From positions 37,640,361 through 37,704,360 of the forward strand of contig OZ035963.1 in assembly GCA_964034945.1 (NCBI GenBank): a stretch of DNA of 64,000 nucleotides, in the 5' to 3' direction. Positions within the stretch are counted from its first letter, which is position 1. Each line of letters opens with the position of its first letter. The stretch comes from Chrysopilus asiliformis (Eukaryota; Arthropoda; Insecta; Diptera; Rhagionidae). The translations under genes and the position numbers were made by a program. Below, one piece after another: positions 1-64,000 of the stretch. The notes under the pieces are model-generated. The model searched no databases. It had not been told where the DNA came from and saw only the letters and a program-made list of their open reading frames with translations.

Positions 1-769
1 GAATGATGTCTGTTAGAGGAACTTAAAGTTTGCGTCACTACGCAACTCTTTCCCATTTTGATAGCTGGTCCGAAAATATCCATGTTGATAGAAATTTTCC
101 CATTCAGCAGCGTTGCGGTCTTGTAAATTGCACATAGCAAAAGGGGGTCGTGGATCTTAGCAACGAGTGTCTCCACCCGGCTTTGCCTTTCCCCACTTGA
201 GCTATGTAGCAAGGAAGAAGCCGTAAGATCTTAATAAATTAAATTCTTAAATGTAATTAGTAGCCCGATCAATTCACTTAAACCATCAAGTCCGACGATT
301 AAGCACGTCCTTGTGGGTATTTCTGCCCCCTCCCTTTTAATATGAATATACGAATATAAAAACAAAAGTTGATAATATATTTTTTTGAGTTTCGAATTTT
401 GCTATAAATTTTGATTCTGGCAACTTAACATAATTTTTTTTGATTAAATTGATTAGTGGAATAGAGATTTGGATAAATATCCGCCTCGAATTGAGTTAAA
501 TAGATTTTTTTTTATAACGGAAACAGCGGAAATAATTTTTGTGACACGTTTTACTTGAATTTCTTACGAGCTTAAGACAAAATATTTCCATTGTTTCTTG
601 CAATTAATAGCAAGTGTCCCTTGCCTGTTATCTGAATTTTTTTTAATTTAAATTGTAGTTAGTAAGACTTGTTTTCGAATCTTCGAATTTCCGGATTAAA
701 TCCTTGTTAAGAAAACTTCAATCGTCAAAAATTTATTCTGTTTAGGGAATACTGTCTCATTTCCTAGCG
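1..769 (+). other. 5' untranslated leader or LTR remnant of the first LTR retrotransposon
   Basis: This AT-rich stretch precedes the gag start at 770 and contains no open frame of note. It may hold the leader and perhaps the end of a 5' LTR that begins outside the window. I looked for its distinctive words again downstream of pol, between 5911 and 8500, and found no matching copy, so no LTR boundary can be placed. No convincing tRNA primer binding site is visible. Confidence 0.4.
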
Positions 770-2587
770 ATGGCAGAACATAACACCCCATTTGTAACAA
801 CGGGGGCAAACCCCAAACGCGTTACTCGTCAACAAACCAGAGAGCACCCAGAATTGCTAAATCTGGATAACACCCCAATTGGTCCCCGTGGAAATTTATC
901 ATCGCACCCGAATGCGAATTTGAATTTGCCCCCTCCATTAAGAAACCCAGCGATAGATCGTGTTAGGCAAAGTCTGCGTTTTGACGATTTAAATCAGTCG
1001 GTCCAGTATAATCCGCAAAGGCCTGCAACCCCTCATTCACCCCGCCCCGAATCAGTTGTTGCGCCCCTAAGTGTAAATCCCTCTGAGACACGAGGATTAG
1101 CTGGAGCGGTCGGTCGGTTCGATGACCAAGGAGCCGTCGGAGGATCAGTATGGCAGCCCAACAATGACGAAATTCTTAAGCGCGCTACAACCCGCGCATC
1201 GATGACAAATCGAGGGCTACCTGGACCCTCCCTTGCCACTGCACGCCCTCAAGTAGATTTCAGTTTACCTCCACCCTTGCGAAATCCTGAAAACAATGGC
1301 GCTCGTTTAAGATTAGACGATCTAAATCTATCGTTTCCTAACAACTCTTCAGTACCGTCGTCACCTAATTTCGCACGTCGGAATTTTGCTGGTCCACCAT
1401 CAAATTTAAATTTCCCGACAGCACAAGGTCCGACAGCTCTAGGTCCGTCAGAAATACCTTCGGCAATGAACACTGGCTTATCATGGGATCCAACCTATGA
1501 TGCCTACACTCAAGCTTTTCAAACATCTGCACCCCAACAATCCTTGACTAGCCATTACGAGCGTCTGATTAGGGAACAGCAAAATTCTATTCGGCAAATG
1601 CAGGATGCACTATTTAGACGCAATGAGGACCTCGTAAATCGTTCGGAGAATAATAATCCCTCCAATCGCATTGCAAACAACCGCAATGAGGCAAATGTTC
1701 GTCCTCCCAGAGAATCGATTGATCCAACAGATCATTTTCCAGTTCTGCATAGATTAAGAAATCCCATGAACAACTGGAAAGTAAAATTTGATGGTTCCCC
1801 TTCCGGAATGTCCCCAAACGAATTGATCTTCCGTCTCGAAGTGTTAAGCGATGCCGATAACATTACTCACGAAGAACTCGTTCGAAATTTTCATCGCTTT
1901 GTGAGTGATCGCGCAGATACCTGGTATTGGCATTACTTGCGGACTAATCCAAGACCAACGTGGAACACTCTGAAATCAGAATTACTTGGCCAATTTCGTA
2001 GATTAGACACCGATCACGAACTCGTCTGTGCTATGCTTGCTAGAAATCAGCAACCGCGAGAGAGTTTCGAGGATTTCCTGGCCGCGATTTTAGCCATGAA
2101 TGTACAGATGAGACAGCCCCTAGCAGATTTGGAATTGATAGACATAATGCGAAAAAATCTACTCCCTCGTCTTGCAGTTATGATTTTCTCGGCCAGGTTA
2201 GAAAACTTAAAAGAGTTTCGCGACTTTGGTAGACGAGCGGAGTCTCATCTAAATACTCTACGTACCCAAAACGTACCCATGTCGAACAAGCGAGTTGTTC
2301 AAGAGCTGGACCACAGCTTAGAAGCTGGATGGGACGGAAATTATTTGGAAGCCTTTAATCGCGGAGTCAATCAATCCTCTCGTGGAAGATCTGGGTGTAG
2401 TACATGGTCGTGCTGGAATTGTGAGCGACTGGGGCACGGTTACCGCGACTGCCCGCTAAAAGCACGTAACTTATTTTGTTACGGATGCGGTGCCAAGTCG
2501 ATCACAAAACCAGATTGTCCGAAATGCAGTCCGGAAAACTCCAAGGAGAGCGGGACGAACTCCGGACCTCCCCGCCCTCAACAATAG
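770..2587 (+). CDS. gag: Gag polyprotein of element 1
   Basis: This 605-residue protein would form the cytoplasmic virus-like particle that packages element RNA. The first 300 residues are Pro/Asn/Arg-rich and carry an internal duplication: PPPLRNP followed by an L-R-x-DDLN motif occurs near residues 52-75 and again near 166-190. A short helical stretch near 265-290 may be coiled coil. Residues of about 315-500 look like a retrotransposon Gag capsid domain, with the signature around TWYWHYLR. A CCHC zinc knuckle lies at 548-561 (CWNCERLGHGYRDC), and a second Cys-rich knuckle begins at 570. The start at 770 is the first ATG of the open frame. The last 112 nt overlap pol, which is in the -1 frame. 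No stops or frameshifts interrupt it. Confidence 0.85.
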   Translation: MAEHNTPFVTTGANPKRVTRQQTREHPELLNLDNTPIGPRGNLSSHPNANLNLPPPLRNPAIDRVRQSLRFDDLNQSVQYNPQRPATPHSPRPESVVAPLSVNPSETRGLAGAVGRFDDQGAVGGSVWQPNNDEILKRATTRASMTNRGLPGPSLATARPQVDFSLPPPLRNPENNGARLRLDDLNLSFPNNSSVPSSPNFARRNFAGPPSNLNFPTAQGPTALGPSEIPSAMNTGLSWDPTYDAYTQAFQTSAPQQSLTSHYERLIREQQNSIRQMQDALFRRNEDLVNRSENNNPSNRIANNRNEANVRPPRESIDPTDHFPVLHRLRNPMNNWKVKFDGSPSGMSPNELIFRLEVLSDADNITHEELVRNFHRFVSDRADTWYWHYLRTNPRPTWNTLKSELLGQFRRLDTDHELVCAMLARNQQPRESFEDFLAAILAMNVQMRQPLADLELIDIMRKNLLPRLAVMIFSARLENLKEFRDFGRRAESHLNTLRTQNVPMSNKRVVQELDHSLEAGWDGNYLEAFNRGVNQSSRGRSGCSTWSCWNCERLGHGYRDCPLKARNLFCYGCGAKSITKPDCPKCSPENSKESGTNSGPPRPQQ

Positions 2588-5500
2588 AACCCGGAGATTC
2601 TCCAAAAATTCCGGCTGTAGAAACTCCGCAGAACAGCATCGTAATTTTAAAGCGGCCGGAAAATCCATCTAATTCGTTGTCTTCGTCTGGCCCGCCATTA
2701 CTCACAAAATCATTGCATGAAAGGAAAATTCAGTACGAAATAGCGCGTGCCAAAATATTCGATAATCGGGAAACGTCAGAAAAACCAAAAGAAAAGCGTT
2801 CTACCATAAGACTTAAAACCTGGTATGAAGATTTGAGGTCCAAACAGAAGGCCATCATGTCGTCAATCCTTTCCGTAACCGGAGATGATAGACTTTATGC
2901 AAAAATTTCAATAAACGGTCACTCCTTCACGGGTCTACTGGATTCAGGAGCCACGGTGAGTTGTTTGGGACAAGGGTGTCTGGATTTAGTGGAGAAGCTA
3001 AAACTTAAACTTTCTCCTTTAAAGTCTACCATCAAAACAGCGGATGGGAACTCACAACGAATCGCGGGTTACGTCAAGATCCCTGTTACTTTCAAAAATG
3101 AAACGAAGGAATTAACCCTATTTCTAGTACCTGGTCTCACTCAAGATCTTTATCTGGGTGTAGACTTTTGGCGCATGTTTGATCTGTTGCCGTATTCCAT
3201 ATCGGAAATAAATTCTGACCCAAATAAGGACAAATCAAACATGCACGAACTCAGCTCGTCTCAAACCAAACAACTCCATGAGATCATTTCCTGTTTTCCG
3301 TCTTGCGAGATTCTAGGGCTAGGAAAAACTCCATTGGAAGAACATAAAATCGAGCTCGTTGACGAAACACCGATCAAACAAAAATTTTATCCTGTGTCGC
3401 CTGCCATACAGCGATTGATGTATGCGGAGATAGATAGAATGATAGAGTTGGGAGTGATAGAGGAGAGTACGAGTCCTTGGAACTCGCCGGTGGTCCTGGT
3501 AAGGAAGCCAGGCAAAGTTCGTCTTTGCCTGGACTCCCGAAAGATCAATGCTGTGACGAAAAAGGATGCGTACCCCATCTCGAACGTCGATGGCCTCCTC
3601 AGTCGCCTCGAAGACACTCGGTTTATCTCCAGCATAGATCTGAAGGACGCCTTCTGGCAAGTTCCCCTAGAGCCCAAATCAAGAGAATTCACCGCATTCA
3701 CAATTCCGGGACGCCCCCTTTATCAATTTAAGGTGATGGCTTTTGGGCTCTGTAATGCGTCGCAAAGGATGTGTCGGCTAATTGACAAGGTCCTTAAAAG
3801 CTTATCCCCCGAACTACGTCCCTACGTATTTGTCTACATAGACGATTTGTTGGTGATAGCACCGACATTTGAACGTCATCTTCAAGTCTTAAAAGGAGTC
3901 GCAAAGTGTCTTCGTCTCGCAAACCTAACCATAAATATTTCAAAAAGTCACTTCTGTATGAAGGAAATCAAATATTTAGGTTACATCGTCGGAAATGGCG
4001 GACTGAAAACAGATCTTGGCAAAGTAGCAGCTATTGTAGAGTTTCCCATACCAAAATCCCAAAAACAAATCCGGAGATTCCTAGGACTAACCGGATGGTA
4101 TCGCCGGTTTGTGCCGAACTACTCTGCAATAGCTGCACCCATCACAGATTGTCTTAAAAAGACCGCGGGAAAGTACAAGTGGACTGAAGACGCTCAAGAA
4201 GCTTTCGAGCTGTTAAAAAAACATCTAGTGTCAGCCCCACTTTTGATTAATCCCGATTTCTCGAAACCTTTCGTGATAAACTGCGACGCGAGTACGTCAG
4301 GTGTAGGCGGCGTCCTATGTCAGGTCGATGAGAACGGGGATGAGAGACCAATTGCATACGTGTCGTATAAGCTCAATGCGGCTCAGCGCAATTACAGTAT
4401 AACGGAGCTCGAATGCCTAGCTGCAGTATACTGCGTTAAAAAGTTCCGTCCGTATGTAGAAGGCCATCAATTTCGAATTATCACTGACCACGCTAGCTTA
4501 CGCTGGCTGATGAATCAACGTGACCTAAGCGGACGATTGGCCAGATGGGCTTTAAAGCTCCAGTCATTTGACTTCCAAATCGAACATCGCAAGGGTAGTC
4601 ACAATGTAGTTCCGGATGCGCTATCCCGGATATATGCGGACGAAATTGATGTTTCTTTTGGCATGAAAGTTGACCTCTCTTCGCCGAGCTTTCAGTCGCA
4701 AGAATATCAACTGTTGCTGGAAGACATCCAAAATAATCAGGACACACTACCCGATGTCCGCGTATCCGACGGATTCGCATACAAACGCTTGGAACCACGG
4801 AAAGGCGATCCAGATCAAGAGTTCCAATGCTGGAAGCTTTGGATCCCACCTGACCTCTCGTCGGTTTTGATATCAGCAGCCCACGATCCACCTGTATCTG
4901 CCCACTGCGGAATCGGGAAAACATTGGCAAGACTGCGGCAATGGTACTATTGGCCATCAATGGTTAAAGACGTAACAGCCTATGTAAATGCCTGTGAGAC
5001 CTGTAAAATGTCGAAAGCCCCTAATGTCGTGTTGAGACCGCCGATGGGAAGCCTGATTGAATCAGTACGACCTTGGCAGAAGGTGTACATTGACCTATTA
5101 GGACCTTACCCACGCTCCTCGTCGGGAAATACCATTTTGCTAGTCGTTTTAGACCACTTTACGAAATTTGCGCTACTCAAACCCTTAAGACAAGGATTAG
5201 CGAAACCCATTGTCCGTTACTTAGAGCAGGAAGTTTTCCTCACCTTCGGAGTCCCGGAGATCTTGATCTCTGATAATGGCAAGCAATTTGTCTCCTCGGA
5301 TTTCAAAAATCTCGTCAGCAAATATGGGGTGAAACACCTACGTACAGCGATATATGCCCCACAGGTCAATGCGTCGGAGCGCGTAAATCGCGTGATCCTT
5401 GCGGCTGTCCGGTCATATTTGAAGGAAAATCAGCGTCAGTGGGATGCGCATATAAAAGAAATAGAGTGCAGTATTGCTACCTCTGTACATAGTGCCACGG

Positions 5501-5910
5501 GTCAAACTCCGTATTATTTAAATTTCGGCCAACATATGGTGACGCATGGCTCAGCATACCCCTTAATGAAGCGTCTTAAAACTATAACTTCAGGTGATAT
5601 GAACGTTACAACTGGCCCAGACAAACTCCAGACTATAAGAGACAAAGTAAGATCCAACTTAGAGGCTGCTCAGTTGCGATACGAAAAGGGTTATAACTTG
5701 CGGGCTAGAGATAGGAGCTTCTTGATAGGTCAAATAGTGTTTTGCAAAAACTTTTCCCAAAGCGACGCATCTAAAGCTTTCAACGCTAAATTAGCACCTA
5801 AATTTGTGAAGGTCAAGATTTTAGAAAAGTGTGGAGGTTCGATATATAAGGTCGAGGATATGAAGGGTCGGATAATAGGCAGGGTACATGCTAAAGATTT
5901 AAAGGATTAA
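2476..5910 (+). CDS. pol: Pol polyprotein of element 1 (protease, RT, RNase H, integrase)
   Basis: This 1144-residue frame copies element RNA into DNA and integrates it. Visible in order: aspartic protease with LLDSGA (Asp about 156); reverse transcriptase with YIDD at about 454-457; RNase H beginning near INCDAS (Asp about 604); an integrase HHCC zinc module near 803-845; and the integrase core with Asp 873 (YIDLLG), Asp 933 (SDNGKQF) and Glu 968. The length is normal for the family. The ATG at 2476 is only the first Met of the frame; the frame opens at 2470, just after a TAA at 2467-2469. Pol is therefore expected as a Gag-Pol fusion by -1 frameshifting between 2470 and 2587. I see no canonical slippery heptamer in phase there, so the mechanism is open. 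No inactivating change is seen. Confidence 0.88.
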   Translation: MLRMRCQVDHKTRLSEMQSGKLQGERDELRTSPPSTIEPGDSPKIPAVETPQNSIVILKRPENPSNSLSSSGPPLLTKSLHERKIQYEIARAKIFDNRETSEKPKEKRSTIRLKTWYEDLRSKQKAIMSSILSVTGDDRLYAKISINGHSFTGLLDSGATVSCLGQGCLDLVEKLKLKLSPLKSTIKTADGNSQRIAGYVKIPVTFKNETKELTLFLVPGLTQDLYLGVDFWRMFDLLPYSISEINSDPNKDKSNMHELSSSQTKQLHEIISCFPSCEILGLGKTPLEEHKIELVDETPIKQKFYPVSPAIQRLMYAEIDRMIELGVIEESTSPWNSPVVLVRKPGKVRLCLDSRKINAVTKKDAYPISNVDGLLSRLEDTRFISSIDLKDAFWQVPLEPKSREFTAFTIPGRPLYQFKVMAFGLCNASQRMCRLIDKVLKSLSPELRPYVFVYIDDLLVIAPTFERHLQVLKGVAKCLRLANLTINISKSHFCMKEIKYLGYIVGNGGLKTDLGKVAAIVEFPIPKSQKQIRRFLGLTGWYRRFVPNYSAIAAPITDCLKKTAGKYKWTEDAQEAFELLKKHLVSAPLLINPDFSKPFVINCDASTSGVGGVLCQVDENGDERPIAYVSYKLNAAQRNYSITELECLAAVYCVKKFRPYVEGHQFRIITDHASLRWLMNQRDLSGRLARWALKLQSFDFQIEHRKGSHNVVPDALSRIYADEIDVSFGMKVDLSSPSFQSQEYQLLLEDIQNNQDTLPDVRVSDGFAYKRLEPRKGDPDQEFQCWKLWIPPDLSSVLISAAHDPPVSAHCGIGKTLARLRQWYYWPSMVKDVTAYVNACETCKMSKAPNVVLRPPMGSLIESVRPWQKVYIDLLGPYPRSSSGNTILLVVLDHFTKFALLKPLRQGLAKPIVRYLEQEVFLTFGVPEILISDNGKQFVSSDFKNLVSKYGVKHLRTAIYAPQVNASERVNRVILAAVRSYLKENQRQWDAHIKEIECSIATSVHSATGQTPYYLNFGQHMVTHGSAYPLMKRLKTITSGDMNVTTGPDKLQTIRDKVRSNLEAAQLRYEKGYNLRARDRSFLIGQIVFCKNFSQSDASKAFNAKLAPKFVKVKILEKCGGSIYKVEDMKGRIIGRVHAKDLKD

Positions 5911-6420
5911 AGACCGCGACAAAACTTATGCCCGGCATGAGACCAGTTCTCAGGGCGTGATCGAGCCACACGTTGGGTTTGGCGAATCAACGATACGTCT
6001 TTTCAACCGTTTCGATCACCTGAGCAGGTGTTCGACACTGTTGATGGTGTAACGATCGTTGTTTCGGCAACCACAACTGCAATTCGTAAAAAGGTTTCAA
6101 ATCCCTGAATATTCCACGAAATGTTTTAGTCGCCAGTTAACTTTTTTCAAATATTCCAATAAACCCATTTTTCGAATTCCTATAACACAATAAGCAATCT
6201 GAAACAATGCCTCGATTCAAACGAAAGACTAGCGGAACTTAGAAAAAGTTGTCGAATAGAAAAGAAAGGGAGTTCTTCTTGCTTGAGATTTAGCGTGGTG
6301 CGGTTGAGTTCGGGAGTTTTTAGTCAGAAAGAAAGATTTCCTTTTTTTCATAATTAGCTTAATCAATAATTAATTTAAAATACCATACATACCGACCATC
6401 AGTCACCTCTTCACATCTTT
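5911..6420. other. Region downstream of element 1 pol
   Basis: No open frame is seen. A purine run at 6258-6272 (AGAAAAGAAAGGGAG) could be the polypurine tract that precedes a 3' LTR, but the sequence after it does not start with a recognisable LTR end and does not recur upstream of gag. Confidence 0.3.
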
Positions 6421-6539
6421 ACACACTTCAATCAAGTCGCATCCAGACACACATTCATCAAACGCAGCACATGCAGATTTTTATGAGCAGTCAGAACGAT
6501 TCAACATACGCCGAGCAACATACTCCAACATTCGAACGC

Positions 6540-6775
6540 AAGCATACAACATTTAAATGCGTAAACATACACCAAGAGTACAACATTCACACGCTCAACA
6601 TACTCCAAGCAGACAATATTCGAACGCTTGAACAAACACCAAGCATACAACAGTCACACGCTCAACATACTTCAAGTTTGCAACATTCACACGCTCAACA
6701 TACTTCAAGCATACAACATTCAAACATACAACAACATACAAACATACATCAAGCTTGCAACGTACAAACATTCAT
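6540..6775. repeat. AC-rich tandem repeat, unit of roughly 30-40 bp
   Basis: Units built around CATTCACACGCTCAACATAC and TTCAAGCATACAACA recur imperfectly several times. The surrounding DNA (6420-6860) is low-complexity AC-rich. Frames that run through it (for example 6471-6797) encode only His/Gln/Ser/Thr-rich low-complexity sequence and are probably not genes. Confidence 0.7.
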
Positions 6776-7088
6776 TCCTGCAGGAATCGTCACGTAAAAG
6801 CAGACAAACTGTAAGTACAATCATTTTCACATATTGCACGCAAGCACCGAAACACATCCACACAAACACATTCACACAAACACACACACACTTTGGTGGA
6901 GATCAAGCCAGCCGGCTATCCAGAAATTTCGGAACCAGTCCAAGGACGCGGCTCGCCATCCGCGAGTATCCTCAAAACATATCCGCCCGGACCGTGGGCC
7001 ATTGTTCCCAAGCTAGGGAAGGTAAATAGCAGCGACGCATCCTGCTCAACAAGCGCTTGTTCCGGCGTCATTTACACCAGCACATTAT

Positions 7089-7132
7089 ACACAAACACAC
7101 ACACACACACACCCACACACACACACACACAA
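7089..7132. repeat. CA dinucleotide microsatellite
   Basis: A run of CA units, interrupted once by CCC, followed by AATACACAG. Confidence 0.9.
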
Positions 7133-7299
7133 TACACAGCACATACATCATGCATGAACATTCGAACTTAAAACTAACCTAAATATAAGCATACCTTAAA
7201 ATTAGCCTAACCATTAATTAATATTATTGTTATATTTTTTTTTCTTTTCGTTTACTTTTTTTTTTGAATTTACATTTTTTTTTTGCGCATGAAACATTC

Positions 7300-8160
7300 A
7301 TATAGTTTTTAAGGTGGCCACGTAGGGAATTTAAATTTCTTTATTATTTAAGAAAAGGAATCTTTTGTTTTCTCGATAGAGCATTATTGAATTTTATAAT
7401 AAAAAATGAAGAATAACTTAAATTACAAAAATTCGGTTTTGTTGGTCTCAAATTTGGATGGCGTTGATTTCTTGTTCTTGCTTTCCGTTTCTAAGTAGCG
7501 ATCTGACCGATACCAAAATGGTGAACTAAAGTGATGGAGAGGGGGGAGGAATGTCCTTCGAAGGGCAAATAGAACACCTATGGACCGTTTAATGTGAAAG
7601 GTGAATTGATGGGGTGAAAGTTTAGTTTATTTGTTGAAACAGGGCGACATTCGGCAGATGGCTCGCCGAATGCTCAAAAGGCTTAAGCCCCTTATGGGTT
7701 TAAGATGGGGTGGGAGAAAGAAGCCATACGCTGCCTCCTCTAATGTGTTTTTTTTTTGTTTCCTTGTTTCGATAGTGATGTGTTAGACTTCTCCCCGTGC
7801 CGTTCATCCCGCAGATATTAGGCTGCTGAGAGACACCTCCGTCTCTTCTTACGGTAGCCTAATGCCCCCTAACAGCATACCCACTTCTTGTGGTTGTGGT
7901 AAAAGGACGAGCGACTCACGACCCAGCGGCTGAGCTATTTAGGTAATTCGGGTATGCTCTCGTCCCACACCACTCCCTCGCCGATTTGTAAATTGTGACC
8001 GCCGCTGACGCGATGACCAAATCGGATACCACAGAGTTCTATGTTTTTCTGGTTGATTTAACTAAAAAAACTTTTTTTTTGTAGTTGATTTACACATTAA
8101 AAATGTCGATTGATTGAAAAACCGGTGCAATGGCCCCTGGGTTATCCGTTCACTTGAGAT
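7300..8160. other. Unassigned, less AT-rich segment, possible old transposon tail
   Basis: This stretch is richer in G and C than its surroundings. The 7790-8050 part, with its C-rich runs and T-tract ending, reads like the 3' untranslated tail of an insect retroelement, but there is no coding frame to support that. I cannot assign it. Confidence 0.25.
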
Positions 8161-8174
8161 CACGTTGACATACA

Positions 8175-8332
8175 TTGGAGAAAGCTGCTCAACTAGAAAA
8201 TCTAGTTAAATCAATAGAACTGGAATCAACTAAAATTGGTTATTTTGCTCAACTAGAAATCATTTAGAACTGTTTGTTTTGCTTAACTAGAAATCTAGTT
8301 AAACTCAACTAGATTTCTAGGTTTTCTCCAAA
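8175..8332. mobile_element. Small palindromic MITE
   Basis: The ends are imperfect inverted repeats (TTGGAGAAA... and ...TTTCTCCAA). The interior repeats AACTAGAAATCTAGTT-like palindromes several times, so a single strand would fold strongly. No coding capacity and no clear target duplication. Confidence 0.6.
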
Positions 8333-8498
8333 CTGACCAGAATCTAGTGAGGTGTGTAGAAATTTAATTTGTACATTGCTTATTTAAGGAGGTTCTCACG
8401 CAAGCAAGATGGACTTTTGTCGATCCAAATAGGAATGAGTGAATACAAGTATAAACACTAATCCCTTCCACTTTTACAATTTTGTAGCAATTATATCA

Positions 8499-8867
8499 AA
8501 CCTTAGCGTGGTATTACACACGGCAACTTTCGGGCTTATTTAAGCCGGCAACTTTTGGGCTTAATAAGCCAATGTGCTTACACTTGTCCTGTTTGCATAT
8601 GCTCCACAAGTTTACATGGGTGTGTGTGAACTCAAACCATTGAAATTGCTGCTGCTCATATACTTCCCAAGATCTTTACCTGCTGACGGTCAGAACGAAA
8701 ATGATTTCTGGCTACTACTTTTCCCAAACCGGTTTACAGGTTTGCATGTATGCAGACTGCCGATAAGCCATGATTTCGAGTGGCAACTTTTCCCTCCTCA
8801 GTCGTTTCTCCCAAAAATCGGCTTAAGTAAGCCCGAAAGTTGCCGTGTGTAATACCACGCTTAGGTT
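8499..8867. mobile_element. MITE with about 40-bp terminal inverted repeats
   Basis: The left end (AGCGTGGTATTACACACGG, then CAACTTTCGGGCTTA) is repeated as its reverse complement at 8827-8867, with a single mismatch near the tip. Inside the left end are further GGCTTA/TAAGCC palindromes. A 92-residue frame across it (8574-8852) ends in the inverted repeat and is not credible as a gene. I found no unambiguous target duplication, so the superfamily is unknown. Confidence 0.8.
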
Positions 8868-10190
8868 AAAATTCGAATTGGCATAGCAATAAAGCTTTAG
8901 AATAGTATATAATTTTCAACCGACGATATGAAAAATGACAGCTACGTTATAACAACACTTGGAATGTGTCCGTGCTTACTATTCGCTCACCGTGACAATG
9001 TGTGTTTCCAGTCGAAATTGCTATAAAAAAGTTGAAGTCCGTCAACTATTTTAAAAGGGAAACAGGTGTAACCATAAAATCGCCATAAAATCATAAGGAA
9101 AAATTATTTTTGCAGTTGCTGATAACATAAATGCGCCTCTATTTTTTGCAGTTGGGCAAAATCATGGTAATAGAGGGTACAAAAGATTTTGAAAACAAAA
9201 TGGAAAAACGTAACGAAAACCGAAAAAAAACTGCGCGTTTTTCAGTAGTCTTATGTATGACGAGACTTGGATATAATAAAATTTCCTACATTTTCGTCGT
9301 TCACTGAAACCTCATATCAAAAGCCGTTATCCAGATATGCCTTTATTTAGAAAATATCAGTTTTTTACCCTTATCTCGAAAAATAACGGGACTTAGATCA
9401 ATATATGAGAGCTTGGTGTTAACGACATCATCGCTCTAGATTGCTATCACGGTCTCTGCTGTTGATGGGTTGGAACGTAAAAACTTTACAAATCTTGTAA
9501 TTCATCTATGGTTCGCAATCCATGTAAAACTATAGGTGCGAAACAGGGAAGAAATTTTTATGAAACCTAAATTGAGGAGGCCCAGGTTCTTCGAGGGCTA
9601 TTGCCCCGAAGAGAATTGAAGAGAATAAAGTTTGCCGTAATTTTGTCTTTCACTGTTATCCGTTATCTTTTACTGTTATTGAAATATTTTCATTAAAATT
9701 TTAAAAAATAGATTTTTGCGAGCTGCTTACTAACGGTTTTTCGAAAAAACAGTTGAAGATAGAATTAAAGATATTAAAATTCTCTAGATTTTTGTCTTTT
9801 ACAGTAAATCGTTATCTTTACTGTTATCGTGATATATTAAATTTTGTAAGAAAAATACTTTTTTATATAAACTAATATTTTATTTAAATATCGTCGGGTT
9901 TACTCAAAAGTTGCTCAAAAATGTAGATTTTGTATAAGAAATTCATGTGCTGTTCACATCAGATATTTTAGTTTTCAGTTTCAATACAATGTGTAACGAA
10001 ATAATAACGTTATAACGTAATGAACTGAATTTTTTTATCGTTACAAAACGAAATAACGTAACGAAAAGAAATTTGAATTTGGTTTCATAACAAAATGTAT
10101 AACGTTACGATGTTTCTTTCGTTTGCCATGCCTGATATTTTTTAAACATAAGGAAAGCTACAATTGCTAGGCGCCAATCGTTAAATGCTC
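8868..10190. other. Unassigned AT-rich DNA with a dispersed-repeat copy
   Basis: No gene is recognised. About 9600-9860 belongs to a dispersed repeat described separately. The remainder is AT-rich with many short GTTACG/CGTAAC motifs. Confidence 0.4.
9600..9860 (+). repeat. Dispersed repeat family A, partial copy
   Basis: Contains the family words TATCCGTTATCTTTTACTG, ACGGTTTTTCGAAAA, AATTAAAGATATT and AAATCGTTATCTTTACTG. These recur in order at 20565-20800 and, reverse-complemented, at 27240-27490. No coding sequence; boundaries are not sharp. Confidence 0.6.
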
Positions 10191-10194
10191 TGCA

Positions 10195-10375
10195 GGAAAA
10201 AAGTACTTTAAAAGTGCTTTCCCAGTAGTTTTTCAAAGTACTTTAAAAGTACAACGGTTCTATTTTGTTTTTCAATGCCCATGCCCCACGCTTAAAGTAC
10301 TTTTTTGAAATTACTTTGCAAAGTAATTTGGGTAAAGGATTTTCAAAGTAGTTGATCGGAAAACTTTTAATTCAT
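10195..10375. repeat. Palindromic AAGTACTTT-rich repeat
   Basis: AAGTACTTTAAAAGT-type palindromes occur at least three times within about 130 bases. This is likely part of a foldback element that may include the adjacent tRNA-like unit. Confidence 0.5.
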
Positions 10376-10449
10376 TATTTTTACCGAATTTAAGGATGCA
10401 ATTCGCATAGAAAAAACATAAAAATATCAAAAAATTGAAAAAAAGAAAT

Positions 10450-10530
10450 CAAGCTCGACCGGGATTCGATCCCATGCAACTTCTTTTTGCGTGTTTGTAT
10501 TCCAAGCACTTTGCCACTGATCCATGCGTT
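10450..10530 (-). repeat. tRNA-like (SINE-type) sequence
   Basis: On the minus strand GGATCAGTGGCAAAGTGCTT resembles the A box and D arm of a tRNA. About 45 bases later GGGATCGAATCCCGG resembles the B box and T arm. The acceptor ends do not pair, so it is not a functional tRNA. Comparable units occur at 21168-21236 and 43500-43572, each next to an AT-rich tail, suggesting a tRNA-derived repeat family. Confidence 0.5.
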
Positions 10531-10729
10531 CTTCTAGTGAAGATTGTTCGAAATTAGTATACTAAGCGAGATTTTGGAGATCACCATCAAATTACAGATT
10601 TAATTGATTTTCACATAATTTAAACAAAGAACTTCTACTGATTGGCAATTTGAAATATTTCTATTGAAAATATATTTAAGAAATCCGAAAAACGAAGAAA
10701 AAAATGTGTGCGAATGGACTTTCATGCGA

Positions 10730-11080
10730 ACTACTTTCTATCGAGATATTTTAATGTTATTTTGAAAACTAAATTTCCCAATATGACTCACTGTTTTCGA
10801 GAAAATTGCAAAAAAATGTTTCGTTTGTATGGGATAGAAAGAAAGAAATGGTTCAGTTTGGCTCGTTCAAGAATTTAGCCTAGCTATTTGCGAGAAATGT
10901 AACTATAAAAAATTGCAAGTCCCCAGCTCAATCTTTTCGAAAGTTATGGTGTTTACGGACAGATGGACAGACGAACGGACATGTGGAAATCAGAATCTTT
11001 TGTCATCCCTAACACCATGGTGTAGTTGTGTCCATGATTGGCTCTATGCGTTACAAACATTATACTAAATCTAATATACT
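10730..11080 (+). repeat. Dispersed repeat family C
   Basis: The order of GAGAAAATTGCA, TTTCGTTTGTAT, AAAGTTATGG, a GGACAGA-rich run and ACTAAATCTAATATACT is repeated at 40930-41265, and a weaker relative lies at 63720-63930. Frames starting in it (such as 11038-11340) are not convincing genes. Confidence 0.6.
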
Positions 11081-11655
11081 TCTATATGATATATCATATA
11101 GGGTATAAATATTCAAATGATTCATTCTGCAAATACAGTGCTATACGACTGACTTCAGTTCTGTGCACACTGAATGCAATATTTAAAATTTTTACTGGCC
11201 AAGGGATGTATTTAGAAAAATGGGCCTATCTGAAGGCAATCTTACTTTCTTTAGCTGCCAATTTGAGAGAAGCTAACTGCAAGCTAAAGGTACAGAATGG
11301 CAGCATATTAATGGTTCGAATTAGAAAAATTTTCGCCTGAGGTGCTTTTCTTTCATTTTTGGCTTCTTATAGCTATTATATTGTTACTTTTGGAAAAACA
11401 ATTCATAATTATTTTAGATTTCTCAGCTTTTAGGTCATATAAATATTACAATATGTTAAATTCTTTGTGTATGTTTCCACATCCTGAAATTTCTACTAAG
11501 AGGACAGGCATGTCTTATATGAAACCCGCCTGCTTCTAATTTGAAGGTGGCCAATTGTCATTATTCTAAAAATGTAAGCCTGTAAGATGAGAAATTCCAA
11601 TAGATTTCAATGGTAATTATTCAAGTAAAAACCATGGCTAAACACAAACAGTATA
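11081..11655. other. Unassigned AT-rich DNA
   Basis: Nothing recognisable. Two short open frames (11038-11340 and 11342-11539) show no domain, no homology that I recognise and strongly AT-driven composition. Confidence 0.35.
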
Positions 11656-12587
11656 CAGTGGAATCCGATTATAACGACCTCCAAGGGACCAACAAATCTG
11701 GTCGTTAAATCCGGTTGTTCGTTATAACCGATTCATAGTTTTAAAGGTTTTAAAATACATGTGTGAAGTTCTAAAATACAAAATTTTTATTGCAAATCGT
11801 CCGTACATTAAAAAATTAAATTTATTTAATTTTTCTGCAGATATTGAGTAATCTGTGGTTGTTTGGATTTTTGGTGCAAGAACTCCTTTTCAATTTTCTT
11901 TTCAATTCTTAGCACAGCTTCTTTTGAAATCTGATCAAAAATGTTATTGAATAATAGGAATGAACTCAATGTCGTAATACCCCGAAGTGCTTCATTGACT
12001 GAAGGTATGACACAACCTGTTTCTGAAATTTTCACCCGATTTTAAAATTATGTATTGTGATGCATAAAACATTATTTACCAGTAGTATCTTCTTCATCTT
12101 TTTCCTCGATACTAAATTGTCGCCTAGCATTCATTGTGGAATTCACAGTATAAACTACGAAATAAACTGAATTAACACAACGTAGATGCACAAAACTTTG
12201 ACAGAACTGATTAGGGGAATTCCCGAAAAGTTCCAACTTTCATTTAATGACTTAAGCAAATGACGTTTAGAAGTGCAACAAGTTTGCAAATTGGGCAAAA
12301 ACTAGGGTATCTGACATGGCGGCCAATTTAGAACATTTGTTAAAAACTTAATCTACCAGGTTTTGATTTTTTTCTATGAGATCTTAAGTTTCGGTCGTTA
12401 TAAACGATATTTTTTTCTGTTTTCGTAGAAAAATGGGTCGTTAAAGCCGATATGTCGTTATATCCGATGTCGTTATAACCAATACCAAAACGCACAGAGT
12501 CTTATGGGCTCTGGCCGGGACCTAAGAAATGCGTCGTTAAAGCCGGTATGTCGTTATAACCGGTGTCGTTATAAGCGGATTCCACTG
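11656..12587 (-). mobile_element. Tigger/pogo-like (Tc1/mariner superfamily) deletion derivative
   Basis: The ends are inverted repeats, CAGTGGAATCCGATTATAAC on the left and its near complement GTTATAAGCGGATTCCACTG on the right, flanked on both sides by TA (11654-11655 and 12588-12589), as for Tc1/mariner-type elements. Further CGTTATAACCG-like subterminal repeats lie inside both ends. At 932 bp it is too short for a full transposase. It keeps a small spliced frame on the minus strand that looks like the C-terminus of a Tigger transposase. Confidence 0.8.
11826..12134 (-). CDS. Truncated Tigger-like transposase C-terminal tail, two exons
   Basis: Exon 1 runs 12134-12080 from an ATG, the intron 12079-12023 starts GTAAAT and ends TTTCAG, and exon 2 runs 12022-11826 to a stop. 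The exons sum to 252 nt with no frame break, giving 83 residues: a short acidic stretch (SIEEKDEEDTT), then PSVNEALRGITTL and a helical segment, ending KQPQITQYLQ. An acidic linker, an EAL...L helix and a terminal KQ..IT..L motif are what I expect of the C-terminal tail of Tigger/pogo transposases; this assignment rests on family knowledge. The catalytic and DNA-binding domains are absent. It could be a decayed remnant that stayed open by chance or a short protein still under selection. Confidence 0.5.
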
Positions 12588-12639
12588 TATTTTCAAAACA
12601 CCGATTTTTTTTCTACGCTACAGATTAAGACCATATTTC

Positions 12640-12960
12640 ACCTATAATATCTGTGGTCACAAGTAATAAGGGCTTAAGTCGAATTTCTTGATTTTTCAGG
12701 AGAAGCATTTTAATATTTATGAAATTTTAACTGTTGGTGGCAAAAGGGTATCAAAACGAATTCAAAAACCTATAACTAAAAAATGTTATGAAAAATAAGC
12801 GTTTTACGATTGGTTTAATCTGGTCAAAAATGGTTATAGAAACTAACGGGTCAGTGGAATTAAAAGCATTTTGGAAATAGAAGGCAATTCTGTAAAAACA
12901 TTGAAAACGGCTAAAGTCGAGTTAGGCCCTTACAACTTGTAACCACATTGTTAAGGGGGT
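12640..12960 (+). repeat. Dispersed repeat family B
   Basis: The segment running from GGTCACAAGTAATAAGGGCTT to GAGTTAGGCCCTTACAACTT recurs reverse-complemented at 56671-56797 and 59738-59920, where the two halves are separated by about 2.9 kb of inserted DNA. No coding sequence is seen. Confidence 0.7.
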
Positions 12961-14372
12961 ACCCAGGAAAAATATCGTTCAAAGCGAATTATAACTTAAA
13001 TTTTGTTGAAAAATCATTCAAGTTAAGGTAAATAATCTGCTTCTACTTTTCTAAATTCATAAAAAATGTATTCTATAAAAATTCGTTCACGATCCCCCTA
13101 AAAATTGTCTGTGAAATACTACATTGCAGGGTTCAAACTAACGTTTTTTTTTACTTTGAAGCTTACATCAGAACTTAATTTACATATCGTCATTGCCTAA
13201 TTTACATTTGCATATATCTGTGCACTGTCAATTGCTTCGATAGAAAAGCTAAAAGCCAAACAATTCAACCCTTCATTCGTAGATATTTCCTCGTCGATTT
13301 AGTGGATTGGAGTATATCCTGCCGCATAATGCACAGGAATAGATACATTTGAATGTAACAATTGACAGGATGGAATGTTGATGCTGAACACCGCAGGTAC
13401 AGGTTTATTTTAAGGGAGTGTTATACAAAGCAGGCTATACCACCCTCGGTAGTGTGCATTAAACTACTTGTATTCAAAATACGTACATAGGTTTGATGCG
13501 ATCAGAGTTCGTATGTTAGTATGTTTATATATTTACAGATCTGTGAGTGGTAACAACTTTAGCAATCAGAGCATCATATTTTCCTATTGGATTTATTATT
13601 ATGCAGAGGTGATGCGGTTTCAATTCTAGATCGAAATGGATTGCTCCGAGTAAATCTATAAAGGCTTTGGCTATGTTTGCAGAATCAATGGGAAATCTAA
13701 TTTTGAGAACTTGAGGGGTGGAAATGAACTGGCTAAATAGGAAATAAATATTCGAATGGGGAATTGAAATTGATACGTTCTATTTCAGATCGGATCACTA
13801 GTTGGAGATATAACTAGGGTGAATTTACCATACGAGTATCCGTATCCGTACAATAGTATTATTACAAAATTTTCCATAAATTCAAGATTATAAATGCAGT
13901 CTCATTTATGCATATATAAATGTAATTGACGTCTAAAAACATTTAAGTCTAGTTTTTAAAACCATTCAATTTGTAAACCGGACAATTTTAAACAACTTAG
14001 CTAAATCATATTACAATTTCATTTTTTTATGAATCTTCTGTGAAAATAACTTGAATGATAAGTCCATAATATTCATGAACACTAGATTTGTTTTATATCG
14101 TGTAACGAAATAACGGTATATCCTGTCGAAAAAGTAATTAAAAAAGCTTTTGGAAATTAATTTTGCACAATTTTTTCAGAATATTCCAATCGGAGTGACT
14201 GTTGACGGGTTAAAGCTTTACAAACTATAGGGCTGACCGGGACTCGTTGGCTATAGGGGTAAGTAGACTCATTCCGGTTAAGTCAACCACGGTTGAGAAC
14301 AAACCTGCGTGAATTGGACTGTTTATTCAGTCGACTGACAGCTCTCAGTGATCCAACGTCGTTAAACCCACC
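12961..14372. other. Unassigned AT-rich intergenic DNA
   Basis: No gene, RNA or element boundary recognised. Confidence 0.4.
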
Positions 14373-15153
14373 GTTGCCAGATCGGGGGTACTTTTTATTT
14401 TTTGAAATTCAGGGGTTTTTTCAGGGGGAAATCGTGATAGTTGAAATAAAATTTTTTCTGAATTATAATATTCAATATTCTGCCAAGAGCAATCCGGCAT
14501 TTGAATTGAAATGGTTTCGAAGGAAGGAAAAAAATTCAGATTATCAATAAGTCCTGATTTTCATACACCTTACATAGTATGTTTTGAATTTAGTTTACTT
14601 GTTAAGTTTGTGTTTTTTTATTTATGAAAAATTGAAATACACTTTTGTTTTGTTTAATATTGTTTTTTAATACTGAAAATATTTTCTTTCTTCCACCAGA
14701 TTGACGTAGGTTTAGAAAAAATAAAATAATCCAGGAGGTTCTTTATAAGAAAAATTCTCAATGATTAGCAAATTTCAACTTTATCATAGAAACATAACAG
14801 AAGCTATAATTGCCCATTTGTCAATTATTGAAAATCCGCATGGTGATATGAAATCAAAATCCCACTTTTAAGTCAAACTTTTCTGATATGATTTTCAAAT
14901 TCCTCTTTAAAGTCAAACTTTGTGCTTTTTTTTGAGATTCTTTGGTTAAAAATGTCCAAATTTATGCCCTAAAACCTAAAAATAAAAAAAACTTGCTGGT
15001 TGACTGTTTTATATACGACAATTGCCTAAATTTTGGTTATAACTAATTGTTGCAATACGAATAAAAAATTTGGGGGTTTTTATTCCAAAATTGCCCGTTT
15101 CAGGGGGTTTTTCAGGCTACAACGGGGGGAAAATTTGCTGGCTGTCTGGCAAC
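14373..15153. mobile_element. Possible MITE with GTTGCCAGA...TCTGGCAAC ends
   Basis: A 9-bp perfect inverted repeat bounds the segment. Just inside, CAGGGGTTTTTTCAGGGGG on the left and a similar TTTCAGGGGGTTTTTCAGG on the right repeat in direct orientation. There is no clear target duplication, and open frames inside (14293-14550, 15033-15269) are low in information. The transposon call is tentative. Confidence 0.35.
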
Positions 15154-17429
15154 TGTCAGACTCTGACCACAGTGCTCTTGCAACAAACTGTGAGGGGAAC
15201 AAACGAAATTTCAAGCGTGTGAGTAATTTTTTTTTCTTGTTAATTAAATTGTTTTGTAGCTTACACTGAGCTCGTCAGTGATTTCAAGTGAAAATTTAAG
15301 TTAGTGAAGCATTTTCTGACCCATACTTTTTCATTTTTTTCACGAGTGTGTTAAAAATAAAATGGCGGCTTGGGGCTAGTTGACTCACAGTATACTGGGG
15401 TTAAATGATTTGATATGAATTACCTATATTTTTTTGTTAATTAATTTTATTTTTTTTAAATTAGATGAAATTTTATTTATGTTAATCTGAAATGTTATTA
15501 ATTTTTTAAAGAATATATTTTTTCAGAATTATTATAGTTTTTTAATATGTTCCAACACATTTTCCCTATAAAAAGTATAGAGTCAAATAACCCCGTTCAC
15601 AGAGTCAACAAGCCCCAGACACAGGGTTAGTCGACTCATCGAAGAACTTTTTTTAAAATGAAAAAAAAATATTCGAAACACTTATAATTAGTCAAAATAA
15701 AAGATTGACTAAGAAACACAATTGAATAAACCAACCAAAAACGTCTTTACTATACCTGAAGCAATTACGAAAAAACTTTTATAAAGTAGATTATAAAAAG
15801 TGGGTCTACTAGCCTCGGTCTACCCTACCATGGGAACGGGAAAGCAAGAAGGTGGAGGTTTAAAATACCGTGTTAATTACCCAGGTCTGTTAAAAAACAG
15901 ATTTGTGATTTTCAACGCAAACTTTTAGACAACAAAAAGCTTTTGTGCAACGATATTTGGTGAATTTTATTTATTCACTAATTCTAGTATACGACACAAT
16001 ACATTTCCCCTCGCAACCTAGAGGTTTGAACATCCGTATGTGGTATACCTATTTCTACCAAAATCTGTCAAATTGACAGACATTTTGAAAACGCCTTAAC
16101 TCGAGAACAACCCAACCGATTTTGATGCAATTTTCCCTATACGTAGCTTTAGTATCTGGTCAAATTATAGGCTTTGTATGCTATCAAGTCCCGTGCACCC
16201 CTTGTGATTCCTACCTATTTTTAGTGATCCTTACCTATTTTTTCGCACAGTTTTCGAACATTTTATGACCTTACGTGTATACGTTTGGACCAATATGATT
16301 AAAAATTCGAACCGAAATACTTACATGAATTATAAACACCGATAACACAAACCCATCAACTTATTCGCTTTTTTAAAATAAATATATGCGAGGAAAAAGA
16401 ATTTTCGTGAGATTATAATATTGATAATTAGGAAACCCAGCCTTTATAATTATAATTAATATATATTGAACAATAATTATAATTACCAAAAAGTCCACTG
16501 TCTCATATATTCTTATTTTTATTTCTCTCCGTGTACATATATGAAGAATAAAAGCGATGAAATTCGACAAAGCACATCTAATTTCTTGTTAAAAGTGTAG
16601 ATTTGTTTCATGTCACGACTTTATCAGCAAGCAATCGCCTCCTGTGTTGAAAATCATGCTTAACAATGGTGAATATGTCGTTCCTTAGTCTTGTTTTTCA
16701 ACTGCATTTAACCTCAGTTTTTTCTTGTAGTAAGAACAAGCTAGTAAATGATCTATTTGAATAGAAGTCACAGCGATTACATTATTTCCTTAACTTCTAT
16801 CCATATAACAACAGTTCCACTACCCGAAAATAGTAACAAAAAAAAACTGACTACCTACCAACGCTTGTTTACTTTTTATCTAGATAAAAGATGAAGAATA
16901 AACTGGTCTAACAGCGTGCGCAAATCTTTTTAACATGCAGATTGAAAATAGTTCTTTGTAAACTATGATATTTTAGAAAGGTTATCGCCGGGTGAAATAA
17001 GGGAAATGCATTTTACTCCTAATATCACTACATCCAATGACTATTAAATAGTTGTATTCCATATTCATGTAAATTGGGAGGTTACATGCTATTTGCGGTT
17101 TTTCTCTCCTTACCCCGTTTTACCGCCGTCATTTTCTATACAAATATTTTCCCATTTTCGAACATTTGGCGGCACGGCTCGCCCGATATGGTTAAAAATT
17201 TATACGGTGATATGCTAAACTACATTATAAACTAGATCTATTTCAAAAAATCGGTTCCTTACTGACACTACTCACCATCTCACTATGTCTCTATCTTTTG
17301 AAGCGCTGAAAGGATTTCTGAAAGGGAAAGCGCGAACGAAAATTTTCACCACTCAAAGTACTCCCTCCTGCATTTTGAGAATCCCCTTATCTGCTATATT
17401 CTAAACAAGAAAATTTGCTGAAGGCGTAA
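15154..17429. other. Unassigned AT-rich DNA with scattered repeat fragments
   Basis: No gene is recognised. The 15580-15840 part repeats short phrases such as AGTCAACAAGCCCC and GGGTTAGTCGACTCATC that also echo 14230-14300. The 16070-16250 part looks like a dispersed repeat but has no partner that I can identify in the window. Confidence 0.35.
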
Positions 17430-18103
17430 CCCCACGGTTAGACGTGCGACTAGAAGTCGCATGCGATTATCCCTCCTACTACGTTTTTCAATTTGACAGG
17501 TGTTGCGATTTGCTCTGCTGTCTTGCGACATTGCATGTGACTTCAGTTGAAAAATGTCAAACGCAAGAAAACAAACAAAGTTATTAGCCGCAGTAAGCTA
17601 TAAAAATGATAGAAATCGCAGAAAAGTCAGCCAAAAACTATGAAGGCTCATAAATATCTTCTGTCGATGCTCCAGACTTCCGACTCGGATATATTTTCTT
17701 TTTTTTTCGTGAACATACGTCGTTCGTAAATTTCTCAACTTTTTCTTCACTTCCTCGCTTGTGAGTTTCAATTCCGCGCCGATTTGTTCATACGCCTGCC
17801 TCTTGAGATCGTTTCTACGATACAATTTCGAGGCAGTCTTCCAGAGGCACTCTCTTTCCCGGCACAAATTCATTAATTTCAAAATTTCACTTCTACTCAA
17901 CTTTTTTTCTGCCCTTGTGAAATCAGACATAACCTTAAATGTCAAATCATTTGCAGTTCCAGTCGCAGCTCAGATTGTATGAGGTTTTTACATACGACTT
18001 GAGTTGCGATTTTCCCCGCTTGCATGCAACTGGCGTTTACACGAGCGATTTCCCTGAGATGAGATACGGCATGCGACTTCTAGTCGCACGTCTAACCGTG
18101 GGG
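17430..18103. mobile_element. PIF/Harbinger-type non-autonomous element
   Basis: Perfect or near-perfect terminal inverted repeats of about 36 bp (CCCCACGGTTAGACGTGCGA and onward to GCATGC) face each other, and a 3-bp TAA target duplication lies at 17427-17429 and 18104-18106. A TWA trinucleotide duplication is the PIF/Harbinger signature. At 674 bp it has no room for a transposase but carries a MADF-like frame, the accessory DNA-binding type known from Harbinger elements. Confidence 0.85.
17598..17945 (-). CDS. MADF/Myb-like DNA-binding protein carried by a Harbinger element
   Basis: A 115-residue frame lies wholly inside the inverted repeats. Residues of about 30-85 read as a MADF (Myb/SANT-like) helix-turn-helix: ECLWKTASKLYRR, then AYEQIGAEL, then VKKKLRNLRTTYVHEKKR, with the spaced aromatic and basic positions typical of the domain. 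PIF/Harbinger transposons normally encode such a protein beside the DDE transposase, where it helps bind the ends and bring the transposase to the nucleus. Here the transposase is missing. An internal ATG five codons in is an equally plausible start. The C-terminal part (SFWLTFLRFLSFL) is hydrophobic and unlike the family, so the frame may have lost its true end. Confidence 0.6.
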   Translation of the reverse strand: MTFKVMSDFTRAEKKLSRSEILKLMNLCRERECLWKTASKLYRRNDLKRQAYEQIGAELKLTSEEVKKKLRNLRTTYVHEKKRKYIRVGSLEHRQKIFMSLHSFWLTFLRFLSFL

Positions 18104-18504
18104 TAAGAAATTCGCAATTTTCCTGCTTATGGACCAAAAACACGGATCAGTTTAGTAAATATTATTAAACAAATACCAAAACTGACAAAAACTTTGGTCG
18201 CTAGCATACCCCACAAGCTCTGTAAAAGGAGAAATGTCGATAAGACTAACAATAAGTTTCGTTGATCTAGTCCAATATTCACAGTTAATGGCATGAATGG
18301 TGCCCGACCGAAATTTCGGTATCGGCCTGTTTCGAACAAAAATTAGAGTTCTGAAAACCAAGAGTGGTATTCCGTAACTTGTTTCAAGCGTTTGTTTCGA
18401 ATTAGAATAAAAAGTAGTATTCGCTGTCTCTGTTCCAATAAATGACAAGGCTAAACAGAGATACCAAGTACTACTTTTCTTCTAACTTGAAACAAACGCT
18501 TGAA
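18104..18504. other. Unassigned AT-rich DNA
   Basis: No recognisable gene. Frames 18127-18339 and 18152-18448 overlap each other in different registers and have no recognisable domain. Confidence 0.35.
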
Positions 18505-18605
18505 ACTATTAGTTCGAATAAATGGAGTAGAGCTTAAAGAGAGATATTCTTACAGCTTCGGTCGAATAAATGGAGTAGAGCTTTAAGAGAGATTTTCTTA
18601 TAGGA
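18505..18605. repeat. Short direct duplication
   Basis: TCGAATAAATGGAGTAGAGC followed by TTAAGAGAGAT..TTCTTA occurs twice about 53 bases apart with few differences, indicating a local tandem duplication. Confidence 0.75.
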
Positions 18606-18823
18606 TACGTATGTATTGCAAATCGATTAAAAATCCTACAAGGATTTATATACTCCTTACTTATTACAGTTAATTCTCATAGATTTTATATTTTGCTTTT
18701 GTATTTTTCATTAGAATTAAGATTTAGATAAAAGTATTATAACAATATACTGCAATTGATTTCTGTTGGATTTCACTACATTTAATGTAGGACACTAAAT
18801 GCCTGTAATGTAAGACACTAAGT

Positions 18824-18947
18824 GCCGTTTGCACCAACAAAACTTAGCAACTTATGTACAACTTAAAAAATTTAAGTCGGAGAATTTCTACGGTTTAAGT
18901 AGGCTAACCACAACTTAATTTTTTAAGAATAATACGCGCAAACGGAC
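18824..18947. mobile_element. Possible short MITE with CCGTTTGC...GCAAACGG ends
   Basis: CCGTTTGC at the left and GCAAACGG at the right are inverted, and the interior has several TTAAGT/ACTTAA motifs in both orientations. Only 8-9 bp of the ends pair, so the call is weak. Confidence 0.35.
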
Positions 18948-19004
18948 CTAAATGGCTAAATTTAGTGATTTCCAACTGCAGTGTGATTGGAAAAGGGAGG
19001 GTGA

Positions 19005-19120
19005 ATTCACACAAAAATCCAGCAAACAAACAATGTGTAAAACAATGTGTCACACAAAATGTGTGCGTTTCACACAAAATGTGTGCGATTTCACACAAAA
19101 TATGTGCGATTTCACAGAAC
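19005..19120. repeat. Short tandem repeat with unit TTTCACACAAAATGTGTGCGA
   Basis: Three near-identical units of about 21 bp, themselves palindromic around CACACAAAATGTGTG. The open frames crossing it on both strands are by-products of the repeat. Confidence 0.7.
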
Positions 19121-19199
19121 ATAAATTTGATCTGATGTTTTTCTCTCTGAAATTTTCTAAAATTTCTCTTCCACATCTAATTTTACAATGTTGAGGAGA

Positions 19200-20355
19200 A
19201 ATTGAAAGGTTGAATGACAACAATAATTTGATATGTAAAGAAATAATTGATTTTCGATGATATTTTAGACTAAAAACTCCAAACGAATGAAAATGCTCGA
19301 TGGAAGTATTTGTGTTGCTTCGAAAAAAATACTTCTCCCCTTCAATAATATGCAAAAAAGGATATTTTTGTTTAAAATCTGAAAACATCGGCCTAAAAAA
19401 TTTAATAAAAACAATACAAACTCATTTTTAAATGAAGATAAGATCTTTAAAACTGATTTTTTAAAATAATTTTCTGAAATAATAATGCAATAGTTTTTAG
19501 TTAGAGTTTCGATACACGATTAAATAAAGCCGCCATATTATTTTGTAGTCGCCTGCAGCGGGTAATTAGCCCACTTCTTTGTGATGACGATACAAATTAG
19601 TGTAAAATCACACTACTGTATTTCTCACAAATTTAGTGTGAAATTACACAAATTTAGTTTTAATTGTTGGAACGCGATTTTTGGATATAATCCATAAAAA
19701 GTGTGAGAATACTCAGAAAGAAAATCTAACTACTATTTCAGTTACAATTCGATTTTTAGTATCTAAAAATTCGTTAATTATTGATAAATGTATAATACAA
19801 TAAAACACAAAAAAAAACTTAAATTCTCATAAAATGAATTCTTGATATATTCAATGGTTCATAACCGTCGGCATGTCATATTTACATACGCCTTCTTCAC
19901 AGTTTTGCCTCCACGTTGTGGGTACAAAATGAACACAACCCAACGGGCTAATAAACATCGCTATGCAGCCAATTGAAAATTACCAAAGACGCCGGAAAGG
20001 GCGGTCGTTGGTTATCGTGGATTATAAGCACGGTTCATGGCTTGTTCACGGTTTCTTTTGCAAAATGGTTTTGTTTTTATATTTCGCAGCATGCACACAT
20101 CAACGTCAATCTCCGATTCATGTTTTTAAAATGATCAGTTTTTTTTTGATTTTGTACTTTTAGTGTATTATACATATATCTACTGTAATTGTTAGATTGC
20201 ACGAATAGTTCATCTTCTAATAGATTCCTAGTATTGTTTCCGTGCCATTTTCGTTTGATATAGTGTCCAGCATGCCAAATGTTTTTTTCAGTTCCCCTGA
20301 CTTCAATTAGTTTTCGACCGGTATTGCGTTTTCGTTTATAACTCAGAAAAAAATA
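19200..20355. other. Unassigned AT-rich DNA
   Basis: No gene recognised. Short GTGTAAAATCACAC-like palindromes occur near 19600-19650. Confidence 0.4.
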
Positions 20356-20359
20356 GACG

Positions 20360-20798
20360 GATTACTTCATTGCGTTCATGAAAAATGTCGGCCTCCTAAT
20401 TTTGCCTGAAAAACATTTCCCGAACACTCCTGAGTCGATTGGAGCATTATTACAAAAATTTCTGTCATTCTGTGTAAAAGATTTCTCAAAAACTAATAGA
20501 GCTAGAGCTGTTTGATCCTGGTGTTTGGTCCTGTCAATTATGAGTAGAAATCCGTTAACCGGAGGGCACCAAAAAGAATGAATTATTGAGAATAGCATTC
20601 TCCACAATTTTGTGTTTCATTATTATCCGTTATGTTTTACCGTAAAGATATTTTTATTAAAATATGAAAAAAAAAATAGATTTTGCTTGCAAACTAGCAG
20701 TTTTCGAAAAAAACCGTGAAAGGAACAATTAAAGATATTTCAATTCTCTAAAGGTTTTCCTTTTACCGTAAATCGATATCTTTACTGTTATCGAAATA
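20360..20798 (+). repeat. Dispersed repeat family A, longer copy
   Basis: The segment begins with TTCATGAAAAATGTCGGCC, passes through CACTCCTGAGTCGATTGGAG and ends with CTTTACTGTTATCGAAATATT. The same order, reverse-complemented, is found at 27240-27511 joined to 33649-34110, where an LTR retrotransposon has split it. A partial copy is at 9600-9860 and a diverged one at 42525-42660. Confidence 0.75.
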
Positions 20799-20810
20799 TT
20801 GATAATTTAA

Positions 20811-21687
20811 CTGCACTGAGAGAAATGAACATTTTAAAATTAAACAATTTCCACCCTAGATCTAAAAATCTAGTTACTTGTTTGATTTAAAAAGAAATAT
20901 CCCAGAATCAGCAGAAAATTTTATTATTTAGTAACTCATGATTTTAAATTAAAAAGCTTGTTTTTAGATTTAAAAACCCCAAAATGTTCAAATTTAAAAT
21001 TGCCCCTACTAGAATTAAAAAACCAAAATGTTTAAATTTAAAATCTTTCTTTTTGATTCAAAAATGACCTTTTTAAATTTAAACAAGTTACTTTCAAAAT
21101 TTAAAATCATTCTTTCAAGCGAGATAGAAACCATTCATGTTTAGACTCGCTTCGTTAATTTTCTTCGGTAGCCGTATGCGTTGGCGTGTGGACTTCAAAC
21201 CTAGGGATCTCGTTTTCGAATCGCGGTATGAGCAGGAGTTTTTCAACATTTAATTAATACGTAAGAAAATATTTATAATTTATAAATACTGTAAAAAGTG
21301 AAAAATGCTTACTGGGAAATTGGTAAAAATCTACTATTACTATCGGTAAAAACATGAAAAATGAAGATTATATTTTTTTTAAAAAAGATAATGGCAGATT
21401 ACTATAAATGTTGTAGCGCCCCGCTATAAATGTGATTTTTTCCCTCAGTGAAGCTTTTTAAATTCAAAAAGGTTTTCTTTTAAAATTAGTGTAAATCTTT
21501 TAGAATTAAAAATCTCGTCTTTTAAATTTAAAGAAATAAACACTAGATTTTAAAAGGGCTATCACTAGAATTAAAAAGAATGTGGTTTTTATTTTTAGTA
21601 TGAACTTGTTTAGCTCGTACGCAAACAAAAAATTACTAAAATCTAGAGCATTTCTTTTTGATTTTAGTATATTTTTCTCTGGGTGTG
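20811..21687. mobile_element. Insertion with CACTGAGAGAAA...TTTCTCTGGGTGTG ends and a 12-bp flanking repeat
   Basis: The ends are short imperfect inverted repeats, and TTGATAATTTAA occurs directly on both sides (20799-20810 and 21688-21699), which looks like a target duplication. The interior is built from TTTAAATTT/AATTTAAAA runs and holds a tRNA-like stretch at 21168-21236. A 12-bp duplication is long for most DNA transposons and would suit a SINE/LINE-type or Mutator-like event, so the class is uncertain. Confidence 0.55.
21168..21236 (+). repeat. tRNA-like sequence inside the 20811-21687 insertion
   Basis: GGTAGCCGTATGCGTTGGCG resembles a tRNA A box and D arm, and about 30 bases further TTTTCGAATCGCGG resembles a B box. 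The arms do not fold into a full cloverleaf, so it is not a functional tRNA. Confidence 0.45.
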
Positions 21688-21702
21688 TTGATAATTTAAT
21701 TA

Positions 21703-22268
21703 TAAATTTTCAAGTTAACAACGGTTACACAATTTAAAACTAACAAAGATAATCAAGGTATTTAAAATTACAGTGTCGCCACAGTACTCTCTCTCTAATG
21801 ACCGTTAAAGAAATCAATAACTAGAATTTTGTTTCTTTCATCGAAATGAGATTTAAAAGTAAACCGAACTTTTAAAGATGAATGTTTTGGCGATTTAATA
21901 TTAGGACGAATAGTATTGAAAACAGTATTTGTTGTCGGTTAGTTTAAATAATTAATTATATTCGAAAAACAAGGCTTAAATCTATCAGCTAAAACGGTAA
22001 CATTTTTGTTTTTAGTATTTCGTGTAAAGTATTTATCATTTCTATCTATAATAGAATATGGTGCTTGTAAAGCGAATCTCAAACAATCTGTTCTTAAAAA
22101 CACATGAGAACACGAGTTCAAATCGTGATTTGTTTGAGTTATATGAAAATGAAATTGGTCCGATTTCAATTAAATTTTTACGTAATTTGTTAATAAAATC
22201 ATTTTCAAATTCAGTTTTGTTTGAAGAATTTCCTCCATGAATTAACTCCGTTGAAGAACTTTTAAAAA
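21703..22268 (-). pseudogene. Decayed 3' end of a CsRn1-like LTR retrotransposon (LTR piece plus pol C-terminus)
   Basis: The plus strand reads an LTR end (AACGGTTACAC ... ACAGTGTCGCCACA, ending 21783), then a polypurine tract equivalent, then the complement of the pol 3' end. The minus frame 22169-21939 contains [13 protein letters not shown] and NKNVTV, which match the C-terminal part of the intact pol at 27769-30783. Frameshifts and a stop break it, and everything upstream in pol is missing. It is therefore an old, truncated relative of the complete element at 27516-33648. Confidence 0.8.
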
Positions 22269-23805
22269 CCTACACATATAAAATCGTTTAGCCTGAGTGA
22301 TTGACTGACTCATCAACGCCCAGCCCAAACCGCTGAAGCTAGAAACTTGAAATTTTCGCAGTATCTTTCATAGGCGCTCACTAAGGGGTTTTTTTCCCGA
22401 AATTACAACCTTGATTTTAGACATGAAGCCTGCTGTTTAGGAGGCTGAAAAGTGTCAATCAACCCGTTTTTCCCATCACAATTATACAATTTTTTATCAC
22501 AAATTATACAATTTTTGATTTTCCAAAAGATTTGGGAGCTGATATGCTCGCCGCTGCGTTTAAAAATGTGGTCACTTTTGGCATCATCCAAAAATTAGCA
22601 TCGCCTGTTTTAAAAGTAGTCATTGAAATCTAATTTTTAATGGAATATGATCCGAAGAAGGTTGGACTTGCCATGGAAGCCTGAAGTTTTTTCTGTGCCA
22701 AATCCGCCTCTGTTCGCGTCCTTCATTCTCAAATTTCAAAATTCATGTGTTACACAATTAATTTGTAACCGTTATTCTGCATCGTTACCAACTTTGCAGC
22801 AATCCAGTGAAAAAAGCCTGGCGAGGTCGGAAACAAAGCTATATAAAAAATTTCGAATTTGCCAAGATCGTTAAAAACAATCGTTATTCCCATATACATA
22901 GTCATCAATATGTATACAGCGTTTTTATATAAATATATCTATTATATATAAAGGTGATTGTAGGAACTGTTTTGACGTAAAAAAATGTTTTTTTAGATAA
23001 AATCTATTTCAAATTTTTGCACAAGAATATATTATAGCTGCAAAATCAAAGGACCATTAATTACATAAATAAATGAATGCTATAGGATAGTAAAAAACTT
23101 CCCTTTAAAATGTACGACAAATATAGAGTGGTCGGCAAATTCCTTTTGAACTCTTTAGAGAAGTTTTAGTGGATATGCAGTGTTGAGTATGTTGAGTGCA
23201 TATCCCTTTATTGTAATTTAATTAAACGATATCAAAAGTTCGTACATAGGTAAAAGTATGATGAATAAAATTGCGTCGTATAATCGGTTTTCAAAATAAA
23301 GGCCGTGGGTCAGGGCTATAGTATTTTTTAAAGTCCAGTATTTTGCATTGACTTTTTTTGGAAGAAGAACAATAGCTCCAATCGGTTGCTGTTGAATACC
23401 GTGAATGTTATATGAAATTTAAATGGGAGGAAATGTGATCTCGTTGCTGAATGTTTTGATTGATGGTGGATTAAAAAACCGGAAACATTCATTATTAACA
23501 AGTAGGCCACTTCAGGTTATAACTCGATTAAATAAATAACTCTTGCATAATGGCAATCGAAAATTCAGACGTACGAAATTCTATAGAAATAAATTCGATA
23601 AAGGAAATTCAGTAGATATTAAAAAGATTAGCACTATTTTAAATTAGCACTCGATTTATTATGCCTTATGGAAGATACGAGTATGTTCGTTATCTGTAAC
23701 TACGATTATACGATCAAGATAATACAGATTTTTAGCATAATTTGGTTTAAACATGTCGTATGAACAGAGATTACTAATCCAAATTTAACCCCAAAAAAGA
23801 AACCA
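22269..23805. other. Unassigned AT-rich DNA
   Basis: No gene recognised. The 22285-22420 piece (GACTGACTCATCAACGCCC, CCGCTGAAGCTAGAAACTTG) reads like a dispersed insect repeat but has no second copy in the window. Around 22910-22950 is a TA-rich run. Confidence 0.35.
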
Positions 23806-24210
23806 TTAGGGAGATGTCCCACTGGCGCATCAGCTCCTGCAGCTGACTGATCCCGACATCAGGGGCCTATTCCACAAAAGAACAAGTCTTGTATTTGTAG
23901 CTATTTTTCACAAATTGTAGGACTTGTAAGCACATTTTCATTTCTTAAAATACAATTTTTAAATCACAAATACAAATTCGGAGTAATTTTACAATCCGAA
24001 ATGTTTTCACAAGTCTTTATTTTCTGTTCCTCAACGCATTTCGGCAAGCTTACAATTACAAGTGGTTTTTTTGGGAAATTGTGAGAAAAAATACCACTTG
24101 TAGTCCAATACCGTTCCACAAAGACATTTCTTTGCTGAAATTGAACTACAATTGTTGGAAATATTTAGCAGTGTTCAAACGCCTCTAAAAGTAATCACAA
24201 GTGGATAAAA

Positions 24211-24372
24211 ATGGATACGGACAGTAGTAATAGTAGCGAAAATGAAGCTAATATGCAATTAGCAACTCGTCGCAGAAGAATTTATCGTCCAAGAATAAAT
24301 TTCAATTTAACTTCTGTTTTTGAATTCAACGAAAAATTTCGTTTAAACGCAACAAAAATCAGTCACATTTAA
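24211..24372 (+). CDS. Truncated PIF/Harbinger transposase N-terminus
   Basis: A 53-residue frame starts at an ATG at 24211 and ends at TAA at 24370-24372. It has an acidic Ser/Glu start, a basic RRRR block, then INFNLTSVFEFNEKFRLNAT, which resembles the region just before the catalytic domain in HARBI1-like transposases. The catalytic DDE domain has been deleted, so it cannot act as a transposase. The family call is from reading the sequence and is moderately sure. Confidence 0.45.
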   Translation: MDTDSSNSSENEANMQLATRRRRIYRPRINFNLTSVFEFNEKFRLNATKISHI

Positions 24373-24525
24373 ACTTTGGATAATAGGAGAATCTTTTCCT
24401 ATTATATCCAAAACTAAATGGTCAATTTCATTGAGTTTCATTTCAACACCCCCTCCAAAAAAAATCGTTTTTTTTTCTTTGATTTTAAATAAAATACTTT
24501 TTATAATTTCTTCTTTTTTAGCCAT
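24343..24525 (-). pseudogene. Possible C-terminal remnant of a Harbinger Myb/MADF accessory protein
   Basis: The frame includes a GGG turn followed by MKLNEIDHLVLDIIGKDSP, a pattern like the linker and short C-terminal helix of Harbinger-linked Myb proteins. It overlaps the end of the plus-strand transposase fragment, as expected if the intervening coding parts of two convergent genes were deleted. Low confidence. Confidence 0.25.
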
Positions 24526-24875
24526 AATTTTAATTCTTTACTAAGTGAAATCAAACAACTGTGGCTAAGACTGTCGTAACAATTGTAGAAAAAGAAATCA
24601 ATTCACAAGTGGCCTTAAACTTTTTTGGGGAACAAACAATTGATACAATTGTATAAATCGATATTGTGAAAATGTAAAGAAAAAATATTTACAAATGTGT
24701 GAGTTCCTGGAGCAGTTTTTTTTTGGATTTGTAATTGTGAATATACAATTTAACAATTTGTGAATTGTAGAATTGTACCTTTGTGGAATAGGCCCCTGGT
24801 CACGCAGCTGCACGAACTGATTCGATCAGTCGACATGGCACACTGAACTGGGATCAGCTGACCTCAAACGTCAAA

Positions 24876-25060
24876 ATGTCGGACACGGAGGAAGAACTTC
24901 TCCTTGTTTCTCTGCTAAAAAAACTGAATCTGTGCAATCCTGCAAGCATCTACGTTTTTCTACAACTGGTACGATTGCTGTGTTTAATTTCTCCTCTTCG
25001 ATGGACATCGTATTTATTTTCTCTTGTTCAAAAGTTTATGATGTTCCCAAATAGTAATTA
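24876..25060 (+). pseudogene. Harbinger-like N-terminal fragment in copy 1
   Basis: The frame starts MSDTEEELLLVSLL, the acidic-then-leucine start common to Harbinger transposases, and is cut at 25060 by the CACTGGT element. The same fragment in the uninterrupted copy runs 35235-35405 and ends after 56 residues, so this frame was already truncated before the insertion. Confidence 0.5.
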
Positions 25061-25249
25061 CACTGGTAAACAAAATTGTAACTTTGTTGTGCCACATGGA
25101 CTTTTTGAAGTGAAAACTTCTTTAGCGGCGTTGTGAGTGATTTCAAACTCGATGAAACGACAGTAAAAAGAGATAGGATATTTTAGCCTACGAGAAAATG
25201 AGATAGAATACAGATGGGTGCCAGTCAATTTATCGTAAACAAGATTGAG

Positions 25250-25345
25250 GGGAAGCGGGAAGGGGTACGGGAAGGGGGCGGGGTACGGGAAGGGAAAGGG
25301 GAGAAGGGAGAAGTGTTAGGAGGGAGGAAGTGGAGAGAGGAGGCG
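25250..25345 (+). other. G-rich polypurine tract, potential G-quadruplex
   Basis: Repeated GGGAAGGGG/TACGGG units give more than eight runs of three or more G within about 95 bases, with almost no pyrimidines. Such tracts form G-quadruplexes or triplexes readily. Confidence 0.75.
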
Positions 25346-25526
25346 ATAAATTATGTTTCGTCATAAATTGCAATATATACATATGTACTCGTATATAAAT
25401 AAAAATGGATGTTTTATTGTTTGTCTGCCTGCCTGAGATTACAAAACTCAAAAACTACTGGACCGATTTTTATGCGGTTTTTTGCAAAATAATCTGTGTT
25501 GCCAGGAGCAGGTTTTTAGCTATGTA

Positions 25527-26620
25527 GATTTTCAAAATTCGAAACGGAAGGTCCTGTAAGGATAATGAAAATATCCTTTTTCCCATTTTTCCCCGGAAAA
25601 ATTTGCATTTTAGAGTTTTTGGGGTCGCTGATCACGAATCCGGTATTAGATTTTCAAAATTCGAAACGGAAGGTCCTGTAAGGATAATGAAAATATCCTT
25701 TTTCCCATTTTTCTCCGGAAAAATTGGCACTACGGGGTTTTTGGGGTCGCTGATCACGAATCCGGTATTAGATTTTCAAAATTCGAAACGGAAGGTCCTG
25801 TAAGGATAATGAAAATATCCTTTTTCCCATTTTTCTCCGGAAAAATTGGCACTACGGGGTTTTTGGGGTCGCTGATCACGAATCCGGTATTAGATTTTCA
25901 AAATTCGAAACGAAAGGTCCTGTAAGGATAAATATCCTTTTTCCCATTTTTCCCCGGAAAAATTTGCATTTTAGGGTTTTTGGGGTCGCTGATCACGAAT
26001 CCGGTATTAGATTTTCAAAATTCGAAACGGAAGATCCTGTAAGGATAATGAAAATATCCTTTTTCCCATTTTTCTCCGGAAAAATTGGCACTACGGGGTT
26101 TTTGGGGTCGCTGATCACGAATCCGGTATTAGATTTTCAAAATTCGAAACGAAAGGTCCTGTAAGGATAAATATCCTTTTTCCCATTTTTCCCCGGAAAA
26201 ATTTGCATTTTAGAGTTTTTGGGGTCGCTGATCACGAATCCGGTATTAGATTTTCAAAATTCGAAACGGAAGGTCCTGTAAGGATAATGAAAATATCCTT
26301 TTTCCCATTTTTCTCCGGAAAAATTGGCACTACGGGGTTTTTGGGGTCGCTGATCACGAATCCGGTATTAGATTTTCAAAATTCGAAACGGAAGGTCCTG
26401 TAAGGATAATGAAAATATCCTTTTTCCCATTTTTCTCCGGAAAAATTGGCACTACGGGGTTTTTGGGGTCGCTGATCACGAATCCGGTATTAGATTTTCA
26501 AAATTCGAAACGAAAGGTCCTGTAAGGATAAATATCCTTTTTCCCATTTTTCCCCGGAAAAATTTGCATTTTAGGGTTTTTGGGGTCGCTGATCACGAAT
26601 CCGGTATTAGATTTTCAATA
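25527..26620. repeat. Minisatellite array, 122-bp unit, nine full copies
   Basis: Units start with GATTTTCAAAATTCGAAACG at 25527, 25649, 25771, 25893, 26010, 26132, 26249, 26371 and 26493, with a last partial unit at 26610. Three units are 117 bp because five bases are missing after AAGGATAA. Variant units (TTTGCATTTTAG versus TTGGCACTACGGGG) recur in the same order: units 2-3-4 equal units 7-8-9, so a 361-bp block was duplicated. The identical 66-residue frames in it are repeat by-products. Diverged single units lie at about 41346-41485 and 63085-63180. Confidence 0.95.
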
Positions 26621-26938
26621 AAAATATAATATTACTTTTGAACCTGGTACCAATATTATAATAAATAAACGCTATAACTATCCCACCCCTGATACCGCAT
26701 TCGTCTCATTCTCTCGCTGTTTAGTTTTCCTAAGGTTTCACTTCTACCGCGTGTGCACTGCACACACATGTTTTTTTTTTGATATTTTTTACTTTAGTAG
26801 GTGGTTGGCAGTAAAAACAAACATTTAAAAAAAATCGGTTAGCCAAGAATTTTATTTTCTTAAGTAATTTAAAATATTTCAAAAAACAATGATCTCCTAA
26901 ACCAAAAATGTAAAAAAAAATTATTATGAAGTTACGAT

Positions 26939-27140
26939 CTAAGATTTTCTAGCAAATTTAGCTCCTGGTTGGTCCCTTTTGATTGTCCAGCAGTAATCTG
27001 CCAACATATTTGGGTTCCATTTGCCCTGGTAACGTTTTTCCATCTTAGAAATGTCCTGATGGAACCTTTCTCCGTGCTCATCGTTCATAGCCCCCAAATT
27101 CTCAAGAAAAAAATCAGTTGTGGTCAACACAAAACTTTCT
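26939..27140 (-). pseudogene. C-terminal part of an arthropod transposon-type protein
   Basis: The minus frame reads ENLGAMNDEHGERFHQDIS and then MEKRYQGKWNPNMLADYCW before stopping at 26939. I recognise this as the C-terminal block of an abundant uncharacterised protein family in arthropod and cnidarian genomes. The upstream residues that should precede it lie at 34150-34313 and have been separated by a repeat and an LTR retrotransposon. The conserved E within GERFH could be a catalytic acid of a DDE-type enzyme, which is only a suggestion. Confidence 0.6.
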
Positions 27141-27239
27141 TCTACAAAATCTACGACCCTGTGCAATTTACGCTAGAGCCCTGTCGCGTTGTCAACCTAA
27201 GACGACCTCCCAATAAATTCTTGGTTCATCCAAAAATAT

Positions 27240-27511
27240 CAAAAACGTACAAAATTTGAGATAACTTGAGAACGGTAAAAGATATCAATTTACGGTAAAT
27301 GGCAAAAATGTAGAAAATGTTAACATCTTTAATTATTCTTTTAACTGATTTGTCGAAAAACCGTTAGTTTGCAAATTATTCGCAAAAATATGATTTTTTA
27401 CATATTAATGAAAATATCTCAATAACGGTAAAAGATAACGGATAACGGTAAAAGACAAAATTGTGCAGAATGCCATTCTCATTAATTCACTTCATACATT
27501 CAGTCAGCAAA
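27240..27511 (-). repeat. Dispersed repeat family A, part 1 of a split copy
   Basis: Reverse complement of the 20565-20800 segment. It continues on the far side of the LTR retrotransposon at 33649-34110. Confidence 0.75.
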
Positions 27512-27515
27512 AACC

Positions 27516-27700
27516 TGTAGGATTATGATTTATTTTTATTATTTAAACACATTTATTTATTTTTTTTAAAAGTTTTAATAAAATTTAAAAGTTGTTGATT
27601 CGACGGTTGACAATCATATAATAAAAATTTAAAATTACAAAACGGTTACACTTACTAGATTAAAAGGTAACTTAAATAATAATTTTACAGTGTCGCCACA
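27516..27700 (-). repeat. 3' LTR of element 2 (185 bp)
   Basis: Matches 33455-33648 throughout except for lacking the 9-bp AATAAAAAC present there after ACGGTTACAC. It has TG...CA ends and is followed on the plus strand by the polypurine tract complement GTACTCCCTCCCC (27701-27713). Confidence 0.95.
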
Positions 27701-27716
27701 GTACTCCCTCCCCAGT
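27701..27716 (-). other. Polypurine tract of element 2
   Basis: The minus strand reads CTGGGGAGGGAGTAC immediately before the 3' LTR, the position and composition used to prime plus-strand DNA synthesis. Confidence 0.8.
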
Positions 27717-27768
27717 GAAAATTAAAGAAATCAATAACTAAAATTTTGTTTCTTTAACCGGAACGAGA

Positions 27769-30700
27769 TTAGGAAGAAAACCGAACTTTGAAAGATGAAT
27801 GTTTTGGCAAGTTAATATTAGGACGAATGGGAATAGTATTGGAAATAGCACCTGTTACTGGTTCGTCTAAGTCATAAATTCTATCCGAAAAACAAGGTTT
27901 AAGTCTGTCAATTGAAACCGTAACATTTTTGTTTTTAATATTTAACAAAAAATATTTATTATTTCTTTCTAAAACAGCATATGGCCCTGAATACGGTGTT
28001 TGTAAGGAAGATCGTACAGCATCTGTCCTTAAAAACACATGAGAACAAGAATTTAAATCTTTAAAAACAAAAATTGATTTCCTTGAATGATCCGTAGATG
28101 AAACCGGTCGAATGTTAACAAATTGTTCACGTAATTTATTTATAAAATGATTTTGAAATTCAACTTTGGGTGAAGAATTAAGAAAATCACTAGGTAAACG
28201 AATATTTTCTCCATAAACTAATTCAGCTGAAGAACTTTGAAAATCTTCCCTATAAGTAGTTCGTAATCCTAAAAGAACTGCGGGTAATGATCTAGTCCAA
28301 GAACTACTTTCGCTATGACACATAATAGCAGATTTAAGAGTTCTATGGAATCGTTCTATTAAGCCATTCGCTTTTGGATTGTATGCAGTAGTACGATTTC
28401 GTTTAAAGCCTAATAATTTAGAAAGTTCTCTAAATAATTCTGATTCGAATTGTGTACCATGGTCTGTAACGATAGTATTTGGAACACCAAATCTACATAT
28501 CCAGTCTCTAAAAATAACGTTAGCCACAGTTTCACTAGAAATATCTTTGATGGGTATGACTTCGGGCCAACGGGTAAAACGATCCATAATAGTAACACAA
28601 TAACGAAAACCTTCTGACGATGGTAAAGGACCTACAATGTCTACATGAATGTGTTGAAAACGTTCACTTACTAAAGGAAATTTTCCAGTCTCGCTTTTAA
28701 CATGTCGAGAAATTTTTGATTTTTGACACGCTAAACAATTTTTAGACCAATCTCGAATATCTTTATTAATAGAAGGCCAAATAAATTTTTGAGATGCCAT
28801 TTTTATCGTAGTTCGAATGCTAGGGTGCGATAAATTATGTATATTTTGAAAAATTGAATTTCTGAAATTTTGTGGAATATAAGGTCTAATTACTCCAGAA
28901 GAATTATCACACCAAATAAATTTATCAGAACCTAATACAGGAAATTTTGCCAAATTTAGAGAAGTATTGCCGTCTAAAAGAGATGTAAGTTCTGTATCTC
29001 CATTCTGAGCATCTGCAATTAAAGCAAAATCAACTGACTCAGGAATATTAATAGAGTCTACACGTGATAAAGTATCGGCTACGACATTATCTTTGCCTGG
29101 AATGTGCTGAATGTCTGTAGTGAATTGACCGATAAAATCAAGATGACGAACTTGACGAGGAGAAGCCTTCTCTAAATTTTGATGAAAAGCATAAATCAAT
29201 GGTTTGTGATCCGTAAAAAGTGTAAATTCGCGACCTTCTAATATAAATCTAAAGTGTTTAATAGCCGAATAAGTAGCTAAAAGCTCTCTGTCGTAGGCAC
29301 TATAACGTTGTTGTGCCGTATTTAATTTAACCGAAAAGAAACTTAGTGGACACCAATTTCCGTCTATAAATTGTTGGACAACAGCTCCAAGAGATTTATC
29401 AGAAGCATCTACCATCACAGATAATTTTGCAGTTGATGAAGGATAGACAAGCAAAGTAGCTTTAGAAAGCTTTTCTTTGCAAAGATCAAATGCATTTATG
29501 GTTAGTTCGGTCCAATCAATTTTTCTACGATCATTTTTCTTGCTACCTTCGAGAAATTTGTTAAGGTTTAATTGATCTTGTGCAGCATTTGGAATGAACC
29601 GTCTATAAAAATTGATCATACCCAAGAATCGTCTAAGATCTTTGACTGTCTCTGGACGAGTAAAATCACAAATTGCTTTAATTCGATCAGCTATTGGAAG
29701 AATACCTTTTGGCGAAATGAGATGTCCGAGAAAATGTATTTCTTTTTGCAAAAACAGACTTTTTTCAATATTAACAATTAAGCCATATTCAAAAAAACGT
29801 TTGAAAATTTGTTCTAAATGATGAAAATGTTCTTCTTCATTATGAGAAAATACTAAAACATCATCAATATAAACATAACAAAAATTAAAGTCTTTTAAAA
29901 CATGATTTATAAAACGTTGAAAAGTTTGGGCAGCATTTCTGAAACCAAAAGTCATTCTGACAAATTCAAATAAGCCGAAAGGAGTACATATTGCTGTTTT
30001 CTTAATATCATCTGGATGAACAGGAATTTGATGGTATGCTTTAACTAAATCTAAAGAAGAGAAAACTGAACAACCTGCTAACTGAGCAGAAAAATCCTGT
30101 AAATAGCTAATAGGATAACGATCAGGAACAGTAATACTATTAAGTTTGCGATAGTCGCCGCAAGGTCTCCAGTCACCATTTTTTTTCTTCACTAAATGCA
30201 GTGGAGAAGACCATTCGCTTTTTGAAGGACGACAAATACCTTGTTCCAACAAATATTCGAATTCTAATTTAGCAGCCTGTAATTTTTCAGGTGATAATCG
30301 ACGTACTTTAGAATTTATTGGAGGACCTTTAGTTTCGATGTGATGAACAACTTCATGTTTAACATCTTTCGAAAAATTATTTGGATCTGTAATGGACTTA
30401 AATTTGTTCAAAAGTGATGAAATTCTAGGGTCTAATATTTTATCAGAAATAGTGGAAATTGAAGATGATGGACCAGAAACTAATTTTGCATTAACATTTA
30501 AGTTAGTTAACGGATCTATTAATTTCTTTCTACGAATATCAACTAATAATCCAAAATTATTTAAAAAATCTGCACCGATAATTGGTTTGGAAACATCAGC
30601 AATAATGAATGAATGCAAAAATTTTCTTCTTAGGCCCAAATTCAACGTAATTAATTTTGTACCATAAGTATTAATTTTGGTTGAATTAGCAGCAAAAAGT

Positions 30701-30783
30701 TTAAAATTTGATATGCATTTTTTATCGAAACGACAAGAAGGAATAACCGAAACTTCGGCACCACTATCTATCAAAAAATGCAT
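27769..30783 (-). CDS. pol: Pol polyprotein of element 2 (interrupted at its N-terminus)
   Basis: This 1004-residue frame contains an aspartic protease ([10 protein letters not shown], Asp 6 from the first Met), reverse transcriptase (YVYIDD near residues 303-308), RNase H (MVDAS; TDHKPL), an integrase zinc module (HNLSHPS ... CLACQ near 645-690) and the integrase core ([22 protein letters not shown]). All catalytic motifs are present without stops. The Met at 30783 is unlikely to be the native start: the frame continues upstream to a hAT insertion at 30801 and resumes beyond it at 31933, in register after removing element plus duplication (1140 nt). Native expression was by -1 frameshift from gag. 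The hAT therefore falls inside the protease-proximal coding region. Confidence 0.92.
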
Positions 30784-30800
30784 TTTACTTAAGTCATCAT

Positions 30801-31932
30801 TAGGGCCCGGATTTAAGGCACTTATAAAATGGGAAAAAAGGCAGGCAAAAAGGCAGTATAAAAGACTGAATAAGCATTAATTTTTCAAAAAAAAGGCATT
30901 TATTTAAACAAAAGGCATTTTCATTGCACGAATATTACATATCATGTATCACAAAATTGAACGCAGGACGCTTGCAAAAAATTTCAGATAAATTAAATTA
31001 ATATAAATAAATTTAAAAAAATATATAAAAAGCTAATAGCCGTATAAAGAGTCTCACTTCATTTAAGTAATATGAGTGTTCGCTGCTTTTTACCTACAAC
31101 TTGTTATAGTGACGTTACTTTAGGTGCATATCATAATAGGTAATACGGATCTAATACTGATTGCAAGAAATAATTAAGTGAAGTAATAAAACTTACCTAA
31201 AAGTTCTTTTCTAATCCCCGAAATTGTTTCTAAATAGCAGGTTTCCAATTCTTTCGTAACGTTGATTCATCTGGAATTTTTTCATGGCAATATTTTTGAA
31301 AAAACTCTCAAAATATAATTATTCAATTTCCAAAGTGGATTATTTGCTTTAACAAATGCCATACATAAATCTCTAAAAAATTATGAGTCGCTTCTTCTGC
31401 TGATTGCATTTTTGAATAACCCGACTTTTTTTGAACTTGCTTTCTGCAATAAATTCTTGTGTATGGCAATTTTTATGTGTTGTGTCACAAAATACTTTTT
31501 TGAATGATTCACTACTTTTTCGCAAATTTTGCAGAAAAGCAAACTCCCGTCTGTCGAGAAACAGTCTTTACCAAATGTATTTACAAGGTTCACGAGTATA
31601 AGGCGGTTTTCTCGTGTGATTTTTGGCATTTCTAAGATTTCAATTTACTACCAAAACTAAACTGATCGCACATTGGCGCAACTGACATAAATATAGGCAT
31701 TGCCAAATCAAAAAAAAAATAATGATAATTTTTATGGGTACTTAAATTACCCTAAAAAGAATTTATAAATCTTTTTAAGATCGGAATTATTAAAAAAGGC
31801 ATAAAAAAAAGGCTAAATGGTCGAAAAAGTGGGAAAATAAGCAAAAATGCCTAAAAGGCAGTTATTATACAAAAATGAACGAAAAAAGCAAAATAGGCAA
31901 AATGCCTTTTTGCCTTAAATATCCGGGCCCTG
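30801..31932 (-). mobile_element. hAT-type DNA transposon (non-autonomous) inserted in element 2
   Basis: Terminal inverted repeats (TAGGGCCCGGAT...TTAAGGCA on the left, its near complement on the right) bound 1132 bp. An exact 8-bp duplication GTCATCAT lies at 30793-30800 and 31933-31940. An 8-bp duplication with CAGGG-type ends is the hAT signature. Subterminal AAAAGGCA/TGCCTTTT motifs recur near both ends. The only coding remnant is a BED-like zinc finger frame, so it needs a transposase from another copy. Confidence 0.9.
31381..31629 (-). CDS. BED-type zinc finger fragment of a hAT transposase
   Basis: An 82-residue frame contains LFCKICEKVV and, 14 residues after the second Cys, TQHIKIAIHK, giving a C-x2-C...H-x5-H spacing like a BED finger, the DNA-binding module at the N-terminus of many hAT transposases. 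The catalytic and dimerisation regions are missing. It starts MPKITRENRLILVNLVNTFG, which resembles the N-terminus of intact transposases of this type, so this may be the true start and the rest was deleted. Confidence 0.6.
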   Translation of the reverse strand: MPKITRENRLILVNLVNTFGKDCFSTDGSLLFCKICEKVVNHSKKYFVTQHIKIAIHKNLLQKASSKKVGLFKNAISRRSDS

Positions 31933-32000
31933 GTCATCATAAAGAAAAAGACGACAACTTTTAATGGTTGCATCGTCTGTCGTCATCAACGATGAACCAT

Positions 32001-32897
32001 TTAGTTTCCCGAACTGTCGTTCGTGTAATTACAGGGAGAAATGCATTTTTTAGCTTTTTCCCCAAAATTAAAATGATACCAGCACAATGATTTTGATTTA
32101 TCAGAAGAACTAGAAGACCGATTACGTGATTTATTGTTTTGTTTGTTAACACTGCGACTTCGAGAACGAGAGTTATTATTAGAAGATTCAAATTTCAATT
32201 TTTTAATTTCTTCTGTTAAATTTTGAATTTGATCATTTAAAGAAGACAAAATGTTAACGTTATTAACTGATGATTGAGACAAATTTACAGAACAAATACT
32301 ATTTCCAATATAAACTGAAACAATTCTGTCAGCAATTTCAGCTAGAGAATCTAGTGAATCTCTGCTTACTGACAGAATTGCTTGTACTGTTTGTGGTAGA
32401 CGCTCCATCCACAATGATTTTAAAACGTTTTCCGTAATAGAATTGGCCGACAAACCTTTCATCTGTCTAAGAAGATCAGATGGTTTTTTATCACCCAATT
32501 CTAATTCCTTCAAAATTTTTTTTAATCGAACCTCTTCCGAATCTGTAAGGCGATTAATAAGTGCTTCTTTTAAAGCAATGTATTTGTTGTCAGCTGGAGG
32601 ATTTAACAAAATGTCACTAACAAAATCTAAAATTTCCTCCTCCAATGCTGCAACTACAATATTAAATTTTGTGTTATCCGAAATAATATGACTATTCACA
32701 AATTGGGCTTCAAGTTGTATGAACCATAGTTGTGGTTTATTACGCCAAAATTTTGGTGGTCGAACACTGACTGCACCAATTTGTGAAAACTGAGGTTGAT
32801 TAATACCGGATGAATCACTACCTGGGAGAGATACTGAAGGCGTTACATTTTCTTGAGCCATAATAAAATTTAATAATGAAAATAATAGTAAACACAA
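32001..32897 (-). CDS. gag: Gag protein of element 2, CHCC type
   Basis: A 298-residue frame. The Met at residue 13 (32861, MAQENVTPSVSLPG) is the more likely start because the 12 residues before it are hydrophobic and atypical. A capsid-like region (FWRNKPQLWFIQLEAQF through LWMERLPQTVQAIL) is followed by a Ser/Arg-rich linker (SRSRSRSVNKQ) and a zinc motif CWYHFNFGEKAKKCISPC, spaced C-x2-H-x9-C-x3-C. This CHCC form instead of CCHC is the hallmark of CsRn1-lineage elements. The stop at 32001-32003 directly follows a GGGAAAC heptamer. Confidence 0.85.
   Translation of the reverse strand: MCLLLFSLLNFIMAQENVTPSVSLPGSDSSGINQPQFSQIGAVSVRPPKFWRNKPQLWFIQLEAQFVNSHIISDNTKFNIVVAALEEEILDFVSDILLNPPADNKYIALKEALINRLTDSEEVRLKKILKELELGDKKPSDLLRQMKGLSANSITENVLKSLWMERLPQTVQAILSVSRDSLDSLAEIADRIVSVYIGNSICSVNLSQSSVNNVNILSSLNDQIQNLTEEIKKLKFESSNNNSRSRSRSVNKQNNKSRNRSSSSSDKSKSLCWYHFNFGEKAKKCISPCNYTNDSSGN
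32004..32010 (-). promoter_or_regulatory. Candidate -1 ribosomal frameshift site GGGAAAC
   Basis: In the gag frame the heptamer sits as G GGA AAC immediately before the TAA stop, the canonical X XXY YYZ arrangement. A -1 slip there enters the pol frame, which is open from this point to the hAT insertion and, beyond it, through pol. Confidence 0.7.
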
Positions 32898-33437
32898 AAT
32901 TATGTATGAAAAAGTTTGAATGTGTAATATTATATGTTAAAATGTTGATTAAAATTAAATTAAACAAGAATAATAATGAAAAATCAAATCCCTACTTGAA
33001 ATTATGATGTAATAAAAAGTCTTGATTTTTTCTTTTTAAATTGATGAGAATCCTTAAAGAATCTTCTTCAAAGAGGTACAAAAATTAACCAAGTCTTGTT
33101 AAATAGATACAGAAAACTTGATAGTAGTCTCAAAGACTCGGCTTGAATAAACAAGATAATGAACTGAGCTTCTTTGAATCCGTTTTGAGAAGAAGTCTTG
33201 AAAAATTCGGCTTAATTGAAAAATTAAATTTCGTCCTGTTTTGAAGAAAAGTATTTTTCTTGAATGAAGTTTTGAAAAATTACTTCCATAAAAATGTTGA
33301 ATGTTGTATTTTCATTTTCGTTCTCTAAAATTCTTTTGGCTTCTTCTTTTGATTTTTTTAAAATATTGATGATTGTGGAATTTTCGTCTTCTTTTTCAAA
33401 TTTCTGTTTTTTAAATTCTTACGATGTTCTTTTTCCT

Positions 33438-33451
33438 TGTCGGGGTCACCA
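33438..33451 (-). other. Primer binding site of element 2 (tRNA-Trp type)
   Basis: The minus strand reads TGGTGACCCCGACA three bases after the 5' LTR end. TGG pairs with a tRNA CCA tail, and the following bases fit tRNA-Trp, the primer of CsRn1/Kabuki elements. The tRNA match is from memory of the family. Confidence 0.7.
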
Positions 33452-33454
33452 AAT

Positions 33455-33648
33455 TGTAGGATTATGATTTATTTTTATTATTTAAACACATTTATTTATT
33501 TTTTTTAAAAGTTTTAATAAAATTTAAAAGTTGTTGATTCGACGGTTGACAATCATATAATAAAAATTTAAAATTACAAAACGGTTACACAATAAAAACT
33601 TACTAGATTAAAAGGTAACTTAAATAATAATTTTACAGTGTCGCCACA
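33455..33648 (-). repeat. 5' LTR of element 2 (194 bp)
   Basis: Same sequence as 27516-27700 plus the 9-bp AATAAAAAC. TG...CA ends, next to the AACC target duplication at 33649-33652. Confidence 0.95.
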
Positions 33649-34110
33649 AACCCGTTAGTTTTCGAGATAATCGCAAAAAACTGTTTTTTTGGAAATAACG
33701 GTTTATCTCGATAACAGGTTGAGATATCGAGTTATAGCTAAAGACAAAAGTGTGGGAAATTTTATTTTCTCCAAGTTTTGTCATACTTAAGGCCACTAAA
33801 AAACGCGTAGTTTGGGAGTAAATCGAGAAAAACGAAATTGCGATTTTTGAAAAACCGCCATTTTGGATACTTCCGGTTAACGGATTTCCACCAGGATCGT
33901 CCCATTTCAGGACCCAACATGTCTATAAAATTTCATGGCGCTAGCTCTATTAGTTTTTGAGAAATCTTGTACACAGACTGACAGACTGACAGACAGACTG
34001 ACAGACTGACAGACAGAAAGACATTTTTTTAATATGACTCCAATCGACTCAGGAGTGATCGGGAAATGTTTTTTAGGCAAAATTAAGAGGTCGAAATTTT
34101 TCATGAATAC
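33649..34110 (-). repeat. Dispersed repeat family A, part 2, with an ACAGACTG microsatellite
   Basis: It continues the repeat interrupted at 27511 and ends with the complement of the 20360-20450 sequence (GACTCCAATCGACTCAGGAG, then TTCATGAATACAAT). At about 33970-34018 is a short ACAGACTG tandem run. The flanks at about 27150 and 34125 carry CTTTCTTCTAC/GTAGAAGAAAG in opposite orientations, possibly the ends of this repeat as an element. Confidence 0.7.
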
Positions 34111-34538
34111 AATACTTTATTATACTCCGTAGAAGAAAGTAAAAATCCAGGTGTGAGTCTAAAAAATGAATCTTGAGTGACATGTTGCAACCCAATGCTT
34201 GATAAGCTAACAATCGCTAACCAACTTTCTGTAGCTCTCACTCTTATGATTACCAAAAAATTTGCAACAACATTCTTAAAAGATTTCCATGCTGGTTTTT
34301 CTAAATCGCTCAAATTTTCTTCGAATACCGAATCTTATATTAACTCCCTGATTTGAGGTCCTACGAAAATACCCTCTTTTATCTTTTTATCACTTTGGTA
34401 TTGGTATTTTGCAAAACCAAAATACCGGTGATAACTCTGCAAGACTAGATTTGTGAAATTTCGTCTTTGTTTTTTGAAGCTCTGTTCACCACAAACTTCA
34501 CAAAAAGAGTTAGGATTGTTACTACACTTTATCGACAT
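34102..34538 (-). pseudogene. N-terminal and middle remnants of the transposon-type protein in the CACTGGT element
   Basis: The frame from 34538 begins MSIKCSNNPNSFCEVCGEQ, a two-Cys-pair zinc finger start that I associate with the same arthropod protein family as the fragment at 26939-27140. After a large internal deletion, 34313 onward reads LEKPAWKSFKNVVANFL, then shifts frame and ends with LKIHFLDSHLDF in another frame. The next residues of the family are found at 27125, beyond the inserted repeat. Broken by deletion, frameshift and insertion; not functional. Confidence 0.6.
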
Positions 34539-35103
34539 GTTAACGTTAATAAATCACAATATTTTGATGAAATCACAGACAAATAGTTTTATGACTATTT
34601 CTTCGCGAACGGTCGTTTGCTTTTATTACCGTAGTACTAGTTATATTACCGTATCACAAGAAAACTGAAGCTAATTGAAACAAAAGAATTGCAGTTTAAT
34701 AATCAGGGTACTTAGTTAAAATAGTATTAGCTAACAAAGTTCGTGTGGCATGACCAGTGTTGACCAGTGTTATTTTAAAGTCAACATTATATGAAGTAGA
34801 GAGCCTATAACCTAGAGAGTGGCCAATAGATTGTGCTACTGACAACAATTATTACCGCCAGGCGAAAAAAATATTAAAAATTATTATTTTATTGTATTTA
34901 ATCTAACAAAAATGACATTAGAAACTACCCTACATGTTCCTGATATCAGCTACATTTAGGTCAGTTCAAAAAAGTCAGCTTTGTGTCCCAGACATGCAGC
35001 TGCACATTTTTTGCAGTGTGCCATGCGCCATTGGATTACATGTGCAACTGATATCGGGATCAGTAAGCTGCAGCAGCTGATGGCCAGTGGGATATCTCGC
35101 TTA

Positions 35104-35783
35104 GGGAGATGTCCCACTGGCGCATCAGCTCCTGCAGCTGACTGATCCCGACATCAGGTCGCGCAGCTGCAAGAACTGATTCGATCAGTTGACATGACAC
35201 ACTGAACTGGGATCAGCTTACCTCAAACGTCAAAATGTCGGACTCGGAGGAAGAACTTCTCCTTATTTCTCTGCTAAAAAAACTGAATCTGTGCAATCCT
35301 ACAAGCATCTACCTTTTCCTACAGCTTGTACGATTGCTGTGTTTAATTTCTCCTATTCGATGGACATCGTATCTATTTTCGCTTGTTCAAAAGTTTATTA
35401 CTTAAACAGACTTGTCAAAATTTTATGATGTTCCCAACTAGTAATTATTTTAAAGTCAACATTATATGAAGTAGAGAGCCTATAACCTAGAGAGTCGCCA
35501 TGCTACCTTTATAGACTGCCACTCATGACAATTATTACCGCCAGACGAAAAAAATATTGAAAATTATCATTCTATTGTATTTAATCTAACAAAAATGACA
35601 TTAGAAACTACCCGACATGTTCCTGATATCAGCTACATTTAGGTCGGTTCAAAAAAGTCAGCTTTGTGTCCCAGACATGCAGCTGCACATTTTTTGCAGT
35701 ATGCCATGCGCCATTGGATTACATGTGCAACTGATATCGGGATCAGTCAGCTGCAGCAGCTGATGGCCAGTGGGACATCTCGC
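35104..35783. mobile_element. PIF/Harbinger-type element, copy 2, uninterrupted
   Basis: It has the same ends as copy 1 (GGGAGATGTCCCACTGGC.. and ..GGCCAGTGGGACATCTCGC), inverted over about 50 bp, with TTA at 35101-35103 and 35784-35786. The first TTA is also the right-hand duplication of copy 1, so the two copies sit head to tail with no spacer. At 680 bp it is non-autonomous. Confidence 0.88.
35235..35405 (+). pseudogene. Harbinger-like N-terminal fragment in copy 2
   Basis: A 56-residue frame begins MSDSEEELLLISLL, an acidic-leucine start seen in Harbinger transposases, and stops at 35403-35405. No catalytic domain follows. Confidence 0.5.
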
Positions 35784-35946
35784 TTAGAGTACAAGTCTCC
35801 AATTTACTGATTATGACAATTTTTAAGATTAAAAATCGGAAATGTTAAAAAAAATCCTTTATTATTGATGGGAATGGTTTGTGCTAAGGTTTTGTAAATT
35901 TTCAAATATTTTTATTATTTTCAATGACAAAAAAATTATTTTAATA

Positions 35947-36855
35947 AAGGGTGTTTTTTTTGCTTAGATAGAACTTACGAAAGGGTTAACTGTCAAACGA
36001 GCTGTTATACTGCGCTCACCTTTTGACATTTATGATCAGTATACTCTGGCAAATCATCATGAATAGACTTACGTGTGAACAACGTTTACTAATTGTGGAA
36101 ACTTATTTCCAAAATCAGTGCTCAGTTAGGAATTGTTATAGAGCTCTTCGTCCACAATTTGTTCGTCATAATCGGCCCACTGAACGCACTATTCGTGAAA
36201 CCATCACCAAATTTCGAACTAATTTGACACTACTAGACATTCATCCATCAACCAGAGTGCGTACAGCCCGTAGTAATGAGAATATTGCTGTAGTAGCATC
36301 ATCGGACCGTATTTCTTTAAAAATGCGGAAGGAGTGCATGTTACTGTCAATGGAGCTCACTACAGAGCAATGATCAATGAATTTTTGTTGCCAAAAATTC
36401 AAGATATTGGTGTAGCTGACTTGTGGTTTCAACAGGATGGCGCTACGTGCCTTACGGCGACCGCAACCATCGACTTATTGAAATCAAAATTTGGCGATAA
36501 CTTGATTTCGAGAAATGGACCTGTCAATTAGCCTCCAAGGTCGTGCGATTTGACACCTCTCGATAATTTCCTGTGGGGCTACGTGAAATCACTGGTTTAT
36601 GCTGATAAACCAGCACCAATTGACGCCTTGGAGGTCAACATTGTTCGTGTGACATACGGCCCGCCGTGCTCGAAAAAGTGGCCCAAAATTGGACGTCCAG
36701 AATGCGCTTCGTCAAGAACAGCCGCCCGAAATCATTTTCAAATATTAATGCCATGCATTGATCTTTCGAATAAATAAAAAAATTGGATGAAAAATTTAAT
36801 TTTTTGTGATACTTTTTAAAATTTGAAGTTCTATCGGGCTTAAAAAAACACCCTT
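35947..36855 (+). mobile_element. Tc1/mariner-type element with internal deletion
   Basis: The inverted ends (AAGGGTGTTTTTTTTGC...GATAGAACTT and its complement) are flanked by TA at 35945-35946 and 36856-36857. The internal transposase gene is broken. The element is 909 bp against the roughly 1.3 kb expected for an intact copy of this kind. Confidence 0.85.
36059..36776 (+). pseudogene. mariner-like transposase pseudogene
   Basis: The first frame carries an N-terminal helix-turn-helix (LTCEQRLLIVETYFQNQ ... NRPTERTIRETITKFRT) and the linker region. A central deletion near 36310 removes the part with the first catalytic Asp. The sequence resumes with VTVNGAHYRAMINEF and DLWFQQDGATC, which carries the second Asp. 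An in-frame TAG near 36530 replaces what should be a Trp codon, and PPRSCDLTPLDNFLWGYVK then contains the third acidic position. Further shifts follow near the C-terminus. Not functional. Confidence 0.85.
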
Positions 36856-36857
36856 TA

Positions 36858-37229
36858 GAAATGCAATTGTTTTTCCCTTACGGTAAACATTGATCTCAGC
36901 TTTTATGCAAACCGTCGGCTTCGGTCGAAGGTCAAGAAAAAGATCGAAGTTCGGCTTGGGCCAAAAACTGACCTTCGGTCGGACTCTAACTAAATCTATT
37001 TTCATTTAACTCCGAAGTCCTCTCATGTTTTTAAATCTAGTGTAATTGGACAAAGTGGGTGATAAAATTCACCATTAGTGAATTATTCGCAAACGAATGA
37101 ACCGAAAAGAATCATTCTCCGTACCCTGGTTTAAATCTGTTACATTTGATGAAACTTTACAGTTTATTAGCTTAACTGTAAAGGTTCATAAAATAATTAT
37201 TATAGAAAATAAATGAAAATTAACTTATA
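36858..37229. other. Unassigned DNA
   Basis: Contains a short stretch of CTTCGGTCG-type repeats at 36910-36985 and no gene. Confidence 0.35.
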
Positions 37230-37713
37230 CAGTAGAACGCGCTTAAATGCAACACGCGTAAATGCAAAACTCGTGTAATTGCACGCAAAATTTGTGCATG
37301 GAGGATTTTTAAGCATTTTTCATATAAATATACACGGATAAATGAAACATGCTTAATTGCAATACTTGCTTAAATGCAACCATTTTCACATCCGCAAAAG
37401 TATAAATTATATGAAATTTTACACGCTTAAATGCACATGTGCAAAAATGAAATGTGATTACCAAAATAAAAGTTATTATTGTTATTTTAATTTGATAAAA
37501 TGAATTCTTAATTAGATTCTTTGTTTTTGTGTAGCCTCGTTGAATTTAAATGTTTATTACAGGAATATTAAAGTTGCATGTTTATCTTTTACTCGCATAA
37601 TTGCACATTAATGTGCATTTATCCGTGCTTCCGTGCTACGTATAAATGCAAAATACGGATAAATGCACATAAAATTCTGCGAAATTCGATGTGCATTTAA
37701 GCGTGTTCTACTG
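37230..37713. mobile_element. Tigger/pogo-type MITE
   Basis: Inverted ends CAGTAGAACGCGCTTAAATG and CATTTAAGCGTGTTCTACTG flanked by TA at 37228-37229 and 37714-37715. The interior has many TAAATGCA and TGCACAT motifs in both orientations. 484 bp, no coding frame. Confidence 0.8.
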
Positions 37714-37715
37714 TA

Positions 37716-39955
37716 CAATAGTCTTCATCGATATATGTATATATGCCCGTCTTAGCGAACCGATTTTTACGCGGTTTGCGTAAATTGTCCCCCGGAGATT
37801 GCACACTCAAATAATACCCTTCCCCTTGCCAGTAAGCCTTTCTTCTGCTATCTCCTGAACCGTTGGAGCAAGGTTGACAGGGTATGCACCATTAGGTAAA
37901 TTGTCACCAAGGAAGTTATTCGCCAACTAAATTAATATAGAAAGTATGACAGGTCATATATGACAGGTGACTGCAATCTTGGTAGGAATTCCGCAAGGTC
38001 ACAGGCAACTTTCGATTTCGCGTAAAGTGATCAACTTGAAAAGTCGTCTCATCGGCAGTCCCATGTGACATTACTGCGGTTTCCCTTCATACGACGGGAT
38101 TTAATTTTAGTATAAGTTCATTGAGTTGATGTATAGCCTATGCTCTTTATTACTAAGGACATATATTCGAAAACTGCATTAAAATCGGTTCGCCAGGACG
38201 GGATCTATCAAAAAAATTAAAAGCGTTACGGATATATATGTGTATATCCTATTATATAAGTTAATATACCTATCTCCTTATATTATTTAAAATTTAAAGC
38301 CGTAAAACCTTGAAGATGCTGTACAGTCTATAAATCAATCTAATTCTTTGTATTTATTTCAACCACATTCTAAAATCAATTTGTTAAAGTATTTGATCCT
38401 GTTTGTCACTTTCTGTGATCCAATTTGTCACCATCGTTTTGTATCTCGTCTTTTTTTGGTGGGTATTCCCTTAATTAACTGCTCAAAGAAGTAACATATA
38501 TATTTCATGAGCGGATTACACTGCTATTTTCCGTTGTCAATGATTAAATTAAATTTTATTAAGGTGTTTAACTTTAACAGTTTTATTTTGTGATCAATTC
38601 CAATTCGTGTATGTTCATAGACATAGCTCACACAAGTTTGTAAAATACGTACATGCAACTGCATAAATATTCTTATACAGTAGTAGCACTTGCCAGTAAA
38701 GAGAATTACCCTCCTGCTAAGAATGAAAATTTTATTCATCCCAAAAACCTTGGTGGTTATTTCTCAAAAACAAATTGATCCAAAGACGATGTCCTAACCA
38801 TCTGAATGGAGGTAGGGAAGGTGATAGGAAAGTTCTAAAGAAATTGATAAAATTTGTTGAATTCAAAGTATTCCAAGAGATGTTGAGGACACTTTATGTG
38901 TATGTTCTTCTTTAAATATTCGTATAAATCCCCAAATATAGGGTAAGGTGTTCTAAAGCTCCTTTCATCCAAAACGTGTTTTTCCGATTCTGTTCTATCC
39001 ACCATTATTCGTATGGTTTCGAATTAAGTTTTTTTGAATTTAATTCAAATGTTGAGGAAAACATTTTTTTCTACAAAACTAAATTGATTAATCAATAAGT
39101 TCCTACTTTTTGAATATGTTATATAAACATAAAATATGCTCATCTCGTTATTGTGCACAAAAGCTGTGTTACACAATATTTTCTTTCAAATCGAGGGTTT
39201 TATTGTTTTGGTTACAAATTCCATATTGGAGAACTCTTCCCTATGTCTTTCGTGTATCATGTTTAAAAATAAAATTACTTTTTTATCGTTCTTTCGAAGT
39301 ATTTAGTTGTAGTAGAAAAGGTGGAAAGCAATTTATTTGAACTTTTTTATATTCTTATTCAATTTTACTTTTACTGCTGTGAGGGAAAAAAGTTTTATAA
39401 GAATTTTCCGTCAGCAAGTTGGGTGATGTGATTTATTTAAATTTTCGGTGAAAAATAACAATGTCCCATCACCTGATTGGAAATATCACTCACAAAACAA
39501 TTTTTTAAAGCATTGTCGGCTTGTCTCATTCCCTTGAGCTAGTAAAATCGGAGTCTATTGACGGATCAGCATTACGCAAAAAAAAACGATTTCTTCTCTT
39601 TTTATTTTTGCACTGAAGGAGGAATAACATAAAGATTTAAATCAGTGAATAAAATAAATCGTTGTGCGATCTATACAAAGTTCTTTTTTTTTCTTTGGGA
39701 AAGTAAGATATCATTGACGACGACAAACTTTCACAACGTAAGAAAAAATCCCTGAATAGGGGATGAAAGGTTTATATGAGGTTATTTGTCATACGCAACA
39801 GAAATATAACAAAAAATCGGTATAATATAGGATGTTAACTCCTCGTTTTAATAATAAGGGGTGGCTCATCGGCTGGTTTCTTTTTGAACTGTGTCATATT
39901 CTAAATCGATAGATTCTCAATGTCGAATCTCCGCGGTACGAAATGAATTGACTTA
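37716..39955. other. Unassigned AT-rich DNA
   Basis: No gene recognised. The 37750-38240 part (GCGAACCGATTTTTACGCGG, GGTTCGCCAGGACGGGA) looks like an old dispersed repeat without a partner here. Confidence 0.35.
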
Positions 39956-40178
39956 AGCCTAAACCCCAATTACGCGTTCGTGCGTGCGGCACCCACGCGG
40001 TAAAGGTAAAAACTACGCATTTAAATGAGTAAATGTATAATTGCGCGTTGCTCAGACGCGTTGCCGCGTCCGTGCCGCGTAGAGTAGGCTCAGTTTCTAC
40101 TTTTAGACGCGGTGACAATTACTAGATGCTAGAACAAAATCATGCCGCACGCACGAAAGCGTAATTGGGGTTTAGGCT
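39956..40178. mobile_element. Harbinger-type MITE
   Basis: Inverted ends of about 38 bp (AGCCTAAACCCCAATTACGC, then TTCGTGCGTGCGGC) are flanked by TTA at 39953-39955 and 40179-40181. The interior is rich in GCGTTGCCGCG-type CpG motifs, unlike the surrounding DNA. 223 bp. Confidence 0.8.
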
Positions 40179-40456
40179 TTACGTTTAAACAACGTTGGGA
40201 AATACTTTATATTTATTTCCAAATTAGTGCCGAAACCGTGCCAAAACTGGCATCTCATTGTCACAACTGAATAATACAATGAAATTTAATTTTAATTGAA
40301 ATAATGAGTGATTGGGAACATCAAGTTTCGATTCCGAGAATCTAATGGCTGGATCTTGATCAGAGTGGCGCCATAGATTTCTGTCACTGATTTGACCACG
40401 AAGGATGTGCATTAGGGAGGAGAGATCAATTTTCTCAATATTTGTGAATTAAGCTA

Positions 40457-40824
40457 GAACCTGAATCGTACGTCTATGCGTCCGTCATGCGTGCGTCCGG
40501 TTGACAGTTCGATGCGGTGACAGTTGGGTACGGCAACGAATCTGGAGTTAATTCATTGTTTTGCACTTCTTCTATTAGTTTATCGTCGAAACAATTACTT
40601 TCAATTTATTCCATACTTAAATTGCTTAAATCGTAAACAAACTTTTTTGCGAAATGACATTTCCGTGCGTTGCCGCATGTAAAAGTAGAAATTCGACCTA
40701 CTCTATGCGGCTGCCGCATCGGAAAATGCATTATTACGGGAGTACTCATAGCAGCCCGTTGATTTTACTCGAACTGTCAACGTGACGGACGCATGACGGA
40801 CGCATCGACGTACGATTCAGGTTC
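40457..40824. mobile_element. MITE with GAACCTGAATCGTACG ends
   Basis: Long inverted ends (GAACCTGAATCGTACGTC, ATGCGTCCGTCATGCG) run inward for more than 50 bp including TTGACAGTTCG. TA flanks both sides (40455-40456, 40825-40826). 368 bp, no coding frame. Confidence 0.75.
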
Positions 40825-40929
40825 TACCTTTTTTATACTGATAGACTAAATGTTTTAATTTAACTATTTTTACTTTGTGTGGAATTTTTATGGTCCACTT
40901 TCGGGGGAAGCAGTAACCCTATTGGATTT

Positions 40930-41265
40930 TGATATATGAAGAGTTATGTAAAACTATATTTTTCGAGAAAATTGCAACAAAAAAAACTGTTTCGTTTATA
41001 TAGGGGAGGGGGAAAAGAATGGTCCAACTTAGCCTTCTTATGTACGAGAAACGCAACTGTACAAAATTTAAAGTGTTTAGCTCAATCGTTTCAAAAGTTA
41101 TGGCGCTCATGGACGGACAGGCGCACGGTCATACAAACGGATGGACATACAGAAATCAAAATCTTTCGTCATTTCAAACACCCTAGTGTCGTTCATTTTT
41201 TGTGTTCGACGATTGAATGGATGGATTACAAACGGTATACTAAATCTAATATACTCCTACTAGCT
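40930..41265 (+). repeat. Dispersed repeat family C, second copy
   Basis: Aligns in order with 10780-11080 (TCGAGAAAATTGCAA, CAAAAGTTATGGCGCTC, a GGACAGG-type run, TACTAAATCTAATATACTC). Confidence 0.65.
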
Positions 41266-41345
41266 TGCATACTCGTCGTTGCCAAGTTAAAGGTTTTGCT
41301 ATAAGTTTTTGCTAAAAACGGAAAGAACTTTAAACTTATTGAGAA

Positions 41346-41485
41346 AAATCTGATCCTTGCAGGACTTTCTGTTTCAAATTCGTCTAACACCGGTTTCGTG
41401 ATCGGCAACCCCGAAAATCCCCTAGTGCCAATTTTTATCGAGGTAAAAGGATATTTGCGTGATCCTTACAGGACCTTTCGTTAGG
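41346..41485 (-). repeat. Diverged single unit of the 122-bp minisatellite
   Basis: The minus strand carries AAATTGGCACTAGGGGAT, GATCACGAAACCGG and CGAAAGGTCCTGTAAGGATC, the landmarks of the array at 25527-26620. Confidence 0.7.
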
Positions 41486-42100
41486 ATATGATTCTCATAT
41501 AGAGTATCAAAATCTTTCTTCTGATAATTACTATTTTGGTGTAGTTCAGTATTTTGGAAAATCAAATTATGCAGCTAAAGTTTCAACTGTAAAAGTTTAC
41601 ATTCCGGGGTTGAAATGTAACAGTATTTTTATTTACTCGTTCCTGGAATATTCCCCTGACGCTCTTTTTTAAATAAACTTTTTTTTATAGAACTTGCTTG
41701 TCAGAATTTCAAAATTGGCTCGATTGAAATGTGACATAAAATGCTGGACATTGCTATACCTTTATATACACGAATACAAGACCATTTCAAAAAGCTTTGA
41801 ATTATATATTCAAAGTTCTTATTACAATTGTCCAAGGTACATATTAATAATTGGCCCAAGGTATAATTCTGTAATTTTAGCAATATTCAATAAAATTGTT
41901 TGGATGATCGATGAAATAAACCAATACGAGGGATAAAAATTTAAATAGCCTATATAAAACTAAAATGTAGTATGCCTAAAACGTGATATGTGCGAACAGG
42001 CGGCACTATCAAATTTATCAGGAAATAGAAAAACTCGTAATATAGTTTGAGAATTGAACTGAATTTTTTGGCAATACCCTATTTAAATTCAGTAACGGCC
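41486..42100. other. Unassigned AT-rich DNA
   Basis: Nothing recognisable. Confidence 0.35.
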
Positions 42101-42217
42101 AATTTATTCACTAGGAGTTAAATCGCCTTAACTCCCTTAACTCACCTTTTACATGGAAAATAACACTAGCTAACTCCCTTAACTCACTAACTCGGCTTAA
42201 CTCCTAGTGAATAAATT
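42101..42217. mobile_element. Short palindromic MITE
   Basis: AATTTATTCACTAGGAGTTA at the left end is repeated as a perfect reverse complement at the right end. CTTAACTCCCTTAACTCAC repeats between them. About 117 bp. Confidence 0.7.
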
Positions 42218-42524
42218 AGGGGTAAATAACATAATATTCTCGGTTCTTCTGCTTGTACTTCTAGTAGCACTTTTCTGTTTTCGGAACTATTTCCGAAACT
42301 ACCACAACATAATTCTTTATGGTAGCAAAAAAATATTGGTTAACAGAAATACGATTGTCAAATTCACATAGAAATATTCTAAAATTTATTAAAACTAGTC
42401 CACAGAATTGTGTTACGTTTCAGTCCTCAGAACTGTGTTACGTTTTAGCCCACAGAACTATATAAATTCACGGTTTACTGGTTTACGTGTGGTGGAATAT
42501 GACATAACAGTAACGAAGGTTTAA

Positions 42525-42660
42525 ATTTCTCAAAAACTACTAGAGCTACAGTCATGGAAATGCCACAGATGTTTGGTCGTTAAATGGGTCAATCCTTTTC
42601 ACTTTTGGTGAAATTCCGTTGAACAGAAGTGGCCAATATGGTGACTTTTTAATCCTTCGT
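42525..42660 (+). repeat. Diverged copy of part of dispersed repeat family A
   Basis: TTTCTCAAAAACTACTAGAGCT is followed by a GTTTGGTCGT phrase and AAATTCCGTTGAACAG, matching the order at 20480-20570. Confidence 0.45.
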
Positions 42661-42919
42661 TTCTGTGGTAGGATATGGTATATCCACCACACCAATAAAG
42701 GGTTAACAATTTAAGGATTTATGTATATGAAATTTTTTTGGTTTATCAAGATCTTTTGAGATAGCAGTGACTCAGCAATAATATAGTATATAACGGTAAA
42801 CGGAAAAAAATTATCAAAAAATAGTGGAATTTATTTTTAATAGGCAATGATTTTTAGCACAATCAAGGGGAGGTGGGTCTGGTAAAATTGGAAACTTTCA
42901 AAAGAATAACTCTAATATG

Positions 42920-43142
42920 AGTGGTCTAAATAAAACTCACATTCTCCACTTCTTCGAAGTACAAAAAACTCATAAAAATGAAAAACCTTATTTTAGTATT
43001 GGCTAGTATGAGGCCCTCTGAATAAAGAAAAGAAATAACGTGTTAGCAAGTACTGTTTTTTATGTTTAAATCTAGGAGAATTAACCTAAAGTGGAGAATG
43101 TGAGTTTTGTAGAAACAAGTAAAACTCACATTCTCCACGGTA
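42920..43142. repeat. Repeated AAAACTCACATTCTCCAC motif
   Basis: The 18-bp motif occurs at about 42934 and 43122 in one orientation and near 43090 as GTGGAGAATGTGAGTTTT, so the segment can fold. It is probably a small foldback element. Confidence 0.6.
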
Positions 43143-44210
43143 GTTCTACAACAAGATTTCCAATACCGACACATTTTCAAAAAAACCTAATTATTGCGTT
43201 ATATCCTAGCGAAACTATTGTTAGTAACAAATAAAAGACTTACTAATAATATGTATGTCAGACAAAATAAATAACATACTAGTAACTGTTGTATGAGGGA
43301 TGTCCGCTTGTACTTCATAATGTTTTCAATACAATAGATGGCGCTGATGGTGATTTAATAAGATTTTAAAAAGCCGAATACAGCTTTCCCATAGTTTTTA
43401 GCAATGATTCGATGCTGCGATGAGGTATTTAAATATGTGTATATTATTTAAAAAAAACAAAAAAATATTTAAAAAAATTGTAAATAAAAAAAAATAAGAA
43501 GCGAGACCCGAATCCAATCTCAGACCTTGCCGTTCGAAGCCCATCACTTTTCCATTCTGAGCCATACACTCACTTAGAATACCTTAGGTTAGAATTGCAT
43601 ACCTGTTTTCTCAATTATTTTGACAGGTTTTGGATTTGCTTCAGAAAATAAAAGTTTGATAGTTCGAGTCTTAGAAAAAAAAATCGTGATCGTGATTTTT
43701 TCTCTAAGATGTGAATATGAATTTTTTTTTCTAATAATTGAGCCTTTGATAGAAGACAAAACTTTTATTTGGGATAGGATGTCCATGCATAAAACCTTTT
43801 TAAGATATCACGTGTTACAAGTGACATTTAATGTTTGATTTTATAGTACCCGCTATTCCTTTAAAGTAGGTGTACTCGTATTGTCAATTTGACGGTGTGT
43901 TCGATTCAACAAATAGAAATGATATTCCGACATTCACTTCAGTTATCGACTCTTCAGTACTAAGAAAAGTTGAAGTCGCAAGCGAAAATAAATTGCGTTC
44001 ATTTCTACTTTTGATTCTATTTTAGTATTTTATCAGGCAAGAGCTTCTTTTATCCATCAAGAGCGGGCGTAAAAAATAAATTTCCTCCTCTTGTCTTGCG
44101 AAATAGCGAACAAAGTTAAAAATCAGACACATTCAGCATAAAGGATCTAAGGAACAAATAGATTGGTTTCTATTATGAAAAGCCATAAAGTTGGCTAAAG
44201 CTATGATATA
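43143..44210. other. Unassigned AT-rich DNA with a tRNA-like stretch
   Basis: No gene recognised. The frame 43620-43838 has no domain I recognise. Confidence 0.35.
43500..43572 (-). repeat. tRNA-like (SINE-type) sequence
   Basis: On the minus strand ATGGCTCAGAATGGAAAAGTG resembles an A box and GATTGGATTCGGGTCTCGC a B box about 30 bases later. No complete cloverleaf. An A/T-rich tail follows on the minus strand. Confidence 0.45.
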
Positions 44211-44529
44211 CAGTATCGGACAAAAGAAATTTTTTTTGTTTTAAGGTTAACTTTTTAGTGAGCTTATGAATTGGCAAACGGTCTTCAGGAAGGTTGTTGC
44301 ACGTGTTGAGAGTTCTCTGAATATACCTTAATAATATCGGGCCTTTAATTGCTTTTTTAACTAAAACGAAATTAAGCACAACAAAAGCAAATTTTTGGGT
44401 TAACTAAGCTTTTATCAAAAAAATTTGTGTTTGGTTGTAGATATTATAAAATAGGTTTAGTTCGGATCATATTCAGCCATCTCCTAATGCCGTCTCACAA
44501 GTACCTGAGTACTAACTTGCGCTTGCGTT

Positions 44530-45175
44530 TTGTAGGAGCAGTCAATAGTGGTCGACGATAGAATGCAGTTTCAAGGAGTTTTAACGTGCCGCAGTCAACT
44601 GTTTCAGTAATTTTGATGCGATATCGTCAGCGTAAATCTGTAGAAAACAAGGCGAAATATGGACGTCCAAAAAACCTCTGTTCGAGCTGACCAAAGTTCA
44701 TGCTGAATCGCCCCCGGGTGTCAAACAAAATATAACGGTTTGTACTGTACAATGTCGCCTGGTTGATGCTGGACGCCACGGAATGCGGAAGCCATTAATT
44801 TCCAAGAAGAACAAGACCAACCGACTAATTTAGGCCAAAGCTCATTTCGACAAAGACTGTCCCAAAGTGCTCTGGAGTGACGAAAGTAAGTTTTGTTTGT
44901 TCGGATCGGATTGTTTCGAGTGGGTTTGACGTCCTGTTGGCCAAAGATATAATCCCCGTTATCAAACTCCAACCGTTAAACACGGAGGGGATCAGAAATG
45001 GTGTGAGGAAGTATGTTGACATATTAAAAAAAAAATATATGCCACCTTTTGCCCTTTCCAACATCCCTCGTGATTGATATTTTCAACAGGATAACGACCC
45101 AAAGTATAAATCGAATGTAGCTTTAAATTTTTTTACAAGAAAATTCGAGTTTTGCCATGGCCATCACAAAGTCAC
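44530..45175 (+). pseudogene. Tc1-like transposase pseudogene
   Basis: Fragments in changing frames read as a Tc1 transposase: a helix-turn-helix region near 44570-44640; the first catalytic segment around 44870 (VLWSDESKFCLFGSD); then PTVKHGGDQ near 44970 and a QDNDPK-like segment near 45090 carrying the second Asp. Several stops and frameshifts, and loss of the C-terminal end, make it non-functional. Confidence 0.8.
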
Positions 45176-45227
45176 AAAAATTACTTTTGTCGTGCTTACT
45201 TACGTTTTTGTTAAAAAAAGCAATTAA

Positions 45228-45522
45228 CCCTTTCGGTATTTTGATGCCATATGGCATCATGCTAAAATTTTTTAATTGTCTTATTATTTATTTATTTTCA
45301 ACACTCTATTCTCATTCAGTGCACCATTAAGTGCATTTTTGACCCAATTTTGATTTTTTGGGTAAAAAGCTGGACCACAGTGGACGTATTTGAAAAAAAT
45401 TAAAATTTTTAATTTTTTTTTTAATTTTTTTTTGTTTTAAATGAATACTAATAGCTTAAAAATCATTAATTTGTATACAGAGTATTTTTAAAACCCACAG
45501 AAAAAAACATGTACCGAAAGGG
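45228..45522. mobile_element. piggyBac-like MITE nested in the Tc1 element
   Basis: CCCTTTCGGTA at the left and TACCGAAAGGG at the right are inverted and flanked by TTAA on both sides (45224-45227, 45523-45526). TTAA targets and CCCTTT ends are typical of piggyBac-type elements. 295 bp, no coding frame. Confidence 0.75.
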
Positions 45523-45675
45523 TTAAGGGCCAGATATTATTAAGGTACTTTGATATATTCGGAAAACCATCTCTAAGTGCAACAACTATCCTGAAGACCG
45601 TTTGCCAATTCATGACTTCAGTAAAAAGTTAACCTTAAAATAAAAAAAAATCAATTCTTTTTGTCCGATACTGTA

Positions 45676-46305
45676 CCTTCCATATTTTATATGTAAGTTT
45701 ATAATGCAACTGAATTTCGTGGTAGTAAGCTTTTTTTAGACAAAGTTTGCAGGAATTCTTTGTACACTAAAGAAGGAATTATTTTTCAATAACTACTGTA
45801 CACAGATAGCAGTGAATACTTGTCATTGTTATCATTTTAATCATCTTTTTTGTCGTCCTTCTATTATGTTTTTATTGTTTGTTGATATATATGACACGTG
45901 AAATGTTAGACCACGCAAAACCATATTTTTTTTTGTTGATTTTTAACCTTTTTGGTTCTTCTATGAAATAAAACAATTTCAACTTTTTCCCTTCTGGTTA
46001 TTTATTAAACCGACGTTTCGGTCATGTTTATGACCATTTTCAAGGTTCTACAATAGAAAATTTATTTTTTGACCAACTCAGAAAGATTACATAATTGAAC
46101 AATTATTATTTTACTTACTTTTGAAATAAACTAAAAAAAATTTTATATATTAACATGAAGCACAAGTTAAAAATAGTGACGAAATAAAAATAAAAATAAA
46201 AATCTAAAGCACTGGACGTACATTTCAATAAATAAATACGACGTCACATAACAATAATTGGAATTAAAACTATGGTAGAGCTGAACAACTAATAACAGTT
46301 TATGC
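45676..46305. other. Unassigned AT-rich DNA with a hammerhead-like motif
   Basis: No gene recognised; see the motif at 46010-46045. Confidence 0.35.
46010..46045 (-). repeat. Hammerhead-ribozyme-like motif, probably from a Penelope-type element, degenerate
   Basis: The minus strand reads CTTGAAAATGGTCAT, a loop, ATGACCGAAACGTCGG. GGTCAT and ATGACC pair as a stem followed by GAAAC, as in stem II and the GAAA core of a hammerhead. The expected CUGAUGA core on the other side is altered to TTGAAAA, so self-cleavage is unlikely. Penelope-like elements carry such motifs with CGAAACGTC, which is why I suggest that origin. Confidence 0.35.
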
Positions 46306-47474
46306 TGATCATGGCTGCGTTCATAATTGCAGAAATCTAACGCAGTACTGCGCAAAAGTCAGCTGCGCGCAGAAAGTCTGCGGTGCAGCAGACTTTTGGA
46401 CTGCTTTAGCTGCTGCAGTCCGTTCATAACCTGCTTGGCTGAGTAAAGAAAGAAATAGAGAATCTGACAGCTAAGATTTTCTATTGACAGTTTTCGTTTT
46501 TGATAGTTCTGTACACGAATATTTTCATTGTCTCCAATAAAATGAGCAATCCAATGTTATTTAATTTGTTTTTGAATTCAATTCTCGATTGTATACAAAC
46601 TCCGAAATCAACTGTATTAAAGGCTTTTCGTATTTTGGAGTAGAAAAGAAAACGCCGTCGTTTTTTGCTAAGTCGAGTGATCAGACGCAATATTACACAA
46701 TATTATGTTTTATACGTGACAAGCAAATTACCAAACAACCATGCAGGATTCGACGATTTTTATGCCCCCGGGCTAACTTTTGAAACAGTTCGGGTTTCAC
46801 TTTCGTAGTACATCCATTGGAAAGGTATCCTTTCAAAGGTACCCGAACTGGTTCAGAAATTAGCCCGGGGGCATAAAAATCGTCGAAAAATGCATAAGAT
46901 GGCAGCTGACCACCCCTCTGCAGTTCCCCGCCAAAAAAGAGCTTATGTCCATGAAACTAGAGCAAAATACATTTCTAATGCTGGTACAACCAAAGTGAAA
47001 TCCAAAAGTTAGTCAAGGGGCATTTTCGTGCATCGTTCTTTCTTTTTGACATCATCTTGTGAGAACGGAAAATCGGCCTTAATTTCTGTAATATTACGTA
47101 GAACCATTTTCCACAAAGCAGATTTCTTTCGCTCCCCGGAATTGAACATTCGCTCTAATTTGAGCATTCGCTCCACTTTTTGTCATCCCGCAACTCATTA
47201 AAACTCAAAATTTTAATGTAATTTTTCACATTTTATTAATGTTATTTACGAGTACTTAGATCTCGCTATCGCTGTCCGCCATTATTTCACAAATGTTACA
47301 TTCTGCGGCGTTATCGTCAGCTAAATTTCTTTACTGCGCTTGCTGCGCAGTTGCTGCCGAAAATTTTCTGCAGGCTGCTTTCATGAACGTACTGCACACT
47401 GCGCAGATATGATGATGAACGGGCTGCTTTAGTACTGCGTTAGATCTGCAATTATGAACGCAGCCCATGTATTT
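46306..47474. mobile_element. DNA element with GGCTGCGTTCATAATTGCAG ends
   Basis: The left end (GGCTGCGTTCATAATTGCAG, then ATCTAACGCAGTACTG) is repeated inverted at the right end (..CAGTACTAAAGCAGCCC nearby and ..CTGCAATTATGAACGCAGCC). CAT lies on both outer flanks and might be a 3-bp duplication. The interior has no recognisable transposase and includes a smaller nested MITE. Superfamily not assigned. Confidence 0.6.
46749..46887. mobile_element. Nested MITE with CCCCCGGGCTAA inverted repeats
   Basis: TTCGACGATTTTTATGCCCC is followed by CGGGCTAA at the left and its exact complement at the right, giving about 28-bp inverted repeats. A second inner pair, CAGTTCGGGT/ACCCGAACTG, allows the whole 139 bp to fold. 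Confidence 0.75.
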
Positions 47475-48145
47475 GCTTGTTTGATTGGATTAAGTGTATC
47501 TCATCGCCGTAATCGTTTATTGTTGGTAGATCACTGTCATTTGTATGAGTCCGTCTTCTCTTGCGAGAGCTTTTCTCATCGTCAAGAAGAGAGCAGTATA
47601 TCGCAGAGATATCGTCCGTGTCACGTTTAATGTTGTAAGTGTTTTCGGTGTATATGTGAAGAGCTTCATCTGCCAGCCGTTTTTTGAAGTTTTTTTTTGT
47701 GTGGATAGTATTTTTGTTTTTTCAAAATCAGGTGAATGGCCATGAGTGTTAAAATATTTTTAATTTAATTGTAAAACTACATTTTAATTTTTATAACTGA
47801 CAAAATAGAACTGTATACTTATATACTCTTATACCACACCTCATAGCTAACGGACATTTGAATAAACTTATTCAAGTATTTCTGAAATTTGTCAGCAAAA
47901 CGTTTAAATCAGACGTGGGCAAGAGAAAATTAAAACGGGCCAAACATATACCAACAAGCCAAAATAGACTTCAGAAAATCGAGTACACTGTGAGAAAATG
48001 TCTTTAAACAGGCATTTTAAATTTCTTAGCAAAAAATATATTTTTATATCATTTAGTCAAAAGCCCTCTTACCGCGTCAAGGTAGATATAATAAAGAAGG
48101 TTTGCTAACCTATCTAAAGGTTATCTAGCCTATATATATATATAC
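47475..48145. other. Flank of the errantivirus, AT-rich, ending in a TA repeat
   Basis: No gene recognised. The segment ends in TATATATATATAC, the target into which the following element inserted. Confidence 0.45.
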
Positions 48146-48559
48146 AATTAACTTTTTTATTTACTTTTAATGAAAAAAATATATTTTTTATAGTGGACGT
48201 CACTTGTCCACTTTTCAATAAAACACCAATTACTTTTTAATATTTTATTGAGAGCCTGAGGCTACAGAGTTAGAATTGTGGTGAAACAGATTCTGGAACT
48301 AAAGATAATCTCTTATGCTAGGGCTATTTATACCTTTAGATAAGCCATGAAATAGTTTACAATAATAATCTTTAAAATAAGATGTTTCATCCCATGATTC
48401 AATGATTTGTTATATTTTAGGTGATATATTCCATTTGTTTAATCAGGTGTCATTGAATCATTGTCTGATTTCATCATTCTGAATGTTCTTAGTATCTAAC
48501 TTAATGAATCATTGGCTTTTTACCGTTCTTTAATTTTCATATAAATTTTATGCTTAACT
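48146..48559 (-). repeat. 3' LTR of element 3 (414 bp)
   Basis: Reads identical to 55505-55918. It contains a TATA-like CTATTTATA complement at 48324-48332 and an AATAAA polyadenylation-signal complement near 48243-48248. Confidence 0.95.
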
Positions 48560-48571
48560 CTTCCCTCCTGA
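48560..48571 (-). other. Polypurine tract of element 3
   Basis: The minus strand reads AGGAGGGAAG directly before the 3' LTR, the expected plus-strand primer. Confidence 0.8.
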
Positions 48572-48599
48572 AGACTTTTTGTCCTCAAAAAGATTAATT

Positions 48600-50016
48600 T
48601 TAATTTCCTGATGAAAGATTTTCCAACTCAAATTCTACTGAGGGTTTTGGAATAAAATTTATGATTTTGGTTTTTTTCATTTTCCTTAACCAAATTACAA
48701 TTATTACAATAATTATTAATATGATTAAATACAATATAATGTCATTTGTTATGGAATGTATATTTGTTTGATTTAATTTCTCAATTTGTTTCATATTTTC
48801 CATATGTAATTTATCTACATTTATTTTGACATATGATTCTGTAAGATTGGTTTGGAACATTGGTGGTAAGGGTTGGTAATTTCTAATTTCTTTTGACATA
48901 AATCTTTGGTTATTAAGTTCTATTGAACAGTTTTCTATTTGAATTAAAAAACTTCCTTTTAATGTTTTTGTTTGATTCTCGCATTCGATAAAAAGATTAC
49001 CTTCGTAATTATCAATGAATATCAAATTTTCATTAATTTCTTCAATTATTATATTAATGTTGTATTTATTAGTGCAATTTGCATTGATACCCGCTATTAA
49101 CTTGGGAATGCAAGATTCTCTTGAAAGATTTATTAAATCATTGTTTTTGCATATTGAAACATCCTGAAATGTGCTACATTTTTGACGTATAGCGTAATAA
49201 TTTCCGTTATTAACTAAAAAGTTATCGTATTCCAAATCAATTTGTTTTTTATTATTAGTAATAGATTTTAAGACTAAGTGGTCATATTCTTGTTTTTCTG
49301 TCATTGGAATGACTATTATGTAGAGAATTACGTATTCTTTAATTGCTACATACGGGGTTGCAAAATTTAGAGCTTCCGCTTCATTGTTATAGGGTAGGGT
49401 TTGTGTAACTTTGATTATTTGTTCCAACTCTTTCCTATCTAGGATCTTTGTATTAATTATTCCCTTTTTTGCCCAATGTATTGAATCCGTGATTTGGTCT
49501 ATTTCATGTTTCATTATTAATAATTTGTTAAAAATGTTCTGTGCTAGGTCTGCGTGAAGTATTTCATTGTAATTTTTTAGTATTTTATTAGAGACGTCAA
49601 AAATTCTTTTGTTGATTATAATTTGCTGTTTATTGTTCTCTATGAGTTGATTTTGTGTGGTCAGGATTGTTTCAAGATCATTGGCATCAGGTGATCCTGC
49701 GATCCATTTCCAAGCCGATCCTATCCAATTGATAGATCTTTTTATTTTGTGTGGCTTGAGTTCTTGTAATTGGGTTTCTATGTTATACTGGAGGTGTCTA
49801 ATTTGGGGTATTAAAGGAGAGGAATCGTTAATTTTGGAATTAACGACTGCAATTATGGTTTCATGAGCTTGGATATAATCTGTAAGATTGATGATGTGAA
49901 TTATTTTGAAGTTTCCTTCTGTAATTCGTCCCGGTCCCACTTTAATTGTGGCGAGGGGTGTGTTGGTATATTCAAATATTTTGATATTAGCGTTGGCCAA
50001 CCAAAAGGTGGCAAAC
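48600..50016 (-). CDS. env: Env glycoprotein of element 3 (main exon)
   Basis: This exon encodes a class-I-type fusion glycoprotein related to gypsy Env and baculovirus F proteins (family inference). A basic cleavage motif (KIKR, codon ending at 49737) separates a short N-terminal subunit from a long membrane subunit that starts SINWIGSAWKWIAG, the likely fusion peptide region. Heptad-like helices follow, then a Cys-bearing ectodomain with several N-x-S/T glycosylation sites. One membrane anchor (IILYLIILIIIVIIVIWL) and a basic cytoplasmic tail end the protein. The frame has no ATG near its beginning: it opens directly at a strong splice acceptor (TTATTTTCAG, intron ends 50017). The start codon is expected from a spliced upstream exon at 54949-54968. 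No stop or shift interrupts it; length is normal. Confidence 0.88.
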
Positions 50017-50064
50017 CTGAAAATAAGGATCTATTGTGAGAAAATGGGATTAGTTTATAGAGAA

Positions 50065-53000
50065 CTAGTCATTTTTAATGTTTGTTTTGTGGATTCGTTT
50101 ACCACTAAATGTTGTGACAGTGACTCTATGGTTGTCTTTGACAATTTCTTTAACGAATTTTTGCTTTAATTTCCCTTTCCTTCCAGGGGCTTTTACATAA
50201 ATTATATCTCCAGTATTGTAATTTTTTGGGTCTTTACGTTTTTTGTTTTCATAATTTAATCGCTGTTGTTGAATTCTCTCAATCAAATGTTTTGTTTTTA
50301 TGTTTGCTTGTTCACGGGCAGTGGTAAGTTCTTCTAATGTTTTCGATGGGTGTCTACCATAAAATATGGTAGCCGGAGTCTCCTTTATAACACTATGAAT
50401 GGAATTATTGTAGCGATCGGTAGCTATTATTGCTAATTCGGTTATTGGTTTGTTTGTATATTCTTTTTGTAGACAACGAATAATTTCTTGAATAGTAGAA
50501 TGTACCCTTTCTACTTGGCCGTTAACTTCACTTCTGGATGATGGTGTCAAATAAATTTCTATTCCTAGATTATCTAAAAATTCTGTAATTATCGGAGTAG
50601 TTAAAGCTTTGTCCCTATCCATGACTAATAATCTGGGAGTTGTATAGTAATGTATCAATTCAAAAATTTTACTTTTTAGATGTAATGCTGACTTATTTTC
50701 GATTGGAAATATTTTAGAGAATTTTGAAAATTTGTCTATTGATGTTAGGAATAATTGTCCATCCAATTCCATTATATCGATGTGGACAATTTCTGTTGGA
50801 TATTGTGGAATAGGGGTAGATTGGAGTTTGTTGTTTGTGGGGTGTCTGTCATACTTGCTTTCTTTGCAAATGTTACAGTTCTTGATAATTTCTTTAATTC
50901 TTGCTGTCATCTGAGGGAAATAATATTGCAATATGATTTTTTCCTTGTTCTCTTTTGATGCTCTGTGTGCTGATCTATGTTCCTTCAGGACAATTTCCAA
51001 TAGTTGCTCTTCATCAATTACATCCGTTACAATTTTTTGTGTAAATCTGATTTTAAGATTTTGTCCAAAATGTTCTCTATATGTTTGTTGAATTAGGTGC
51101 ATTATATGTTCAGGAGCTTTTAGTCCATTTAAGACATCTGATCTCATTTCTGTCTTTAATATTTCTTTTATTATTTCTTCTGTAAAACAGTTTTTGGTTA
51201 TTGTTTTCCTATGGTATCCTGGATGTGGTAATTCATAAGTACGACCTTCCACACTTCCTTCTAAAAGTATTACTTGATTTTTGAACACGTTGATAGGAGA
51301 TTCTGTACTTATGATTAGGTCGGTGGCATCCTCATCTGCACTGTGTTGTGTTGTGGTTGAAGTATTACATTCACTGATGTTCATTCTAGAGAGGGCATCT
51401 GCGACTGTATTTGTTTTGCCTGGTTTGTAAATCATTTCATGATTGTACTCTTCAAGTCTAGATTTCCATCGCTTTAATTTGGCGTTATTGTTTTTGTTGC
51501 TAAGGGCATAAGTTAGGGGTTGATGGTCTGTGATGATTCTTATTTTTTTCGCACCGTATAGGTAGTTCCGTAGATTCTCAAGAGACCAAATAATGGCTAA
51601 CATTTCCTTTTCGTTCGTAGCATAGTTTTGTTCCGTGGAGTTCAGACTCCTAGAGATGTAAGTGATTGGTTTGTCTTTACCAATTTCTCCTTGCGAAAGA
51701 ACTGCACCTATGGCGTAATTGGATGCATCTGTCGTTAATAAGAATGGTTGTTCAAAATCTGGGAAAATTAATAAGTCTGAAGAAGTCAATTGGTTTTTTA
51801 ATAGATTGAAGGCTTCTCTTTCTTCTTCATTCAATTTGATTGTTAATTTTTTAGATTGATTCTTCTTTATGCGAGATAATTCTCCACCAGTCAGTTTTGT
51901 CAATGGTTTAGCTATCTTGGCGAAATCCTTTATAAATCTTCTATAATAGGAAGCAAATCCTAAGAATGATTTGAGTTCTTTTAAGTTTGCAGGTTCGATT
52001 GTATTGTTTATTGCTTGGATTTTCTTCGGGTCTGCTTTTATTCCTTTATTAGAAATTATGAAGCCAAGAAATTCCGTTTCTTGTTTAAAGAATTCTGTTT
52101 TGTCCAAATTAACCTTTAAATTCGCATGAAGTAATTTTGAAAAGATTTCCCTTATGTCATTAAAATGTTGTTCCATTGTTTTACTAAAGATGATTATGTC
52201 ATCTATGTAAACATAACACTGTTTCCCAATATTTTCCTTTAAAACGTCGTCAATCATTCGTTGAAAAATTGCTGGTGCATTTTTCAGGCCAAAAGGAAGT
52301 CTCAGGAATTCATACTTCCCATTTAGTGTCGAAAATGCAGTTTTTTCGATATCTCCTTCCTTCATCCGTATTTGATGAAAGCCAGACGTCAGGTCGATGG
52401 TAGTGAAATATTTGGCTTCTCCAAGATTCGCCAATGTGCTGGAGATATCCGGTATTGGGTATTTGTCTGCTATTGTAACTTCGTTTAGTTTTTTATAATC
52501 AATTACCATTCTAAATTTTTTTTCTCCACTTGAATCTAATTTTTTTGGTACTATCCAAATTGGGGCGTTGTAGGGAGATTTTGAAGGTCTGATAACATTT
52601 TCTTCGAGAAGTTTCTTGATTTGTTTATTCACTTCCTCCCTCATATTGACTGGATAAGGGTAAGTTTTGGCATAAATTGGAATGTCGGTAGTCGTCCTTA
52701 CTTCCGCTCTTACATTGGTAACTATTGTTATTTTATCATTAGGTTGAGAAAATATGGGGTTGTATTCGCTGATTATATTATTTAGTTTTTCTTTCTGGTC
52801 CTTTGAAAGATGATCAATTCTAATATCGAGATGATTGACATCCGTTGATTGTTTCATTAGTAGTGGTATTTCAACACCTGGGTATATTTTTATTATAGAC
52901 TTTCCTCTGTCTATAACGGCTTCCAGTTGTCTTAATGTATCATCACCGATTATTCCGTCGAAGGTTTTCAAGGATGGTAGTAAAAAGAATTTCACTGGAA

Positions 53001-53232
53001 TATTGTTTCCATAAATGGAAAATATTCTTCCAGTGGCTGAATGGTTTATTTTCAACTTTCCTCCTACTGAATTGATAAAAAATGGTCTTTCCACTGGTCT
53101 ATATAGTCGTACATGTTCTGGTTTGATGAAATTTTTGTTCGCTCCGGTGTCAATTAGTAATTTGAGTATTTTGCCTTCAGGAGTTTTGTATTCTAAGTAG
53201 GGTGTTGCGCTAACCCTTCCTGATAAAAATTT
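50065..53232 (-). CDS. pol: Pol polyprotein of element 3
   Basis: Read as a Gag-Pol fusion from the slippery site. Order: aspartic protease with DTGA at 53140-53151; reverse transcriptase with YVYIDD at about 52200-52215; RNase H (TTDASN; TDHQPL); an integrase zinc module around 50860-50975 (HRSAHRAS ... CNICK); and the integrase core (HIDIMELDG, MDRDKAL, VNGQVERVH between about 50775 and 50515). It ends with a basic tail after NTGDIIYVKAPGRKGK. The first Met in the frame (53094) lies downstream of the protease active site and cannot be the real start. No inactivating change is seen. Pol ends 48 nt before the env exon begins. Confidence 0.93.
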   Translation of the reverse strand, partial: KFLSGRVSATPYLEYKTPEGKILKLLIDTGANKNFIKPEHVRLYRPVERPFFINSVGGKLKINHSATGRIFSIYGNNIPVKFFLLPSLKTFDGIIGDDTLRQLEAVIDRGKSIIKIYPGVEIPLLMKQSTDVNHLDIRIDHLSKDQKEKLNNIISEYNPIFSQPNDKITIVTNVRAEVRTTTDIPIYAKTYPYPVNMREEVNKQIKKLLEENVIRPSKSPYNAPIWIVPKKLDSSGEKKFRMVIDYKKLNEVTIADKYPIPDISSTLANLGEAKYFTTIDLTSGFHQIRMKEGDIEKTAFSTLNGKYEFLRLPFGLKNAPAIFQRMIDDVLKENIGKQCYVYIDDIIIFSKTMEQHFNDIREIFSKLLHANLKVNLDKTEFFKQETEFLGFIISNKGIKADPKKIQAINNTIEPANLKELKSFLGFASYYRRFIKDFAKIAKPLTKLTGGELSRIKKNQSKKLTIKLNEEEREAFNLLKNQLTSSDLLIFPDFEQPFLLTTDASNYAIGAVLSQGEIGKDKPITYISRSLNSTEQNYATNEKEMLAIIWSLENLRNYLYGAKKIRIITDHQPLTYALSNKNNNAKLKRWKSRLEEYNHEMIYKPGKTNTVADALSRMNISECNTSTTTQHSADEDATDLIISTESPINVFKNQVILLEGSVEGRTYELPHPGYHRKTITKNCFTEEIIKEILKTEMRSDVLNGLKAPEHIMHLIQQTYREHFGQNLKIRFTQKIVTDVIDEEQLLEIVLKEHRSAHRASKENKEKIILQYYFPQMTARIKEIIKNCNICKESKYDRHPTNNKLQSTPIPQYPTEIVHIDIMELDGQLFLTSIDKFSKFSKIFPIENKSALHLKSKIFELIHYYTTPRLLVMDRDKALTTPIITEFLDNLGIEIYLTPSSRSEVNGQVERVHSTIQEIIRCLQKEYTNKPITELAIIATDRYNNSIHSVIKETPATIFYGRHPSKTLEELTTAREQANIKTKHLIERIQQQRLNYENKKRKDPKNYNTGDIIYVKAPGRKGKLKQKFVKEIVKDNHRVTVTTFSGKRIHKTNIKND

Positions 53233-54494
53233 AATTCTGGATCCAAATCAAAATCTTCACATGCGATTTCATATTCTTCCTCAGTTATTTCTTCAGGTAC
53301 TTCTTCAAGTACTTCAGTGTTGCTTTGGAATACCCTTTGGTATTTTGGTTGGTGATTTACCTGTGTTCCTCCTTCTTGAATTGGTCTTTTAAAGGGTTGT
53401 GGGCGAGAATTTATTGGGGGTCTATTCATATAGTTTACTTGCTTCGTTTGGATGCTTCTGTCGACATCCATTGGTTCGGGTTTGTTACCACTCTGGTAAG
53501 GTCGTGAGAAGATTGGTGGTCTGTATTGATTATTGTATAGCATATTGCGCTGCTGGGGTGTAAATTGATTTGGTTTATACTGTGGTGGATTAAAATTCCG
53601 AGGCATTGGAATCGGAGGTTGTATGTTTTTTCTTGGGGGTAAAGTAGGTGGGGTTAATGAATTATGAGGTATGGCTACGGGATTTGTAAAGTTATTTCTG
53701 TTGAGAAAGTTGGTTGCTCTATAATTCATATTCTGAAGTTCGAGATAGGTTGAATAGGCTTCGGGGAGTGATTGAGGTGCTTTGATGGCAATAAGTTTCG
53801 ATATTTCGCCATTTAGTCCTCTAATAAAGGTGCCTAGCGCTCTATTACGGTGTCCCTCTATTATGCTAGCCTGTGTTTCTGGGCTAAGACACTCTGTTTG
53901 TACCTTGTTAATAATGAGCGTCAAGTGGTGATTAATTTCTCCGAAGAATTCATCAGTGGTTTTTTTACCTTGATGAAGTGAATACAGTTGGTATTCAAGT
54001 GTTTTTATGTCTCTTTTGTCTGCGTAATGCAGTGACAAACATCTCTTAATAGCTAACCAGTCTTCATCTGGTGTGTTGTAGGCTATTAAGGCTGTATTTG
54101 CCTCGTCAATTATTTTTTGACGAATTGAGCGAATAATTGCTCTATATAATGGTTTTGACCTGATAATCTTGTAATCTTCTAGCACGCTTTCAACTGATTT
54201 GACCCATGACGAATATGTCGTGGGATTACCATTGAAAGTTCTAATTTCCTTTATCGGATCAGGGATTTTATTTTGTTGTTCTAGTTCGGCTTCAGTTGAA
54301 GGCCTTACTAAGGGTTGCTCGGGGGGAATTTGTTTGTTTACAGATATAATTTCAACTATTTTTTGAGTTTCTTGATGGAGACCATTGAATTGTTGCTGGA
54401 GGGTGTTAGTAATTTTCATTTGAGCGTTCAAGGAGCCATTTAAGTTCATTATTTCTGCTCTAAGAGCATCAATGGCATCTTGGACGGTCGTCAT
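53193..54494 (-). CDS. gag: Gag protein of element 3
   Basis: A 433-residue protein that starts at an ATG at 54494. It has an N-terminal coiled-coil-like segment (DALRAEIMNLNG... LQQQFNGLHQET), then a capsid-like core (IREIRTFNGNP-type start near PIKEIRTFNG, through RALGTFIRGLNGEISKLI). A Pro/Asn/Gln-rich, Arg-containing C-terminal third follows, with PMDVDRSIQTKQVNYMNRP. There is no CCHC zinc knuckle, which fits errantivirus Gag proteins, where basic residues bind RNA instead. The C-terminal end is acidic. It overlaps pol by the frameshift window. Confidence 0.9.
   Translation of the reverse strand: MTTVQDAIDALRAEIMNLNGSLNAQMKITNTLQQQFNGLHQETQKIVEIISVNKQIPPEQPLVRPSTEAELEQQNKIPDPIKEIRTFNGNPTTYSSWVKSVESVLEDYKIIRSKPLYRAIIRSIRQKIIDEANTALIAYNTPDEDWLAIKRCLSLHYADKRDIKTLEYQLYSLHQGKKTTDEFFGEINHHLTLIINKVQTECLSPETQASIIEGHRNRALGTFIRGLNGEISKLIAIKAPQSLPEAYSTYLELQNMNYRATNFLNRNNFTNPVAIPHNSLTPPTLPPRKNIQPPIPMPRNFNPPQYKPNQFTPQQRNMLYNNQYRPPIFSRPYQSGNKPEPMDVDRSIQTKQVNYMNRPPINSRPQPFKRPIQEGGTQVNHQPKYQRVFQSNTEVLEEVPEEITEEEYEIACEDFDLDPELNFYQEGLAQHPT
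53226..53232 (-). promoter_or_regulatory. -1 ribosomal frameshift site AAATTTT
   Basis: In the gag frame the bases fall as A AAT TTT, a canonical X XXY YYZ heptamer, about 30 nt before the gag stop. A -1 slip enters the pol frame, which is open from there through the protease. Confidence 0.8.
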
Positions 54495-55487
54495 GATGCA
54501 AATTGATCGGACTCAACTTCACGTAATTGGTTTTAAAATTTAACTTAACTTCGCGTATTTAATTTTACGACTCAACTTAACTTCGCGTTTTTTCTCGTAA
54601 TGTAACACTTTTCTGGGAATTTACTTGGGAAATTTCTTAATTTCTAGTTTGATTTTATGGGATTTAACTAAATTTATTCTTTTTTGTTCGTATTTTATTT
54701 TAATGATTTGATTTTTATAATATTTTTTCTTCTTTCTCTCTTTTCTTTTCCTTAAATTTCTTCTATAAATTATTTTTATAATTTGTATTTTATATATTCT
54801 TTGTTTCCTTACACTCTTCGAGTTTTTTATGCTTATTGTTTAATTTAACTTTTTTTGAAATTTCTTTCTTTAATTATTTTTATATTCTTTGTTTCGTTAC
54901 ACTGTTTGAATTTTTTCTTAAATTAGTTATAAAAAATCTTTGACTTACAAAATAAATGGTATTCTCATCTCTGGTTGATACGATGATGAATTCCGAGTGT
55001 TGACCACTATGTTGAGGAGTGCTGGATCAGTCTCTCAAGGTTGTTGTCCACCGTGTCGCTCTTTGTTGAATTTAAAGTTGACAATGTCGGCGTAGCGCGA
55101 GTTGTTCCGTTTTGGATGGCGGCTTTAAAATTCCGTTACCTACTAAGGCTCGGACACTATGCACATTCACTGTCAGTGCACTACTATTATTTAGATCAAT
55201 TACTCCGTGATCTGTTTGCCTTGTGATGCACTTGCTTTTTACAGCTAAACTTTGTTCACTGTTGCGATTTCGGTTGCCTAGGCTTATCAAAAATGCTAGT
55301 ACCTTGACTTTTTTCAAATTACTGTATTAACGATTTATTTCTGAGTGGTGCGCACTTATCACTATTTATTTCATGATTTATAGGGCAGCACTTTGTTTAA
55401 ATTGCGTTAATAACTTTTTTCATTGACAGAAAAATGTAATTACCGATCACTTGTGACTTGTTCACTTTGCACTTAAAAGAGACGCCG
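54495..55487 (-). other. 5' leader of element 3
   Basis: About 1 kb of T-rich (plus-strand) non-coding DNA between the primer binding site and gag. It contains the small candidate env leader exon at 54949-54968 and probably the packaging signal, which cannot be recognised by eye. Confidence 0.7.
54949..54968 (-). CDS. env: Candidate env leader exon supplying the start codon
   Basis: A 20-nt minus-strand stretch begins with ATG at 54968 and ends at a good splice donor (GTAAGT, first intron base 54948). Its phase matches the acceptor at 50016/50017, so the env frame is continuous across the splice and gains a short hydrophobic leader suited to a signal peptide. The total would be 478 residues. 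The pairing of donor and acceptor is inferred from sequence only. Part of the mRNA 5' of the ATG would be leader. Confidence 0.6.
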
Positions 55488-55505
55488 GTCCCTGCTCGGG
55501 CGCCA
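55488..55505 (-). other. Primer binding site of element 3 (tRNA-Lys type)
   Basis: The minus strand reads TGGCGCCCGAGCAGGGAC, overlapping the last base of the 5' LTR. It differs by one base from the tRNA-Lys3 primer binding site known from lentiviruses. Gypsy itself uses another tRNA-Lys, so the primer here is probably the UUU-type Lys tRNA. Confidence 0.8.
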
Positions 55506-55918
55506 ATTAACTTTTTTATTTACTTTTAATGAAAAAAATATATTTTTTATAGTGGACGTCACTTGTCCACTTTTCAATAAAACACCAATTACTTTTTAAT
55601 ATTTTATTGAGAGCCTGAGGCTACAGAGTTAGAATTGTGGTGAAACAGATTCTGGAACTAAAGATAATCTCTTATGCTAGGGCTATTTATACCTTTAGAT
55701 AAGCCATGAAATAGTTTACAATAATAATCTTTAAAATAAGATGTTTCATCCCATGATTCAATGATTTGTTATATTTTAGGTGATATATTCCATTTGTTTA
55801 ATCAGGTGTCATTGAATCATTGTCTGATTTCATCATTCTGAATGTTCTTAGTATCTAACTTAATGAATCATTGGCTTTTTACCGTTCTTTAATTTTCATA
55901 TAAATTTTATGCTTAACT
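55505..55918 (-). repeat. 5' LTR of element 3 (414 bp)
   Basis: Reads identical to 48146-48559. Followed by ATAC (55919-55922), the target duplication. Confidence 0.95.
55683..55691 (-). promoter_or_regulatory. TATA box in the 5' LTR of element 3
   Basis: The minus strand reads TATAAATAG, a consensus TATA box, about 230 nt into the LTR. Transcription should begin roughly 30 bases downstream, near 55650. Confidence 0.65.
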
Positions 55919-55922
55919 ATAC

Positions 55923-56670
55923 ATATGTAATTTGAAATTCAATGCAATTTAATTCAATTCAATAATAAAATAAATTCAATTCAATAATTAAAAGTTAAAT
56001 ATTTGTAATTAATGAAAAAAAAGGGTTTAAAAATTTAAACGCTGGCTACATCTAACTCCAATTCAACTAACTTATCAAAATCAAAATCGCTTTTGTGCTT
56101 GGCTACATAATGGCTTTGCAGTGCATATTTTTTGATGTCCAGGGATTTCAGGGTCGACAAATCGGAATATAAAAATAATTTCATAAAATCAAAAACATTA
56201 ATTTGATCAATTAATATTTTATGGAATGACTAAAAATGCCTATTTAAATTGTATTTTTTTGTTATTTTAATTTCCTGAAAACATATTAAACGTTGGTTAT
56301 TACACCAAATAAAGATAATCATGTCCAAAACTCGTATCATTTTTTGGGGCAGCATGCTTCATGATTTTCAGCAGTGTTAATTTTTTCGCTACACAAAATA
56401 CTGCTTTAGTCAATGATAAATATACCACAAGTGGAAGCAGAACGGGTTATATGGCAAAGCGAAACAGATTATATAGTATCTTTTACATGCGTATGTATGC
56501 ATTTGGCGTACAAGCTAGAAAGAAACGGGTAGCATGAAGGATAAAAGGGTAATTCGAGCTATAGCAAGGCTGATCTAAACTATTAATGAAATTTTCAGAC
56601 ATGTTATGTAGGTCATGATCGCCCTCCCTCCCTGGACGACCAAGGCCTTTTACTCTTTTATTGATCTGTG
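55923..56670. other. Unassigned AT-rich DNA
   Basis: Right flank of the errantivirus. Begins with an AATTCAATTCAATAAT-type simple run (55935-56000). No gene recognised. Confidence 0.4.
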
Positions 56671-56797
56671 GCACCAGTTGTAAGGGCCTAACTCGTCTTT
56701 AGCCGTTTTCAATGTTTTTACAGAATTGTGTTCTCTTTCCAAAATGCTTTTAATTCCACTGACCCGTTAGTTTCTATAACCATTTTCGGCCGTTACA
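56671..56797 (-). repeat. Dispersed repeat family B, part 1 of a split copy
   Basis: Reverse complement of 12830-12960 (TTGTAAGGGCCTAACTCG ... TTTCTATAACCATTTT). It continues at 59738 after about 2.9 kb of other DNA. Confidence 0.75.
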
Positions 56798-57001
56798 GGC
56801 TACTGCACCAATCGGCTAAATTCCAAAAAATTTCAAGTTGCATTTGGAACAACTGCTAAAGTCAGGATCAATAGATTGTATATATATATTTACTGCACTC
56901 TTCTTTCCGCGAAGCTGCATTGATTTGGTGGTTTCAGAACTTGGAATACTCGACTTAGTTTCATGAGTCATGTTTAACTTTTCCTAAACGAACAGGCTTA
57001 A

Positions 57002-57228
57002 CCCTATTCCTGTCAGGCTGTGACTGTGAGTCACTATTCAATTTCGAACCAATATAGATGATTTAATACATGTTTTAACGCAAAATCAATTTAATGTATT
57101 TTATTATTGGTCACTACGCTACTGTTATATAGAATAAATTTTTTTTTTTTTGTTAAATTGATTTTGCGTTAAAACATGTATTAAATCATCTATATTGGTT
57201 CGAAATTCACAGCCTGACAGGAATAGGG
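57002..57228. mobile_element. Foldback piggyBac-like MITE
   Basis: CCCTATTCCTGTCAGGCTGTGA and its complement bound 227 bp, with TTAA at 56998-57001 and 57229-57232. The inverted repeats extend inward over most of the element (CGAACCAATATAGATGATTT; TTAACGCAAAATCAATTT), leaving a small central loop. Confidence 0.8.
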
Positions 57229-57232
57229 TTAA

Positions 57233-59619
57233 AGGAGCTTCCACACGTTCAATATTACTTGACAAGTAATATTGATGAAAATTTTCGTCAAGTAATATTG
57301 ATGGAAATAGCATCCACACGTAACAATGAACATTGACAATGTTTTCGTCAAGATTGTGATTAGTACGTTCGTACAACTTAGCGACGATGGTTGATAAACT
57401 TCGTCCTCTCTTGGTCCCGATTTTTTAGATGTTTCTACCTTTTTGAATTCGGCTCTAAAATTTGTTCGTAAACTACATATTTATTTATTTTTCACGGTAT
57501 CAACTGTGGCATGTGGATCCATTTTTTTTAAATTTTATCTGATAGTTTTTCATACGCTTTCAGTTTCAAATCTTTATTAATATAACACATAGATTTTACT
57601 TTCCACCGACACTTCCAGTAAATGTAAATGAACTCACTGAGGAATTTCCGCGAATATTGCCGAAGATCGAACATGTTTCAAGTAACATTTATGAATGCTC
57701 TAAACCAAGCCTGGGCACTCCTTGGCTCGTCTGGCTCCTCACAACGATAACATATTTATTCAAATTTTACGAGAATACAATCAATGTATGAACATTTTTA
57801 CTCGACTCTCCAACGTAATGATACTTGTTGGTAGACGACGGCCTCTTCGGCAGCCGAAATCAAACGATTCCCTAACAATCGATGGAGCGAGCCTACGACA
57901 GCCATTCAGTATAATCATAGATAATATATACTAATAGATAGCTGACTTTCGCATATCGACTGCCACGCTCGGTTTTCCAGTTAATGGAATCGGAACTACT
58001 TATATATGGTTTGTGTCTCGGATTGTGCATAGGATAGGAAAATCAGCTGTGCCCTTGCTAATTTTCTTTTCATTTTTCGTAAAACCTGAAAAATCAAATA
58101 AAAGAATTTCCTTTATTTTTAAATTTGATTTAATATTTTTTTACATTAACATAACACTGCGAACATAACACTGAAGACGAAGTTGGAGGAGTTAATTGTC
58201 GTCCTCGGTTTGAAACTAATTGCAGAACAGTTCCATCGGCAAATTCATTTATTTCTGTAGAAGCGAGATATTATTAGTATAGGACAAGAAATCAGATAAA
58301 TTTGAGTTGATATTTTCATTCGAATGTTGAACAGGAACATGATTTTCACCTGGATGTTGAATTTGTAGTGATTTCAGCACTTCTTGACAGCCGCAATAAA
58401 TTTTGAAGAAACTGGGCGCTGTGCATTAGCAGGAAGATTCTCACCATCACTTTCAATAATTTCTGTTAAAAAAGGGATTACTATAAATCTATACATCCAG
58501 AAAAAAGTTCGTCAAATTTCTTACTTTTAATATGCATTTCCATCTCGCGAAATTTGCTGCATTGTTTTTCCGATTTAGAAATCGGTGAGACTTGTCTATG
58601 TTGGTGCTAAACTTTTCCAACCATTGCAACCAAATGTTCAACACACGAAAATTGCGACAAATTTACCTTTGCTTCTAATTTAGTGATTAAAAATAACTTC
58701 TAATAACTTCGTCAAACTTCAACAAACAAAAACCAAAAACAAACCAATTTTAACCTCACTTCAGCAGTCACGTCAGACGACACATGCTCGTTTTGAGATT
58801 TTGAACACACGCGCGCCGCCTGGATTTTGGAATCGGCATTAAGCAAAATGAAAAAATGATTTTTGTTCTAAGTTGACACACCGTGAGTATAATTTCTGTT
58901 GTTGATGCGTGCGGATGTATACATTTGCTCCCCAAAACCCTAATTGCTTCCCAAAGTACACTGACGTACGAAATTTTTTCAGAAATTCGATTTTTTTAGT
59001 TTTCATTTTCCATTATGAAGCGCTCATATTCAAATTCAAATACTATGTCGTATGATTGGGAAAACAAATAAATTAATAACCACAAATAATGATAACCGTC
59101 AATGTCTAGTTTGCAGTTACATGTCGAAAAAAAATTCAATCTAGAACGCCATTACAACAGCTGTCCTATCAGGTAACATAATGCAATTTAGCGCATGTTT
59201 TTTCAAAGCACAGAATCGGAAATACGTCCCCACAAGTTTTGTTTGCACGACGGAACTTATTATTTTTTTGTAATCGCATCATGTTAAATTGTGTAGTCCA
59301 CTGTTCGTAAACGTCTTTATCAAAAGCGAAAGAGCGTAAAAAATTAAAAAGATGCGTTTTCTAATTTCGTGTTATAGTATATGAAGAAACATAAAATTTC
59401 TTCGAGTAATAGTAAATCACTACATACATGGTATGCCTGCTCTAAACCATCGATTTTACTGTCAATGAACATTGATGAATATCAAAATAATTTTGATTTT
59501 CGTCAATGTACACTTTTTACTTGACAATAATATTGAAAAGCATCCAAACAATCAATGTTACTTGAAACATGAGTCATTCAAGTAAAATTGTCAAGTAACA
59601 TTGAACGTGTGAAGGCCCC
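57233..59619. mobile_element. TTAA-flanked DNA element directly abutting the foldback MITE
   Basis: The left end (AGGAGCTTCCACACGTTCAA, then TATTACTTGAC) and inverted right end (GGGGCCTTCACACGTTCAA, then TGTTACTTGAC) are flanked by TTAA at 57229-57232 and 59620-59623. The left TTAA is shared with the foldback MITE. Subterminal CAATATTACTTGACAA motifs recur. In 2.4 kb I find no intact transposase. Superfamily uncertain: TTAA suggests piggyBac-like, but the tips do not begin CCC. Confidence 0.65.
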
Positions 59620-59737
59620 TTAAGTCTGTTTCGATTTCTTTTCCGAATGGGTTAAGTTTTTTAGTGAGTTAGCTTGACAGAGTGGCTAAATATAATAATC
59701 CTTAATTCCTCTGAAAATATTAAGTTTAAATAAATCA

Positions 59738-59920
59738 AATTAAACTAATCGTAATAAGCGTTCTTTCACTACATTTTGAAGTTATAGGTTTTTGAATTCG
59801 ATTTGAAATTTTTTGCCGTTGAAAGTTTTGTACTAAAATGGCTGTCCTAAAAATTAAAGAAATTCGACTTAAGCCCTTATTATTTGTGGCCACAGATATT
59901 TTTATACCATACATTATTTT
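59738..59920 (-). repeat. Dispersed repeat family B, part 2 of a split copy
   Basis: Continues the 56671-56797 copy: reverse complement of 12640-12825 (TTATAGGTTTTTGAATTCG, AGAAATTCGACTTAAGCCC, CACAGATATT). Confidence 0.75.
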
Positions 59921-60470
59921 TTCTTTTAGTAATTCCATTTAAGCGTAATATGACCGTAATTTCACCGATTTGGAATTAGCGTCATATTTAATCGCCGTAT
60001 GATATATAATTTATTTAGTTTCTATTTATAATAGGAGTTGTTTTTTTCATAAAACAAAAGATTTTTTGATTTAAATTTAAAAAAAATCAATATTTAGGGA
60101 AATGAAACTCCTCTTACAGACGTAAATAACTAAGAGCCGTAATAACTAAAAAAACTAAACCCCATTCGGAAGAGAAACCCAGGGGGTTTACTGTTCCAAG
60201 TTTCCGTGACGGCCCCTCTACATGAAAGTCTATAGTTACTATAGTTGCACAACTATTCCTGCGGAACTCTTTTATGTGCAAAGTAACAGTTGTACAACAG
60301 TTTCCGCGAAACTTTTTTTTGGCGAATAGATGATCTGTAACGTCAAACTAAACTTGTATTCCAAATGCACTTCAGAAAATGTTGTATGTTTTCCTTGGAC
60401 CAAATTTTATTATTTATACTTGAATTATAAACGAGCATGATAAAAACAACGAAAAACAACAACAACTTTT
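59921..60470. other. Unassigned AT-rich DNA
   Basis: No gene recognised. 60150-60320 is a less AT-rich patch without a frame. Confidence 0.35.
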
Positions 60471-60732
60471 CGACTGGTTAAAAAGTAACCGATATGCAAC
60501 GTTTAACCGGTTTTTTTGCGTCCGGTCCCAAAGTAAGCGATGTGCAATGATTAATTTGCGATCGGTTACAAGGTAATCAATTTATAAGACGTGATTTTAT
60601 GACCGGCCACAAAGTAACCGATTTGCAACGGTTAATTATAACCGGTCAAAATGTAATTGATTTGCAACCGTTTTTTTTTTCGACCGGTCACAAAGTAACC
60701 GTCGCGCAAACGGATTTACAACCGGCAATTTG
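60471..60732. repeat. Diverged tandem repeat around GACCGGTCACAAAGTAACCG
   Basis: About six imperfect units of 40-50 bp share CCGGTCACAAAGTAACCGAT and TTGCAACGGTT. Each unit is partly palindromic (ACCGGT; AACCGTT). Confidence 0.75.
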
Positions 60733-61069
60733 GGACCAGGGTCACATAACCTGAGTTGCAAATGGGTGCTTGGGTACTGTCTACTTATTGAACTAATATG
60801 GGCTTAGGGCGAATGGGAAATAAATTAATGGAATGCAGAGACATCAAAACGAAGAGATATCAAAACAAAGAGACATCAAAACGAAGGAGTAAATCTTCTA
60901 TAAATTTCTATAGCTGTTTTAAATTGTCGTGGGTGATGGTTATATCGCTGCACATGTTTGAAGAGAAGGGTGCGAGATATCGATATATGGTGAAAGTAAA
61001 AGTGCAGAGAATTTTATTGTATTTATTTTTTATTTAATTAATTTTTTGGTCCATTTTCACAATTTTTTT
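60733..61069. other. Unassigned DNA
   Basis: Contains a small AGAGACATCAAAACGAAG-type tandem repeat at 60838-60885; no gene. Confidence 0.4.
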
Positions 61070-61113
61070 AAATTATGATGTTTACTACTTTTTAGTAGTA
61101 AACATCATAATTT
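61070..61113. repeat. Perfect 20-bp hairpin with a 4-base loop
   Basis: AAATTATGATGTTTACTACT (61070-61089), loop TTTT (61090-61093), then the exact reverse complement (61094-61113). Confidence 0.95.
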
Positions 61114-63080
61114 AAAAATTTCGGTCGGCGTCTAGGCCACCCCTGCGCTAGACTAACAGCGATTTTATTTTCATTAACAAAGAATTAGATTTCTCGTAGT
61201 CAGTCTAACGGGAGAATGTGTTACTGGTATCAATACTATTTTAACTGAATTTGCGTACAATCGGCTAATAATTTTTGCATGTTGTAGCTTAATTCGCACG
61301 CGCCGTAAAGATTAATTTTGTATTTCGATCTTCATTAGCAACTAACCGACGAAGTCTATGGCTTCGTAGTTTTTTTTTTGTAAATCAGTGTTGTAATGGA
61401 ACAGGATTAACTCTATGAAGTTATTAAAAATAGCCGCCAAAGTTTATAGTGGGTGGTCTACAATGGCGGTTCTTTGCTATCATCTTTATTTATTGGATTC
61501 GTTTTCGTTGTGTCCAATTGATTCAGGCGGGTTTCGTCTTGTTATGAGGCTGTTGCCTTCATCACCGGAGATCATCTTCGATTTTGTTGTTACATTCAAA
61601 GTTTTCGTTGCCATTTATTGCTATCTGATGATGTTCGTTATTGGCCAATATTTCGTGTTATTTCTGTTTTAAAGCGTTTTTGTATAAATCGCTTAGTCAG
61701 CAGTTTAGCACTTGATATGTTCAACAATGTTTTAGCGTCGCATATAGCATATATTTTCTTGAATTTTATGTTAAAACAAATGAAGGCACCTCACAAGTCA
61801 AATTATCCACTTTAAAACAACCAGAATCCGAGGCAGTTACCACTAAATAGATTGCGACCAAAGAGGACCGAGACCCCAGACCGACACCAAGCAGGTAACG
61901 CGCGCTTCAGCATGGTCATTTAGGTCTGGCTGAGACTTCAGGTGCGGGTCGATCGATCCCAGAGGAGCCCACCTGGGGATTTTTATCGGCAGTTAAAATG
62001 TTTTTCGCATTCACGTTGTGGAGCGAAGCAAAACTGAAAGAAACGAAATATTATAGCCAAGGGTATTTAGTGGATACCTGCATGATGGCTCTATGACTTT
62101 GTTTTTTATCGATTTGTTTGTTTTCAATATAAACAAATTTTGAAAAATGTACAAACGACCAGCTTGTTGCCCTTCTATATAATCAGTTAATTCTTCCCCA
62201 AAATTTAATTTGCACCAACCATGACAAAATGAATTCGAATTGGTGACTTATGTGTCAAGCGGTATTTCTACATATCGCGATTTAAGGAAGGGTCTTTCCT
62301 TGCCACTAAATCTTATGAATCTCGATTTTCATAGGGGACACGATACTAGAGGTTTTTGTTAGGATGGAAGTCAAATAAAAATTAGCTATGGTCCAGAACC
62401 ATATCAAATCGAAACAGAATGTAAATGTCCCATCATATTATAAATAGTAAAGGACATTTTATATCTTTTTCGGATTGTAGTACAAGATTACTTGTCCATT
62501 GATAAAAGCAACGAGATTTCATATTTCCGCATATTTCTGTTTGTATAAATGTACTTTTCAAGATTATTTTTATCAGTCTTATAACATATAGATGTGGATT
62601 TTTTATTATTTTGTATGAAAGCAGGGTAACAAGACTTTTTTAGACCGATAAGTTATTTTATAAAAATGGAATTTGATGTTTGCGCTCCAGTGACAAAACA
62701 ATTCGGATTGTAAAATTCTTTAAAGTTTTAAAATTTGTAAATTTTTAATTAGTTTAAATATAAAAAAAAGATTTTGATTTTAAAGATAAATGATAGGCGT
62801 GAATAAAACCTGAAATTTTCAAAAAATTTGAGGGTACATATGACGGATGTACCACCTAGGGAGTGGTTTTATTTTCGAAAGTCCACTGCTATGGCGCATA
62901 AAAAATTACTTTAAAGGATTTTTCAATATCTCATTAGCCCGATGAGATATTCACTGTTGAAGTTTTCCATTAAAACGTTCAAAAAATGTTCTCAGGATTT
63001 TTCGTTTTTCACGACTAGAAAGCGGTAGGGGTAAGATTTTAAGTCGCGATTTTAACATAAAATCTGACAGCCCAAAGCTT
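61114..63080. other. Unassigned DNA
   Basis: No gene recognised. Frames 61415-61672 and 61618-61815 lack any domain I know. A less AT-rich patch at 61820-61975 has no recognisable content. Confidence 0.35.
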
Positions 63081-63084
63081 TATG

Positions 63085-63180
63085 AGGTTGCATATCAGGA
63101 ATCTGATATTGGAATGTCAAAATTCGAAATGGAATGTTTTGCAAGGATAATTACATTTTTTTTTCAAAAGTTTCAAGGGA
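63085..63180 (+). repeat. Diverged single unit of the 122-bp minisatellite
   Basis: GAATCTGATATTGGAATGTCA, AAATTCGAAATGGAA and TGCAAGGATAAT follow the order of the array unit at 25620-25700. Confidence 0.55.
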
Positions 63181-63589
63181 GTGATATCTCGGTTCTTTCG
63201 GTAGTTCTAAAATTTATACAAAAAAAACTTAAAATCGGTAGTGCATAGTTAGTATATTTTATACTAATACTAGTGCTACGCCCATGACCGCTTCACCACA
63301 GGTCAGCCTTCGGCCTCCTAATTCTCCTCAACTTTCGTCCTCGTATTAAAAATCAAATCTCTTTTACATTTTTGTCAAATACTTTGGATTCTCTTAAAAA
63401 AATTGGGTACAGAAATTATAAACAAAAAATTGAGCTTGTAAAGGATAGGCAACTTATGTCGACGGGTTTTTTGGGACTCCTCAGCTTTTAACTTTTGGCT
63501 CTTCAAACGATTAAATTTTATCTGGATTAGATTAAGAAACCATGCTTTTCCCTTTAGTCTCCACTTCCATGCTAGCTCTTGAATCATCA

Positions 63590-63960
63590 GAAGTACTATT
63601 ACAGTAATCCTCAATAAAATGAGGAGACATAAATTTACTTTTTTCGGAAACTCGCAAAAAATTACATCTTTGTATGGGGAAGGTGAAAAAGAGTTTTTTT
63701 TATTGAATTTTGATGTATGGAACAGTTATGTAAAATCATATTCTAAATACATTTTGGCCTTATAATATTTCTACTATGATGCACCGTTTTCGAGAAAATC
63801 ACAAAAAACTTTTCAATTTGTGTGGGAGCGGGTAGCAGGAGCAGTATGTTAATAGAACGTGTGGAGTATTTTTCAATAACTGAACTGTGAAGTTTCATTA
63901 AATTCCATATAACCGTTTTCATGTGATGCGGCAACAGCAAACAGAGAAAAATTGAACTAA
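63590..63960 (+). repeat. Weak relative of dispersed repeat family C
   Basis: TTGATGTATGGAACAGTTATGTAAAA is followed by CGTTTTCGAGAAAATC and a GTGTGGGAGCGGG phrase, parallel to 40925-41020. Frames here are not convincing genes. Confidence 0.45.
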
Positions 63961-64000
63961 AGCCGGTTTTGATCGCAAATGGCCTAGATTAGTGTAACAA

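What the first reader, a model, noticed from the sequence alone, without database searches (positions are those of the whole stretch)
23809..35100. Deep nest of transposons: Harbinger, CACTGGT element, repeat A, CsRn1 retrotransposon, hAT
Each level can be peeled off. The hAT leaves an 8-bp duplication; the LTR element leaves AACC; repeat A is contiguous again and matches 20360-20798; the CACTGGT element leaves TTA with an empty site visible in copy 2; and the Harbinger has its own TTA. A second Harbinger-type element interrupts the outermost copy independently. This gives a relative order of activity for five families in one locus.
Basis: seen in the sequence. Interest (0 to 1): 0.85.

Follow-up and report, generated by a model that had tools for sequence, protein, structure and literature searches.

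The report
Transposons nested five levels deep
A stretch of animal DNA holds mobile elements that jumped one inside another five levels deep, so the order in which these copies landed can be read off; each kind of element is already known, so it is a clean example rather than a surprise.

Summary
The nest is real. The chain is: PIF/Harbinger-type TWA element (copy 1, 23809-35100) > Chapaev3-type CACTGGT element (25061-34769) > repeat A (27113-34142) > CsRn1 LTR retrotransposon (27516-33648) > hAT deletion derivative (30801-31932). Uninterrupted copies close the sites: 9 of 9 for both inserts in the outer element, 3 of 3 for the LTR element in repeat A, and 4 of 4 copies that hold the site for the hAT. 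The composite junctions CsRn1/hAT and Chapaev/outer matched end to end only here among 40 scored places each.

Corrections: repeat A is HINE-like (Helentron type) and about 160 bp longer than stated; it closes against copies outside the window, not against 20360-20798. A truncated Helitron with a 122-bp array (about 25389-26618) was missed. The second "Harbinger" may be of the CWG-target NuwaI group.

Sequence clocks agree with the order at three levels: outer copy 1 (21 private substitutions in 643), HINE (about 0-0.6%), CsRn1 LTRs (0 of 185). Nesting orders these copies, not the activity of families. Three junction queries did not complete and no reads were available. Well documented, ordinary in kind.

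The parts
23809..35100 (+). Outer PIF/Harbinger-type element, copy 1, interrupted; TTA at 23806-23808 and 35101-35103
   Evidence: joined around its two inserts it aligns along copy 2 with 615 matches, 31 mismatches, 53 gap columns
35104..35783 (+). Outer element, copy 2, head to tail with copy 1; TTA at 35784-35786
   Evidence: 40 other near-full-length places at 95-96% among 40 scored of 897 candidates
23863..24795 (.). Second TIR element (NuwaI-like), TIR GGGCCTATTCCACAAA; flanks CAG 23860-23862 and CTG 24796-24798
   Evidence: site uninterrupted in 9 of 9 outer copies
25061..34769 (-). Chapaev3-type element with TTA at 25058-25060 and 34770-34772; transposase remains on the minus strand
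   Evidence: empty site in 9 of 9 outer copies; 24 relatives at 87-97%
34150..34553 (-). N-terminal side of the Chapaev transposase remains (C(2)C motif, frameshifted)
26942..27112 (-). C-terminal side of the Chapaev transposase remains (H(4)H motif HGERFH)
25389..26618 (+). Helitron-derived piece with a nine-unit array of about 122 bp (25525-26618), 3' end missing; left limit approximate
   Evidence: related copy upstream of the window with TC...CTAG ends
27113..34142 (-). Repeat A, a HINE-like (Helentron-type) element, interrupted by the LTR element
   Evidence: Three copies share its ends and are uninterrupted at the LTR site; subterminal repeats and stem in 4 of 4 copies
27516..33648 (-). 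CsRn1-type LTR retrotransposon; LTRs 27516-27700 and 33455-33648; AACC at 27512-27515 and 33649-33652
   Evidence: target shown once in 3 of 3 HINE copies
27769..30783 (-). pol reading frame of the CsRn1-type element (1004 codons open)
32001..32897 (-). gag reading frame of the CsRn1-type element
   Evidence: DUF7041
30801..31932 (.). hAT deletion derivative with GTCATCAT at 30793-30800 and 31933-31940
   Evidence: empty site in 4 of 4 copies that hold it; 10 of 10 examined relatives have 8-bp duplications

Best explanation
A five-level stack of ordinary, independent insertions. Shown: a Harbinger-type element lies at a TTA site; a Chapaev3-type element entered a TTA inside it; a HINE-like element lies in a T-run within the remains of the Chapaev transposase; a CsRn1 retrotransposon integrated in that HINE with a 4-bp AACC duplication; a hAT derivative sits in the pol gene of that retrotransposon with an 8-bp duplication. 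Side events: a NuwaI-like element entered the outer copy; a second outer-family copy lies at the right TTA of the first; a truncated Helitron lies in the Chapaev element. Inferred: each layer landed here on its own rather than arriving inside its host as cargo; the HINE moved by rolling-circle transposition; the Helitron piece entered by insertion; copy 2 is younger than copy 1.
For: Empty sites: 9 of 9 outer copies at both sites, 3 of 3 HINE copies, 4 of 4 CsRn1 copies that hold the site, out of 6 fetched. Junction queries matched end to end only here among 40 scored places for CsRn1/hAT and for Chapaev/outer. Family targets: outer TWA identical on both sides in 10 of 11 solitary copies; hAT 8 bp in 10 of 10 examined of 39 found; CsRn1 4 bp in 3 of 5. 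Clock: 21 private substitutions in 643 for outer copy 1, about 0-0.6% for the HINE (hand calculation), 0 of 185 for the LTRs.
Against: The HINE/Chapaev, LTR/HINE and NuwaI/outer junctions were not tested genome-wide (queries unanswered). There is no uninterrupted Chapaev copy read across the HINE site or the Helitron piece. One of five CsRn1 pairs showed no 4-bp duplication and one could not be judged; one of 11 outer copies has TAA/TTA; one of 10 Chapaev right ends lacks TWA plus T. The outer copies used for the clock were chosen among the best matches to copy 2. No reads.
Confidence: 0.93

Rival explanations
1. Some layers arrived together: an inner element was already inside its host element when the host moved here, so the nest records fewer than five events at this place.
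For: Cargo transport is possible in principle, and three junctions could not be tested.
Against: CsRn1/hAT and Chapaev/outer junctions match end to end only here among 40 scored places each; 4 of 4 CsRn1 copies holding the site lack the hAT. A single parent copy since lost or not assembled is not excluded.
Confidence: 0.08
2. The two outer copies are a local tandem duplication, not a second insertion into the TTA of the first.
For: Head-to-tail copies with one TTA between them; first 58 bases from the TTA on identical; they are slightly closer to each other (4.8%) than copy 1 is to most of the 8 others (4.8-6.8%).
Against: Only 1 of 643 columns has a state shared by these two alone, no more than other pairs; copy 1 has 21 private changes against 7 in copy 2, p = 0.0125; another dimer on C2 is tail to tail with TAA at all three positions, which duplication does not give.
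Confidence: 0.1
3. One or more junctions are false joins of the assembly.
For: Repeats are where assemblies fail, and no reads were available.
Against: Target duplications with matching empty sites in unlinked copies are not expected from false joins; chance odds are about 3e-5 for an 8-bp match and 0.006 for a 4-bp match.
Confidence: 0.02

Closest known systems
PIF/Harbinger and NuwaI groups of the PHIS superfamily (PMC4482050, passages and section 7)
   Same: Outer element: TWA target, TIR starting with G. Second element: TIR starting with GGG and a CWG target in the empty sites.
   Different: Both are short and no transposase was sought or shown; the second has CAG on one side and CTG on the other.
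Chapaev3 (CMC group; PMC4079192, passages)
   Same: CAC...GTG ends, TWA target with A before and T after, C(2)C and H(4)H motifs in the transposase remains.
   Different: Frameshifted, middle of the transposase missing; 3' tip doubled (GACCAGTGTTGACCAGTG).
HINE / DINE-1, non-autonomous Helentrons (PMC4067079 and PMC7492417, passages)
   Same: 12-bp subterminal inverted repeats, 3' stem-loop, GTCT-type microsatellite, T-rich target.
   Different: 3' subterminal repeat about 22 nt from the end, not 38-60 nt as in the mite families; no autonomous partner sought.
CsRn1 lineage of Ty3/gypsy elements (PMC3630058, passages)
   Same: Short LTRs, CHCC gag motif, GPY motif, 4-bp duplication.
   Different: This copy is interrupted by a hAT and has a 9-bp deletion in one LTR.
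hAT superfamily (family features recalled)
   Same: 8-bp duplications, short inverted ends.
   Different: Deletion derivative; 87-codon open stretch without a significant Pfam match.
Nested clusters resolved by REANNOTATE (PMC2672092, passages)
   Same: Order of insertion read from containment; LTR pair bounds the ages of layers inside and outside.
   Different: Here the order is also checked with unlinked empty sites and private substitutions.

Membership tests
PIF/Harbinger (outer element) | 3-bp TWA target duplication | tested here: met
   Window copies TTA; other solitary copies 10 of 11 identical TWA on both sides, one TAA/TTA
PIF/Harbinger (outer element) | TIR starting with A or G, mostly under 60 bp | tested here: met
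   Starts GGGAGATG / GCGAGATG; arms of 22 and 35 nt at 91-94%
PIF/Harbinger (outer element) | DDE transposase and Myb/SANT protein of the autonomous partner | not tested
   No search was made for an autonomous partner
NuwaI (element 23863-24795) | CWG target duplication | tested here: inconclusive
   CAG left, CTG right; 9 of 9 empty sites read CAG; no other copy examined (queries unanswered)
NuwaI (element 23863-24795) | TIR starting with GGG | tested here: met
   GGGCCTATTCC at both ends
Chapaev3 | CAC...GTG ends | tested here: met
   CACTGGT...ACCAGTG; right end shared by 10 of 10 aligned relatives
Chapaev3 | TWA duplication with A before and T after | tested here: met
   Window A-TTA...TTA-T; right side of relatives 9 of 10 TWA plus T, L097 does not; left sides of relatives not examined
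Chapaev3 | Transposase motifs C(2)C, LH, H(4)H | tested here: inconclusive
   C(2)C (FCEVCGE) and H(4)H (HGERFH) read in the remains; LH not identified, middle part missing; no Pfam support
HINE (Helentron-associated) | Subterminal inverted repeats of at least 11 bp | tested here: met
   12 bp, 4 of 4 copies
HINE (Helentron-associated) | Stem-loop near the 3' end and a microsatellite | tested here: met
   TTGTG/CACAA stem in 4 of 4 copies; GTCT-type tract
HINE (Helentron-associated) | T-rich target without duplication | tested here: inconclusive
   T-runs on both sides in the copies aligned, but no empty site of this family was read
HINE (Helentron-associated) | 3' subterminal repeat 38-60 bp from the end (mite families) | tested here: not met
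   About 22 nt; described in the paper for mite families, so I treat it as a family-level measure
CsRn1 | 4-bp target duplication | tested here: met
   Window AACC; other copies 3 of 5, one without, one not judged
CsRn1 | CHCC gag motif and GPY motif in integrase | tested here: met
   CWYHFNFGEKAKKCISPC in gag, SGPYAVLE in pol
CsRn1 | Primer site complementary to tRNA-Trp | tested here: inconclusive
   TGGTGACCCCGAC follows the 5' LTR on the minus strand; the match to tRNA-Trp is recalled, no tRNA gene was compared
hAT | 8-bp target duplication | tested here: met
   Window GTCATCAT; 10 of 10 examined, of 39 relatives found
hAT | hAT transposase | tested here: inconclusive
   Only an 87-codon open stretch; best Pfam matches E 0.12 and above, below cut-offs
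Helitron (fragment 25389-26618) | 5'-TC...CTRR-3' between A and T | tested here: inconclusive
   Seen in one related copy upstream of the window; the window's piece lacks the 3' end

The most novel reading that the evidence does not exclude
PHIS-type elements in this genome re-use their own target: the outer family forms dimers in more than one orientation with a single TWA at the joint. Their target copies sometimes end with opposite middle bases (CAG/CTG at 23860/24796; TAA/TTA at L048/L049), which would point to a target cut in which the central W is not simply copied to both sides.
Probability: 0.08. Interest if true: 0.5.

Novelty: new member of a known kind. Interest (0 to 1): 0.28.

Why it matters
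It is a well documented stack: most layers have a target duplication, or an empty site in unlinked copies, or both, and sequence divergence at three levels agrees with the nesting order. That makes it a useful calibration locus for relative dating in this genome. It also shows what a sequence-only reading gets right and where it errs: true ends of repeats, a truncated layer, and taking copy order for family order. The principle that a complete LTR pair bounds the ages of what lies inside and outside it is standard (PMC2672092, passages).

Tried and rejected
Repeat A closing against 20360-20798: rejected, the alignment stops at the LTR site; other copies close it. A 7-bp target duplication for repeat A: considered and dropped, because letters next to its left end are shared by 4 copies at different sites. 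CAGGGG...CCCCTG as a hAT-type TIR for the 23863 element: dropped, no 8-bp duplication in the window and 9 of 9 empty sites have CAG once. Local duplication for the tandem copies: disfavoured. Pfam on short transposase pieces gave no match above cut-off. A protein search with pol found 4965 relatives among 7969 scored candidates and did not identify the species. Paper searches for an interruption matrix, Harbinger MITE tandems, MITE dimers and nesting in insects gave general sources only.
Full report
What the window is. The species was not identified; by its elements it is an animal, probably an arthropod (inference).

The outer element. Copy 1 runs from 23809 to 35100 with TTA at both ends; copy 2 (35104-35783) follows head to tail and shares the middle TTA. 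Joined around its two inserts, copy 1 aligns along copy 2 with 615 matches, 31 mismatches and 53 gap columns. A genome search with copy 2 gave 897 candidates, 40 scored; besides copy 2 itself, 40 near-full-length places at 95-96% are listed. Of 11 solitary copies with both flanks read (8, 3 more in the alignment), 10 have the same TWA on both sides; one has TAA and TTA. A tail-to-tail dimer on C2 has TAA at all three positions. Target and ends fit PIF/Harbinger (PMC4482050, passages). No transposase was sought.

Two inserts in copy 1. Copy 2 and 8 further copies are uninterrupted at both sites, 9 of 9. At the first site a 933-bp element with TIR GGGCCTATTCCACAAA sits between CAG and CTG, where the 9 paralogs read CAG once. 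CWG duplications and GGG ends mark the NuwaI group of the same superfamily (PMC4482050, section 7); the differing middle base leaves this open. At the second site the CACTGGT element (25061-34769) lies between two TTA, with A before and T after, the rule reported for Chapaev3 (PMC4079192, passages). Its transposase remains show the C(2)C and H(4)H motifs of that superfamily; they are frameshifted, the middle part is missing and the LH motif was not identified. A junction query at its right end (34350-35000; 664 candidates, 40 scored) matched end to end only here; it found 24 Chapaev relatives at 87-97% without the outer flank and 15 other outer places without the Chapaev element, besides copy 2 and two extra pieces. 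Of 10 right ends of relatives aligned, 9 have TWA followed by T and one (L097) does not; two of the ten (L090, L091) share a flank.

Inside the Chapaev element. Repeat A is larger than reported. Three copies in the 100 kb downstream of the window share ends equivalent to 27113 and 34142. On the minus strand it has 12-bp subterminal inverted repeats and a 3' stem, both in 4 of 4 copies, a GTCT-type microsatellite and T-runs at its borders. These are features of HINE/DINE-1 elements, non-autonomous Helentrons (PMC4067079, passages; PMC7492417, passages). One measure departs from the mite families: the 3' repeat lies about 22 nt, not 38-60 nt, from the end. The Chapaev transposase remains read SHLD(F) on one side and FLENLGAMNDEHGERFHQD on the other, so the HINE appears to have split that frame. 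With its left flank it matches a copy upstream of the window that has TC...CTAG ends between A and T, as Helitrons do (rule in PMC4067079, passages). The window's piece lacks the 3' end. Whether it inserted or was captured is open.

Inside repeat A. The LTR element is flanked by AACC; the three HINE copies read CAGCAAAAACCCGTTAG with AACC once. The LTRs show 0 substitutions in 185 bases and one 9-bp gap; the other four LTR pairs compared carry that stretch, so the gap is a deletion in this copy. By the rule of three 0 of 185 allows up to about 1.6% divergence. Of five other copies examined, three have matching 4-bp flanks, one does not and one could not be judged. Four other LTR pairs differ by 0/193, 0/193, 2/194 and 0/181, so the family moved recently. 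Gag has a CHCC knuckle and pol a GPY motif, marks of the CsRn1 lineage (PMC3630058, passages). The tRNA-Trp primer site is recalled, not tested.

Inside the LTR element. The hAT (30801-31932) lies between two copies of GTCATCAT beside the protease start of pol. Of six fetched CsRn1 stretches four hold the site and are uninterrupted there; two match neither flank. A 300-base query across the junction (214 candidates, 40 scored) matched end to end only here; the other 39 are hAT copies elsewhere at 94-100%. Ten of these 39 were examined and all ten have perfect 8-bp duplications of the pattern nTnATnAY. The T at the left tip is shared by those ten.

Do the clocks agree? In 643 ungapped columns outer copy 1 has 21 private substitutions, copy 2 has 7 and eight other copies have 6, 2, 3, 4, 3, 1, 10 and 6 (two-sided binomial for 21 against 7, p = 0.0125). 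The eight were taken from the best matches to copy 2, which may favour a low count for copy 2. The HINE copy has three-point branches of 0.6, -0.05 and 0.25%, worked out by hand; the LTRs have 0 of 185. The order outer > HINE > CsRn1 thus agrees with nesting; no such measure was made for Chapaev, the NuwaI-like element or the Helitron piece. Copies 1 and 2 share one private state in 643 columns, no more than other pairs, so a recent local duplication is unlikely.

What the nest says. It orders these insertions. It does not order the families. Resolving nests and bounding ages with LTR pairs is established practice (PMC2672092, passages; PMC5657132, listing with start of abstract). Tandem dimers of mobile elements are described in general (PMC9659126, passages).

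Limits. No reads were available. Three junction queries did not complete. Copy counts are lower bounds, since 40 candidates are scored per search.

Noticed in passing
window 48145-55918: Another LTR element with two identical 415-bp direct repeats 7.4 kb apart, an env-like frame at 48600-50000 (-) matching Pfam Gypsy protein PF07253 (E 8.7e-54) and a pol frame at 50065-53094 (-). Described only.
   Followed up: partly
window 770-5910: Overlapping gag-like and pol frames of a further LTR retrotransposon on the plus strand.
   Followed up: partly
L054-L056 (genome C2:47338900-47340345): A tail-to-tail dimer of the outer element with TAA at both outer flanks and at the joint.
   Followed up: partly
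L048/L049; window 23860-23862 and 24796-24798: Target copies with opposite middle bases: TAA/TTA in one outer copy and CAG/CTG around the NuwaI-like element.
   Followed up: no
window coordinates 136787-137278, about 73 kb beyond the window's end (in L037): A HINE copy whose ACAG-type microsatellite has grown to roughly 490 bp, against 51 bp in the window copy.
   Followed up: no
window 34751-34769: The Chapaev-type element ends in a doubled tip, GACCAGTG TTGACCAGTG; the outer tip is the same in 11 of 11 aligned copies and the inner one exact in 9 of 11.
   Followed up: no
window 56998-57232, 46741-46895 and 12827-12940/56673-56786: Two near-palindromic stretches and a 95.6% inverted repeat pair, probably further foldback or TIR elements.
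   Followed up: no
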